Shown here piece by piece: positions 1 to 46,272 of a DNA stretch of 46,272 bases. Source of the DNA: Clostridia bacterium (GTDB taxonomy: Bacteria; Bacillota; Clostridia; Christensenellales; CAG-138); NCBI GenBank assembly GCA_017539215.1, contig JAFYHI010000066.1, positions 1-46,272 on the forward strand, in the 5' to 3' direction. How positions within the stretch are numbered: the stretch's first letter is position 1; every line of letters starts with the position of its first letter. The notes beneath the pieces were generated by a model. The model had not been told where the DNA came from. It worked only from the letters and a program-made list of their open reading frames with translations, and ran no database searches. The position numbers and the translations under genes are program-made.

Positions 1-857
1 AGCAGCTTCAGCTCGTGCTCAAGGAACAGCCGCAGGTGGACGAAGGCTCCCTGCAGAAGGCCGATCCTAACGATCTGCCCCTCTATATGCAGGTGGATAT
101 ACAGCTGACCGGCCTTGTCAACACCCCTGAGACCCGCTACTGGGATGCGGCAAACAGGATCTTCTATACCGGAGTGACAGAGCTGGATCGCGTCGTATTA
201 ACCTTGGACAACGGCAAGAAATACAGTGCGGCCGCTGTTACCGGCTACGATCTGGACGGCGGACCCCGTGCGGAAACGGTGATGTTGGTTCTCGTTGCGC
301 TTGATGAAAACGGCTACCTGACCCGGGATATGCCCGGCAAGCTCGTTATATACCTGCACGGAGGCACTGAGGCGCAGTTTCAGACCGCGCTCGAAATGGC
401 AAGCCTCACAGTCGAGGATCTCGGAGCCGGACTCGAGGCAGTATCCGGCAGCGAAAGCGGTACCGTGGTGATCTCTTCTTCGGCGGAGCCTTTCACCGCG
501 CCGGAGCACGAATACACGCTTTCACAGCTTTTAAACACGCTGATCAACAAGGACGCCGCAAAGGTCACAGAGCTGCAGATGCGCATACTCTCGCTTGCCA
601 CCGATGAGCAGTACGTAAAGGATGAGCTCCTTCGCCCGCGGTTCTGGGCAGTAATGCCCGATCTTATCGGCCTCACCGAGGAGGAGGCGGTGCGCCTCTG
701 CGAGCAGAACGGCATCAATTACTATATCGAACACATGGAGTTCACGAATGAAGCCGACCCCGACTTCATCGGCAGGGTGGAGTATCAGGAAATGCCGGCG
801 GGCACCTCCGTATGCACCGATTGGCGGATGCTGCTCTCCGTGCAGGACGCCGACTAA
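1..857 (+). CDS. PASTA-domain protein, 5' end outside window
   Basis: The reading frame is open to the left edge, so the protein is truncated at its N-terminus; a GTG at 15 is only the first start-like codon in view. About 285 residues are visible. The last 65 or so (from VMPDLIGLTEEEAV to LLSVQ) have the PASTA pattern: PDLIGL, an amphipathic helix, then Q-x-P-AGT-V and a closing strand. PASTA domains bind muropeptides or beta-lactams in Ser/Thr kinases and penicillin-binding proteins, but they also occur in other secreted proteins. The preceding 200 residues contain no kinase or transpeptidase motif that I recognise. No membrane segment is visible in the retained part. A strong terminator follows at 1001-1053. 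The PASTA call is fairly secure; the function is unknown. Confidence 0.7.
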   Translation, partial: QLQLVLKEQPQVDEGSLQKADPNDLPLYMQVDIQLTGLVNTPETRYWDAANRIFYTGVTELDRVVLTLDNGKKYSAAAVTGYDLDGGPRAETVMLVLVALDENGYLTRDMPGKLVIYLHGGTEAQFQTALEMASLTVEDLGAGLEAVSGSESGTVVISSSAEPFTAPEHEYTLSQLLNTLINKDAAKVTELQMRILSLATDEQYVKDELLRPRFWAVMPDLIGLTEEEAVRLCEQNGINYYIEHMEFTNEADPDFIGRVEYQEMPAGTSVCTDWRMLLSVQDAD

Positions 858-1000
858 CGAGGCGGAAAGCCTGCGGCGATACTCCGGAGCGGCGGACGCC
901 GAAAACAATGACGAAGCGACCACCTGCCGATAACTTCAAGTATCGCGCCGGGGGTGTATTCGCTTAAGGAAATAACTAAAGCAAGGGTGTTGCTTCAGCT

Positions 1001-1053
1001 TCAGACCGCTGACAGAGGTTTGTCAGCGGTCTGACCCCGCAAGGGGTTTTTTT
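1001..1053 (+). terminator. Rho-independent terminator, double hairpin
   Basis: A perfect 14-bp stem (1001-1014 with 1021-1034, loop GAGGTT) is followed at once by a second small hairpin, ACCCC-GCAA-GGGGT, running into eight T residues. It lies downstream of the PASTA gene and points rightward. The rest of 858-1068 holds no gene that I can support. A minor AAGCAA/TTGCTT hairpin at 979-995 could end the leftward gene. Confidence 0.85.
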
Positions 1054-1068
1054 ATTATACGCCAACTG

Positions 1069-1734
1069 CTATTTTATAAGCCTTTCGGCGGTCCTGCGGT
1101 CTGTTTCGGGGCAGATATCCATAACGCGGGCAATGAGCAGCTCCTTCGCCTGAGCGGGGGATAAGCGGCTTTCGGCGTCCTCGATAAGCTTGCCGTACTT
1201 TTTATCCGACGCGGTGTACCGCGCAAGCCCCCAGCCGTAGCGGCGGCCCTTGGTGTCGAACGTGTACTCAAAGCTTGTGGGCAGCACAAAGCACTTCATC
1301 TGCAAAAGATTCATTACCTTATCAAAACCCGCGGCCTTGTCGGTAAGCCCGGTGCGAATGCGCAGATCGGTGGAGATTATGCTCTCATGCTCCAAAAGCG
1401 CCATTATGTCGAGCGCGGAGTGCGGAAGCAGGCCGTCCTCGTACATGCCCTCGTGATCGTATCCGTCGCGGCGGTAGCAGGCGAGTATCGCATACCACTC
1501 GGGGCTCATGAATACGGCCTTGCCGCGCAGCAGCTTTCCGTACGCGCCAACGTCGGCCTTCCATTCCCACGGGCCCTCGGCGTCGTCCGCAAACCATATA
1601 GCGGGGTCGGCGTGGTCGCGCAGGGAAAAGCCGGGGATCAAGCTTGTGAAAAAGGGCAGGAACCCAAGCGCGTTCACCGCGCTCTCAAGCTGCTCCTTTG
1701 TGGAAATCATGGGTATGTCGTGTATCGTGATCAT
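1069..1734 (-). CDS. AlkZ-related protein
   Basis: A 221-residue protein resembling the short AlkZ-related (YcaQ/AlkX-like) proteins of Clostridia. These share winged-helix features with the DNA glycosylases that unhook interstrand crosslinks, but are much shorter than true AlkZ (about 400 residues). Recognisable blocks are the central KAVFMSPEWYAILACYRRDG segment, a helical region around residues 105-150 that reads like a winged helix, and FEYTFDTKGRRYGWGLARY near residue 175. The glycosylase QxQ catalytic motif is not apparent, so enzymatic activity is doubtful. The start ATG at 1734 has a GGA-containing site upstream. It lies 39 bp downstream of the DUF559 gene on the same strand, probably co-transcribed. 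Family assignment rests on remembered sequence similarity. Confidence 0.6.
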   Translation of the reverse strand: MITIHDIPMISTKEQLESAVNALGFLPFFTSLIPGFSLRDHADPAIWFADDAEGPWEWKADVGAYGKLLRGKAVFMSPEWYAILACYRRDGYDHEGMYEDGLLPHSALDIMALLEHESIISTDLRIRTGLTDKAAGFDKVMNLLQMKCFVLPTSFEYTFDTKGRRYGWGLARYTASDKKYGKLIEDAESRLSPAQAKELLIARVMDICPETDRRTAERLIK

Positions 1735-1773
1735 GTCTTTTTCCTTTTTTGTTTAGAAGGGTATTCTCCAAAC

Positions 1774-2163
1774 CTATGGGCGATCGCCGCCGTAGATATC
1801 GTCGATCCCGAGCCGTGCTTCGATGTTCCTGCGGATATCAAGGCAAACTCCGTCGAAGTTGGTGTTCAGATCGTAGTTTGAATAACGAAGTATCATGTTC
1901 CCCGTGCTCGACAAGAACTCGTCACGCTCCGCATCCTTCGCTCTGCCTTCCTCGGTATAATGCTGCGAGCCGTCAAGCTCGATCACTATTTTCACGGCGG
2001 CGATATAGAAATCCACGATACAGTCACCGAGGGGCTTCTGACGGTTGACATGCATCGGGAGCTTTTTCAGGAAATCATACCAAAGGCGCCGTTCCTCCTT
2101 TGTCATGTTCCTTCGAAGCATGCGCGAAAGCTTGGTAACTTGTACGCTGCCGTCCCTGCTCAT
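1774..2163 (-). CDS. DUF559 endonuclease-like protein
   Basis: A 129-residue protein of the DUF559 family, which has a very-short-patch-repair/restriction endonuclease-like fold. Visible hallmarks are the N-terminal RRNMTKEERRLWYDFLK helix, the strand CIVDFYIAAVKIVIELDGSQH with the acidic residues of the PD-(D/E)xK-like core, and the RDEFLSSTGNMILRYSN strand followed by a terminal helix. The frame stays open to 2301, but those extra 46 codons translate a palindromic repeat. ATG 2163 has AAAGGA five bases upstream and begins right before conserved sequence, so it is preferred. Members of this family are often solitary and of unknown role; nuclease activity here is inference. Confidence 0.8.
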   Translation of the reverse strand: MSRDGSVQVTKLSRMLRRNMTKEERRLWYDFLKKLPMHVNRQKPLGDCIVDFYIAAVKIVIELDGSQHYTEEGRAKDAERDEFLSSTGNMILRYSNYDLNTNFDGVCLDIRRNIEARLGIDDIYGGDRP

Positions 2164-2200
2164 ATAGTCCTTTCGATAGTCACAAAGCGGCCGGCTGGCC

Positions 2201-2545
2201 AGCCTTTCCCCTTGCAGTAAGGCGTCGCAAAGCGGTCGGCGTACCTGCCTTTCCCCTTGCGGGGAAGGTGTCACCGCAGGTGACGGATGGGGGTATCCCA
2301 AAAAACGTTAATGCTCTGTGTCTGCGTCAGAGGAGACCCCCATCAGTCAGCTTCACTTTGTTCAGCTGACAGCTTCCCCGCAAGGGGGAAGCCTAATGAC
2401 GCCCGCTTTATGAAAGCTCATTGACGTCCACACTTGAGGAGCTTATTAGCTAGGCCCCCATCAGTCAGCTTCACTTTGTTCAGCTGACAGCTTCCCCGCA
2501 AGGGGGAAGCCGATAACCGCATGCCACGCAAGGGGAAAGCTCGGC
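2201..2545. repeat. Cluster of two-hairpin palindromic repeats
   Basis: This gene-free stretch holds two near-identical direct copies (2337-2394 and 2455-2511) reading CCCCATCAGTCAGCTTCACT and continuing to GGGGGAAGCC. A related inverted copy lies at 2248-2293, and fragments at 2201-2217 and 2522-2544. Each full copy folds into two hairpins: GTCAGCT/AGCTGAC, and GCTTCCCC-GCAA-GGGGGAAGC. The inverted copy keeps the layout but with a different second stem, GTCACC/GGTGAC. I associate such units with dispersed repeats in gut Clostridia. No open frame of interest lies inside. Confidence 0.85.
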
Positions 2546-2579
2546 AATACCCTCGCAGTGCTTATGTCTCATGTCAAGA

Positions 2580-3131
2580 TCATAAGACGGGCTCTATTTC
2601 AAAGCCGTTAAAGAGCGGATCAAATTCCTCCGTCAGTTCCCAGGGCAAGAAAGAGAGGTTCAGCAAATAGTTTGCTTCCCCGGGAACTGAAATCGCAGCG
2701 TGATTTGCTTCCATCAAGGTCGATACCTCCTTGACAGAAAAACGCGGAGACAGTTCATTCAATGAATGCCGAAAACGGGATTCGCTTTCTAACGGAAGGA
2801 TGATCCACATATTCACTATTCCGGGATGCGGTGAATATGGAAACGATTCGAACTTGGCCTTTTGCTCCGGATGTTCCGAAAAGAAATGGTCGATAGCGAA
2901 CTGTTCTTCTTCGGATACCGGTTTGAGCCACGCTGAATCGCAATAATCGGAATCCATAGAAAAACGCATTTTCCCGGTGAATCCCTTCTTCAACAGCGCC
3001 CAACTTCCGATCCGGTCGCCCTTCTTCCAAGAAGTCTCATCGCCGGAATAATTTGAGTCGGCAAACTTTGGCTTGATATCCACAACAAACCAATACCCTG
3101 CCCTATACTGTTTGACCCAAGTTCCGATCAT
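2580..3131 (-). CDS. hypothetical protein, AT-richer than neighbours
   Basis: I do not recognise this 183-residue protein. It is rich in aromatic residues (MIGTWVKQYRAGYWFVV at the start, several W-x-x motifs later), has no signal peptide or membrane segment, and is probably cytosolic. It lies 11 bp downstream of the ABC exporter genes on the same strand and could ride on their transcript, though no clear ribosome site precedes ATG 3131. Its base composition is visibly lower in GC than the flanks; the 60 bases at 2761-2820 contain 24 G or C. This, together with its position between an operon end and a repeat cluster, suggests recent acquisition. The coding call rests on the uninterrupted frame and sensible amino-acid composition. 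Confidence 0.6.
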   Translation of the reverse strand: MIGTWVKQYRAGYWFVVDIKPKFADSNYSGDETSWKKGDRIGSWALLKKGFTGKMRFSMDSDYCDSAWLKPVSEEEQFAIDHFFSEHPEQKAKFESFPYSPHPGIVNMWIILPLESESRFRHSLNELSPRFSVKEVSTLMEANHAAISVPGEANYLLNLSFLPWELTEEFDPLFNGFEIEPVL

Positions 3132-3142
3132 CTTCGATTCTA

Positions 3143-5065
3143 TCAGCTTAATTCGAACGCTCCGGTGTAAAGCTGATAATACTTCCCCTTCTGACGCAGC
3201 AGGTCTTCGTGGTCGCCGCGCTCAATTATCCTGCCGTGCTCCAATACCATAATGGCGTTGGAGTTTCTGACGGTTGACAGCCTGTGCGCTATCACGAACA
3301 CGGTGCGCCCCTCCATAAGCTGATCCATGCCGGCCTCTATCAGCTTTTCGGTGCGGGTGTCTATGGAGCTCGTCGCCTCGTCCAGTATCAGCACCACGGG
3401 CGAGGCCACGGCCGCCCTTGCGATCGCTATAAGCTGACGCTGCCCCTGCGACAGGTTCGCGCCGTCGGAATAGAGCATGGTGTCGTACCCCTCGGGCATA
3501 TGCGAAATGAAGTAGTGGGCGTTGGCAATCTTGGCGGCGGCTATGCACTCCTCGTCCGTGGCGTCAAGCTTGCCGTAGCGTATGTTCTCCATTACCGTGC
3601 CGGTAAACAGGTGGGTGTCCTGCAGCACCATGCCCAGCGTGCCGCGCAGGTCGTCCTTTTTTATGTCGCGTATGTCTATGCCGTCATAAGTTATCTCACC
3701 GTCGACCACGTCATAGAAGCGGTTTATGAGGTTTATTATGGTGGTCTTGCCCGCGCCGGTGGAGCCGACAAAGGCTATCTTCTGCCCCTTCTTGGCATAA
3801 ACGTTTATGTCCTCCAATACCAGACGGCTCCCGTCATAGCTGAAATCCACATCGTGAAGCTCTATCCTGCCTACGAGCGGCACCTCCTTTTGGACGCCGT
3901 CTTCGCCGACTGTCAGCCATGCCTTGCTCCCGTCGGGCTTTTCTACAAGCCTCACGGTCCCCTCGTCCACCTCGGGGTCCATATCCATCAGCCCGAATAC
4001 GCGCTCCGCGCCCGCAAGCGCAAGCAGTACATAGTTGAACTGCTGAGATATCTCCGAAACGCGGTTGGAAAACTGCCGTATGAACGTGAGGAAGGTTATA
4101 AGCACGAACCCCTCTATGCCGACGCGCGTCCAGTCAAAACGGGAGCTTTCGTTGAGCTTTGAAATAAGCTCGCCGTTTATCGAGAACAGCACGCCGATTG
4201 TGGTGGTGAGCGCATAGAAGATATGCGACAGGTTGTTCATGATCGGCCCCATTATCGAGGCGAGCGTGGTGGCCCTCGTTGCAACGCGGCGCAGCTCCTC
4301 GTTGCGCACGTCAAAGTCCTGAAGCACCTTTGCCTCGTGATTAAAGGCCTTGACTACGCGCTGCCCCTCCATCATTTCCTCAATGTAGCCGTTCACCTGC
4401 GAAAGCGCCTTTTGCTGCTTTACAAAGCTGCGGCCCGACCTTGAGGCAATGACCTTGGTTATCACCACGACGAGCGTGCCCAAAACCAGCACTATAAGGA
4501 ACAGCGGCGCTGACAGTCTGACCATTGCGACTATCACGCCCGCCAGCGACACCGTTGATATCATAAGCTGAGTCACGCTCTGGTTCAGCATTTCGCGTAT
4601 GGCGTCAACGTCGTTCGTGTAGTAGCTCATCAGCTCGCCGTGGGTCTTGCCGTCGAAAAAGCTTACGGGCAGCTCCTGCATGCGGTCAAAAAGATCCACC
4701 CTCAGCTTTGCCATGACTATGGAGGTGCACTGCAGCATCAGCCGATTAAGCGCATAGTTCGTGACAACGCTCAAAAGGTACAGCGCGCCCATGTAAATGA
4801 GCACCATCGTGTACCCCGCTATCTGGGCGTCCATGTGGATGCCCGCGGAATCGGCAAGGGCCTCCTCCAGTATCACGGTCAGGTCTTTAAGCTGATACCC
4901 CGCGACGATCGTCGAAACGGAGTACACGATTATAAAGAACACCGCCGCAAGCAGATGCCATTTGCAGTTTTTGTAGTACGAAAGCAGGCGGCCGAGCGTC
5001 TTGAAAAAGTTGTCGGGCCTGCGCTTGCCCTTGAATTTGGCGGCCATATCGCTGGGACGCGGCAT
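3143..5065 (-). CDS. ABC exporter half-transporter, canonical ATPase site
   Basis: A 640-residue half-transporter with an N-terminal six-helix exporter domain (about residues 35-345) and a C-terminal nucleotide-binding domain. The motifs are consensus: Walker A GSTGAGKT, signature LSQGQRQ, Walker B VLILDEAT with the catalytic glutamate, and switch histidine in VIAHRLSTV. It pairs with the upstream gene; its ATG overlaps that gene's TAA by one base (TAATG), with AAAGGGGTG upstream, indicating translational coupling and equal dosage. The pair resembles heterodimeric exporters such as TM287/288, BmrCD and LmrCD, which expel drugs or lipids. An insertion of about 35 residues before the ATPase domain (around PDGSKAWLTVGEDGVQ) is charged and probably a surface loop. 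The substrate is unknown. Confidence 0.93.
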   Translation of the reverse strand: MPRPSDMAAKFKGKRRPDNFFKTLGRLLSYYKNCKWHLLAAVFFIIVYSVSTIVAGYQLKDLTVILEEALADSAGIHMDAQIAGYTMVLIYMGALYLLSVVTNYALNRLMLQCTSIVMAKLRVDLFDRMQELPVSFFDGKTHGELMSYYTNDVDAIREMLNQSVTQLMISTVSLAGVIVAMVRLSAPLFLIVLVLGTLVVVITKVIASRSGRSFVKQQKALSQVNGYIEEMMEGQRVVKAFNHEAKVLQDFDVRNEELRRVATRATTLASIMGPIMNNLSHIFYALTTTIGVLFSINGELISKLNESSRFDWTRVGIEGFVLITFLTFIRQFSNRVSEISQQFNYVLLALAGAERVFGLMDMDPEVDEGTVRLVEKPDGSKAWLTVGEDGVQKEVPLVGRIELHDVDFSYDGSRLVLEDINVYAKKGQKIAFVGSTGAGKTTIINLINRFYDVVDGEITYDGIDIRDIKKDDLRGTLGMVLQDTHLFTGTVMENIRYGKLDATDEECIAAAKIANAHYFISHMPEGYDTMLYSDGANLSQGQRQLIAIARAAVASPVVLILDEATSSIDTRTEKLIEAGMDQLMEGRTVFVIAHRLSTVRNSNAIMVLEHGRIIERGDHEDLLRQKGKYYQLYTGAFELS

Positions 5066-6873
5066 TACATATCACCCCTTTCGCTGTTCTCCATCTGCGA
5101 ATAGTAGACCTCGCGGTATATCTCGCAGCGCTCCATCAGCTCTGCATGCGTGCCGACGTCCACTATTCGCCCCTCGTCTATAACAATGATGCGGTCGCTG
5201 TCCATTATGGATGCGATGCGCTGAGCGATGATCAGCTTTGTCGTGCCGGGTATGTACTCGCGGAACGCGGTGCGTATCTTCTCGTCCGTGGCGGTGTCCA
5301 CGGCGGAGGTGGAGTCGTCGAGTATCAGTATCTTGGGCTTTTTCAAAAGCGCGCGCGCGATGCACAGCCTTTGCTTTTGTCCGCCGGATACGTTGCAGCC
5401 GCCCTGTCCCAGGTCGGTGTCATAGCCGTCCTTAAAGCCCAGTATAAAGTCCTCGGCGCAGGCCATGCGGCAGGCCTCGGCTATCTCCTCGTCGGTGGCG
5501 TTGGGGTTGCCCCAGCGCAGATTCTCCTTTATGGAGCCGGAGAAAAGCATGTTCTTCTGCAGCACCATCGAGACCCCCTCGCGCAGCTCGTACAGCGAGT
5601 AGTCGCGAATATTGTGCCCGGATATCAGCACCTCGCCCGAGAGCGCGTCGTAAAAACGCGGGATAAGCTGGACCAGGGTCGATTTGCCCTCGCCGGTGCC
5701 GCCGACGATGCCTATCGTCTCGCCGGAGCGTATTTTAAGGTTAACGTCCCGCAGCGTCAGGTTCTCGGGGTCGCCCACGTAGCTGAAGCACACGTTTCTG
5801 AACTCTATGTCGCCGTTCTCCACCTTCAGGTCGGAGTCCGTGCCGACTATGTCAAGCTCCTCGTCAAGCACCTCGTTTATGCGCCCGACGGAGGCCTTTG
5901 CCATTGAAAGAGAAACGATAAGGAAGCTGACCATCGCAAGCGAGCTTATTATCTGGGTCGTATAGGTCATAAGGCTCGTCAGCTCGCCCGGGCCAAACGC
6001 CTTAAAGCGGATTATCCGCATACCGCCCAGGGCCAGCAGCACTATCGTGCAGGTCCACATGATGAGCATCTGTATCGGCCCCGCAAAGCTGAACAGCTTC
6101 TGCGCCTTTATCTGCGCCTTTTTCAGGTCCTCGACGGAGGCGTGGAACTTCTTCTTTTCATAGTCCTCGCGCACGAAGGCCTTTACAACGCGCATTGCTA
6201 TAAGGTTCTCCTGCACCGAGGTGTTCATGGCGTCGGTCCTTTTGAGCATTGCGGTAAAGCGCGGATGCCCGAGCGAAACCAGCACTATCATAGCCGCCGC
6301 AAGGAAGGGTATGGCTATCACGAATATCCACGAAAGCTCGGAGTTGATGTTGAACGCCATGATCGAGGCGAATATCATCATCATTGGGGCGCGGACGAAA
6401 ATGCGTATGAGCTGCATGAATATGTTCTGTATCATGGTGACGTCCGTCGTGGTCCTGACGATGAGCGACGAGGTTGAGAACCTGTCGGTGTTGGCAAACG
6501 AAAAGCTCTGTATCTTGTCGAATATGGAGCGGCGCAGGTTCTTTGAAAAGCCCATTGCCGCCACCGCGCCAGTGCGTGCGCCCATCATGCCGCAGGCCAG
6601 CGACAAAAGCGCCGCCACAACCATAAGCCCGCCCAGCGTGAAGATCAAGCGGGTGCTGCCCGTTTCAAGGCTTGCGGGAAGTATGCCGCGCAGCAGAAAG
6701 TCCTCGCGCCCGTAAAGGCCGCCGTCGACTATCGCCGCCATCAAAAGCGGTATCACCACCTCAAGCGCTACCTCGAATATCATGAAAAACGGGGTCAAAA
6801 GCGTGGGCAGCCAATACCCCTTTACAAACCCGGCGTACCTTTTTAAGCCGGAGTACTTCTTTGCTTTTTCCAT
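5065..6873 (-). CDS. ABC exporter half-transporter, degenerate ATPase site
   Basis: A 602-residue partner of the downstream half-transporter, with six membrane helices (residues about 15-310) followed by an ATPase domain. Walker A (GGTGEGKST) and signature (VSGGQKQRL) are intact. The Walker B region reads ILILDDSTSAVD, so the catalytic glutamate is aspartate, and the switch histidine is glutamine (LIIAQRIASI). Both changes are the hallmark of the TM287-type subunit, whose site binds ATP but hydrolyses it poorly. The frame is open to 6948, but MEKAKKYSGL at 6873 starts the recognisable protein, behind a GGACGG site and downstream of an extended -10 promoter at 6905-6913. The call as a heterodimeric exporter is firm; the substrate cannot be read. 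Confidence 0.93.
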   Translation of the reverse strand: MEKAKKYSGLKRYAGFVKGYWLPTLLTPFFMIFEVALEVVIPLLMAAIVDGGLYGREDFLLRGILPASLETGSTRLIFTLGGLMVVAALLSLACGMMGARTGAVAAMGFSKNLRRSIFDKIQSFSFANTDRFSTSSLIVRTTTDVTMIQNIFMQLIRIFVRAPMMMIFASIMAFNINSELSWIFVIAIPFLAAAMIVLVSLGHPRFTAMLKRTDAMNTSVQENLIAMRVVKAFVREDYEKKKFHASVEDLKKAQIKAQKLFSFAGPIQMLIMWTCTIVLLALGGMRIIRFKAFGPGELTSLMTYTTQIISSLAMVSFLIVSLSMAKASVGRINEVLDEELDIVGTDSDLKVENGDIEFRNVCFSYVGDPENLTLRDVNLKIRSGETIGIVGGTGEGKSTLVQLIPRFYDALSGEVLISGHNIRDYSLYELREGVSMVLQKNMLFSGSIKENLRWGNPNATDEEIAEACRMACAEDFILGFKDGYDTDLGQGGCNVSGGQKQRLCIARALLKKPKILILDDSTSAVDTATDEKIRTAFREYIPGTTKLIIAQRIASIMDSDRIIVIDEGRIVDVGTHAELMERCEIYREVYYSQMENSERGDM

Positions 6874-6904
6874 TAAGCACCGTCCAATCAGTTTATTTGG
6901 CGGT

Positions 6905-6913
6905 ATTATACCA
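6905..6913 (-). promoter_or_regulatory. Extended -10 promoter for the ABC exporter operon
   Basis: On the minus strand the sequence reads TGGTATAAT, a perfect -10 with the extended TGn element. The -35 region is poor (TTGGGT at a 19-bp distance), which extended -10 promoters tolerate. It lies 32 bp upstream of the 6873 start and overlaps the T-rich tail of the preceding gene's terminator. Confidence 0.6.
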
Positions 6914-6920
6914 TAAATAT

Positions 6921-6953
6921 AAGAAGAAAACCCAAGTGAGAAAACCACTCGGG
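6921..6953 (-). terminator. Rho-independent terminator after the PHP phosphatase
   Basis: Reading leftward, CCCGAGTG and CACTTGGG form an eight-pair stem with one G-T pair and a short loop, followed by TTTTCTTCTT. It separates the CpsB-like gene from the ABC exporter operon. Confidence 0.75.
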
Positions 6954-6997
6954 CAATATATTCTTTGGAATTGCGGCGGATATGCGTAAGCCGCTTT

Positions 6998-7729
6998 TTA
7001 TTCCATGGGCATTATTCGCTTGTTTTCGAGTATCCTGCGGGGGTTGTCCTCGGTCAAAAGCCGGGCCGCGGCCTCGCCGTACCGCGCCTTTATAAAGCGG
7101 TAGGCGTCGACAAGCTCCGTCGTCCTCACAAATACGCCGTGCGCGTCCGTCGCGGCAAAATGCACGGCGCGCTCGTCCAAAAGGCGCAGGGCGGCCGCAT
7201 ACTCCGGCGAACGCGGGGCCAGCAAGCTCGTCCTGTTTATCTGCAAAAGGCAGCCCATCTTTACCCAGTCCAGCGCAAACTGCGGGTCGTCCTGCACGGC
7301 ATAGTACCGCTCCGGGTGGGCGATTATCGGCACCACGCCGCGGCGCCATACGGCAAACAGCACGTCGCGCGCGCGCCACATATCGTCGTCAAACGGGAAC
7401 TCTATCAAAAGATACCTTGACCCCGCCATGGTCATAAGCAGGCCCCTGTCCAAAAGCTCACCCACGTCGTCGGTGCCGAACACCTCCATGCCGCGGTGCA
7501 GGCGTATTTCAACGCCGTTTTCGCGGAAAAGGCGCCTGAGGCCCAAAAAGGCCTCCTCATACTTGGGCCCCGCATAGCCCGCCACCTCGCCGGGTATGTT
7601 GCAGTGCGGGGTGACGATAATGTCCGTAACGCCGCTCTCCGCCGCGGCCTCGCCCATGGCAAGGCTCTCCGCCGGGTCCTCGGAGCCGTCGTCCACGCCG
7701 GGCACTATATGACAATGGACGTCTATCAT
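6998..7729 (-). CDS. CpsB/YwqE-type PHP-domain tyrosine phosphatase
   Basis: A 243-residue metal-dependent phosphatase of the CpsB/CapC family (PHP fold). In Gram-positive bacteria these dephosphorylate the tyrosine kinases that control capsule or exopolysaccharide synthesis. Metal-ligand motifs are all visible: IDVHCHIVPGVDDG at the start, IVTPH near residue 42, an RGMEV strand, IIAHPER near residue 110 and the TDAHG motif near residue 195. The start at 7729 follows AAGGAGG and a good promoter. No tyrosine kinase, glycosyltransferase or polysaccharide gene is in the window, so its substrate is presumably encoded elsewhere. A histidinol-phosphatase-like PHP enzyme is the alternative, but the HCHIVPGVDDG and HPER pairing favours CpsB. 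Confidence 0.88.
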   Translation of the reverse strand: MIDVHCHIVPGVDDGSEDPAESLAMGEAAAESGVTDIIVTPHCNIPGEVAGYAGPKYEEAFLGLRRLFRENGVEIRLHRGMEVFGTDDVGELLDRGLLMTMAGSRYLLIEFPFDDDMWRARDVLFAVWRRGVVPIIAHPERYYAVQDDPQFALDWVKMGCLLQINRTSLLAPRSPEYAAALRLLDERAVHFAATDAHGVFVRTTELVDAYRFIKARYGEAAARLLTEDNPRRILENKRIMPME

Positions 7730-7760
7730 AGGGTGCCTCCTTGCTTGAAATTCACATTAG

Positions 7761-7788
7761 ATTATCACTTTTTTGCCGCGCTTGTCAA
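7761..7788 (-). promoter_or_regulatory. Promoter of the CpsB-like gene
   Basis: On the minus strand TTGACA (7783-7788) and GATAAT (7761-7766) are separated by 16 bp, followed 32 bp later by the 7729 start with its AAGGAGG site. It is back to back with the promoter of the rightward isomerase gene. Confidence 0.7.
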
Positions 7789-7797
7789 GCTTTTGGG

Positions 7798-7826
7798 TTG
7801 AATAAAGGGCAAACCTGTATTATAAT
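7798..7826 (+). promoter_or_regulatory. Promoter of the TIM-barrel isomerase gene
   Basis: TTGAAT (7798-7803), a 17-bp spacer and a perfect TATAAT (7821-7826) stand 25 bp before the chosen start at 7852. Because it falls inside the longer open frame, it also argues against the earlier ATG at 7741. Confidence 0.75.
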
Positions 7827-7851
7827 CAACGGCGTTGAAAGCGAGGCTTGC

Positions 7852-8685
7852 ATGGTAAAAGGGATTTTGTGCTCCACAGGGGCGCTTATAACAAGGTTCA
7901 ACGGGCGCGATCCGCGCCTGCTCTTTGAAATACTCCCCCGCATAGAGGCCGACGGCATAGAGTTTATGATCTACCCGTCGTGGGACGGTATGCTTGGCGA
8001 GGTCGCAAAGACCATGCTTGAGCTTAAAAACGGCGGCGTGAATATACCCGTTCTGCATGCGGACAAGCGCATAGGCGAGCTTTTGAGCCGCGCCGGCGAG
8101 GGCGATTTTGAAGAAGCGTTCGCGCGGTTTGAAACGGGCTGCCGCATAGCGGAGACGCTTGAGGCGCATACCATGGTGCTGCACCTGTGGGGAGGAGTCG
8201 GCTCCGACCGCCGTATCGACGGCAATATCTCGGTGCTTGGCGATTATATGCGGCTTGCGGAACGGCACGGCGTACTGCTGACGGTCGAAAACGTGGTCTG
8301 CGGCGGCAAAACGCCCCTTTGCCACATAAAGCGCATCATGCGCGAGTACCCCGAAGCCCGCTTTACGATAGACACCAAGATGGCGGAGTTCCACCGTGAG
8401 AACCCCGCTACGCTTGCCTGCGGTGAGCTGTGGCAGGGGCGGGCTGCCCACCTGCACGTTAACGATTACGGCGGCGGCGTGCGCGACTTTTCCGACCTGC
8501 GCGTGCTGCACCCGGGCGACGGGCACGTCGACTTCGGGCCCTTCTTTGAAAAGGTGCGCGGGTGCGGGTATTCGGGCTTTGCCACCGTAGAGTCCACCTC
8601 TGTGCGCCCCGACGGCAGCATAGATTATCAAAAGCTCAACCGTTCGCTTGAATTCGTGCGGCGAGGGCTTTGCTCACAGCTATAA
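7852..8685 (+). CDS. Sugar phosphate isomerase/epimerase-like TIM-barrel protein
   Basis: A 277-residue protein of the xylose isomerase-like TIM-barrel superfamily (AP endonuclease family 2), which covers sugar isomerases, epimerases and related metal enzymes. Visible barrel motifs include GIEFMIYPSWDG at the second strand, HLWGG near residue 110, the LLTVENV strand with the metal-ligand glutamate, ARFTIDTKMAEFH with a metal-ligand aspartate, and HVNDYGG followed by HPGDGHVDF and ATVEST near the end. The frame opens at 7741, but the promoter at 7798-7826 and a GAGG site five bases before ATG 7852 fix the start. It stands alone between divergent and convergent neighbours, so the substrate cannot be inferred. 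Confidence 0.85.
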   Translation: MVKGILCSTGALITRFNGRDPRLLFEILPRIEADGIEFMIYPSWDGMLGEVAKTMLELKNGGVNIPVLHADKRIGELLSRAGEGDFEEAFARFETGCRIAETLEAHTMVLHLWGGVGSDRRIDGNISVLGDYMRLAERHGVLLTVENVVCGGKTPLCHIKRIMREYPEARFTIDTKMAEFHRENPATLACGELWQGRAAHLHVNDYGGGVRDFSDLRVLHPGDGHVDFGPFFEKVRGCGYSGFATVESTSVRPDGSIDYQKLNRSLEFVRRGLCSQL

Positions 8686-8690
8686 AAGAC

Positions 8691-8728
8691 AAGCGCCGCG
8701 GGCGGCCTCCCGAGGCGCTTTGTTTTGC
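8691..8728. terminator. Bidirectional terminator
   Basis: A stem AAGCGCC/GGCGCTT (8691-8697 with 8714-8720) is flanked by TTTGTTTT on the right and by A residues on the left. It lies between convergent genes and can serve both. Confidence 0.75.
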
Positions 8729-9397
8729 TCATTGCGCAGACAGGGCGTCAAGCAGCCCGCTCCTTATCAGCGCGTGCCCCTTGCGGCTGGGGTGAAGGCC
8801 GTCGCCGCCTATAAGATCGGGGTAACGGCGGTTTTGAAGAATGGAGCTTCTTATGTCTATCAGCCTTGCGCCGCAGGCCGCCGCGGTGGTCTCGATAATG
8901 CGGTTATAGTATTCGTGCCAGCGGTAAAGCAGGCTCCTGTCGCCCAGCCAGTGCAGCACGCGGCCTCCGTCCGCCGTGAGCGATATAAAGCGAAAGAATC
9001 TCTCGGCGTCGATGGGGGGCAGGTTCATGCAGATGGGCTCGGCGCCCATTTCGCGCACACGGGTGATGAGCGCGGCGTATGCGCGCCTGAACTCCGCAGG
9101 CGGCAGCATGGGGTCGTGGTCGGAGTCCGGAGTTTCGGCAACGTTCGGCCAGTCGTAATTGCAGTCGTTCCCGCCGAACTCCAAAAGCACCGCGGAGCTT
9201 CCGTCCGCTTCGCTCAGATGTTCCGCGCCCCAGCTCGCCGTTGCGCCCATGCGGCAGACCTTTTTTATATCCAGACCGCGGCCTGCGGCCTCTTCCAAAA
9301 ACGCTTTGTCACCGTACAGGGTGTAGCGGCCGCGATCCGCGTCGTACATTACGCCCTTCATAATGGAGTCGCCGAGTATTGTAAGTTTTTTTCCCAT
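8729..9397 (-). CDS. SGNH/GDSL-family hydrolase
   Basis: A 222-residue esterase or lipase-like enzyme of the SGNH superfamily. Block I is ILGDSIMKG near residue 8 with the nucleophile serine, block III is EFGGNDCNYD with the oxyanion asparagine, and block V is GGDGLHPSRKGH near the C-terminus with the catalytic Asp and His. There is no signal peptide, so it is probably cytosolic. The frame continues upstream to 9550, but ATG 9397 begins the conserved block, has AAAGGAG upstream, and the extra segment would cover the divergent regulator's promoter. Acyl-group removal from a carbohydrate or lipid is the usual activity; the substrate is unknown. Confidence 0.88.
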   Translation of the reverse strand: MGKKLTILGDSIMKGVMYDADRGRYTLYGDKAFLEEAAGRGLDIKKVCRMGATASWGAEHLSEADGSSAVLLEFGGNDCNYDWPNVAETPDSDHDPMLPPAEFRRAYAALITRVREMGAEPICMNLPPIDAERFFRFISLTADGGRVLHWLGDRSLLYRWHEYYNRIIETTAAACGARLIDIRSSILQNRRYPDLIGGDGLHPSRKGHALIRSGLLDALSAQ

Positions 9398-9422
9398 TAG
9401 TGTGCGTGCTCCTTTCGTTTTT

Positions 9423-9428
9423 ATTATA
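9423..9428 (-). promoter_or_regulatory. Possible -10 box of the SGNH hydrolase gene
   Basis: A perfect TATAAT reads leftward 25 bp upstream of ATG 9397. The matching -35 (TTTCTT) is weak, so this is tentative. Confidence 0.35.
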
Positions 9429-9458
9429 GCCGAAGGGCGCCCGCAAGAAAACCTACGC

Positions 9459-9516
9459 TTGATATACTCGGGTAAACGGGTTATAATCAGGTGTAGAATC
9501 ACTCTACCTGCGGTAG
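9459..9516 (+). promoter_or_regulatory. Promoter of the XRE regulator with nested inverted repeats
   Basis: TTGATA (9459-9464), a 17-bp spacer and TATAAT (9482-9487) form a strong promoter. Directly downstream, GTAGA-ATCAC-TCTAC (9493-9507) overlaps CTACC-TGC-GGTAG (9504-9516). The position at the transcription start suits an operator, perhaps for the XRE protein encoded just after; that is inference. Confidence 0.65.
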
Positions 9517-9541
9517 GATCGAGGTGGAGCAGGAGTAGAAA

Positions 9542-10255
9542 ATGGAGCAATTACGGGCAATTATCGCCGCCAACGTCTCAAGGCTCAGGCTTGAGCGGGG
9601 GCTTACCCAGCAGGAGCTGGCGAACCAACTCAATTACAGCGACAAGGCCGTTTCAAAGTGGGAGCGGGGAGAATCCGCGCCCGATATTTCGGTGCTTGCG
9701 CGTATAGCCGCGATATTCGGCGTTACGGTGGACTACCTGATTACCGACCACCGCGCGGGCAGGAACGCGAATCCCCCGCAGGGGCCTTCCGCGCCCGCTT
9801 GGGAGACGCAGGAGAGCGCGGCGCCCGGGGCGGACGCCGGGGCCGGGTCTGCTCAGGATGACGAGGCCGTCACCAATATGGGCAAGCTTGCAAGCGTGTT
9901 CGGGTTCAAAAGCGCAGGCAAATTCACCGTAACGCTCATGGCGGGCGCGGCGGTGTGGCTGCTTGCGGTAACGGCGTTCGTGGCGCTGACGGTGTTCTGC
10001 CCCGCGTGGGACAAGGCATGGTGCTGCTTTGTGTTCGCGGTGCCGCTCACGGCGATAGTGCTGCTCATATTCAACCTGCTCTGGGGCAGGATGAGCGTCA
10101 GCTTCGCGCTTATGGCCGCCTCCGTCTGGACGGTGCTCGGGGCGGTGTTCGTGTTCTTTATCGAGCATCAGCCGTGGATAATATTCCTCATAGGCATACC
10201 CGCCCAGGCGATGATACTGCTGTGGCAGATACTGCATAAACGCAGGAAAAAGTAA
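9542..10255 (+). CDS. XRE-family regulator with C-terminal membrane segments
   Basis: A 237-residue protein. Residues 5-65 form a Cro/C1-type helix-turn-helix (RLERGLTQQELANQL, then DKAVSKWERGESAPDIS), followed by an Ala/Pro/Gly-rich linker to about residue 105. Three to four hydrophobic helices then fill the C-terminal half, ending in HKRRKK. Membrane-tethered XRE regulators of this build are common in Clostridia; their signals are mostly unknown. AGGAG precedes ATG 9542. It has its own promoter with possible operator palindromes and no co-transcribed partner. A second protein of similar plan is encoded at 28423-29031. Confidence 0.85.
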   Translation: MEQLRAIIAANVSRLRLERGLTQQELANQLNYSDKAVSKWERGESAPDISVLARIAAIFGVTVDYLITDHRAGRNANPPQGPSAPAWETQESAAPGADAGAGSAQDDEAVTNMGKLASVFGFKSAGKFTVTLMAGAAVWLLAVTAFVALTVFCPAWDKAWCCFVFAVPLTAIVLLIFNLLWGRMSVSFALMAASVWTVLGAVFVFFIEHQPWIIFLIGIPAQAMILLWQILHKRRKK

Positions 10256-10264
10256 GGTCGATCA

Positions 10265-10291
10265 GGCAAAAACAGGGGCCGCGGCAGCGAC
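10265..10291 (-). terminator. Terminator after the riboflavin transporter gene
   Basis: AGGGGTCGC and GCGGCCCCT pair (one G-T pair) around a short loop on the minus strand and run into GTTTTTG. It sits between convergent genes and mainly serves the leftward one. Confidence 0.65.
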
Positions 10292-10300
10292 CCCTTTGCG

Positions 10301-11053
10301 TTACGCTTTTTTCAGTTGTTTTCGCCTGTCGCCCATGTGCATCAGCGGCGATATCCGCTTATACAGCAGGAATGTCAAAAGCGACACCGCGACGCCCTTT
10401 ATAAGGTTGAACGGGGCTACCGCAAACAGCACGAGGGTATTGACGCTTGTGATATGGCGGTTGACCTCCGTGCCCATTGCGACGATGGAGTCAAGCTCCA
10501 TGTGGAAGAGCTGCGCGAATTTGGGAATGAGGTACAGCGCGTTGAATGCGCTGCCGAACACGGTCATAAAGAGCGTGCCCGCCGTCAGTCCGAGAAGCGC
10601 GGTCTTTTTGCCGGGCTTTGCGTGATAGATCATGCTTGCGGGCAGCACGAACGCGCAGCCCACGGCAAAGTTGGCAAAATCGCCTACGAACGCGGTGGAT
10701 GTGCCGCGTATCAAGAGCTTCAGCACCACCTTTATAAGCTCGCTCGTTACCCCGGCTACCGGCCCCAGATAAAACGTGGCTATCATCACGGGCAGCTCCG
10801 AGAAGTCGAGCTTGTAAAAGCCCGGCGCGATGAACGCTATCGGGAACTCCAACAGCATAAGCACGGCGGCCATCGCCGAAAAGATGGCGGTGTAGGCGAT
10901 AAAATGCGTGTCGGAGAAGCGACGGCGCTTCTTCATGAACAGGCGTTCGAAGAGATACGCAATGATGAACAGCCCGGCGAACACCGCAAGGCATACGCCG
11001 AGGAACCCCAGGTTGTCCTTTGCCGCGGCAAAGGTCGCTTTAAGTTTTTCCAT
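10301..11053 (-). CDS. ribU: ECF transporter S component, riboflavin-type
   Basis: A 250-residue integral membrane protein with about six hydrophobic helices, matching the substrate-binding subunit of an energy-coupling-factor importer. Typical S-component features are the FIAYTAIFSAMAAVL helix, GFYKLDFSELPVMIATFYLG with the conserved region after helix 2, and GTSTAFVGDFANFAVG. The N-terminal extension (residues 1-50) carries an extra hydrophobic helix and a KKRRRF stretch. An FMN riboswitch lies directly upstream, which identifies riboflavin as the substrate. ATG 11053 follows a strong AAAGGAGG. The shared EcfA/T module is not in the window. Riboswitch plus family make this a confident call. 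Confidence 0.93.
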   Translation of the reverse strand: MEKLKATFAAAKDNLGFLGVCLAVFAGLFIIAYLFERLFMKKRRRFSDTHFIAYTAIFSAMAAVLMLLEFPIAFIAPGFYKLDFSELPVMIATFYLGPVAGVTSELIKVVLKLLIRGTSTAFVGDFANFAVGCAFVLPASMIYHAKPGKKTALLGLTAGTLFMTVFGSAFNALYLIPKFAQLFHMELDSIVAMGTEVNRHITSVNTLVLFAVAPFNLIKGVAVSLLTFLLYKRISPLMHMGDRRKQLKKA

Positions 11054-11056
11054 AAA

Positions 11057-11104
11057 AAAACCTCCTTTTGTATTTGCCCCGTGCAAGCGGAGCGCAAAAG
11101 GAGT
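11057..11104 (-). promoter_or_regulatory. Hairpin sequestering the ribU ribosome site
   Basis: On the minus strand CTCCTTTTG (after the riboswitch) is complementary to CAAAAGGAG, which contains the ribU Shine-Dalgarno sequence. The stem is followed by seven T residues and then ATG. It can act as the riboswitch's expression platform, either blocking ribosome binding or terminating transcription. Confidence 0.7.
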
Positions 11105-11118
11105 ACCCGAATTGGCGC

Positions 11119-11234
11119 CGCTTCTCCCATCCGGACTATAACCGTCGGTATCGGAATCTCACCGATTCAATGGGCGAAAGCGCCCACTCGCAGACTGTAC
11201 TGCCGGTAGGGATTTACACCCTGCCCCGAAGCTG
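11119..11234 (-). ncRNA. FMN riboswitch (RFN element)
   Basis: Read leftward, the conserved RFN blocks are in order: CTTCGGGGCAGGGTG, AAATCCCTACCGGC, AGTACAGTCTGCGAG, a variable GGGCG/CGCCC hairpin, TTGAATCGGTGAGATTCCG, ATACCGACGG, and TATAGTCCGGATGGGAGAAG. It folds as a six-stem junction, binds FMN, and normally turns expression off. It lies between its promoter and ribU. Confidence 0.97.
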
Positions 11235-11239
11235 TGCTG

Positions 11240-11268
11240 ATTATACACCCGCCGCCTGCGGCTAACAA
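11240..11268 (-). promoter_or_regulatory. Promoter of the FMN riboswitch-ribU unit
   Basis: On the minus strand TTGTTA (11263-11268), a 17-bp spacer and TATAAT (11240-11245) end six bases before the riboswitch begins. Confidence 0.75.
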
Positions 11269-11340
11269 TAGGGGTTGGGCGCCGGGTGAAAATATATTAT
11301 AGCCCCGCGCGCGAAGGCCCGTCACGCGGGCGGCGCGGTA

Positions 11341-11369
11341 TTGACAAGAAACTTTTTCGCATATATAAT
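11341..11369 (+). promoter_or_regulatory. Consensus sigma-A promoter of mgtE
   Basis: TTGACA (11341-11346), exactly 17 bp, then TATAAT (11364-11369): a perfect consensus. The expected transcript start near 11376 leaves a leader of about 40 bases, too short for a magnesium riboswitch. Confidence 0.85.
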
Positions 11370-11389
11370 AAGATGTTAATCGGGCGCAA

Positions 11390-12787
11390 ATGCCCGTCAG
11401 CAGAGGAGGAAACAACAATGGGGAGTTGCATGAGATCTTAAGCCTTGTCGAGGAGCGTTCCTTTGGGGAGCTCCGACGCGTGCTTGTGGAGATGAACCCT
11501 GCCGATATCGCGGAGCAGATGTCCGAAATACCCGATGACAAGTCGCTTGTGGTGGTATTCAGGCTGCTGCCCAAGGAGCAGGCGGCGGAGGTGTTTTCCT
11601 ACCTTGAATCCGAGGATCAGCAGCGCATCGTGGAGGGCATTTCAGACAAGGAGCTTGCCTCCATCATCAACGATATGTTCGTTGACGACGCTGTTGACTT
11701 TACCGAGGAAATGCCCGCAAACATTGTAAACAGGGTGCTTTCAACGGCGGACCCCGAAACGCGCCGCGCCATTAACCAGCTTTTGAAGTACCCGGATTAC
11801 TCTGCGGGCAGCCTGATGACGACGGAGCTTCTGCGCATCAAGAGCGAGTGGACGGTGGAAGCCGCAATAAGCTACGTCAGAAGCTGCTGCCGCGAGCTTG
11901 CCTCCATCACCTATGCGTTCGTCACCGACGAGTCGCGCCACCTGTCGGGCGTTGTCAGCATGAAGGACCTTCTTGGCGCGGCCGACGACGAGCTCGTTTC
12001 AAACATCATGGACGACGACGTCATTTACGCCAGCACCACCGAGGACCAGGCGGACGTAGCCGAACGCTTCAAAAAATACGACGTAGTAAGTATGCCGGTC
12101 GTCGACGGCGAGATGAGGCTTGTCGGCCTTATCACGATAGACGACGTGGTCGACGTCATAGAGGACGAGAACACGGAGGATATTTACAAGATGGCGGCTA
12201 TGGCCCCCATCGAGGACAGCTACATGTCCACAAGCGTTTTTCAGCTTGCGAAAAAGCGCGTCGTGTGGCTGCTGGTGCTTATGATAAGCGCCACGTTCAC
12301 GGGGCTTATAATCACCAAGTTCGAAAACATGCTGACGGCGGTGGCCATACTCACCTCGTTCATACCCATGCTCATGGACACCTGCGGCAACGCGGGCAGC
12401 CAGGCGTCGGTCTCGGTTATCCGCGCGCTGGTATTGGGCGAGGTCAGATTCTCGAACATACTGAAGGTCATTTGGAAGGAGTTCAGGGTCAGCATAATAG
12501 TCGGCATATGCGTTGCTATAGTCAACTTCATACGCATAATCGTGTGCTACTACATAGGTATGTACCAGGTGGACCCCGGGCAGAACATATACCTCATTGC
12601 GGGGGTCGTGTCGATAACGCTCGTGCTTGCGGTGATCTGCGCCAAGTTCGTGGGCTGCACGCTGCCGCTTTTGGCCGACAAGGCAAAGCTTGACCCGGCG
12701 CTCATGGCAAGCCCCATGATAACTACCATCGTGGACGCCGTGTCGCTGCTTGTGTATTTTGGGATCGCTTCGCTGGTGCTTTTATAA
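11390..12787 (+). CDS. mgtE: MgtE-family magnesium transporter; start region irregular
   Basis: A magnesium channel/transporter with the standard layout: an MgtE N-domain (about residues 20-130, with VEMNPADIAEQM), paired CBS domains (about 135-260) and a five-helix pore domain with the conserved PMLMDTCGNAGSQAS loop. It imports Mg2+ (or Co2+) and is gated by cytosolic magnesium. The start is odd. The frame opens at ATG 11390 without a ribosome site, while a strong AGAGGAGGA points to ATG 11418 in another frame, which stops after seven codons. One extra G in that GGGG run would give MGELHEILSLVEERSFGEL, a normal MgtE start. The body of the gene is intact. The next gene, secA, begins 31 bp downstream without a terminator. 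Confidence 0.92.
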   Translation: MPVSRGGNNNGELHEILSLVEERSFGELRRVLVEMNPADIAEQMSEIPDDKSLVVVFRLLPKEQAAEVFSYLESEDQQRIVEGISDKELASIINDMFVDDAVDFTEEMPANIVNRVLSTADPETRRAINQLLKYPDYSAGSLMTTELLRIKSEWTVEAAISYVRSCCRELASITYAFVTDESRHLSGVVSMKDLLGAADDELVSNIMDDDVIYASTTEDQADVAERFKKYDVVSMPVVDGEMRLVGLITIDDVVDVIEDENTEDIYKMAAMAPIEDSYMSTSVFQLAKKRVVWLLVLMISATFTGLIITKFENMLTAVAILTSFIPMLMDTCGNAGSQASVSVIRALVLGEVRFSNILKVIWKEFRVSIIVGICVAIVNFIRIIVCYYIGMYQVDPGQNIYLIAGVVSITLVLAVICAKFVGCTLPLLADKAKLDPALMASPMITTIVDAVSLLVYFGIASLVLL

Positions 12788-12818
12788 GCGCCGACCGAAA
12801 TTATGAAAGGATGCCCCC

Positions 12819-15578
<2,760 letters not shown>

Positions 15579-15600
15579 AACCTTTTTAAGGAGCAGATAA

Positions 15601-16869
15601 ATGTTAGACATCAAACGCATAAGGAAGAACCCCGAGGAGCTTGTGGAGGCCATGCGCAAGCGCCGCAACAAGGGCGCAGACGTGACCGAGCTGCTTGCGG
15701 TGGACGCAAAAAGGCGCGAGGCGCTGGGCAAAGTGGAGGCCATGAAGGCCGAGCGCAACGCCGTATCCGCCGAGATACCCCGCCTTAAAAAAGAGGGCGC
15801 GGACGTCACGGATAAGCTTGCCGCTATGAAGACGCTTGCGGACGAAATAAAGGCGCTGGACGCCGAGGTCGGCGAGCTTGACGCAAAGCTTGACGAGCTT
15901 ATCATGTCCGTGCCGAACATCCCGCACGAATCCGTGCCCGAGGGCGCGGACGATACCGAAAACGTTGAGGTAAGGCGCTGGAACGCCCCGCGTGAGTTCG
16001 GGTTTGAACCCAAGGCCCATTGGGACATCGGCGAGGGGCTCGGCATACTTGACTTTGCCTCCGCGGGCAAGATAACAGGCGCAAGGTTCACCGTGTACCG
16101 TGGCCTTGGCGCAAGGCTCGAGCGCGCGATCATCAGCTACTTCCTTGACGTGCATACCGAAAACGGCTATACCGAGATACTCCCGCCCTATATGGTAAAC
16201 CGCGCCTCAATGACCGGCACGGGCCAGCTCCCCAAATTCGAGGAGGATGCCTTTAAGGTCGCCGGCACGGACTACTTCCTCATACCCACGGCAGAGGTGC
16301 CCGTCACCAACCTGCACCGCGGCGAGATACTTGACGGCAGCAGGCTGCCCATCAAGTACTGCGCGTACTCCGCGTGCTTCCGCTCCGAGGCGGGCTCTGC
16401 GGGCCGCGACACAAGGGGGCTTATCCGTCAGCACCAGTTCAACAAGGTGGAGCTTGTTAAGTTCACCAAGCCCGAAGACAGCTACGATGAGCTTGAGTCC
16501 CTCACCCGCGACGCAGAGCGCGTGCTGCAGGGGCTGGGGCTTGCCTACCGCGTTGTTTGCCTGTCCACGGGAGACCTCGGCTTCTCCTCCGCCAAGACCT
16601 ACGACATAGAGGTGTGGATGCCCAGCTACGGCAGGTACGTCGAGATATCCTCCTGCTCCTGCTTCGAGGACTTCCAGGCCCGCCGCGCGCAGATCCGCTT
16701 CCGCCGCGACGCCCAGAGCAAGCCCGAGCTCGTGCATACGCTCAACGGCTCCGGCGTTGCGATAGGCCGCACCGTCGCCGCCATACTCGAAAACTATCAG
16801 AACGAGGACGGCTCCGTCACCGTGCCCGAGGTCCTGCGCCCCTATATGCACTGCGACGTGATAAAGTAA
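15601..16869 (+). CDS. serS: Seryl-tRNA synthetase
   Basis: A 422-residue class II aminoacyl-tRNA synthetase that charges tRNA-Ser (and tRNA-Sec). Residues 1-105 form the N-terminal antiparallel coiled coil that grips the tRNA's long variable arm. The catalytic domain follows with motif 1 around the [15 protein letters not shown] region, motif 2 in [20 protein letters not shown] followed by HQFNKVELV, and motif 3 in [18 protein letters not shown]. Length and order are typical. AAGGAG lies eight bases before ATG 15601. It is co-directional with secA, 22 bp apart, so the two are probably co-transcribed, and a terminator follows. No T-box leader is visible in the short gap. Confidence 0.98.
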
Positions 16870-16917
16870 ACGCCCAAAAGCCGCGGCTTGATTTTGCCGT
16901 GACGCCGAGAATAATCA

Positions 16918-16950
16918 AAAGCCCGACGCGGTCCCGCGCCGGGCTTTGTG
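16918..16950. terminator. Bidirectional terminator after serS
   Basis: AAAGCCCG (16918-16925) pairs with CGGGCTTT (16940-16947), with an inner CGCG/CGCG stem, between convergent genes. T residues follow on the right and A residues precede on the left. Confidence 0.8.
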
Positions 16951-16960
16951 TATTGGTTTT

Positions 16961-18334
16961 TCAATCCTCCGCGGCTATCTTCCTTGCCACGAACACGCCG
17001 CTTGCGGAGGCATGCGACAGCGAGTGCGTAACGCCCGAGCCGTCGCCTATGACGTAAAGGCCGGGGTACTTGGTCTGCAGGGAGTCGTCAAGCTCCACCT
17101 CCATATTATAGAACTTGACCTCCACGCCGTACAGCAGGGTATCGTCGTTGGCGGTGCCGGGAGCTATATTGTCAAGCGTATAGATCATCTCTATGATGCC
17201 GTCGAGTATGCGCTTTGGCATCACCAGCGACAGGTCGCCCGGCGTTGCCGAAAGGGTGGGATGGGTGAAGCTCTCCTGAATACGCTTTGCGGTGGAGCGC
17301 TTGCCTGCGATAAGGTCGCCGAAGCGCTGCAGCATAACGCCGCCGCCGAGCATATTCGAAAGCTTGGCTATGTTCTCGGCGTAGGCGGTGGAGTCGTTGA
17401 AGGGCTCCGTGAAATGCTTTGAAACGAGCAGCGCAAAATTCGTGTTGTCCGTGTGCAGGGCGGGGTCCTCGTAGCTGTGACCGTTCACGGTGACTATGCC
17501 GTTTGTGTTCTCGGACACCACCACGCCGTGCGGGTTCATGCAGAAGGTGCGAACGAGGTCGCCGTACTTCTCGGTGCGGTAGACTATCTTGCTTTCGTAA
17601 AGCTCGTCGGTCAGGTGGGCGAATATCTCGGCGGGCAGCTCCACCCTCACGCCTATGTCCACGCGGTTGCTGAGCGTCCCTATGTCAAGGCTGCGGCAAA
17701 CGCTCTCCATCCATTTTGAGCCCGACCTGCCGACCGACACAACGCAGCTCCAGCAGGAATATTCCTCCGTTTCGGTCTTTACGATATAGCCCTCGCCGTC
17801 TGTTTCAAGGCTCACGACGGGGGTGCGGAAAAAGAAATCGACCTTGTCCTTTAAGAGAGCGTACAGGTTTTTAAGCACCACGTAGTTCTTGTCGGTGCCC
17901 AGGTGCCGCACGGAGGCGTCCAAAAGGTGGAGCTTGTTGCGCAGGCACAGCTTTTTTATGTCGGAGTTCGCGGTGGAGTAGAGCTTGGAGCCCTCGCCGC
18001 CGTACTGCATATTGATGGAGTCGACGTACTGCATAAGCTCGGTCGCGGTCTCGCGGCCTATGTACTTGTGCAGGCTGCCGCCGAAGTCGTTCGTGATATT
18101 GTATTTGCCGTCGGAGAACGCGCCCGCGCCGCCGAAGCCGTTCATAATGGCGCAGGAGGCGCAGTGTACGCAGGATTTCACCTTTACCCCGTCTATGGGG
18201 CAGCGGCGCTTTTCAAGCCGTTCGCCCGCCTCGAACACGGCGATCTTAAGCTCGGGCGAGAGCCGCGTCAGCTCGTACGCGGTGAAAATCCCCCCGGGGC
18301 CGGCGCCGACTATTATAACGTCGTAGTTTTTCAT
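16961..18334 (-). CDS. FAD-dependent dehydrogenase-like protein (COG2509 type)
   Basis: A 457-residue flavoprotein. It opens with a dinucleotide-binding fold (DVIIVGAGPGGIFTAYEL) and continues with a cysteine cluster (RCPIDG then CVHCASCAIMNGFGGAGAFSDG) typical of the uncharacterised COG2509 FAD-dependent dehydrogenases. Later landmarks are VVSVGRSGSKW, a substrate-binding middle region and a C-terminal GLYVIGDGSGVTHSLSHASA segment that closes the FAD site. Members are common in anaerobes and no reaction is established as far as I know; reduction or oxidation of an aromatic or polyprenyl substrate is speculation. The downstream neighbour 18353-19051 is upstream in transcription, with an 18-bp gap, so the two may be co-transcribed. 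Confidence 0.85.
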   Translation of the reverse strand: MKNYDVIIVGAGPGGIFTAYELTRLSPELKIAVFEAGERLEKRRCPIDGVKVKSCVHCASCAIMNGFGGAGAFSDGKYNITNDFGGSLHKYIGRETATELMQYVDSINMQYGGEGSKLYSTANSDIKKLCLRNKLHLLDASVRHLGTDKNYVVLKNLYALLKDKVDFFFRTPVVSLETDGEGYIVKTETEEYSCWSCVVSVGRSGSKWMESVCRSLDIGTLSNRVDIGVRVELPAEIFAHLTDELYESKIVYRTEKYGDLVRTFCMNPHGVVVSENTNGIVTVNGHSYEDPALHTDNTNFALLVSKHFTEPFNDSTAYAENIAKLSNMLGGGVMLQRFGDLIAGKRSTAKRIQESFTHPTLSATPGDLSLVMPKRILDGIIEMIYTLDNIAPGTANDDTLLYGVEVKFYNMEVELDDSLQTKYPGLYVIGDGSGVTHSLSHASASGVFVARKIAAED

Positions 18335-18352
18335 ATAAACTCCCGTTCGGGC

Positions 18353-19051
18353 TTATTCGCCCGTGTAGTATTTGCGCCTTGTGAAGAACAGCGCAATGCT
18401 GTAAGCCGCGCCGGAGAACGTGCCCGCGGCGGCGGAAAGAAGAGAAGCGATAAAGAGCGCCCTGTAAACCCGGTCGGGATCGGCAAGATGCGCTGGGTCG
18501 AAGGACAGCAGCGAGGCCGCGCACATAACGAGCATCAGCACAAGATGTATCAGAGCGATCACAGGGCTTTTGGGCTTTGCCGCGCAGCCGGCGACGTACA
18601 GCGCGATGACCGCAAGCGTTATAAAAAACGAAGCGTACCGGTAGACCAGCGCATTTGTCGCGCCCGCGGAGCTTAATGTCGACGTCGTGGAAACGAGGTT
18701 CACCACGTTGAGAACAAGGGAAAGGAGCCTCGGTATCGAGGTCACGGCGGGCACGCGCCTGGTGGGGGTAAAGAACAGCACGGCGGCAATAAGCGGCAGC
18801 ATGAGCGCAGCCGCAAACACGACGTACGCAATGGGCTGGGCGCCGTGCGCTGCGTAAAACCGTATGTTGAACACCGTGGCGGCAATGCTTATCAAAAAGG
18901 AGACAAGCATCAGTATGGGTATAACGACGGGCCAGCGAATGGGCGCACGGAAGGGCTCGGCCTTCTGCGGCGCGGGTGAAAGACGCAGGCCGCAGTTCAC
19001 GCAGAACACCGCTCCGTCGGGCAGGGATTCACGGCAGTTGGGACAGATCAT
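18353..19051 (-). CDS. Zinc-ribbon membrane protein, paralogue 1
   Basis: A 232-residue protein starting with a zinc-ribbon, MICPNCRESLPDGAVFCVNC, followed by a Pro-rich linker and about six hydrophobic helices from residue 38 onward. The architecture (short CxxC-x(12)-CxxC ribbon plus a multi-helix membrane region) is widespread in Clostridia and has no assigned function. It is clearly paralogous to the product of the next gene (19086-19769), sharing the ribbon, the P-V-x-ILMLVS first helix and a T-R-R-x-P motif after the third helix. It belongs to a leftward run behind folC and may be co-transcribed with it. Confidence 0.7.
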   Translation of the reverse strand: MICPNCRESLPDGAVFCVNCGLRLSPAPQKAEPFRAPIRWPVVIPILMLVSFLISIAATVFNIRFYAAHGAQPIAYVVFAAALMLPLIAAVLFFTPTRRVPAVTSIPRLLSLVLNVVNLVSTTSTLSSAGATNALVYRYASFFITLAVIALYVAGCAAKPKSPVIALIHLVLMLVMCAASLLSFDPAHLADPDRVYRALFIASLLSAAAGTFSGAAYSIALFFTRRKYYTGE

Positions 19052-19085
19052 GAGGCTCCTTTCAGACAGAAAAACGGGTGTGATG

Positions 19086-19769
19086 TCACTCGGGCTTTTT
19101 TATGAGGAAGCCCGCCGCCGCATACGCGGCATAGCGGATGACGCCCGCGAAGGCGTTGAAGTACGAGGCGACGGACGGCGCGCGCAGTATGCCGTTTAAC
19201 AGCAGCAGCGTGGACGCCAGCACGCAGAACACCAGATGCACCGCCGCAAGCCCCTTGCCGTGAGGCCGTATCGCCGCGGCAAGCAGATAGAACAGCGAGG
19301 CGAAGCATTGAAAAACGAAGCCGAAAAGCCACGCCGCGTTCTGAATGGGCAGCAGCGTCGCCGTTTTAAAAAACACCGCGAGCGCAGCAAAGACCGCCGA
19401 CCACACCGCAAAAAGTAGATGGGGTATTGCCGAAACGATGGGCGCGCGCCTTGTGGAGGCAAGGAATACGACGCCCGCCGCAAGGCACAAAAGCACGGGC
19501 ATGATGAGGTTTGCGGCAGCGAGCGGAACCTGTGCCAATACCATGCGGAACGCGCGGTAGTCGAACAGCGCCTCCGCCGCGTAAAACAGCATGGAGACGA
19601 GCATCAGTATGCCGAGCACGGCGGGCCACCTGCGCGGCGCCTCGCGGCGCACGGGCGCCTGTGGCGCGGGAGCGGAATAGACCCGGGGATCGGGGGCGAG
19701 CGACCTGCCGCAGTTCACACAGAAGCGCGCGGCATTGGGCAGGCTTTCGCCGCAATAGGGACATTTCAT
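19086..19769 (-). CDS. Zinc-ribbon membrane protein, paralogue 2
   Basis: A 227-residue paralogue of the neighbouring protein: an N-terminal zinc-ribbon (MKCPYCGESLPNAARFCVNC), a Pro/Ala-rich linker with RREAPRRWP, then about six membrane helices (PAVLGILMLVSMLF onward, with STRRAPIVSAIPHLLF). Its ATG overlaps the folC stop by four bases (ATGA), so it is translationally coupled to folC. Coupling to a folate enzyme may only reflect operon packing; nothing in the sequence ties it to folate. The function is unknown. Confidence 0.72.
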   Translation of the reverse strand: MKCPYCGESLPNAARFCVNCGRSLAPDPRVYSAPAPQAPVRREAPRRWPAVLGILMLVSMLFYAAEALFDYRAFRMVLAQVPLAAANLIMPVLLCLAAGVVFLASTRRAPIVSAIPHLLFAVWSAVFAALAVFFKTATLLPIQNAAWLFGFVFQCFASLFYLLAAAIRPHGKGLAAVHLVFCVLASTLLLLNGILRAPSVASYFNAFAGVIRYAAYAAAGFLIKKPE

Positions 19770-21031
19770 TCGGCGTGTTCCTCCGTTATGGATCTGAGCG
19801 AGGAGCGGAACCCCGCGTACATATACAGCGAACCCAATGCAAACAGGGGTTTTCCGTGCTCCACGGCATAATTATATGCGGCGCGAACGCCTTTGTCAAA
19901 CGAATCGAACGGGAAGGAGGCGACCCCCGCTTCGCGGAATTCCGCCGCCAGCACATCGGGTCCAAGCGCGCGCGGGCTGGAGGGCCGCACGCAGAACACC
20001 GCCTCGGCGCAGGGCGCAAGCAGCCTTGCGTAATCGGACCTGTCCTTGTCTGCCAAAACCCCCATCAAAAGCACGGCGCTGCCGCCCAAAAGCGTTTTCA
20101 CGGTCTCGGCGGCGTGCATTATCCCGGCGGGGTTGTGCGCACCGTCAAACAGCACGAGGGGCTTTTCGCACAGCACCTCGTTGCGCCCGGGCCAGCGCGT
20201 ATTCATAAGCCCCTGTCTCACCGCCTCGTCGGGTATCGCAAGCCCCATTGCGCGAAGGAGGTTCACCGCTTCAAGCACGTTTGCGGCGTTCTCGGCCTGA
20301 TACCCGCCCAAAAGCGACAGCTCAAGCTCTCCGAACCCCGGAAAGTAAGCCCTCACGCCGTCAAGCGAGGAGGAGATCAGCCTTTCGTCGTGCCGTACGG
20401 TATAAAGCGGGGCGGAGTTCTCCGCCGCTTTTTTTTGTATCACGGCAAGCGCCTCGGGGCTCGTGCCGCCGAAAAGCACGGGGCGTCCGCGCTTTATTAT
20501 GCCCGCCTTGTGCGAAGCTATCTCCGAAAGCGTGTTCCCGAGCCTTGCCATGTGATCGAACTGCACGTTCGTTATCACCGAAAGCAGCGGGCTTTTTATC
20601 ACGTTGGTGGAGTCGCCGTCGCCGCCCAGCCCGCACTCGATCAGAGCAATATCGCACCCCGCGCGCGATATCATAAGGAATGCCGCCGCCGTCATCACCT
20701 CAAACTCGGTGGGGCGGTCGGACATGGAAAGCGCAAAAGGCTTTACCGACGTTATCGCGTCTTCAAGCTCCGCCTCGCTGACGCAGCGCCCGTCTATGCG
20801 TATGCTCTCGGCGCTGCCCAGCATCGCGGGGGAAGTGAACGAGCCGACCCTGAGGCCGGCTTCCTTTAATATTGAGGCGAGCATCGCGGTAAACGAGCCC
20901 TTGCCGTTGGTGCCCGCTATATGCACCGCGGGCACGGCGTCCTGCGGAAAGCCCATGCGGGCGGTAAGCTCCGCTATGCGTTCAAGGCCCAGTATGCTCT
21001 CCGGGCGCGAAAAACCGTCTGACGCGCTCAT
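19766..21031 (-). CDS. folC: Folylpolyglutamate synthase/dihydrofolate synthase
   Basis: A 421-residue Mur-ligase-type enzyme that adds glutamate to folates and, in bifunctional members, joins glutamate to dihydropteroate. The ATP-binding P-loop is HIAGTNGKGS near residue 45. The metal/ligand region reads ECGLGGDGDSTN, where the usual pattern is EVGLGGRLDATN. FDGAHNPAG in the C-terminal ligase domain is diagnostic. It overlaps the upstream folate-type ECF gene by four bases (ATGA) and the downstream zinc-ribbon gene likewise, so it lies in an operon headed by a THF riboswitch. That context ties uptake and polyglutamylation (retention) of folate together. Confidence 0.95.
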   Translation of the reverse strand: MSASDGFSRPESILGLERIAELTARMGFPQDAVPAVHIAGTNGKGSFTAMLASILKEAGLRVGSFTSPAMLGSAESIRIDGRCVSEAELEDAITSVKPFALSMSDRPTEFEVMTAAAFLMISRAGCDIALIECGLGGDGDSTNVIKSPLLSVITNVQFDHMARLGNTLSEIASHKAGIIKRGRPVLFGGTSPEALAVIQKKAAENSAPLYTVRHDERLISSSLDGVRAYFPGFGELELSLLGGYQAENAANVLEAVNLLRAMGLAIPDEAVRQGLMNTRWPGRNEVLCEKPLVLFDGAHNPAGIMHAAETVKTLLGGSAVLLMGVLADKDRSDYARLLAPCAEAVFCVRPSSPRALGPDVLAAEFREAGVASFPFDSFDKGVRAAYNYAVEHGKPLFALGSLYMYAGFRSSLRSITEEHAE

Positions 21032-21875
21032 GCGGCTTCGCCTCCGTTCGGCAAGCCGCCCCTGCGGCGGCCCCTGCCCGCAAGCCCGGCCCGGTTAAGG
21101 GTACTGCAAAGGCGCAGCATAACGGGTATCAGCAAAAGCTGTACGGGAACCATAACGGCGTATTCCACAAGCCGGTAAGTGAACCAGCCCCAATAGGTGC
21201 GGCTGCCGTAAAGCTGCGCCACCCACAGGGTATTTACGAGAAGCCCCAGTACGAGGCAGTTTATCACAACGCAAAGCACGCTGTTCGGGAAGAAGCGTAT
21301 CTTCTTCCATTCAAGGGCGGACTTTGAAAACGCGAAGGGCTTGGGGTTTAAGAACACTCCCATAACAAACCCCATCACCGCGGCGACCGCGGTAAAGCCG
21401 ACGTGGTACGGCCCGAAGGGGAACAGCACCGCGCCGATAAAATCCGCAAGCGCGTAAACGAGCGCGCTTTCAAGTGGGCCGTAGAGCATGGCGGCAAGCA
21501 TGGGCGGCAAAAGGCAAAGCCTATCTTCCACCCCGCGGTCTTTATCGAAAGCCCCGGAAAGCGGTCGAACACCACCGTCATGGCAAGCAGCATCGCAAGC
21601 ACCGTCAAAACGCGCAGGCTCATCTGCGCGCGCGACTTTTCCTCGCGCTTGGCGCGCGCAAAGCCTATGCATACAAGCGCCGCTCCGACGGCCGCCGCGC
21701 AGGCGCCGGCTATGATAAGAAGGAGCTTGGGGTTTGTAAAAGCGCCGCCGAGCCAACCGCGAACGGAGGCCGCAAACTCTCCCGCGGCGTTCGTGCCCTC
21801 GTAAAGGCCGGAATACAGCCCGAACGCGCCCGCAAGAAACAGTAAAAGACCCATGACCGAAAAAAGTGCTGACAT
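21028..21875 (-). pseudogene. folT: Folate-type ECF S component with a one-base frameshift
   Basis: Two frames together encode one membrane protein. From ATG 21875 (behind GAAAGGAGG) the first frame reads several hydrophobic segments to AGWKIGFAF. The conserved continuation LPPMLAAMLYGPLESALVYA, then LADFIGAVLFPFGPYHVGFT, lies in the neighbouring frame and runs to the stop at 21028. Adding one T to the TTTT run (AAAA at 21509-21512) restores a 282-residue protein. Its second half matches folate-specific S components (FolT), and a THF riboswitch precedes it. The N-terminal part with extra hydrophobic segments is longer than usual. The gene may be intact in reality if the missing base is an assembly error. 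It overlaps folC by four bases. Confidence 0.82.
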
Positions 21876-21918
21876 AAAAAACCTCCTTTCCCTGATTCAT
21901 ACGACAAGGGAAGGAGGC
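21876..21918 (-). promoter_or_regulatory. Hairpin sequestering the folT ribosome site
   Basis: CCTCCTTCCCT and AGGGAAAGGAGG pair with a single bulge around a 13-base loop on the minus strand; the 3' arm is the Shine-Dalgarno sequence. Six T residues and the ATG follow. It mirrors the design in front of ribU and is the probable expression platform of the THF riboswitch. Confidence 0.75.
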
Positions 21919-21942
21919 GTTTAGCACTCTTTGGCTGCCCTA

Positions 21943-22046
21943 TGAAGCGGGATGCAAGCCGCGCTCCGCAAGCCGCCCTGCGGCTTTTCGTTCGGCCGAC
22001 AACTCCCCGTTCGGCCAACACTTAACGAACGCTGCTTTACTCTTCA
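21943..22046 (-). ncRNA. Tetrahydrofolate (THF) riboswitch
   Basis: Read leftward, the class I THF aptamer elements occur in order: GAAGAGTA, CGTTAAGTG, GGCCGAACGGGGAGTTGTCG closing on GGCC, GAACGAAAAGCCGC with its partner GCGGCTTG, then TTGCATCCCGCTTC, which closes the first stem with GAAG. The element senses folates and normally represses uptake genes. The gene directly downstream is a folate-type ECF subunit. Recognition is from memory of the family consensus. Confidence 0.88.
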
Positions 22047-22054
22047 GCAACGCT

Positions 22055-22083
22055 ATGATACAGCTTGCGGGCCCCCATGTCAA
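22055..22083 (-). promoter_or_regulatory. Promoter of the THF riboswitch-folT-folC unit
   Basis: On the minus strand TTGACA (22078-22083), 17 bp, then TATCAT (22055-22060), ending nine bases before the riboswitch. Confidence 0.8.
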
Positions 22084-22099
22084 TAGCTTTTTTCAAACC

Positions 22100-22129
22100 T
22101 TGATTTTGCAGGCGTTCCTATGATATACT
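22100..22129 (+). promoter_or_regulatory. Promoter of the SAM-salvage operon
   Basis: TTGATT (22100-22105), 18 bp, then TATACT (22124-22129) preceded by TGA, an extended -10. It is 32 bp upstream of the ahcY start and divergent from the THF riboswitch promoter. Confidence 0.65.
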
Positions 22130-22160
22130 TATACTGAATAAATATGTTGAGGAGGCTTTT

Positions 22161-23402
22161 ATGAGCTGTTCAATACGCGATATCTCTCTGGCTCCGCTCG
22201 GGCGCAAACGCATAGAGTGGGTCAAAAGCTATATGCCCGTGCTTGCCGAGATAGGCGAGCGTTTCCGCCGCGAAAAGCCCTTTGCGGGGCTGCGCGTTTC
22301 GGTCTGCGTGCATCTTGAGGCAAAGACCGCATATCTGGCGCTGCTCATGCGCGACGGCGGGGCGGAGGTGGCTGTTACCGGCTCCAACCCCCTTTCCACC
22401 AAGGACGACGTCTGCGCCGCGCTTGCCGAGGAGGGCATTAACGTTTACGCCTGGTTCGGCGCGACTGCCGAGGAGTACCATGAGCATATCAGGCAGACGC
22501 TTGAGTTCAAGCCCCATATTGCAATAGACGACGGCAGCGAGTTTGCGTCCATGCTGCACGACGAGCATCCCGAGTATGCCGAAAACCTCATCGGCGGCTG
22601 CGAGGAGACCACTACCGGCATTTTGAAGCTGCGGGCAAGGGTCAGGAACAATACGCTGCGCTATCCGTGGATGGCGGTGAACGACGCAAACTGCAAGCAC
22701 CTGTTCGACAACCGTCACGGCACCGGCCAGAGCTGCTGGGACGCCATCATGTACACCACCAACAATATGGTCACGGGCAAGACCGTGGTGGTCGCGGGGT
22801 ATGGGTTCTGCTCCAGCGGCATTGCCATGCGCGCCAAGGGCCTTGGCGCAAACGTCATCGTAACCGAGGTAGACCCCTTTAAGGCGCTTGAGGCCGCCAT
22901 GGACGGCTTCCGCGTTATGAAGATGGACGACGCCGCGCCGCTTGGAGACGTGTTCGTTACCGCAACGGGCTGCCGCGACGTCATAGTGGGCCGACATTTC
23001 GAAATGATGAAGGACGGCGCGATACTCGCAAACTCCGGTCATTTCGACGTGGAGATAAACCGGCCCGATCTGGAGGCGCTCGCCGTGGAGAAGACGGAGC
23101 GCAAGCCCTTTATCACGGGCTATAAAATGAAGGACGGCAGGGTGATAAACCTTATGGCGGAGGGGCGGCTCGTCAACATTACCGCGGGCAACGGCCATCC
23201 CGCCGAGATAATGGACCTCAGCTTTGCCATACAGGCGCTCTCCGCCGAATACCTTGTAAAGCACGGGCGCGGCATGGCGCCGGGGCTTTATAACGTGCCG
23301 GAGAGCATTGACCGCGAGGTCGCAATGATAAAGCTTGGCGCAATGGGCCTGGGGCTCGACACGCTCACTCCCGAGCAGGCCGCGTACCTTGCCGCCGAAT
23401 GA
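22161..23402 (+). CDS. ahcY: Adenosylhomocysteinase (SAH hydrolase)
   Basis: A 413-residue NAD-dependent enzyme that splits S-adenosylhomocysteine into homocysteine and adenosine, relieving inhibition of methyltransferases. Motifs: VHLEAKTAYL near residue 52, the catalytic NDANCKHLFDNRHGTGQS segment, the NAD fold TVVVAGYGFCSSGIAMRAKG, and SGHFDVEI near residue 290. It is the short bacterial/archaeal form, lacking the insertion of some proteobacterial and eukaryotic enzymes. GAGGAGG precedes ATG 22161. It heads a six-gene run ending with mtaD, which handles the other SAM by-product, and its TGA overlaps the next ATG by four bases. Confidence 0.96.
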   Translation: MSCSIRDISLAPLGRKRIEWVKSYMPVLAEIGERFRREKPFAGLRVSVCVHLEAKTAYLALLMRDGGAEVAVTGSNPLSTKDDVCAALAEEGINVYAWFGATAEEYHEHIRQTLEFKPHIAIDDGSEFASMLHDEHPEYAENLIGGCEETTTGILKLRARVRNNTLRYPWMAVNDANCKHLFDNRHGTGQSCWDAIMYTTNNMVTGKTVVVAGYGFCSSGIAMRAKGLGANVIVTEVDPFKALEAAMDGFRVMKMDDAAPLGDVFVTATGCRDVIVGRHFEMMKDGAILANSGHFDVEINRPDLEALAVEKTERKPFITGYKMKDGRVINLMAEGRLVNITAGNGHPAEIMDLSFAIQALSAEYLVKHGRGMAPGLYNVPESIDREVAMIKLGAMGLGLDTLTPEQAAYLAAE

Positions 23403-24109
23403 GGCGCGCGCTTAAAACCGCAATACTGGTTTTGCTTGCGGCGTGGGTCGCGGCAGCGTGCTCCTGCGTGTGGGTGGGCGAGCTGCTGTATTCGCTGGAT
23501 CCCGACCCTACCGAGGCGCCGCAGACCGAGCCGCCGTTCGGTACTGCAGTGCCCACGGCTTCGCCGGAGACGCAGGCCGCGGACCCGCTCGTCTCCGCGC
23601 GTGATTTCGCGGCGGGGCTTTTGCGGCTTTGGGGCGAATCGACCCGCGGCATGACCGAGGCCGCCTGCGAGGCGGAGGGCGCGGAGGGGCTTTACACCGA
23701 CCTTCTGCACGACTGGGCCGGGTTCGCGTCGGTCTGCGCAATGCTGTCCGACGCCGCATCCGGCACGCTCATGGATGAAGAGGGCTTCCCATATGCAGCG
23801 GTCTACCGCACTCAAAAGGACGGCTCTTTTTCGGTGGAGTCCGAAAACGGAGTCACGCTCAACTGCAGCCTGGTCGCGGGCGGGGTGCTCGAAGTCTCCG
23901 TAACGGGCGGCAAAACGCCTGAGTTCACCGCCGCGAAAAGCGGCTCGGGCTACATTATAAGGTTCGCCGGAGAGCCTGCGTCTTATATAGAGGTCAAAAG
24001 CGGCTCCGTGCGCTATGCAAGGGTCGAAAAGGCCGGGAGCCTCACCTTCCCGGAGGACGCCGCGCAAAGCCTTGTTTACTCCGGCGGCCTGCTTGCCGCA
24101 AACCCATAA
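23399..24109 (+). CDS. Putative lipoprotein of unknown function
   Basis: A 236-residue exported protein. The N-terminus is a signal peptide (MRRALKTAILVLLAAWVAA followed by Cys residues 21 and 23), consistent with a lipoprotein, then a Thr/Pro/Glu-rich tether up to about residue 65. The remainder contains a helical section and a beta-rich second half (alternating strands from residue 130). I recognise no enzyme motif. Its ATG lies in the ahcY stop (ATGA), so translation is coupled. Conservation next to ahcY would be needed to argue a role in this operon. Confidence 0.75.
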   Translation: MRRALKTAILVLLAAWVAAACSCVWVGELLYSLDPDPTEAPQTEPPFGTAVPTASPETQAADPLVSARDFAAGLLRLWGESTRGMTEAACEAEGAEGLYTDLLHDWAGFASVCAMLSDAASGTLMDEEGFPYAAVYRTQKDGSFSVESENGVTLNCSLVAGGVLEVSVTGGKTPEFTAAKSGSGYIIRFAGEPASYIEVKSGSVRYARVEKAGSLTFPEDAAQSLVYSGGLLAANP

Positions 24110-24135
24110 GCTGATTTTCGAAAGGAGAACATGCT

Positions 24136-24453
24136 ATGATACCGCTTCTTTCCGCGTCGGGCACGCTGAATATCCAGCTTGGCGAATATCTGCCGCTCAT
24201 TGCGGTGTGCGCCGTGCTTGCCGTGCTGTTCGTACTGTTCAAGCTTTTAGGCGTCACCGCCAAAATACTGTGGAAGCTGCTTATAAACGGCATAATCGGC
24301 ATGGGCATGCTGTGCCTGTTCGACATCATTTTCGTGACGTACCTTCACATGGATTTCTTCTACATACCCATTAACTGGATCAACTCCGTTATCGCGGGCG
24401 TGCTCGGCATACCCGGCGTGCTGCTGCTGCTAGTGCTGAGGGTGATACTATGA
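24136..24453 (+). CDS. BofA-family protein
   Basis: A 105-residue membrane protein of the pro-sigma-K processing inhibitor BofA family. It has hydrophobic helices at about 18-40 and 45-70, then the signature IPINWINSVIAGVLGIPGVLLL at the end (shown here as the family's IPIN...GxxGIPG pattern). In Bacillus, BofA holds the SpoIVFB protease inactive in the outer forespore membrane. BofA-like proteins also occur outside that pathway. AAAGGAG precedes ATG 24136. It overlaps mtnA by four bases, so a sporulation-type gene is embedded in a SAM-salvage operon. No spoIVF or sigK gene is in the window. Confidence 0.85.
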   Translation: MIPLLSASGTLNIQLGEYLPLIAVCAVLAVLFVLFKLLGVTAKILWKLLINGIIGMGMLCLFDIIFVTYLHMDFFYIPINWINSVIAGVLGIPGVLLLLVLRVIL

Positions 24454-25535
24454 GCGCGGTCCCGTATAATGTCCGACTGAGCGACGGAGCGGATTCGCTC
24501 ATAATACTTGACCAGAGGCGTCTGCCGCTTGAAGAGGCGTATCTGGAGCTGCACACGCGGGAGGAGCTTTTCGACGCCATACGCAGCCTGGCCGTGCGCG
24601 GGGCTCCCGCCATAGGCATTGCGGCGGGGTACGGGTACTATCTCTGTGCGCGCGAGGATGCCGACAAGCCCGATTTCTTCTCGCGTATGGACGACGCGGA
24701 GCGCTATCTTGCCTCGGCAAGGCCCACGGCGGTGAACCTGTTTCGTGCGCTTGCCCGCATGCGCGCCTGCTTAAAGCGCAATGCGCTTTCCGAGAGGAAC
24801 GAGCTTATCGCAAAGCTTCGCCTTGAGGCGGAAGCGATACAGCGCGAGGACGTCGGGGCCAACGTGAAGATAAGCGAGGCCGGCCTTACGCTGATGCAGC
24901 CCGGCATGGGCGTGCTTACGCATTGCAACGCGGGCCCGCTTGCGACATCGCTTTACGGCACGGCGCTGGGGCCCATACTGCTGGCGCAGGAGCGCGGGTA
25001 CGCGCCCAAGGTGTTTGCCGACGAAACGCGCCCGCTTATGCAGGGCGCAAGGCTCACCGCGTACGAGCTTAACCGTGCGGGCGTGGACGTTACGCTCATC
25101 TGCGATAATATGGCGGGGCAGGTCATGCGCGAGGGCCGCGTGCAGGCGGTGTTTATCGGCTGCGACCGTGCCGCGATGAACGGCGACTGCGCCAATAAGA
25201 TAGGCTCCGCAAGCCTTGCCGTGCTTGCAAAGCACTATTCTGTGCCGTTCTATATATTCATGCCGCTTACCACCGCAGACCCCGACACCCCTTCCGGCGA
25301 CGGGATACGCATAGAGGAGAGGGCGTCGGAAGAGGTCACGGAGCTTTTCTTCCGCAGCCGCATTGCGCCCGACGGCATAAAGGTTTATAATCCGGCGTTC
25401 GACGTTGTGGACCACAGCCTCATCACCGCGATCGTGACCGAGGAGGGCGTGCTGCGTCCGCCGTTTGACGTATCCCTGAGGGATGCGCTGGAACGCAGCA
25501 GGTCAGGGGCCGGGGACCGATCCCGAAAAGAATAA
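24450..25535 (+). CDS. mtnA: S-methyl-5-thioribose-1-phosphate isomerase
   Basis: A 361-residue isomerase that converts 5-methylthioribose-1-phosphate to methylthioribulose-1-phosphate. It is related to eIF2B-alpha subunits. Diagnostic motifs: LAVRGAPAIGIAAGYG near residue 50, RPTAVNLFRAL near 90, LTHCNAGPLATS with the catalytic Cys near 155, CDNMAGQVM and IGCDRAAMNGDCANKIGS with the catalytic Asp near 240, and VYNPAFDVVDHSLITAIVTE near the end. Its ATG overlaps the bofA-like stop. Gene order (mtnA, phosphorylase, MTA deaminase) places it third in a route from MTA via methylthioinosine. It could also act on 5-deoxyribose-1-phosphate, as some homologues do. Confidence 0.95.
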   Translation: MSAVPYNVRLSDGADSLIILDQRRLPLEEAYLELHTREELFDAIRSLAVRGAPAIGIAAGYGYYLCAREDADKPDFFSRMDDAERYLASARPTAVNLFRALARMRACLKRNALSERNELIAKLRLEAEAIQREDVGANVKISEAGLTLMQPGMGVLTHCNAGPLATSLYGTALGPILLAQERGYAPKVFADETRPLMQGARLTAYELNRAGVDVTLICDNMAGQVMREGRVQAVFIGCDRAAMNGDCANKIGSASLAVLAKHYSVPFYIFMPLTTADPDTPSGDGIRIEERASEEVTELFFRSRIAPDGIKVYNPAFDVVDHSLITAIVTEEGVLRPPFDVSLRDALERSRSGAGDRSRKE

Positions 25536-25557
25536 TACACCGAAGAGAGGTTTTACT

Positions 25558-26382
25558 ATGCTGACTTATAACGATTACGCCGAAAGCGCAAGTGCGCTGT
25601 GCCGCAAACTGGGCGGGTTCTGCCCCGAGGTGCTTATAATACTGGGCTCCGGGCTCGGCAACCTGGGCGACAGGCTGAAGGACCCCGTCGCCGTGCCGTA
25701 CAGCGAGGTGCCCCATATGAAGTACTCCACGGCCCCCGGTCATAAGGGCAGGTTCCTTGCGGGCGTGCTCGGCGGCAAAAACGTGCTGATGATGCAGGGG
25801 CGGCTCCATTTTTACGAGGGCTGGGCGGCGGAGGACGCCGTGTTCCCCATAAGGCTTGCCAAGCTGATGGGCGTTGAAAAGCTCATCGTGACCAACGCCG
25901 CGGGCGGCATAAACACGGAATATAAGCCGGGCGAGCTTATGCTCATTTCCGACTTTATTAAGCTCAACGCGGTAAACCCGCTCATCGGCCCCAATATGGA
26001 GGAATTCGGGCCGCGCTTCCCGGATATGTCAAAGGTGTTCGACCGCGAGTACATGGGCCTGTTCCGCTCCGTTGCGGAGGCGCACGGAGAGCGCGTGCAT
26101 GAGGGCGTGTACTTTTACTGTACCGGCCCGCAGTACGAGACCCCGGCGGAGATACGCGCCATGCGCATACTCGGCGCGGACGCCGTGGGAATGAGCACCG
26201 TGCCGGAGTGCATAGCGGCAAGGCATTGCGGCATGCGCATACTCGGCATAACGCTCGTCACCAACATGGCCGCGGGCATACTGGACAAGCCCCTCTCCGG
26301 CGAGGAGGTCATAGAGGCCGGCAACGCCGCTTCCGAACGGCTCTCGGGCTACGTTGCGGAGTTCCTCGGGGCAATGGAGTAA
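25558..26382 (+). CDS. Purine nucleoside phosphorylase, possibly methylthioinosine-using
   Basis: A 274-residue trimeric-type phosphorylase. Motifs: ILGSGLGNLGD near residue 27, APGHKGRF, MQGRLHFYEGW with the phosphate-site residues, TNAAGGIN with the base-site Asn region, and GPQYETPAEIRAMR followed by GADAVGMSTVPE. It cleaves purine nucleosides with phosphate. Sitting between mtnA and mtaD, it is a good candidate to split methylthioinosine (made by MtaD) into hypoxanthine and MTR-1-P, besides inosine from adenosine released by AhcY. Direct MTA phosphorylase activity cannot be excluded from sequence. ATG 25558 follows GAGAGG; the longer frame to 25483 runs into mtnA and is not used. Confidence 0.93.
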   Translation: MLTYNDYAESASALCRKLGGFCPEVLIILGSGLGNLGDRLKDPVAVPYSEVPHMKYSTAPGHKGRFLAGVLGGKNVLMMQGRLHFYEGWAAEDAVFPIRLAKLMGVEKLIVTNAAGGINTEYKPGELMLISDFIKLNAVNPLIGPNMEEFGPRFPDMSKVFDREYMGLFRSVAEAHGERVHEGVYFYCTGPQYETPAEIRAMRILGADAVGMSTVPECIAARHCGMRILGITLVTNMAAGILDKPLSGEEVIEAGNAASERLSGYVAEFLGAME

Positions 26383-26385
26383 AAA

Positions 26386-27684
26386 ATGCTTGATACGCTT
26401 ATCAAAAACGCTGTTGTCATACCCATGACGGAGCCGGGCCTTGTGCTTTATGGCGCCTCGGTCGGGGTAAAAGACGGCAAGCTCGTCTTCGTAGGCGAAG
26501 GCGAGGGAGAGGCGCGCGAGGTTATAGACGCGCGCGGGCGCATTGTGATGCCCGGCCTTATAAACGCGCACGCGCACACGGCCATGTGCGTCATGCGCGG
26601 TTACGCAGACGACTACACGCTTCAAAGCTGGCTTTTTGAAAAGGTCTTCCCCGTGGAGGCGCGGCTTGACGAGCGCGCGATAGTCGCGGGGTTCACGCTT
26701 GGCATGGCTGAGATGATCGCCTCCGGCACGGTCTCCTTCTCCGATATGTACTTCTGCCAGCCCGCGGCGGCGAAGGCCGCGGAGCGGATAGGCATGAAGG
26801 CGAACCTCTGCAACGCGGTCATAGCATTGGGCGACGGGTACGACTTCGACGCCGACCGCGCCGTCATTGAAACGCGCCGGCTCCTGCCCGAATACGGCGG
26901 CTCCGGGCGGATCCGCGCGGACGTAGCCATACACGCCGAGTACACAAGCCCTCCCGATATATGGCTTCGGGTGCACGAGTGGGCGCAAAAATACGGCGTC
27001 ATCACGCACATACACCTTTCCGAAACGCGCACGGAGCATGAGGAGGCGAAGGCCCGCCACGGCATGAGTGCGGCTGCGGCCTTTGAAAAATACGGCGTGC
27101 TCGACACCCCGGTGCTGTTTGCCCACGGGGTCTGGCTCGAAAAGGAGGATATGCGCATTTTGGCCGCGCACGGCGCGAGCGTCGCGCATTGTCCGGTCTC
27201 CAACTTAAAGCTCGGCAGCGGCGTGGCGGACGTGCACGCCATGAAGGAGGCGGGCATAAACGTCTGCCTCGGCACGGACGGAGCATGCTCCAACAACTCG
27301 CTCGACCTCTTTGAGGAGATAAAGCTCGCGGCGCTCTTATCCAAGGGCAAGGCGCTCGATCCGACGGCCCTTCCCGCGTACGAGGCGCTTAAGATGGCGA
27401 CGGTGAACGGCGCAAAGGCGCAGGGGCGCGGGGGTGAGACCGGCATGCTTGCCCCGGGCTTTGACGCCGACCTGATCATGATAGATACCTCCAAGGCGCA
27501 CATGCGCCCGTTGTACGACCCCATAGGGGCGGTGGTCTATTCCGCGCGGGGAAGCGACGTCTGCATGACCATGGTCTCCGGCCGCGTGCTCTACCGTGAC
27601 GGAAAATGGCTCACGCTCGATATCGAAAAGGCCCTGCGGGAGGTGGAGGAATACGCCGTTCCGATAGTGAAGAACGGGGCGTGA
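26386..27684 (+). CDS. mtaD: 5-methylthioadenosine/S-adenosylhomocysteine deaminase
   Basis: A 432-residue amidohydrolase that removes the 6-amino group of MTA, SAH or adenosine. Metal and active-site motifs: GLINAHAHTAMCVMRGYADD near residue 55 (HxH), ASGTVSFSDMYF near 108, HIHLSETRTEHEE near 205, ILAAHGASVAHCPVSNLKLG near 255 and LGTDGACSNNSLDLFEE near 290. It starts three bases after the PNP stop. With PNP and MtnA it supports a deaminase branch of MTA salvage (MTA to methylthioinosine), and it could also turn SAH into S-inosylhomocysteine as the methanogen homologue does. A terminator-like structure follows. Confidence 0.95.
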   Translation: MLDTLIKNAVVIPMTEPGLVLYGASVGVKDGKLVFVGEGEGEAREVIDARGRIVMPGLINAHAHTAMCVMRGYADDYTLQSWLFEKVFPVEARLDERAIVAGFTLGMAEMIASGTVSFSDMYFCQPAAAKAAERIGMKANLCNAVIALGDGYDFDADRAVIETRRLLPEYGGSGRIRADVAIHAEYTSPPDIWLRVHEWAQKYGVITHIHLSETRTEHEEAKARHGMSAAAAFEKYGVLDTPVLFAHGVWLEKEDMRILAAHGASVAHCPVSNLKLGSGVADVHAMKEAGINVCLGTDGACSNNSLDLFEEIKLAALLSKGKALDPTALPAYEALKMATVNGAKAQGRGGETGMLAPGFDADLIMIDTSKAHMRPLYDPIGAVVYSARGSDVCMTMVSGRVLYRDGKWLTLDIEKALREVEEYAVPIVKNGA

Positions 27685-27750
27685 CCCATTCCCACGCGGT
27701 CCCGCAGGCTGTACCTGTGCCGTGCGGCAGGTGCGTGAAGGATTCAAAGT

Positions 27751-27830
27751 GCGGATAAAACCCTTTCGTTTCGCTTTTCAGGAGCACAAAACGGTTTTGC
27801 GAACGGAAGGATATCCGCCTTTTTCTTTTT
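27751..27830 (+). terminator. Long stem-loop with T-rich tail after mtaD
   Basis: GCGGATA (27751-27757) pairs with TATCCGC (27812-27818), with inner CGTTTCGC/GCGAACG complementarity; CCTTTTTCTTTTTGCTCTTTT follows. It is probably the SAM-salvage operon terminator, but unusually long for one. The rest of 27831-27962 holds no gene that I can support. Confidence 0.55.
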
Positions 27831-27962
27831 GCTCTTTTGAAAGCGCGGTGCGCCCTTCAGGCGATGCGTGAACTGCCGAAAGCGTACGCCAAGGCTTCGG
27901 ATCCGGGATCGCCGGTTTTTTTCCCGAACACATTGACAAACCACGACTGCTGCGCTGCAATA

Positions 27963-28042
27963 GTTAGCGGCGACTAACCGTTGCCGCAGATCGAAAGAGC
28001 GATGCTCTTAATTTTTTGATACTTCTGTTAGCCTTTGCTAAC
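27963..28042. promoter_or_regulatory. Twin GTTAG-N6-CTAAC palindromes
   Basis: Two copies of the same palindrome, GTTAG-CGGCGA-CTAAC (27963-27978) and GTTAG-CCTTTG-CTAAC (28027-28042), precede a ZIP metal-transporter remnant. The conserved arms and spacing with different centres are what an operator pair looks like; DtxR/MntR-type metal regulators use similar TTAG/CTAA arms. Between them AAGAGC-GAT-GCTCTT-AATTTTTT (27995-28017) looks like a small terminator. No clear -35/-10 pair was found. Confidence 0.55.
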
Positions 28043-28062
28043 TCATGGATGGGAGAAGCGGT

Positions 28063-28317
28063 ATGTGGCTGAAGGTGATAGAGGGGACGGCGATCCCGTT
28101 CATAGGCACGGCGGCAGCCTCCGCATGCGTGTTCTTTATGAAAAAGCAGCTTAGCCGCGCAGTGCAGCGCGCGCTCACCGGCTTTGCGGGCGGCTATATG
28201 TTGGGGTATAACGACCTGAAGGACCCGTCCGTGCCCGGATCGTTCCGTCTGCTTGCAAAGCTCGGCGACGGGTTTATGAAAATGCGGATCGTCAGAATGA
28301 ATTTCAAGGAGGAATAA
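28063..28317 (+). pseudogene. Truncated ZIP-family metal transporter remnant, chimeric
   Basis: An 84-residue frame whose first 43 residues (MWLKVIEGTAIPFIGTAAAS, then ACVFFMKKQLSRAVQRALTG) match the N-terminal helix and basic loop of ZIP (ZupT-like) zinc/iron transporters, up to the FAGG turn. There the family should continue with seven further helices. Instead the frame carries about 40 unrelated residues (YMLGYNDLKDPSVPGSF and onward to NFKEE) that I do not recognise. They may be the tail of another gene joined by deletion. GGGAG lies seven bases before ATG 28063. The product cannot transport metal; the ZIP assignment is from family memory. Confidence 0.6.
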
Positions 28318-28319
28318 AT

Positions 28320-28433
28320 ATGGGACTGTTCAAAAAATTTATGAATCAGACGGGAAAGCCGGAGGGCTTCCTCGGCAGGGCGAGGATCGCCGCCGAACTC
28401 CCTTTTGAGGGAGGGGCTCCCTTCACGGCCTAA
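28320..28433 (+). pseudogene. Methyltransferase N-terminal remnant
   Basis: A 37-codon frame, MGLFKKFMNQTGKPEGFLGR plus 17 residues, behind a strong AAGGAGG. The first 20 residues match the N-terminus of small class I SAM-dependent methyltransferases of Clostridia, which would continue for about 190 residues. The sequence departs after FLGR into a CTCCCT-TTTG-AGGGAG palindrome (28399-28414), suggesting a repeat or deletion junction. It overlaps the end of the convergent XRE gene. It is not expected to be functional. Confidence 0.5.
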
Positions 28434-29031
28434 GCTTCCCCTTGAGCAGCAGCCCCTTTGCGGCCATGACCGCAAGGTATATTACGCCCGCATACGGCTG
28501 TCGGGTCAGCAGGAAAACCGCAGTTCCAAGCAGTGACAGCGCCATGCCGGTCACGATGCGGTGTCTGTTCCAAACGGGGCGCGACAAGCGGCTGACGACC
28601 GCGCCGCAGACGCCGTTCAATGCCGTTAGCGCAACGAGCGCGATGAACGCCGCCTTGATCCACGGCTTGACGCCGGTAAGCGCAAACAGCGATACCGAGG
28701 CGGGGGAGTCCTTTCCGTTTCCGAATACGGGCAGCAGCAGCAACAGCCCCGCCATTGCGTCAAGTATCCCGCAGATCAGCGAAACTACCCCGTTCAGGCT
28801 CTCTTTCTTTTCCTCCTCCGCGGCGGAGATCATCTCCTCCGGGCAGATCAGCTCGTCTATCGAAACGGCGAAAAACCGCGAAAGCTGCTTCAGCGAGTCG
28901 AGTGCGGGATAGCCGCGCCCTGACTCCCATTTTGAGACCGCCGCGCGCGACACGAACAATGCTTCCGCAAGCTCCTCTTGCGTCAGCCCCCTGCTTTTGC
29001 GCAGCTGCTGCAGTTTTTCATTGAATTCCAC
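28423..29031 (-). CDS. XRE-family regulator with membrane C-terminus
   Basis: A 202-residue protein: residues 5-65 are a Cro/C1-type helix-turn-helix (LRKSRGLTQEELAEALFVSR, then AAVSKWESGRGYPALDSL), followed by a short charged linker and four hydrophobic helices ending in LLKGKLRP. It starts with GTG 29031 behind AAGGAG and overlaps the upstream PAP2 gene by 14 bases, so the two are one transcription unit. The plan parallels the regulator at 9542-10255. A perfect inverted repeat in the operon's leader (29710-29732) is a possible target. The signal is unknown. Confidence 0.87.
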   Translation of the reverse strand: MEFNEKLQQLRKSRGLTQEELAEALFVSRAAVSKWESGRGYPALDSLKQLSRFFAVSIDELICPEEMISAAEEEKKESLNGVVSLICGILDAMAGLLLLLPVFGNGKDSPASVSLFALTGVKPWIKAAFIALVALTALNGVCGAVVSRLSRPVWNRHRIVTGMALSLLGTAVFLLTRQPYAGVIYLAVMAAKGLLLKGKLRP

Positions 29032-29695
29032 GTTTTCTCCTTTTGCCGTCCGAAAACCCGACGGCGGCGCGATAGAGCAGGAACAGCCCCGCGCTCAACA
29101 GTACCGACGCGGCTATGTCCGTCAGCCAATGTACGCCCGAAACGAGCCTGCCTGTTGCCATGAACGCCGAGAACACCGCCGCGAACACGCGGGCCGCCGC
29201 CCGTATCGCCGCGCTCCGGCATCTTCGGTCGGTCTGAAAAGCGAACGCCGGCATAACGCTCAAAACCAGCAGGGTCGTGGACGAGGGGTACGAAGCCTCC
29301 AACCGTCCGTCTATCGTCACGGGACGGAAGTTTATCGGGACGGCTTCGAACACGAGATACGCGAGTATCACGATAAAGAAATACACGCCAAGCAGTATTA
29401 CGTCGGGATCGACCCGGCGCAGGCTCCTGCGCTTTATCAACTGTATCAGCCCCAAAACGCCGAAGCAGAAGCATATAAAGACGGGGACGAGCCCAAGCCA
29501 ATCGGTGACGGCGTACAAAACCATGTGCACGCCCGTCAGCCGGTGGAACCATGCGTTCACGGCGGCAAAGCCGACCTCGCTGCCCATCGGCCCGACAGCC
29601 CTCACGTCTAAGAGCCTCACGAGAAGAGTAAACAATATGAACGCGAGCAGCGCCCCCGCGCCCGTACAAAGGCAGGTTTTTTCACTGTGTTTCAT
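29018..29695 (-). CDS. PAP2-superfamily membrane protein, altered motif 2
   Basis: A 225-residue membrane protein with about six helices, resembling type 2 phosphatidic acid phosphatases, which dephosphorylate lipid phosphates or undecaprenyl pyrophosphate. Motif 1 is reduced to PINFRPV, motif 2 reads SYPSSTT where PSGH or PSSH is expected, and motif 3 (GRLVSGVHWLTDI) keeps the nucleophile histidine and aspartate. The missing motif-2 histidine (normally the proton donor) makes catalysis uncertain. ATG 29695 with AAAGGA upstream is chosen; longer frames to 29908 cross the promoter. It is co-transcribed with the XRE regulator. Confidence 0.82.
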   Translation of the reverse strand: MKHSEKTCLCTGAGALLAFILFTLLVRLLDVRAVGPMGSEVGFAAVNAWFHRLTGVHMVLYAVTDWLGLVPVFICFCFGVLGLIQLIKRRSLRRVDPDVILLGVYFFIVILAYLVFEAVPINFRPVTIDGRLEASYPSSTTLLVLSVMPAFAFQTDRRCRSAAIRAAARVFAAVFSAFMATGRLVSGVHWLTDIAASVLLSAGLFLLYRAAVGFSDGKRRKRGIQ

Positions 29696-29709
29696 ATCCG
29701 TTCCGTCCT

Positions 29710-29764
29710 TTCCGTCAGTACGTTTGACGGAACAGATGATACCGAAGAAACGGGGCGCGCGCAA
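29710..29764 (-). promoter_or_regulatory. Promoter of the PAP2-XRE operon with an 8-bp inverted repeat
   Basis: On the minus strand TTGCGC (29759-29764), 17 bp, then TATCAT (29736-29741). Right after it lies a perfect inverted repeat, TTCCGTCA-N7-TGACGGAA (29710-29732), spanning the likely transcription start: a plausible operator, or a leader hairpin. Confidence 0.6.
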
Positions 29765-29850
29765 GAAACGCCCTTTTACGTGCGCGATACTTTGCGTGTC
29801 ATACAGCCATATAAGGCTCGCGGGGCGGGCGGAGGCCCGGCTCACATATA

Positions 29851-29880
29851 AAATCAAAAGCCGTCCCGTTTCCGGGCGGC
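29851..29880 (-). terminator. Terminator after the GNAT gene
   Basis: Reading leftward GCCGCCCG-GAAAC-GGGACGGC forms a stem with one bulge, followed by TTTTGATTTTA. It ends the acidic protein-GNAT unit before the PAP2 promoter. Confidence 0.7.
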
Positions 29881-29895
29881 GCAAAAGGCAAGGCC

Positions 29896-30402
29896 TCAGC
29901 CCTCCCACTGATACGCATATCGCTCGCTGCCGTTTGCCACGCGTATCACGCCGCAGTACTCGAAACCGAACTTTTTAAGCAAATGCTGTACGGGCTTGTT
30001 GTCCGCGTGGGTGTCCGCACGCAGGGCAAGCCCCGCCTTTTCAGCCTCCTCCGCGGCAAACGCAAGCACCGCCATGCCAACGCCGTGCTCGCCCGTTCTC
30101 GAGGCAAGGCGGTGTACGGTAAGGTAGGGCTTTTGATTTGGCCACGCGCCCCGCTCTATCACGCGGTAGGTGGGCTCATCCCCCGCCATAAGCACGAACG
30201 CGCCGCAGACCCTGCCGCCGCGCTCCAAAACGTAAAGGCGCGAAAGACGAATATCCTTTTCAATAAGCTCCGCGGGCGGATAGCGGTTTTTCCCCCACTG
30301 GGTGGGGTTGCCGTTTTGCGCCATAAAAGCCCGAGCTTCCTCGTATATTTCAAGGAGCTCGGGCAGGTCGTGTGCCGCAGCTTTACGCACAAGCTCAGTC
30401 AT
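29896..30402 (-). CDS. GNAT-family N-acetyltransferase
   Basis: A 168-residue acyl-CoA-dependent acetyltransferase of the GNAT fold. It starts with the typical first strand and helix (VRKAAAHDLPELLEIYEEAR) and carries a QWGKNRYPP segment common in a clostridial subfamily. The core strand is GAFVLMAGDEPTY, the acetyl-CoA loop is HRLASRTGEHGVGMAVL (a variant of the Q/R-x-x-G-x-G/A motif), and the last part is ADTHADNKPVQHLLKKFGF. It is probably cytosolic with a small-molecule or peptide substrate. It overlaps the upstream acidic-protein gene by eight bases and is therefore co-transcribed with it. Confidence 0.9.
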   Translation of the reverse strand: MTELVRKAAAHDLPELLEIYEEARAFMAQNGNPTQWGKNRYPPAELIEKDIRLSRLYVLERGGRVCGAFVLMAGDEPTYRVIERGAWPNQKPYLTVHRLASRTGEHGVGMAVLAFAAEEAEKAGLALRADTHADNKPVQHLLKKFGFEYCGVIRVANGSERYAYQWEG

Positions 30403-30739
30403 AGATGATCTCGTGCCTTACGGGCTTTTCTTCGGGCTCGGATTCGGGCTGCTCCTCGGATTCGGGCTGCTCCTCGGTTTCGGGCTGCTCCCCGGGTTCG
30501 GGCGCCTCCGTCGAGGGCTTTTCATCGGGAGCTTCTTCGGGCGATCTGACCTTTTCGTCCTCCGAATACGCCCATTCGGAGACCGCCCTGATGCCGTGCT
30601 TGACAGTTGTTGCCACGGACTTGCCGAAGTCCCTGCCAAGCCTTTTGACGTCCTTGCCGAGGTCGCTGCCCTTTATGGAGCTGCCTATCTCGTTAAGGTC
30701 GTCGCCGACTTTTTTCCATGATTCCTTTACGGTCGTCAT
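30395..30739 (-). CDS. Small protein with acidic Glu/Pro/Gln repeat tail
   Basis: A 114-residue protein in two parts. Residues 1-60 form an amphipathic helical region (KESWKKVGDDLNEIGSSIKG and onward) resembling small YtxH-like or stress-type helical proteins. Residues 65-110 are low complexity with repeated E-E-Q-P-E units. There is no signal peptide or membrane helix. ATG 30739 has AAAGGAG eight bases upstream and a consensus promoter, suggesting strong constitutive expression. I do not recognise a named family. The repeat encoding the tail (near 30420-30490) is a tandem array prone to length change. Confidence 0.72.
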   Translation of the reverse strand: MTTVKESWKKVGDDLNEIGSSIKGSDLGKDVKRLGRDFGKSVATTVKHGIRAVSEWAYSEDEKVRSPEEAPDEKPSTEAPEPGEQPETEEQPESEEQPESEPEEKPVRHEIIYD

Positions 30740-30773
30740 AGCAATTCTCCTTTCGTATTTTCTCTCAATATAC

Positions 30774-30802
30774 ATTATATAATCTTGTGTTCGGGCTGTC
30801 AA
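30774..30802 (-). promoter_or_regulatory. Consensus sigma-A promoter of the acidic-protein gene
   Basis: On the minus strand TTGACA (30797-30802), exactly 17 bp, then TATAAT (30774-30779). Confidence 0.85.
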
Positions 30803-30876
30803 GCTTTTTTTGCAATTTATTTTCAGCCTGTGCAGCGCGGCACCCTTTTATTCGCGCTTTTTTGTTCAGGCCCGCC

Positions 30877-30906
30877 GAATATCGCACAGCCTTCATGGGA
30901 AGAATC
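30877..30906 (+). promoter_or_regulatory. Candidate sigma-F promoter of sigG
   Basis: GAATA (30877-30881), 15 bp, then GGGAAGAATC (30897-30906). This closely fits the forespore sigma-F pattern (G-x-x-TA, 15 bp, GGnnAnAHT). In Bacillus the sigG gene is read by sigma-F, so the site is where it should be, 27 bp before the start codon. Confidence 0.6.
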
Positions 30907-30933
30907 ATATTGAAAGCTTTTGGAGGTGAAAAA

Positions 30934-31707
30934 ATGGCGTCGGGCAAGGTTATGCTTTGCGGAATAGATACCAACAGTCTGCCGCGGATGGATCGTGCGC
31001 GGGGCGAGGAGCTGCTTGAAAGAGCTGCCTCGGGCGACGCGGCCGCGCGCGAAGAGCTTATCGAGGGAAACCTGCGGCTCGTGCTGTCGGTGATACAGCG
31101 ATTCTCCGGGCGGGGAGAGCCTGCGGACGACCTGTTTCAGATAGGCTGCATAGGGCTTATAAAAGCGATAGACAATTTCGACGCGTCGCACGGGGTTAGG
31201 TTTTCGACCTACGCCGTGCCGATGATAATAGGCGAGGTGCGCCGGTTCCTGCGCGACAACAGCAGTATGCGCGTGTCGCGGAGCCTGCGCGACACGGCCT
31301 ATCACGCCCTGCGTGAGCGCACGCGCCTTGAATACGAGCTGGGCCGCGAGCCCACCGTATCCGAGATAGCCGGCGCGCTCGGAGAAAAGGAGGAGGACGT
31401 GGTGTTTGCCCTTGACGCGATAGCTGACCCGGTTTCGCTTGACGAGCCCGTGTTCCGCGACGACGGCGACGCCGTGTACGTTGTGGACCAGGTGCGCGAT
31501 GAAAAAGCCGCGGAGGACAACTGGCTGGACTCCGTGGCTATAAAAAGCGGTATGGATCACCTGCCCGAGCGGGAGCGCCGCATAATCGAGCTGAGGTATT
31601 TTCTGGGCCGCACCCAAACCGAGGTGGCGGGGGAGATAGGCATAAGCCAGGCGCAGGTCTCGCGCCTGGAAAAACACGCCCTTGGGCAGATGCGAAGGTT
31701 TGTGTAA
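30934..31707 (+). CDS. sigG: Late forespore sigma factor SigG
   Basis: A 257-residue sigma-70-family factor for late forespore genes. The N-terminal block VMLCGIDTNSLP is characteristic of sigma-G rather than sigma-F. Region 2 (GNLRLVLSVIQRF, DDLFQIGCIGLIKAIDNFD, GVRFSTYAVPMIIGEVRRFLRDN), region 3 (MRVSRSLRDTAYHAL, FALDAIADPVSLDEPVFRD) and region 4 (TQTEVAGEIGISQAQVSRLEKHAL) are all intact. ATG 30934 sits behind TGGAGGTG; the frame is open to 30787 but that part lacks similarity. sigG here stands alone instead of next to sigE/spoIIGA. It shows that the host makes endospores. Only two bases separate it from the end of the convergent cobalamin operon, with no terminator. Confidence 0.95.
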   Translation: MASGKVMLCGIDTNSLPRMDRARGEELLERAASGDAAAREELIEGNLRLVLSVIQRFSGRGEPADDLFQIGCIGLIKAIDNFDASHGVRFSTYAVPMIIGEVRRFLRDNSSMRVSRSLRDTAYHALRERTRLEYELGREPTVSEIAGALGEKEEDVVFALDAIADPVSLDEPVFRDDGDAVYVVDQVRDEKAAEDNWLDSVAIKSGMDHLPERERRIIELRYFLGRTQTEVAGEIGISQAQVSRLEKHALGQMRRFV

Positions 31708-31709
31708 AG

Positions 31710-33170
31710 CTAAACCTCACGCCTCAGTATCCTGTGAATAAGCTCCATATCGAGCCCCTCAATGCAGGCGTCGGCGAGTTTATCGTACTGCGCCTCTTTG
31801 TATGCCGCGGCGTCGAACGAGCCGAGCTTTGTTTCGTCGGCGCCCTTCCTTCGGCACAGCGCGCGCAGCACCGCCTCCGCAACTCCCGGGGCGTCGAATA
31901 TGCCGTGAACGTAGCTGCCGTAAACATTGCCCTCGCTTATGACTGCCGGCAGGTCGCCGCTCCGGCCCATGTGTATCTCGTATCCTTCGTACGAAAGCCC
32001 GTTCAAGCAGGCGAATATCCCGCTTACGCCCGAGAAAACGCCCTTCGTTTGGCGCTGCACCTTTTCGCCCCGGAACACGGTGGAGGTTTGCAAAAGCCCC
32101 ATCCCGCGCACGCTCTTCACCTCGCCCGCCTCAACGCCTTCGGGGTCGGATATGCTCTGCCCCAGCATCTGGTACCCGCCGCAGATACCGAATACGGGCG
32201 TCCCGCGGGAGGAGGCCTGCCTGATCTTCGCTTCAAGGCCGTTTTCACGAAGGAACAGAAGGTCCGCTATCGTGCTTTTTGTGCCGGGCAGTATTATAAG
32301 GTCGGGCTCGCCCAATTCGTCGGGCTTCGTTATATAGCGCACGGATACGTTCGCATAGCGCTCAAAGGGGGCAAGGTCGGTAAAATTCGATATCCTCGGC
32401 AGCTTTACCGCGGCAATATCCACGAGCTTTGCGGCTTTCCCCCGCGTGAACCTTTCGGACAGGCTGTCCTCGTCGTCTATGTCGGCGTGAACGTACGGCA
32501 CCACCCCGGCAACGGGTACGCCGCAAAGCCGCTCCAGTATTTCAAGCCCCGGCTCCAGTATGCGCCTGTCGCCGCGGAATTTATTGACGATCACGCCCTT
32601 TATCCTTGCCCGCTCGTCGGGCTCAAGCAGCGCGACCGTGCCGTAGAGCTGAGCGAAAACACCGCCGCGGTCAATGTCGCCCACCAGCAGCACCGGCGCG
32701 TCCACAAGCGCCGCAAGGCCCATGTTCACAATGTCCTCCTGCTTCAGGTTTATTTCCGCGGGGCTGCCCGCGCCCTCTATCACTATCACGTCAAATTCGG
32801 AGGCAAGCGAATCGTACGCCGCCAAAACGTCGGGGATGAACTCCTTCTTTCGGCGATAATACTCCATCGCGCGCATGTTGCCTATCGCCCTGCCGTTCAC
32901 TATGACCTGACTGCCCACGTCCGTGGTGGGCTTCAGCAGTATCGGGTTCATGCGCACGTCGGGCTTTATCCCCGCCGCCTCCGCCTGCACCACCTGTGCG
33001 CGGCCCATCTCAGAACCGTCATCGGTAATAAAGGAATTCAGCGCCATGTTCTGGCTTTTGAAAGGAGCGACTCTATAGCCCTCGCGGCGGAATATGCGGC
33101 AGAGTGCCGCGCAGATAAGGCTCTTGCCCGCGTTGGACATGGTGCCCTGCACCATAATGTTCATTGCCAT
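31710..33170 (-). CDS. cbiP: Cobyric acid synthase
   Basis: A 486-residue glutamine-dependent amidotransferase that amidates the b, d, e and g side chains of adenosylcobyrinate a,c-diamide. The N-terminal synthetase domain starts [13 protein letters not shown] (P-loop) and includes [10 protein letters not shown] and [11 protein letters not shown]. The C-terminal class I glutaminase-like domain has [11 protein letters not shown] with the nucleophile Cys, and GSYVHGIFD with the His. The ATG at 33170 is chosen because GGAGG lies about ten bases upstream; 33179 is too close to that site. It overlaps the upstream cobD by ten bases and is the last gene of the operon. Confidence 0.96.
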
Positions 33171-34219
33171 TTCAAACATACCTCCGGGATCGATGTAACG
33201 GCCTTTATCAGCCGCTCGTTTTCATTGGGCAGCCTGACTGCCGTGCGGAAAAAGCCGGGTCCGAGTCCGTCAAAATTCGCACAGGAGCGCAAGCGCACGC
33301 CCCGGCTTTCAAGTGCGGTTCCAAGGTCCCTTCCCCCGCGCAGCAGCAGGAAGTTCACATTGGAGGGGTAGGTCTTAAGCCCAGCCCGCTCAAGCCCCAA
33401 GGCAAGTTTCGGACGTTCCGTCCGGATGAGCGCACGGGTTTTTTCAAGAAAACCCCCGCAGCCCAACGCTGCGCACCCTGCGCATTGCGCCGGGGCCGAA
33501 ACATTCCACGGCTGCGTTTGGCGCGAGACCGCACGCATCAGCGCGCGATTTCCGGAAAGCACATAGCCGAGCCTCAGCCCCGCCATGCCGAAGCTCTTTG
33601 TAAAGGCTTTGAGTATGATAAGGTTTTCGTACCGCGAAAGCTGCGGTTTGAGGCTTGCGCCGGCGTCGGACAGGTCCATAAAGCATTCGTCGGCAAAAAG
33701 CAGCGTGCCCGCGCGGGCGCAGGCGTCAAGAAGGCAAAGCTTTGTTTCCGGGTCCATCGCGAGGCCCGTGGGGTTGTTGGGGTCGCACAGAAAGAACGCC
33801 TCCGGACGCGCAGACTCTATAAAGCGAATAAGCTCTCGGCCCGCCGCAAAGCCGTCCGCCTCCGAAAGCGCATATGCCGTGCGCCGGGATCCCGCAAGCG
33901 GGAGCGAGTATTCGGCAAAGGTCGGCGCAAGCTCCGCAAAGCGCCCGGGGCGCACCGCGTGGGCAAAGGCGTATATGAGCTCCGCCGCGCCCGCTCCGCA
34001 CAGCACGTATTCGCGCGGGACGCCTTCAAAGGCGGCTATGGCCTCCGTCAGCTTCCGGCAGTACGGATCGGGGTACAGGTGAAGGACGTTTGCCGCGTCA
34101 AGGTATGCGCGCACGACCTCCTCCGGCGCGCCGAAGGGGTTTACGTTGGCCGAAAAATCCAAAACACAGCCGCCGTCATATATATCCCCGCCGTGGGGGT
34201 TCTGCGATTCATACAGCAT
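33161..34219 (-). CDS. cobD: L-threonine-O-3-phosphate decarboxylase (CobD type)
   Basis: A 352-residue PLP enzyme of the class I/II aminotransferase fold that makes (R)-1-aminopropanol-2-phosphate, the linker of cobalamin. Visible: NPHGGDIYD and [11 protein letters not shown] at the N-terminus, [12 protein letters not shown] near residue 75, [12 protein letters not shown] near 145, the PLP lysine in [17 protein letters not shown] near 210, and [15 protein letters not shown] at the end. Histidinol-phosphate aminotransferase is the close relative; the SANVNPFG and NPHGG motifs and the cobalamin context decide. It overlaps cbiB by 11 bases and cbiP by 10. Confidence 0.94.
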
Positions 34220-35192
34220 GGGTCAAAAACAGCACGGCAAGCTTCAGCCCGCCAAACAAGCACAGCGCGAACGCCGAGGTCAAAAGCATTATGCGGCACG
34301 CGCGGGATATGTCCTCCGGCTCTGCCTCGCGCAGCGGGTCGCCTATAAAGGGCTTTTTGTGCAGTACGCCGTGATAGCTTGCGTCGCCCGCAAGCCTCAG
34401 CCCCAAAAGCCCCGCCATCACAGACTCCGTCTGGGCGGAGTTGGGGCTTGCGTGCTTTCTGCGGTCGCGTCTGAAAACGCGGAACGCTCTTTTTGCGTCA
34501 AAGCCCAGAACGCCTCCCGCCGCAAGCATTATGAGCGCAGAGAGCCTTGCGGGGATGAAGTTGAATACGTCGTCGAGCACGGCGGGGAAGAAACCGAAAT
34601 TTTTGTACGGCTCCTCAACGTAGCCCAGCATGGAGTCCATCGTGTTGACGGCCTTGTAGAGCATGCCGAGCGCACCACCGCCCAGCGCCAGAAACGTAAG
34701 CGGCGCAATTACTCCGTCCGAGGCGTTTTCCGCCACGGTCTCCACCGCCGCCTTAGCCACGCCCTCGCGGGAAAGGGCGGCCGTGTCGCGCCCGACTATC
34801 ATCGAAACGGCGTGACGTGCTTTTTCAATATCCCCGCCGTCAAGGGCTTTTTTTACCTTCATACTCTCTTTTTGAAGCGACCTTGCCGCAAGGCATTGCC
34901 AGCACATGACGCTCTCCAGCCCGAATCCCAGCCAAGGGGTCACGCGGTAACAGAGCCTTAAAAGCGCGAACGGCACAAGGAACGCCGCCGCCGCCGTGAT
35001 AAGCCAAAGCAGGCCGCCCGCCGCCTTTTCGCCCGCGGGAGTCTTGGGGAACAGGCGGCGCAAAAGCTTTTCAAGCGCCGAAATAAGCCCGCCCATAAGC
35101 ACCACGGGATGCGGCGGAAAGCGCGGATCGCCCAGCAGCATATCCATCAGCGCGCCAAGTAAAAGCGCGTAAACCGACCAGATACCGTTCAT
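34209..35192 (-). CDS. cbiB: Adenosylcobinamide-phosphate synthase CbiB
   Basis: A 327-residue integral membrane protein that attaches aminopropanol (phosphate) to adenosylcobyric acid. Signature segments are LLGALMDMLLGDPRFPPHPV near the N-terminus, AVSMIVGRDTAALSREGVAK near residue 130, ETVAENASDGVIAPL near 150, and YKAVNTMDSMLGY near 180, with about five hydrophobic helices. Its ATG overlaps the cbiJET stop (ATGA), and its end overlaps cobD, whose product supplies its substrate. Confidence 0.95.
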   Translation of the reverse strand: MNGIWSVYALLLGALMDMLLGDPRFPPHPVVLMGGLISALEKLLRRLFPKTPAGEKAAGGLLWLITAAAAFLVPFALLRLCYRVTPWLGFGLESVMCWQCLAARSLQKESMKVKKALDGGDIEKARHAVSMIVGRDTAALSREGVAKAAVETVAENASDGVIAPLTFLALGGGALGMLYKAVNTMDSMLGYVEEPYKNFGFFPAVLDDVFNFIPARLSALIMLAAGGVLGFDAKRAFRVFRRDRRKHASPNSAQTESVMAGLLGLRLAGDASYHGVLHKKPFIGDPLREAEPEDISRACRIMLLTSAFALCLFGGLKLAVLFLTHAV

Positions 35193-37162
35193 CTTCCATT
35201 AAAAGTAAATATGTACACGGGGTTTTGCGCCGTCATCAGGCGGCTTTGCCCCAGCTTCCGCGCGCGTGATACCTGCACGCACACGGCCTCCGTCCGCTTA
35301 AAGCGGGGGTCGTCCAAAAGCGCGGACAGCTCCGATACCGTCCCAAGCGTCACAGCGGCGGCCACTATCCGCACACCGGGGTTGAGCCCAAGCAGCAGCT
35401 CAACTATATCGCGGACGTTTCCGGAGCTGCCGCCTATAAAGGCGTGCGTCGGAGCGGGCAGCCCAAGGCAGGCGCCGGGCGCCTCGCCCTCTGTGATGCT
35501 TACGTTTTTAAGCCCGAATTTTGCCGTGTTTGCCCGCAGCACTTCAACGGCTTCGGGGTTTTTTTCTATCGCGTAAACCATACCCCCGGGCGATGCCGAG
35601 GCCATTTCCGCTGTGACGGAGCCCGTGCCCGCGCCAACGTCCCACGCGACCGAATCGCGCGTGAGGCCGAGCTTGCTCATTATCACCGCACGCACCTCGG
35701 ATTTTGTCATCGGCACGACCGGTCGGCCCTCTGCGCTGCGTATAAAGGTTTCGTCCGGCAGGCCGAAGGCCGCGCTCTCGGGCGTGGGGTTTTTTATCAG
35801 CACGGCGGAGAGCGGATCGAAGCCGCGCCCGCAAAGCTCATGAACGTCGGCCCTTGTAATGCGCTCGTCGGGATAGCCCAGCCTTTCGCCCACTATCGCG
35901 CGGGCTTCGCCAAGCCCCGCTTCCGCAAGCTCCCGCATGAGTCGTCCCGCGCCGTTTTCGCCGCCGACGAGTACGAAAACCGATGCGTTCGTGCGCACCG
36001 CCTGCACCGCGTTCTGCTCCCTTCCGTGCAGGCTTACGCATACGGTGCCCTCGTACGATTCGCCCGCCGCGGCGCAAAGGTATGCAAGCGAGCTTACCCC
36101 GGGCCTTACCGCGCATTCGCAAAAATCAAGCAGAGGCAATAGCTTTTTGGCCCCGCTGTAAAAGCCGACGTCGCCGCTTAGAAGCACGGCAAACCGCTCA
36201 AACTCGCGGTGGGTGCGAATAAACTCCGCTATCCTTACGGGCGACACCGCCTCGAAAACGGTCTGATCGGGGCGCGCGCATTCAAGCATCCGCGCCGCGC
36301 CTATCACGCATTCGGCGTCCGAAATCTCGCGCAGCACCGCTTCCGTCATACCCTCGCGCGGGCCGGGGCCGACGCCCGCCACGCATACGCGCTGCCTCGG
36401 CTTAAAGCCGTATCTTTTTGACAGCAGGTCTATGGCCTCTTCAAGGCTCATCCCTTCGGCGGGCTGAGCGGGCCTGCCTATCACCACCAGAACCGCGCCG
36501 GCCTCCTCTGCCGCACGGGCCTTTTCCAAAAAGCCGCCCGCCCTGCCGGAGTCCTTTGTAACGACGCAGCGCGCATCTGCAGCCGCGATCGTGGCGCGGT
36601 TCATATCAAACGAAAACGGCCCCTGCATTGCGATAATGTGCGAGGGAGCAAGCCCTGCCGCGGTACAGGCCTCTATCGAGGCAGCGGACGGCAGCACCCG
36701 GGCGAATACGCGCTCCGAAAAACCGTCGACGCCCGCAAACGCAGAGATCTCCTTTGAGCCCGTCGTCAGCAGTATGCGGCCCGAAGTGCCGTTAAGATAT
36801 TTCACGGCAGAGGCCGTATCGGGCACGCGCACGGCGTTTGCCGCCGTTTCGCCGCCGCTGCGCTCAATGCGCAGGTACTCCGTGCCCGCCGCGGCGCAGG
36901 CCGCCGAGATGTTCTCCGTCACGGCAGAGGCATAGGGGTGAGTCGCGTCAAGAACCGCGTCGAAACGCTCGCGCTTTATGAATTCCTCCATCTGCGCTTT
37001 GTCCATGCGGCCCGTCAGCACCCGCACGCCGGGCGCGGGGGACAAAAGTTCCCCGCCGTATTCGGTTGCGGCGCACACGCACACCTCGGCGTCCCGGCCG
37101 CTCAAAAACCTTTCGAGCCTTCGACCCTCGGTCGTGCCCGCAAAAACGCACAGCTTAACCAC
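35189..37162 (-). CDS. cbiJET: CbiJ-CbiE-CbiT fusion: precorrin-6A reductase and 6Y/7 methyltransferases
   Basis: A 657-residue three-domain protein covering consecutive steps of corrin synthesis. Residues 1-250 are cobalt-precorrin-6A reductase (CbiJ: VFAGTTEGRRLERFL, DATHPYASAVTENI, VTKDSGRAGGFLEK). Residues 257-460 are the C5-methyltransferase CbiE (VCVAGVGPGPREGMT, LLSGDVGFYSGAKKLL, VRPGVSSLAYLCAA). Residues 480-657 are the C15-methyltransferase/decarboxylase CbiT (PMTKSEVRAVIMSKL, AWDVGAGTGSVTAEMA, FIGGSSGNVRDIVE). CbiE-CbiT fusions (CobL) are common; adding CbiJ in front is less so. It starts with GTG 37162 immediately after the cbiH stop. Confidence 0.95.
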   Translation of the reverse strand: MVKLCVFAGTTEGRRLERFLSGRDAEVCVCAATEYGGELLSPAPGVRVLTGRMDKAQMEEFIKRERFDAVLDATHPYASAVTENISAACAAAGTEYLRIERSGGETAANAVRVPDTASAVKYLNGTSGRILLTTGSKEISAFAGVDGFSERVFARVLPSAASIEACTAAGLAPSHIIAMQGPFSFDMNRATIAAADARCVVTKDSGRAGGFLEKARAAEEAGAVLVVIGRPAQPAEGMSLEEAIDLLSKRYGFKPRQRVCVAGVGPGPREGMTEAVLREISDAECVIGAARMLECARPDQTVFEAVSPVRIAEFIRTHREFERFAVLLSGDVGFYSGAKKLLPLLDFCECAVRPGVSSLAYLCAAAGESYEGTVCVSLHGREQNAVQAVRTNASVFVLVGGENGAGRLMRELAEAGLGEARAIVGERLGYPDERITRADVHELCGRGFDPLSAVLIKNPTPESAAFGLPDETFIRSAEGRPVVPMTKSEVRAVIMSKLGLTRDSVAWDVGAGTGSVTAEMASASPGGMVYAIEKNPEAVEVLRANTAKFGLKNVSITEGEAPGACLGLPAPTHAFIGGSSGNVRDIVELLLGLNPGVRIVAAAVTLGTVSELSALLDDPRFKRTEAVCVQVSRARKLGQSRLMTAQNPVYIFTFNGR

Positions 37163-37894
37163 TTAAACCTCCCTGTAACCCCTTGGGGTCACCATGCGGC
37201 CCGCCGTCATGCGGGTTTGCGAATTGCCTATAAACACCGTGCAGAACATATCGGCGGGGTAGTCCGCAAGCTCTGCAAGAGTCATGTATTCGCGGCTCTC
37301 ACCCGCGCGCCCGATGCTGCGCGCAATGCCGCAGGGCCGGGTGCCGGGCAGCGTTTTCATAAGTATTTCACAGGCTTTTTTTAAGTGTTCGGGCCGCCCG
37401 TGGCTCGCGGGGTTGTAAAGCACAAGGGTAAGGTCCGCGTCCGCCGCCGCGGTGAGCCTGCGCTCTATAAGCCCCCATTCGGTCAGCCTGTCGGAAAGCG
37501 ACACCACGCAAAAGTCGTGCGTCAGCGGCGCGCCCAAAAGCGCTCCCCCGGAGCAGGCCGCGGTAAGCCCGGGGATCATAATGACCTCGGGCTCCGGGTC
37601 TTCCCCCCGAAGCTCCAGCACGAGCCCCGCCATGCCGTATATGCCGCTGTCGCCGGAGCAGACAAGCGCCGTCTTCCGGCCCTTTTTCGCCTCGTCAAGC
37701 GCCATGCGGCAGCGCTCCGCCTCGCGCGTCATGGGGGTCGTCAAAAATTCCTTGCCGGGGTAGTGACCGCGCACGAGATCGACGTAAACGTGATAGCCGA
37801 TTATCACCTCGGCCTCCTCAAGCGCACGGTGAGCGCGCAGAGTCATATCTTCAAAGCTTCCGGGGCCGAGCCCCACGACGTACAGTTTACTCAA
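37163..37894 (-). CDS. cbiH: Precorrin-3B C17-methyltransferase CbiH
   Basis: A 243-residue SAM-dependent tetrapyrrole methylase that methylates C17 with ring contraction. Motifs: LYVVGLGPGSFEDMTLRA at the start, IIGYHVYVDLV near residue 33, ALVCSGDSGIYGMAGL near 75, IMIPGLTAACSGGALLGAPL near 103, and YNPASHGRPEHL near 158. It begins with TTG 37894 behind GGAGG, six bases away, and overlaps cbiG by eight bases. It is of the short form, lacking the C-terminal iron-sulphur extension of some aerobic-type CobJ enzymes. Confidence 0.95.
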   Translation of the reverse strand: MSKLYVVGLGPGSFEDMTLRAHRALEEAEVIIGYHVYVDLVRGHYPGKEFLTTPMTREAERCRMALDEAKKGRKTALVCSGDSGIYGMAGLVLELRGEDPEPEVIMIPGLTAACSGGALLGAPLTHDFCVVSLSDRLTEWGLIERRLTAAADADLTLVLYNPASHGRPEHLKKACEILMKTLPGTRPCGIARSIGRAGESREYMTLAELADYPADMFCTVFIGNSQTRMTAGRMVTPRGYREV

Positions 37895-38909
37895 AACGAA
37901 CCTCCGTTTTTACAAGCGCGGCGGCAACGGTAACGCCGTTTTCCGCCGTTTTCTTTATTATCAGTTCGTCCGCGCAGAGCAGCGCGGCCCTTTCGCAAAC
38001 GTTGTCCACCCCGGTCGTTAGCTTTACGAATACTGACGGGGTGAAATCTCCCTTTACGGCGTTAAGCTCCTCTGCGGAATAAAAGCTTATATCAAGGCCG
38101 GCTTCGCGGCAGTATTCAAGCAGGCCGGCTTCGTCCCTTTTAAGGTCTATGGAGGCGGCGCTCTTCACCGCGCTAAAATCTATCCCGTGATACGTCAGAG
38201 TTTTGTCAACGGCGTATTTTATGCTTTCGGCGGGAGTCCCCCGTCTGCAGCCTATGCCAAGCACGACGCATTTGGGAACGAGCCTCAGCGTCACGTCAAA
38301 CGGAGCCGCGCTTTCGTCGGCATAGGTCAGATATATGCCGATGGCGCCGTCTTCGCCCGCATACAGGCCTTTGGGCAGGGCGCCCTTTACGTCAAAATCG
38401 GAAACAAAAGGCACGTCCCCTTCGAGTATCGCCGCCGAAACCGCCTTGGCGGCGTCTGTGCTGCTTATCGAAAAGCCCTGCGAGCTTGCCCACGAATCCA
38501 CGGAAAAGCGCCCGTTTGCGTCCGTGGCGGTGGTGATGACAGCCGTGCCGCCCAGGGCGCAGGCCAGCCGTTTTGCAAGCCCGTTCGCGCCGCCGATATG
38601 CCCCGAAAGCAGCGATATTGCAAACGCGCCCGTTTCGTCCACTACGACCACGGCGGGGTCCTCGAGCTTGCTCTTTATAAACGGCGATATGCAGCGCACC
38701 GCAATGCCGCAGGACGATACGAAAACGAGCGCGTCGGAGTCGCCGAACGCCTTGCCGTAAAGCGGGGCGGAGGGCTTGGGTATTGGCAAAAAAACGCCCC
38801 CGGCTATACGCTCCGGCGCCCACGCGCGGCAGTCGCCGCCAAGCTCCGCGATGATGCGAAGGGCGGTGTCCATGCCCTTTTTGGTGTATGCAAAGACGGA
38901 TGTTCTCAT
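37887..38909 (-). CDS. cbiG: Cobalt-precorrin-5A hydrolase CbiG
   Basis: A 340-residue enzyme that opens the delta-lactone of cobalt-precorrin-5A and releases acetaldehyde, a step specific to the anaerobic pathway. Recognisable parts are the N-terminal domain (SVFAYTKKGMDTALRI), the middle domain (ALVFVSSCGIAVRCISPFIK, DPAVVVVDETGAFAISLLSG, HIGGANGLAKRLA), and the C-terminal CbiG domain (VLGIGCRRGTPAESI, then IDLKRDEAGLLEYCRE). ATG 38909 overlaps the cbiF stop as ATGA; the longer frame into cbiF is ignored. Confidence 0.95.
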   Translation of the reverse strand: MRTSVFAYTKKGMDTALRIIAELGGDCRAWAPERIAGGVFLPIPKPSAPLYGKAFGDSDALVFVSSCGIAVRCISPFIKSKLEDPAVVVVDETGAFAISLLSGHIGGANGLAKRLACALGGTAVITTATDANGRFSVDSWASSQGFSISSTDAAKAVSAAILEGDVPFVSDFDVKGALPKGLYAGEDGAIGIYLTYADESAAPFDVTLRLVPKCVVLGIGCRRGTPAESIKYAVDKTLTYHGIDFSAVKSAASIDLKRDEAGLLEYCREAGLDISFYSAEELNAVKGDFTPSVFVKLTTGVDNVCERAALLCADELIIKKTAENGVTVAAALVKTEVRFE

Positions 38910-39658
38910 TTTGCCGTACGGAATCCGGTCGAAAAGCCGGGGTCGTAAAGGAGCGAGCGCAGGTACTCTTCTCCCATGCACCCGCCCACGATTATAAGGC
39001 TCGTTTTTTTAAGCCCGCTTTCCGCGACGGTTTCGTGGAGCGTGCCCACGGTGCAGCGAAAGATATGCTCGTCGGGCCAGGTCGCCTTGTAAACGACCGC
39101 CGCTGGGGTATCGGCGGGATAGCCGCCCGCCAGAAGCTCCGCCTGCAGCTTTTCGGTGAGCGAGGTCGAAAGGAACAGCACCATGGTGGCCCCGTGCGCG
39201 GCAAGCGAGCGTATGCTCTCCCTTTCGGGCACGGGCGTTCGTCCTGCGGCGCGGGTTATAATAACGGTCTGACTAACGCCGGGCAGAGTGTATTCGGCCT
39301 TGAGCGAGGCCGCCGCCCCGCAGAACGAGCTTACCCCCGGCGTCACGTCGTATTCTATGCCAAGCTCGTCCAGCGCGTCGAACTGCTCGCGCACGGCGCC
39401 GTATATGGAGCTGTCGCCCGTGTGCAGACGCACCGAGGTCTTGCCCGCAGCCTCGAATTTTTTTATGATTTCCAACACCTCTTCAAGCGTCAGACCGGAG
39501 CTGTCGTAAACCTCGCAGTCATCGCGGCAGTACGAAAGCAGCTCCGGGTTCACAAGCGACCCCGCCCAGATGACGGCGTCCGCCTGCGACAAAAGCCTTG
39601 CTCCGCGCACGGTTATAAGGTCGAAGGCTCCCGACCCCGCGCCTACAAAATGCACCAT
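38906..39658 (-). CDS. cbiF: Precorrin-4 C11-methyltransferase CbiF
   Basis: A 250-residue SAM-dependent methylase acting at C11. Motifs: VHFVGAGSGAFDLITVRG at the N-terminus, VIWAGSLVNPELL near residue 30, RLHTGDSSIYGAVREQ near 77, YDVTPGVSSFCGAAASL near 102, and ITRAAGRTPVPE near 130. Spacing to cbiD is a single base and its end overlaps cbiG, consistent with strict co-translation along the pathway order F, G. Confidence 0.96.
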   Translation of the reverse strand: MVHFVGAGSGAFDLITVRGARLLSQADAVIWAGSLVNPELLSYCRDDCEVYDSSGLTLEEVLEIIKKFEAAGKTSVRLHTGDSSIYGAVREQFDALDELGIEYDVTPGVSSFCGAAASLKAEYTLPGVSQTVIITRAAGRTPVPERESIRSLAAHGATMVLFLSTSLTEKLQAELLAGGYPADTPAAVVYKATWPDEHIFRCTVGTLHETVAESGLKKTSLIIVGGCMGEEYLRSLLYDPGFSTGFRTAK

Positions 39659-39659
39659 A

Positions 39660-40793
39660 TCAAACCTCCCTGAAAAAGCTCAAAAACTCACGGGCGTTTT
39701 CGGACTCGCCCAGCACGCCGTATTCCTTTGAAAACATCAACATTTCCGCCTGCATTGCGCCGCCCGCCCTCAGCCTGAGGTTGGCCGAGGCCCGCTCCGT
39801 TACGGAGCAAAGCGTGCGCCGCGCAAGGTCCGCGTCCTCTTCGCGCAGCAGCCTTACCGCCTCGTCGCAGGCGGCGCAGGCGAGTATCTTTTTTATAAGC
39901 ACGGTTCCCGCGCCCGCCGCGCCCGCGTGGGCGGCTATTATCTCCATGCGGCAATCGCCGTATTTGGAGTGCGTGTTCAGCATATTGCCGGCAAGCTTTA
40001 CAAGCTTGCCGATATGACCTATAAGAAGGACCCGGCCAAACCCGAGCGCACGGCATATATCCAGCGCGTCGCCTATGAAATTGCTCGTCTGCACGGCGGC
40101 GCCCGGGTCTATGCCGAGGCTCGTTCTGATGAACTCCGCGCCGTAATTGCCCGGGGTCAGCAGCACGCTTTCATGCCCCAGCGCGCGTTTTTGCTTAAGC
40201 TCCGTGCGTATGGTCCCGATAAGGGCGGCCTCGCTCATGGGCTCAACTATGCCGGTGGTGCCGAGCACCGATATGCCGCCTTCTATGCCAAGGCGGGGGT
40301 TAAAGGTCTTTTTCGCAAGCTCGACCCCGGCGGGTATGGATATCGTCACCTCAAGCCCCGGGCAGTCGAACAGCCGCATTACCTCCCGCACGTTTTCCTC
40401 TATCATGCGGCGCGGCACGCTGTTTATCGCGGCGGCGCCCACGGGCTGGTCAAGGCCGGGCTTTGTCACGCGGCCCACGCCAACGCCGCCGTCAATGAAT
40501 ACGCCGGGCGCGGCAGCAAGCGAAACGGCTGCGTAAACGAGCGCGCCGTTCGTCACGTCCGGGTCGTCGCCCGCGTCCTTGCGCACCGCGCATGAGGCCG
40601 TGCCGCCCTCCCATTTCGGGTCCTCGGTTTTAAGCTCCAGCACCTGCCCGCCGGGGGTCGTAAGCTTCACGCTGTCCATACGCCTTCCGGACAGCAGCAT
40701 ATACGCCGCCGCCCTTGCCGCCGCCGCCGCGCAGGAGCCCGTGGTATAGCCGAGCCTCAGCTTTTTGCCGTTTTTTTCAATGGTTTCGTTCAT
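39660..40793 (-). CDS. cbiD: Cobalt-precorrin-5B C1-methyltransferase CbiD
   Basis: A 377-residue enzyme that methylates C1 in the anaerobic pathway; it is unrelated to the tetrapyrrole methylase fold. Landmarks: LRLGYTTGSCAAAAARAA near the N-terminus, KDAGDDPDVTNGALVYA near residue 72, GVGRVTKPGLDQPVGAAAIN near 103, LGIEGGISVLGTTGIVEPMS near 165, and LLIGHIGKLVKLAGNMLNTH near 255. It marks the route as the early-cobalt (anaerobic) type. Its ATG overlaps the cbiC stop (ATGA). Confidence 0.97.
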   Translation of the reverse strand: MNETIEKNGKKLRLGYTTGSCAAAAARAAAYMLLSGRRMDSVKLTTPGGQVLELKTEDPKWEGGTASCAVRKDAGDDPDVTNGALVYAAVSLAAAPGVFIDGGVGVGRVTKPGLDQPVGAAAINSVPRRMIEENVREVMRLFDCPGLEVTISIPAGVELAKKTFNPRLGIEGGISVLGTTGIVEPMSEAALIGTIRTELKQKRALGHESVLLTPGNYGAEFIRTSLGIDPGAAVQTSNFIGDALDICRALGFGRVLLIGHIGKLVKLAGNMLNTHSKYGDCRMEIIAAHAGAAGAGTVLIKKILACAACDEAVRLLREEDADLARRTLCSVTERASANLRLRAGGAMQAEMLMFSKEYGVLGESENAREFLSFFREV

Positions 40794-41419
40794 CGCGTTA
40801 TACCGTAGAGCAGGGCGTTAACCACAGCCGCCGCCACGTTGGAGCCGCCCTTTCTGCCGCGCGCGACTATGTGCGGCACGGCGGAGGATATAATAAGCTC
40901 CTTTGATTCGACCACGTTCACAAACCCCACGGGCACTCCTATTATGAGCTTTGGGCTTATTTTCCCTTCCTTCATCAGCGCGTCCAGCGCGATAAGCGCA
41001 GTCGGGGCGTTGCCTATCGCAAAAATCAGCGGCTTTTGAAGCCCCGCCGCCTTTTCCATGGATACCGCCGCGCGGGTCACACCGCGCCGCTTCGCTTCCT
41101 CCGCCACGTCCGGATCCGACATAAAGCAGTGCGCCTCGCCGCCGAGCTTTGCAAGCGCGGCCTTGTTGACGCCCGCCTTCGCCATCTGTGTGTCGGTGAC
41201 TATGTCGCAGCCCGCGCAAAGCGCCTCCCTCGCAAGAAGGACGGCGTCCTTTGAAAACACGAGGCTGTTTGCATACTCAAAGTCCGCCGTCGTGTGTATG
41301 ACGCGCTTTATGACTGGCTCGTTCACCGGGTCGAGCCGTATGCCCTTTTCATCGAGCAGCCCGGATATTATCTCGAAGCTGCGCTTTTCTATCTCCATCG
41401 GTTTAAGCGTTTCAAACAT
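40790..41419 (-). CDS. cbiC: Precorrin-8X methylmutase CbiC
   Basis: A 209-residue mutase that moves the C11 methyl group to C12, giving (hydrogeno)cobyrinic acid. Motifs: VIKRVIHTTADFEYANSLVF with the catalytic His near residue 43, CDIVTDTQMAKAGVNKAAL near 73, FAIGNAPTALIALDALM near 130, and IIGVPVGFVNVVESKELI near 155. ATG 41419 gives the family's usual length; the frame opens much further upstream inside cbiA. It overlaps the cbiA stop by eight bases. Confidence 0.96.
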   Translation of the reverse strand: MFETLKPMEIEKRSFEIISGLLDEKGIRLDPVNEPVIKRVIHTTADFEYANSLVFSKDAVLLAREALCAGCDIVTDTQMAKAGVNKAALAKLGGEAHCFMSDPDVAEEAKRRGVTRAAVSMEKAAGLQKPLIFAIGNAPTALIALDALMKEGKISPKLIIGVPVGFVNVVESKELIISSAVPHIVARGRKGGSNVAAAVVNALLYGITR

Positions 41420-42776
41420 GGCGTTTCTCCTTTTCGGCAAGCATCGCGTTATAAAAGCCCTCGGCAAATTCGGGGTTTGCGTAAAAGTGGAGGTGGGGGA
41501 ACCCCGCATAAAGCGCAGGGCCCGCATGCACGCAGGGCCAACTGCGCCCGTCGGCCTTTGACGCGGTGAAGGCGTCCCCGCAGTCGTCAGCGTCATAGCG
41601 ATGGAATTCATGCGCCGGTATGCGCCCGCCCTTCGGGCAGAGCATGCTGCCGCGCTCCGCTTCAAGCGTGACGTAGCCGAAACGGGTCAGCCTGCCACTG
41701 TCGAAGCAGCCCCCCTTTATAAAGCCGACCATCGGAAAATCCGAGATGCGCTCGGTCAGGTACATGAATCCCCCGCATTCGGCAATGCAGGGCAGCCCGC
41801 GGCGAAGCGCGCAGCAAACGCTCTCGCGCATGGTTTCGTTCGCGGACAGCCTTTTGGCGTAAAGCTCGGGGTAGCCCCCGCCTATGTACAGCCCGTCAAG
41901 CCCGTCGGGCAGGCGCTCGTCGTCGAGCGGGCTGAAGGTGACGATATCCGCGCCCATCTTCATAAGCAGGCCGAGGCTGTCCTCATAGTAAAAGCAAAAC
42001 GCCCTGTCCCGCGCAACACCCAGCCGCACGGGCTCGCGGCGGCGCGGCGTTATCGGCGTAAAGGCAAGCTCCGGCGCCGCCTTTGAAAGGGCGAGTATGC
42101 CGTCAATGTCAAGGCTCTTTTCGGCCTGCTCCGCAAGACGGTCGAGCTTTTGTTTAAGGTCTTCTATCTCCTGGGCCGTCACAAGCCCGAGGTGGCGGCT
42201 TTCTATCGCGCAGTCGGGCATTTTGGGCAGGTACCCCATGGGCATTATGCCAAGGCGCTTTTCGATCTCGGGCGCAAGGGCGCGGTACACGCGCCCGGTG
42301 CAGTTGTTGAGTATCGCCCCGCGTATGAAGCTCTGCGGCACAAAGCTCAAAAAACCCCGTATCTGCGCCAGTACCGAGAGCGACGCGCCCGATGCGTTGA
42401 CCGTCAAAACAACGGGGGAGAGCGTCTTTTCGGCGGCGTCGTATGCGCTTGCGCGGAAAGAAGTCAGCCCCAGCCCGTCGTAATAGCCCATAACGCCCTC
42501 TATAACGGTGACGTCGCGCCCGGCGCCGTTTTCGGCAAGCAGAAAGCGCATTGTGTTCGCGTCGAAAAAGAACGGGTCGAGGTTTGAAGACGGCGCCCCG
42601 ACAACGCTCCTGTGGAACATGGGGTCAATGTAATCCGGCCCGCATTTGGCGGCGCCCGCGTCAAGCCCGCGGTTTTTAAGGGCCGTCAGCAGCGCAAGCG
42701 TCGCCGTGGTCTTGCCGCAGCCGGAGCCCGTCCCCGCAATCAGCACGCGCGGGACGGAAACGACGGTTTCATTCAT
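41412..42776 (-). CDS. cbiA: Cobyrinate a,c-diamide synthase CbiA
   Basis: A 454-residue glutamine-dependent amidotransferase acting on the a and c side chains. The synthetase domain has the P-loop LIAGTGSGCGKTTATLALL, KCGPDYIDPMFH and VIEGVMGYYDGLG. The glutaminase domain has GLYIGGGYPELYA, PCIAECGGFMYLTE with the nucleophile Cys, and EFHRYDADDCG near the C-terminus with the His. It overlaps btuD-like 42769-43860 by eight bases and precedes cbiC. Confidence 0.96.
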   Translation of the reverse strand: MNETVVSVPRVLIAGTGSGCGKTTATLALLTALKNRGLDAGAAKCGPDYIDPMFHRSVVGAPSSNLDPFFFDANTMRFLLAENGAGRDVTVIEGVMGYYDGLGLTSFRASAYDAAEKTLSPVVLTVNASGASLSVLAQIRGFLSFVPQSFIRGAILNNCTGRVYRALAPEIEKRLGIMPMGYLPKMPDCAIESRHLGLVTAQEIEDLKQKLDRLAEQAEKSLDIDGILALSKAAPELAFTPITPRRREPVRLGVARDRAFCFYYEDSLGLLMKMGADIVTFSPLDDERLPDGLDGLYIGGGYPELYAKRLSANETMRESVCCALRRGLPCIAECGGFMYLTERISDFPMVGFIKGGCFDSGRLTRFGYVTLEAERGSMLCPKGGRIPAHEFHRYDADDCGDAFTASKADGRSWPCVHAGPALYAGFPHLHFYANPEFAEGFYNAMLAEKEKRHV

Positions 42777-43860
42777 TCAGTATCCCCCTTTCGGCGGCAA
42801 GCAGGGCAAGCCTTGCGTTCGCCTCGTTGAGTGTGCCGCGCGGCGCGCCCGCGTCTATCACGCTGCCGCAGGCAAGCATTACGCCCCGTGCTTCTGTAAA
42901 CAGCTCCTCCGTCACGGGCTCGAACGCGGGCGAGAGTATCAGCTTTGAAGCAAGACTTCCGGCAACGTATGCGTCCACGTCGTTTTCAAAAAGTATCCCC
43001 GCCGCAAACGGCACGCGCCCGCGCTGCAGCCTCCTGTAAACGGGTATGCCCGCTCCCGCCCCGCCTATCACGAAGACCTGCGGCTCTCCCACGGGCTTTT
43101 CAAGCTCAATGCTGCCGAGCGCCGCGTTGTAGCTGCCCTTTTCAAGACCGAAAAGCGCCTCTGCGGGGCATTCGCGCAGCACCTGCTCCGGCGGGCCGAA
43201 AGCGGCTGCCGTTTCGCCCTTTACGCAAAGCAGCAGATCCGAAGCCTTTGCCGCAAGGTCTATCTCGTGCAGGCTCATTATAACGGTCAGCCCCTCGTTT
43301 TCCGCAAGCTCCCGCAGCAGTGAAAGCAGCTCTGCCTTGTGCTTAACGTCAAGGTAGGCCGTCGGCTCGTCCAATACGAGCAGGTCGGGCTGCTGGGCAA
43401 GCGCACGCGCAAGTATCACGCGCTGCTTCTGCCCGTCCGACAGGGTCATATAGTCGCGCTGAGCAAGGTCCGCCGCGTTCACAAGCTCAAGCGAGCGCGC
43501 GACTATGCGCCTGTCCTCGGGCGTCATGCGCCCTACGGCGTTGGTGTAGGGGTAGCGCCCCAGCGAGACAATCTCCCGCGCGGTGGCAAGCTCCGGGCGG
43601 ATGCGGTCGGTAAGCACCACGGCCTGCCTGCGAGCAAGCTCCTTTGCGCTCATCGCGGCTATATCGCGCCCTTCAACGGCAACGACGCCGCGTATCGCCG
43701 CAAGCTGGCGGGCGATGGTTTTAAGTATGGTCGATTTGCCGGAGCCGTTTGGGCCTATGAGGGTGAGTATGCCTCCTCGCTCCAGCGCAAGGTCTATATC
43801 CCGTATCAGCGTTTTTCCGTTGTAGCCCACGGCAAGCCCGCTCGTTTCGAAAAAGCTCAC
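42769..43860 (-). CDS. btuD: Corrinoid/iron-chelate ABC ATPase with a C-terminal extra domain
   Basis: A 363-residue ATP-binding subunit of a FecCD/BtuCD-type importer. Residues 1-245 are the ATPase: Walker A LIGPNGSGKST, signature LSDGQKQRV, Walker B LLVLDEPTAYLD and switch VIMSLHEIDLA. Residues 255-363 form an extra domain, starting VGEPQVFVIGGAGAGIPVYR and containing ARGVMLACGSVIDAG, with a nucleotide-fold look that ordinary BtuD lacks. It starts at GTG 43860 one base after the permease gene. Cobalamin-riboswitch control and operon context favour a corrinoid, or cobalt-related, substrate. Confidence 0.88.
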   Translation of the reverse strand: MSFFETSGLAVGYNGKTLIRDIDLALERGGILTLIGPNGSGKSTILKTIARQLAAIRGVVAVEGRDIAAMSAKELARRQAVVLTDRIRPELATAREIVSLGRYPYTNAVGRMTPEDRRIVARSLELVNAADLAQRDYMTLSDGQKQRVILARALAQQPDLLVLDEPTAYLDVKHKAELLSLLRELAENEGLTVIMSLHEIDLAAKASDLLLCVKGETAAAFGPPEQVLRECPAEALFGLEKGSYNAALGSIELEKPVGEPQVFVIGGAGAGIPVYRRLQRGRVPFAAGILFENDVDAYVAGSLASKLILSPAFEPVTEELFTEARGVMLACGSVIDAGAPRGTLNEANARLALLAAERGILNE

Positions 43861-43861
43861 G

Positions 43862-44890
43862 TCAAGCCCCCCTTCTGCGGCGGTCTATCATCATCCAAAT
43901 GACCACCGGCGCGCCGAAAACGCTCGTCACCGTGCCTATATTAAGCTCGGTCGGGGCAAAGACGGTCCTTGCGATAAGGTCTGAAAACACGCAGAACACC
44001 GCCCCCGCAAGAAACGCCGCGGGTATGACGAGCGCGGGCCGCGAGCTTTTCAGAAGCCGCCTCGTGATATGCGGCACGGCAATGCCCACGAACGACACCG
44101 GCCCCGCAAGCGCCGTCACGCAGGCCGACAGCAGCGATGAAAGCAGTATCAGCGCCAGACGAAAAGGCTTTACCGCAACGCCCATGCTTTTGGCGTAGCC
44201 CTCGCCCAGCGCGTACGCGCCCATCGGCTTTGACAGCAGCCACGACAGCAGCACGGCGGGCAGGCAGACTGCCGCGGCGGTCACGACCTGATCCCAGCCC
44301 TTGCCCGAAAAGGTGCCCATGGACCAGTATTTGAGGTTTACGATATCCTGCTCCGAGGCGAATGCTATTGCGGCGTCCGTCACGGCGGAGCAGATATACC
44401 CCACCATTATGCCAACGACCAGGAGCAGCTCCATGTTTTGCACCTTCTGCGAAAACAGAAGCACCAGCGCGGTGATGAGCAGCGACCCCAAAAACGCGGC
44501 GGCGACGAGCGCGGCGGGGTCAAGCGCGACGACCCCCGAAAGGAATATCATGGTAAGCCCGACTATCATTTTGGCTCCGGAGGATATGCCCAAAACGAAC
44601 GGTCCCGCGATGGGATTGCGGAAAAAGCTTTGCAGCAGGAACCCCGATACCGCAAGCGCGCCGCCCAGTATCGCGGCCAAAAGCATTCGCGGCATGCGCA
44701 CGTTGAAAAGAATCATGCTTTGGGTGGAAGCGTCGGCGCCGTTTTTGATGAGGGCGGCTATTTCGGACAGCGACAGCCTGACCGTGCCGACGGCAAGGTT
44801 TATGACGAGCGCCGATAAAAGCGCCGCAAACAACAGCCCCGTGACCGCCCAAAACCGGCCTGAACCAAAACCCGAACCGCGCTTTTCCAA
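43862..44890 (-). CDS. btuC: FecCD/BtuC-family ABC permease
   Basis: A 342-residue membrane permease with about nine or ten helices. Family signatures are RMPRMLLAAILGGALAVSGF near residue 65, NPIAGPFVLGISSGA near 95, LKYWSMGTFSGKGWDQV near 190, and GPVSFVGIAVPHITRRLLKS near 270. A frame opens at 45004, but that would run through the leader terminator and riboswitch. TTG 44890, with GAGAGG six bases upstream and just after the terminator, is preferred. No substrate-binding lipoprotein of the BtuF type is seen nearby. Confidence 0.9.
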   Translation of the reverse strand: MEKRGSGFGSGRFWAVTGLLFAALLSALVINLAVGTVRLSLSEIAALIKNGADASTQSMILFNVRMPRMLLAAILGGALAVSGFLLQSFFRNPIAGPFVLGISSGAKMIVGLTMIFLSGVVALDPAALVAAAFLGSLLITALVLLFSQKVQNMELLLVVGIMVGYICSAVTDAAIAFASEQDIVNLKYWSMGTFSGKGWDQVVTAAAVCLPAVLLSWLLSKPMGAYALGEGYAKSMGVAVKPFRLALILLSSLLSACVTALAGPVSFVGIAVPHITRRLLKSSRPALVIPAAFLAGAVFCVFSDLIARTVFAPTELNIGTVTSVFGAPVVIWMMIDRRRRGA

Positions 44891-44904
44891 GCCCGACCTC
44901 TCAA

Positions 44905-44932
44905 TAAAAAAGATGCGGCAAAACGCCGCATC
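44905..44932 (-). terminator. Leader terminator of the cobalamin operon
   Basis: Reading leftward GATGCGGC-GTTTT-GCCGCATC is followed by TTTTTTATT, directly before the btuC ribosome site and after the riboswitch. It is the likely expression platform: B12 binding should promote termination. Confidence 0.85.
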
Positions 44933-44969
44933 CGAATTTATGCAACAAACACCCCGCGCCATCACCTTT

Positions 44970-45135
44970 TGCGGGATACGGGTCAAGCAGGTCTTCCGGC
45001 TCACGCATCATAAGGCAGGCACGGCCTTCTCGGTTGCCCAATGGCCCGCTTTCGCATGTGCTGCCCTCCGCGTTCACGGCGGCGGTTCCGCCCGGGAATC
45101 ACACCCGGTTGTCTATTATCCCGCAAAGGCCATGG
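44970..45135 (-). ncRNA. Cobalamin riboswitch 1 (biosynthesis operon)
   Basis: Reading leftward, the aptamer shows ACCGGGTGTGATTCCCGGGC, GAACCGCCGCCGTGAAC, a variable arm, GGGCAACCGAGAAGGC and the closing GAGCCGGAAGACCTGCTTGA. These are the conserved core and B12-box elements. The box variant CCGCCGT replaces the usual CCGCCACTGT. Promoter, aptamer, terminator and btuC follow in order. Confidence 0.93.
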
Positions 45136-45174
45136 GGCCAATGCGGGCACTTGACTCTTTTTTTGTACGCTTCT

Positions 45175-45203
45175 ATTCTATTCTTCGCTCCCCGCTTTGT
45201 CAA
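45175..45203 (-). promoter_or_regulatory. Promoter of the cobalamin biosynthesis operon
   Basis: On the minus strand TTGACA (45198-45203), 17 bp, then TAGAAT (45175-45180), about 40 bp before the aptamer. Confidence 0.8.
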
Positions 45204-45308
45204 TAGCGGCGGACGGTATAAGAAAGATCGGCGGATCTTTGAATTTGCTTCCGCCGTGAAAGCCGCGCTGGAATTCACTTCATTGAATAAATATATCGGC
45301 GGCGGGTC

Positions 45309-45337
45309 ATTGACAATTTGCGCTGCGCGGAGTATGC
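45309..45337 (+). promoter_or_regulatory. Promoter of cobalamin riboswitch 2
   Basis: TTGACA (45309-45314), 17 bp, then TATGCT (45332-45337), divergent from the biosynthesis-operon promoter about 100 bp away. Confidence 0.75.
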
Positions 45338-45384
45338 TGTTATCAAATCGAATATGCATTCGAGTGCGCATCGGGGCCTTTGGG

Positions 45385-45540
45385 CCTCTTTGCGAGAATA
45401 GGGAACCCGGTGTGAATCCGGGACGGTACCGCCACTGTATTTGCGGAGCGCGCGCATCTGATGAAAGTCGGCCATTGGGAAACCGAGAAGGCTTTGCGCG
45501 GGCGTTGAGGCATAAGTCAGGAGACCTGCTTGGGTGGATC
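45385..45540 (+). ncRNA. Cobalamin riboswitch 2 (chelatase gene)
   Basis: Classic blocks in order: AATAGGGAACCCGGTGTGAA, TCCGGGACGGTACCGCCACT with GTA, a variable arm, GGGAAACCGAGAAGG, and AAGTCAGGAGACCTGCTT. The match to the family consensus is closer than in riboswitch 1. A strong terminator at 45596 and the CbiK-like gene follow. Confidence 0.96.
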
Positions 45541-45595
45541 GGGTCGCTTCCCTGCGCCATACGGGGGCCGACTGTACGTTTAGCTGCGTAAAAAC

Positions 45596-45630
45596 GGCCG
45601 CAGCGGGTTTGTACCCGCTGCGGCTTTTAT
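45596..45630 (+). terminator. Leader terminator of the chelatase gene
   Basis: GCCGCAGCGGGT (45597-45608) and ACCCGCTGCGGC (45613-45624) form a perfect 12-bp stem followed by TTTTATT. It is the likely riboswitch expression platform. Confidence 0.9.
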
Positions 45631-45693
45631 TGTGCCCAAGCCGCGCTTTTGCACAGATCCGGGCTTGACCCGGTAATTATAAGGAGGAAAAAC

Positions 45694-46272
45694 ATGAAAA
45701 CCATCGTTAAGATCGTCTGCATGGCGCTTGCCGTGTGCATGATCGCGGGCCTTGCCGCCTGCACCCGTAATCCCGCAAAGCCCGAGGACAAGCCCGAGGA
45801 CAAGCCCGCCGACAACACCGGCAAGACGGATAAGGAGCTTGCAGACGAGGCCGCCGCGCTCATAGACGCCATCTACGTTCAGACCCGCACCGATGAGACC
45901 GACGCTCAGTGCGAGGCCGCCAAGGCCGCGTGGGACAAGCTCACCGACGCTCAGAAGGAGCTTGTCGCGGGCAAAGAGGCCGACCCCGATTACTTCGGCC
46001 GCGACACGGGCGACGCCTCCAAGGACGACCCCCGCAACGCCGACGGGATAGGCGAGAAGGAGCTGCTCGTAGTTTCCTTCGGCACCTCTTTCAACGACAG
46101 CCGCGCTGAGGATATAAAGGGCATTGAGGACGCGCTTGCCGCCGCCTTCCCCGATTGGAGCGTGCGCCGCGCCTTCACCGCGCAGATAATCATCAACCAT
46201 ATTCAGGCCCGCGACGGCGAGAAGATAGACAATGTTGAGCAGGCCCTTGAGCGCGCCGTATCAAACGGCGTC
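45694..46272 (+). CDS. cbiK: CbiK-like sirohydrochlorin cobaltochelatase, lipoprotein form, 3' end outside window
   Basis: The first 193 residues of a protein that runs past the window. Residues 1-23 are a lipoprotein signal (MKTIVKIVCMALAVCMIAGL, then AAC with Cys 23). A Lys/Pro/Asp-rich tether follows, then a helical module (residues about 45-100, ending AWDKLTDAQKELV) like those in Gram-positive surface proteins. From residue 123 the CbiK chelatase fold begins: ELLVVSFGTSFNDSRAEDI, AAFPDWSVRRAFTAQIIINH, VEQALERA. CbiK inserts cobalt into sirohydrochlorin. Export to the cell surface is unusual, though a periplasmic CbiK is known in Desulfovibrio. AAGGAGG lies six bases before ATG 45694. Control by a cobalamin riboswitch supports a cobalt/corrinoid role. 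Confidence 0.9.
   Translation, partial: MKTIVKIVCMALAVCMIAGLAACTRNPAKPEDKPEDKPADNTGKTDKELADEAAALIDAIYVQTRTDETDAQCEAAKAAWDKLTDAQKELVAGKEADPDYFGRDTGDASKDDPRNADGIGEKELLVVSFGTSFNDSRAEDIKGIEDALAAAFPDWSVRRAFTAQIIINHIQARDGEKIDNVEQALERAVSNGV

Follow-up and report, generated by a model that had tools for sequence, protein, structure and literature searches.

Exported CbiK proteins are already known as such, and the closest known case is IhtB/FetB of P. gingivalis. In the accessible text of one study, IhtB is a CbiK-like lipoprotein encoded in the ihtABCDE operon together with a receptor, a binding protein, a permease and an ATPase, and this system is thought to serve heme/iron uptake (PMC10913741). 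The available sections of a 2013 paper place a B12 riboswitch upstream of the Iht operon and describe IhtA as a BtuB homologue (PMC3764172). A 2026 review states, in its accessible part, that FetB exchanges metals in protoporphyrin; there, the system is read either as serving heme/iron uptake or as a chelatase whose task is to load protoporphyrin with manganese (PMC13402209). The steps leading to precorrin-2 are missing from P. gingivalis, as cited in the accessible text of PMC6461909. Unlike the bacterium analysed here, it is Gram-negative, and its system includes a TonB receptor.

CbiKP of Desulfovibrio vulgaris, another Gram-negative bacterium and in this respect also unlike the present case, is a periplasmic CbiK chelatase in an organism that has a cytosolic CbiK as well; we know of no tie between CbiKP and a missing HemB. 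The CbiK of Salmonella is cytosolic and, unlike the protein described below, comes without a signal, a tether, a helical module and a partner importer. In Desulfovibrio, cbiK-cbiL and btuCDF are under the control of a B12 element, and the CbiK-bearing delta-proteobacteria are described as being without known cobalt importers, as far as the available text goes (PMC545781). With reference to Lobo 2008, a rumen paper of 2025 states in its accessible sections that the chelatase both transports sirohydrochlorin and inserts cobalt (PMC12654859).

Tetrapyrrole precursor salvagers, which have corrin genes and lack early tetrapyrrole genes, were defined in 2018; they are mostly Firmicutes, 78% of them are host-associated where the ecosystem is known, and ALA dependence is the salvager type verified by experiment. 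In its accessible part, that description names no uptake machinery for a macrocyclic precursor (Shelton 2018, PMC6461909). Precorrin-2 salvagers are one salvager type in the available text of PMC8123684. A literature search that covered few subscription journals found no work tying exported CbiK to precursor salvage; the nearest, in its accessible sections, is PMC12654859 on CbiK transporting sirohydrochlorin. The proposal made here, of an exported CbiK within the uptake route of precursor salvagers, is probably new.

An exported CbiK lipoprotein and its importer genes

The window, i.e., the whole stretch of DNA that was analysed (46,272 nucleotides), is one entire contig (C55, JAFYHI010000066.1) of a Clostridia genome (G000). 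Its features, together with those of a second contig of the same genome (C75), are listed in Table 1.

Table 1. Features of the window and of contig C75 (positions on C75 are prefixed G000:C75)
Feature	Position	Strand	Basis or remark
Exported CbiK lipoprotein, N-terminal 193 residues	45694..46272	+	ATG 45694, open to contig end, stop-free
Cobalamin riboswitch RF00174, leader of CbiK lipoprotein	45348-45547	+	Rfam 86.6 bits, gathering 31.5
Cobalamin riboswitch RF00174, leader of permease/ATPase/cbi operon	44969-45167	-	Rfam 77.4 bits
FecCD-type importer permease	43862..45004	-	PF01032 263.8 bits
Importer ATPase	42769..43860	-	PF00005
CbiA, cobyrinate a,c-diamide synthase	41412..42776	-	model match
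CbiC, cobalt-precorrin-8 methylmutase	40790..41665	-	best model below cut-off
CbiD	39660..40793	-	model match
CbiF	38906..39658	-	model match
CbiG	37887..38981	-	best model below cut-off
CbiH/CobJ	37163..37894	-	earliest corrin ring methylase found in own genome
CbiJ-CbiE-CbiT fusion	35189..37162	-	model match
CbiB	34209..35192	-	model match
CobD-like threonine-phosphate decarboxylase	33161..34219	-	TIGR01140, below cut-off
CbiP, cobyric acid synthase	31710..33179	-	model match
CbiK C-terminal part (putative continuation)	G000:C75:1-456		opens contig C75 of own genome
NEAT-like lipoprotein, 264 residues	G000:C75:456-1250		gene after CbiK C-terminal part
Class III binding protein, 381 residues	G000:C75:1351-2496		PF01497 E 7e-27

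Because the window ends with its contig, the CbiK-lipoprotein gene is cut by the assembly. In the part present, and as an earlier reading of the same DNA from its letters (the sequence-only reading) had proposed, a CbiK-type domain stands behind a lipoprotein signal (MKTIVKIVCMALAVCMIAGLAAC, with lipobox LAAC), a charged tether and a helical module (TDAQCEAAKAAWDKLTDAQKELV); the frame from position 45694 matches positions 1-66 of PF06180 with 55.9 bits (cut-off 26.2), and a full-length relative reaches 215 bits. Corrin synthesis being cytosolic, an exported chelatase calls for an explanation, and the earlier reading had asked the right question in saying so. It had also held that a missing signal peptide in close homologues would refute its hypothesis; in the alignment, the lipobox Cys is invariant in all ten same-genus rows. 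Among the named loci, which are the best 80 of 582 confirmed relatives, a permissive pattern finds a lipobox-like motif in 76, inspection by eye finds a classical signal in the remaining four, and the helical-module motif is present in 77. With a signal or lipobox preceding the CbiK domain, the protein belongs with the exported CbiK proteins of the IhtB/FetB and CbiKP type. An AlphaFold2 model of one relative (L064, mean pLDDT 77.7) places the helices of the tether-module part at residues ~35-81 and the CbiK domain from residue ~111.

The remainder of the gene would open contig C75; we infer this continuation, and with it the adjacency of C55 and C75, from the gene order in relatives, the contigs themselves being unjoined. 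By sequence, the best solved relatives of the chelatase are, in order, CbiK of Salmonella (PDB 1qgo, 2xwp), FetB of P. gingivalis (9b86) and CbiKP of D. vulgaris (2xvx/2xvy/2xvz). Three positions are shared with the Salmonella enzyme, Glu89, His145 and His207 in 1qgo numbering, which align with Glu207, His281 and His347 of a protein from the genus (L025). These residues, which we take to be catalytic, are all kept in 78 of the 80 best-matching named loci. In the own genome, the two metal-ligand histidines that the sequence-only reading had proposed to look for are both found on C75, in the motifs MGHG and AGDHA, and the Glu falls in the assembly gap. The sirohydrochlorin cobaltochelatase equivalog NF047852 gives 170.3 bits for a full-length relative, below its cut-off of 400.

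The gene that follows encodes a lipoprotein weakly similar to NEAT domains. At E up to 0.1, PF05031 matches 15 of 16 aligned partner rows (best E 1.7e-7), with scores below its cut-off of 32.8 (28.0 for the first row and 26.5 for the own copy), and a PDB profile search with this partner returned no NEAT chain among its matches. Among the fusion proteins described below, Pfam gives a sub-threshold NEAT in L097 and none in L100, L110, L139 and L141. "NEAT-like" here denotes similarity to the partner lipoprotein, and no claim on heme binding rests on the name.

Next on C75 is a class III binding protein, which has one weak match among solved structures, Lmo2184. The earlier statement that the divergent operon comes without a binding protein holds within the window only, as the gene lies two genes downstream of CbiK; permease, ATPase and binding protein together make up a BtuCD-F-type set. 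Of the two findings that the sequence-only reading had said would count against it, a BtuF-type gene is present just outside the window, and the own genome, at 70% completeness, yielded no cytosolic CbiK. An ECF transporter lies further along C75, for which no recognised riboswitch and no specific family was found.

The arrangement recurs throughout the genus. Permease and ATPase are divergent from the CbiK lipoprotein in 10/10 same-genus loci, in agreement with the earlier assignment of the CbiK domain to the divergent FecCD/ATPase importer. In the same ten loci, the next gene after CbiK encodes a relative of the 264-residue protein (split into two genes in L034), and in nine of them the binding protein comes next. 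In the tenth (L032; genome completeness 53%), the 0.6 kb that remain before the contig end hold another gene and give no binding-protein match.

Both transcription units are preceded by cobalamin riboswitches, which for the lipoprotein bears out the claim of a B12 riboswitch of its own. The divergent riboswitch pair is present in 6/6 of the genus CbiK loci scanned with Rfam (6 of 10 loci). Elsewhere, a pair of B12-box motifs lies upstream in 64 of the 79 named loci, out of 80, that had enough upstream sequence, versus 7 of 986 control windows. On the minus strand, the mechanical start of the permease frame falls inside the riboswitch, and homologues align from residues 28-49 in five of ten loci, from residue 19 in one and from residue 2 in four; the true start is probably near 44900. 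The nearest NCBIfam model for the permease is BtuC and the best one for the ATPase is a corrinoid ABC transporter ATPase, both below cut-off. For CbiC, the mechanical start is too early, the model match beginning at residue 88.

Corrin and tetrapyrrole genes in the genus and the class

The genus set comprised 13 genomes, including the own genome, eight of which are at least 90% complete. HemB was found in 0/13 and CbiM in 0/13; the absence of CbiM is weak alone, because CbiM is one of several cobalt importers and the search covered CbiM. CbiK is present in 11/13, and the two genomes without it (G005 and G006) are also without corrin methylases. An additional, leaderless CbiK occurs in three of the 13 (G002, G010 and G012), in one case without the His347 motif. 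The exported protein is the sole CbiK in eight of the 11 cbi-positive genomes and in four of the six of those that are at least 90% complete. A hidden cytosolic CbiX, sought with PF01903, is rejected for the genus: this profile gave cross-matches to the same CbiK genes alone, in 9/13 genomes.

Four PF00590 methylases are found in nine of the 11 cbi-positive genomes, namely CbiF, CbiH, CbiE and an RsmI-type gene, the labels resting on models for the window genes and on position, size and inspection for the others. In G007, the fifth match is, by eye, one RsmI-type gene divided between two contig ends; the CbiL of G010 is genuine. The PF00590 matches of the genus genomes contain no SUMT and, in 10 of the 11 cbi-positive genomes, no CbiL, an inventory that leaves no overlooked SUMT, and no overlooked CbiL beyond the one in G010. 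Corrin ring genes are present and HemB is absent, as in tetrapyrrole precursor salvagers; the complete ring pathway including CbiL, which also belongs to the salvager definition, is lacking in 10 of the 11 cbi-positive genomes.

A wider sample of the class was drawn, with 196 genomes for which 90% completeness was asked, the own genome being included at 70%. The lipoprotein profile matched 55 of them; N-termini were read for 29 loci and 18 further stretches, and 39 of the 55 were used in the class comparison. Left out were the own genome (70% complete), genomes without CbiD (G041, G063, G113, G140 and G198) and those with weak or partial matches (G013, G030, G065, G105, G125, G151, G153, G170, G173 and G190). 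Exported CbiK was recognised in 11 genomes; the protein carries a lipobox in ten of them and a classical signal in the eleventh (G097). The lipobox-like motifs in G156 and G192 were rejected as chance occurrences, lying upstream of the likely start or outside a hydrophobic signal.

CbiD is present in 11/11 genomes with exported CbiK versus 45/185 of the others, the own genome among them (Fisher p 4.8e-7, a value that ignores relatedness). Where CbiK occurs only in exported form, CbiD is found in 9/9 genomes and HemB in 0/9, versus HemB in 25/30 CbiD-positive genomes with a leaderless CbiK, five of the 30 thus missing it (Fisher p 9.4e-6, likewise ignoring relatedness). In the two genomes with both kinds of CbiK (G110 and G102), HemB is present and no more than 7 kb separate hemB from the leaderless copy; in eight of the nine exported-only genomes, the distance between the exported CbiK and cbiD is at most 10 kb.

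With models or custom profiles, the PF00590 frames of these nine genomes were recognised as CbiF, CbiH, CbiE, CbiL or YabN, and eight of the nine also have one more such frame, of 279-345 residues, which was assigned to RsmI by size; no SUMT was among these frames. CbiL is above the TIGR01467 cut-off in four (G088, G096, G031 and G097) and absent in five (G204, G124, G077, G180 and G145). Long frames considered as SUMT-HemD were identified as a CbiF-CbiG fusion in G088 and as YabN in G096 and G031 (in G031, the methylase part was scanned).

A quick maximum-likelihood tree was built from 94 CbiK domains; on it, two changes of state account for the export label. The exported group of 61 rows has an SH-aLRT support of 86, which rises to 97 when it is joined with the three leaderless copies of the genus, and the second change is the pair G096/G031 within the leaderless group. 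Once four long or partial rows had been removed, forcing all exported rows into one clade cost 57.6 log units, yet the AU test did not reject it (p 0.083). A kinship-aware test leaves two independent pairs, too few to reach significance; for these reasons, the Fisher p-values given above are values that ignore relatedness.

Named relatives and gene fusions

The 80 named loci come mostly from Lachnospiraceae and Oscillospiraceae of the human and animal gut, with some Spirochaetaceae bins, and include Faecalibacterium, Gemmiger, Eubacterium ramulus, Roseburia and Butyrivibrio. According to custom profiles, a NEAT-like protein is near CbiK or fused in 79/80. A class III binding protein is nearby in 69/80, a permease in 69/80 and both in 67/80. 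The same profiles show fusions of CbiK with the NEAT-like domain in 23/80 loci and of the NEAT-like domain with the binding protein in 17/80. On the importer side, the ATPase is fused to CbiD in three loci (L074, L089 and L095), to CbiE-CbiT in L141 and to CbiP, the cobyric acid synthase, in 8/8 of the long ATPase frames scanned, out of nine (L136 was left out). These fusions join the chelatase, via the importer, to corrin enzymes.

HemB was sought in 50 of the 80 named genomes, namely the 40 top-ranked ones (L064-L103) and ten picked for isolates and named genera. It was found in 11 of these 50, which come without a completeness figure; precursor auxotrophy is therefore no prerequisite for an exported CbiK. 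Among the genomes that gave no HemB are those of Faecalibacterium L074 and L095 and of Gemmiger L089, all from cultured hosts. At least two ring genes lie in the locus in 15/39 HemB-negative versus 0/11 HemB-positive genomes, a weak contrast (Fisher p 0.02), as loci are cut at contig ends.

Candidate role and competing explanations

We propose that a salvage system under B12-riboswitch control begins with this lipoprotein, its first component, which faces outward. The lipoprotein would hold a metal-free tetrapyrrole of the sirohydrochlorin/factor III class, released by other microbes, and most likely would insert cobalt into it outside the membrane. The product would presumably be handed on to the NEAT-like lipoprotein and the class III binding protein, and the FecCD permease and ATPase would carry it into the cytosol, where the corrin pathway without its first steps would finish the corrin, from CbiL or, where CbiL is lacking, from CbiH. 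To this reading, in which the exported CbiK serves surface capture and probable cobalt loading of a salvaged precursor that is imported into a truncated corrin pathway, we assign a probability of roughly 0.55.

Its parts differ in strength. It is likely that the CbiK-importer system feeds corrin synthesis, and the gene setting suggests that these bacteria import a B12 precursor which other organisms have already made. For cobalt insertion outside the membrane, we regard the chances as about even; since the exported protein is mostly the sole CbiK and CbiM is absent in the genus, the simplest reading would be that cobalt enters the ring outside. More tentatively, and at somewhat less than even odds, cobalt may be inserted outside the cell into the metal-free isobacteriochlorin of neighbours and the cobalt complex imported, in which case Iht may also be a system of B12-precursor salvage. 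Where CbiL is missing, the imported compound must already bear the C20 methyl, which makes it a less obvious public good.

The main rival is a pure corrinoid importer, with B12 or cobinamide taken up whole and with the non-catalytic CbiK-type lipoprotein and the NEAT-like protein as surface corrinoid binders that perform no chelation. B12-riboswitch control fits this view, as do the BtuC and corrinoid ATPase models nearest to the permease and the ATPase (both below cut-off), the ATPase-CbiP fusions, which would suit import of a later corrinoid too, and the HemB-positive genomes that carry the operon, none of the 11 with at least two ring genes in the locus. However, exported CbiK is confined to CbiD-positive genomes in the class sample, the fusions extend to CbiD and CbiE-T, and a plain corrinoid binder would not need the catalytic residues Glu/His/His that nearly all named loci keep; we consider this rival unlikely.

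Less probable again is heme/iron acquisition of the kind thought for P. gingivalis Iht, with the exported CbiK removing or swapping the metal in heme or siroheme. It draws on the rank of FetB (9b86) as second-best solved relative, on the weak NEAT likeness of the partner (15/16 rows) and on the FetB-dependent metal exchange in protoporphyrin reported in the accessible part of a review (PMC13402209). Against it are the B12 riboswitch in the leader, an operon placed with and fused to corrin enzymes, and the PDB matches of the partner profile, among which there is no NEAT chain. The present system resembles Iht in having a CbiK-like lipoprotein with a binding protein, a permease and an ATPase, a B12 riboswitch upstream and a host that lacks, or in the present case seems to lack, the steps to precorrin-2, as far as the accessible Iht literature describes them; unlike Iht, it sits with the corrin operon, and the helical module and the NEAT-like partner go unmentioned in the available text of the Iht descriptions.

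An exported CbiK might instead provide cobalt as a metallochaperone or as a store of the metal, without handling a tetrapyrrole, as the absence of the cobalt importer CbiM from the genus and the retained metal-ligand residues would allow. Yet the importer is of the FecCD class, which is known for large chelates and not for free metal, and CbiK is fused to the NEAT-like domain; we hold this explanation to be highly improbable. The least probable is the central hypothesis of the sequence-only reading, i.e., that the lipoprotein is itself the binding component of a BtuF-less BtuCD: export and B12 control are real, but the gene cluster includes one for a class III binding protein (PF01497); the importer thus possesses a BtuF-type component, and the hypothesis falls.

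If capture and import of a salvaged precursor is the true role, an operon common among Bacillota of the human and ruminant gut would be a route for a macrocyclic precursor, by which the ring would come in together with its cobalt; sirohydrochlorin or factor III would be a public good and a new cross-feeding currency. In their accessible parts, surveys class such species as B12 producers or precursor auxotrophs and leave the macrocyclic-precursor route unnamed. The proposal would also explain why P. gingivalis has corrin enzymes without the means to make their substrate. Its lack of the steps to precorrin-2 reportedly goes back to an original study by Roper in 2000, and this puzzle of its corrin genes would become testable with one protein and one assay.

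Variants and distribution of the CbiK operons

Among the best 80 of 582 confirmed relatives, four loci (L078, L079, L099 and L133) each carry a single CbiK frame whose score against the CbiK profile is about doubled. The frame of L078 comprises two CbiK domains in tandem and, behind them, a domain similar to the NEAT-like partner lipoprotein. In the same-genus genome G010, the leaderless CbiK has lost the second histidine motif, which reads AGEDA instead of AGDHA; this copy is possibly decaying or repurposed. Within the same best 80 of 582 relatives, exported CbiK operons were also observed in bins labelled Spirochaetaceae or Treponema (L068, L109 and L142). The sequences of these operons are close to those of their Bacillota counterparts, and their presence in such bins reflects either inter-phylum transfer or mis-binning.

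Genes adjoining CbiK and other transporters

In G031, which belongs to the second export lineage, the gene next to an exported CbiK encodes a class III binding protein that carries an S-layer homology domain. In loci L025, L027, L035 and L037, a small conserved protein follows the binding protein or a leaderless CbiK; its L037 copy had no matches in Pfam or NCBIfam. The ECF-type transporter on contig L024 comprises a PF07155-like S component, a double ATPase and a third frame, which had no family match and is probably the T component. No recognised riboswitch was found for this transporter.

Coordinates of the features discussed
Feature	Location	Strand	Remark
Class III binding protein, S-layer homology domain	L198:13113-14639	-	genome G031
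Small conserved protein, ~101-105 residues	L025:13239-13544		
Same	L027:6378-6689		
Same	L035:3721-4026		
Same	L037:10790-11107		
Leaderless CbiK	L035:2937-3713		genome G010
ECF-type transporter	L024 (G000:C75) 6693-9935	-	past salvage operon
FMN and tetrahydrofolate riboswitches	window 11115-11237 and 21943-22046	both -	
CbiR-like gene	L025:6342-7103	-	nearest model CbiR, score below its cut-off

Corrin pathway and cobamide genes

The corrin pathway lacks CbiL in 10 of the 11 cbi-positive genomes of the genus. CbiL is also missing from the corrin pathways of G204, G124, G077, G180 and G145, exported-only-CbiK genomes of the class sample. Together with the genus, these CbiL-lacking pathways span several families. 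CbiR is a cobamide remodelling phosphodiesterase, and the CbiR-like gene of the same-genus locus L025 has the importer ATPase on one side and the cobamide tail genes on the other.
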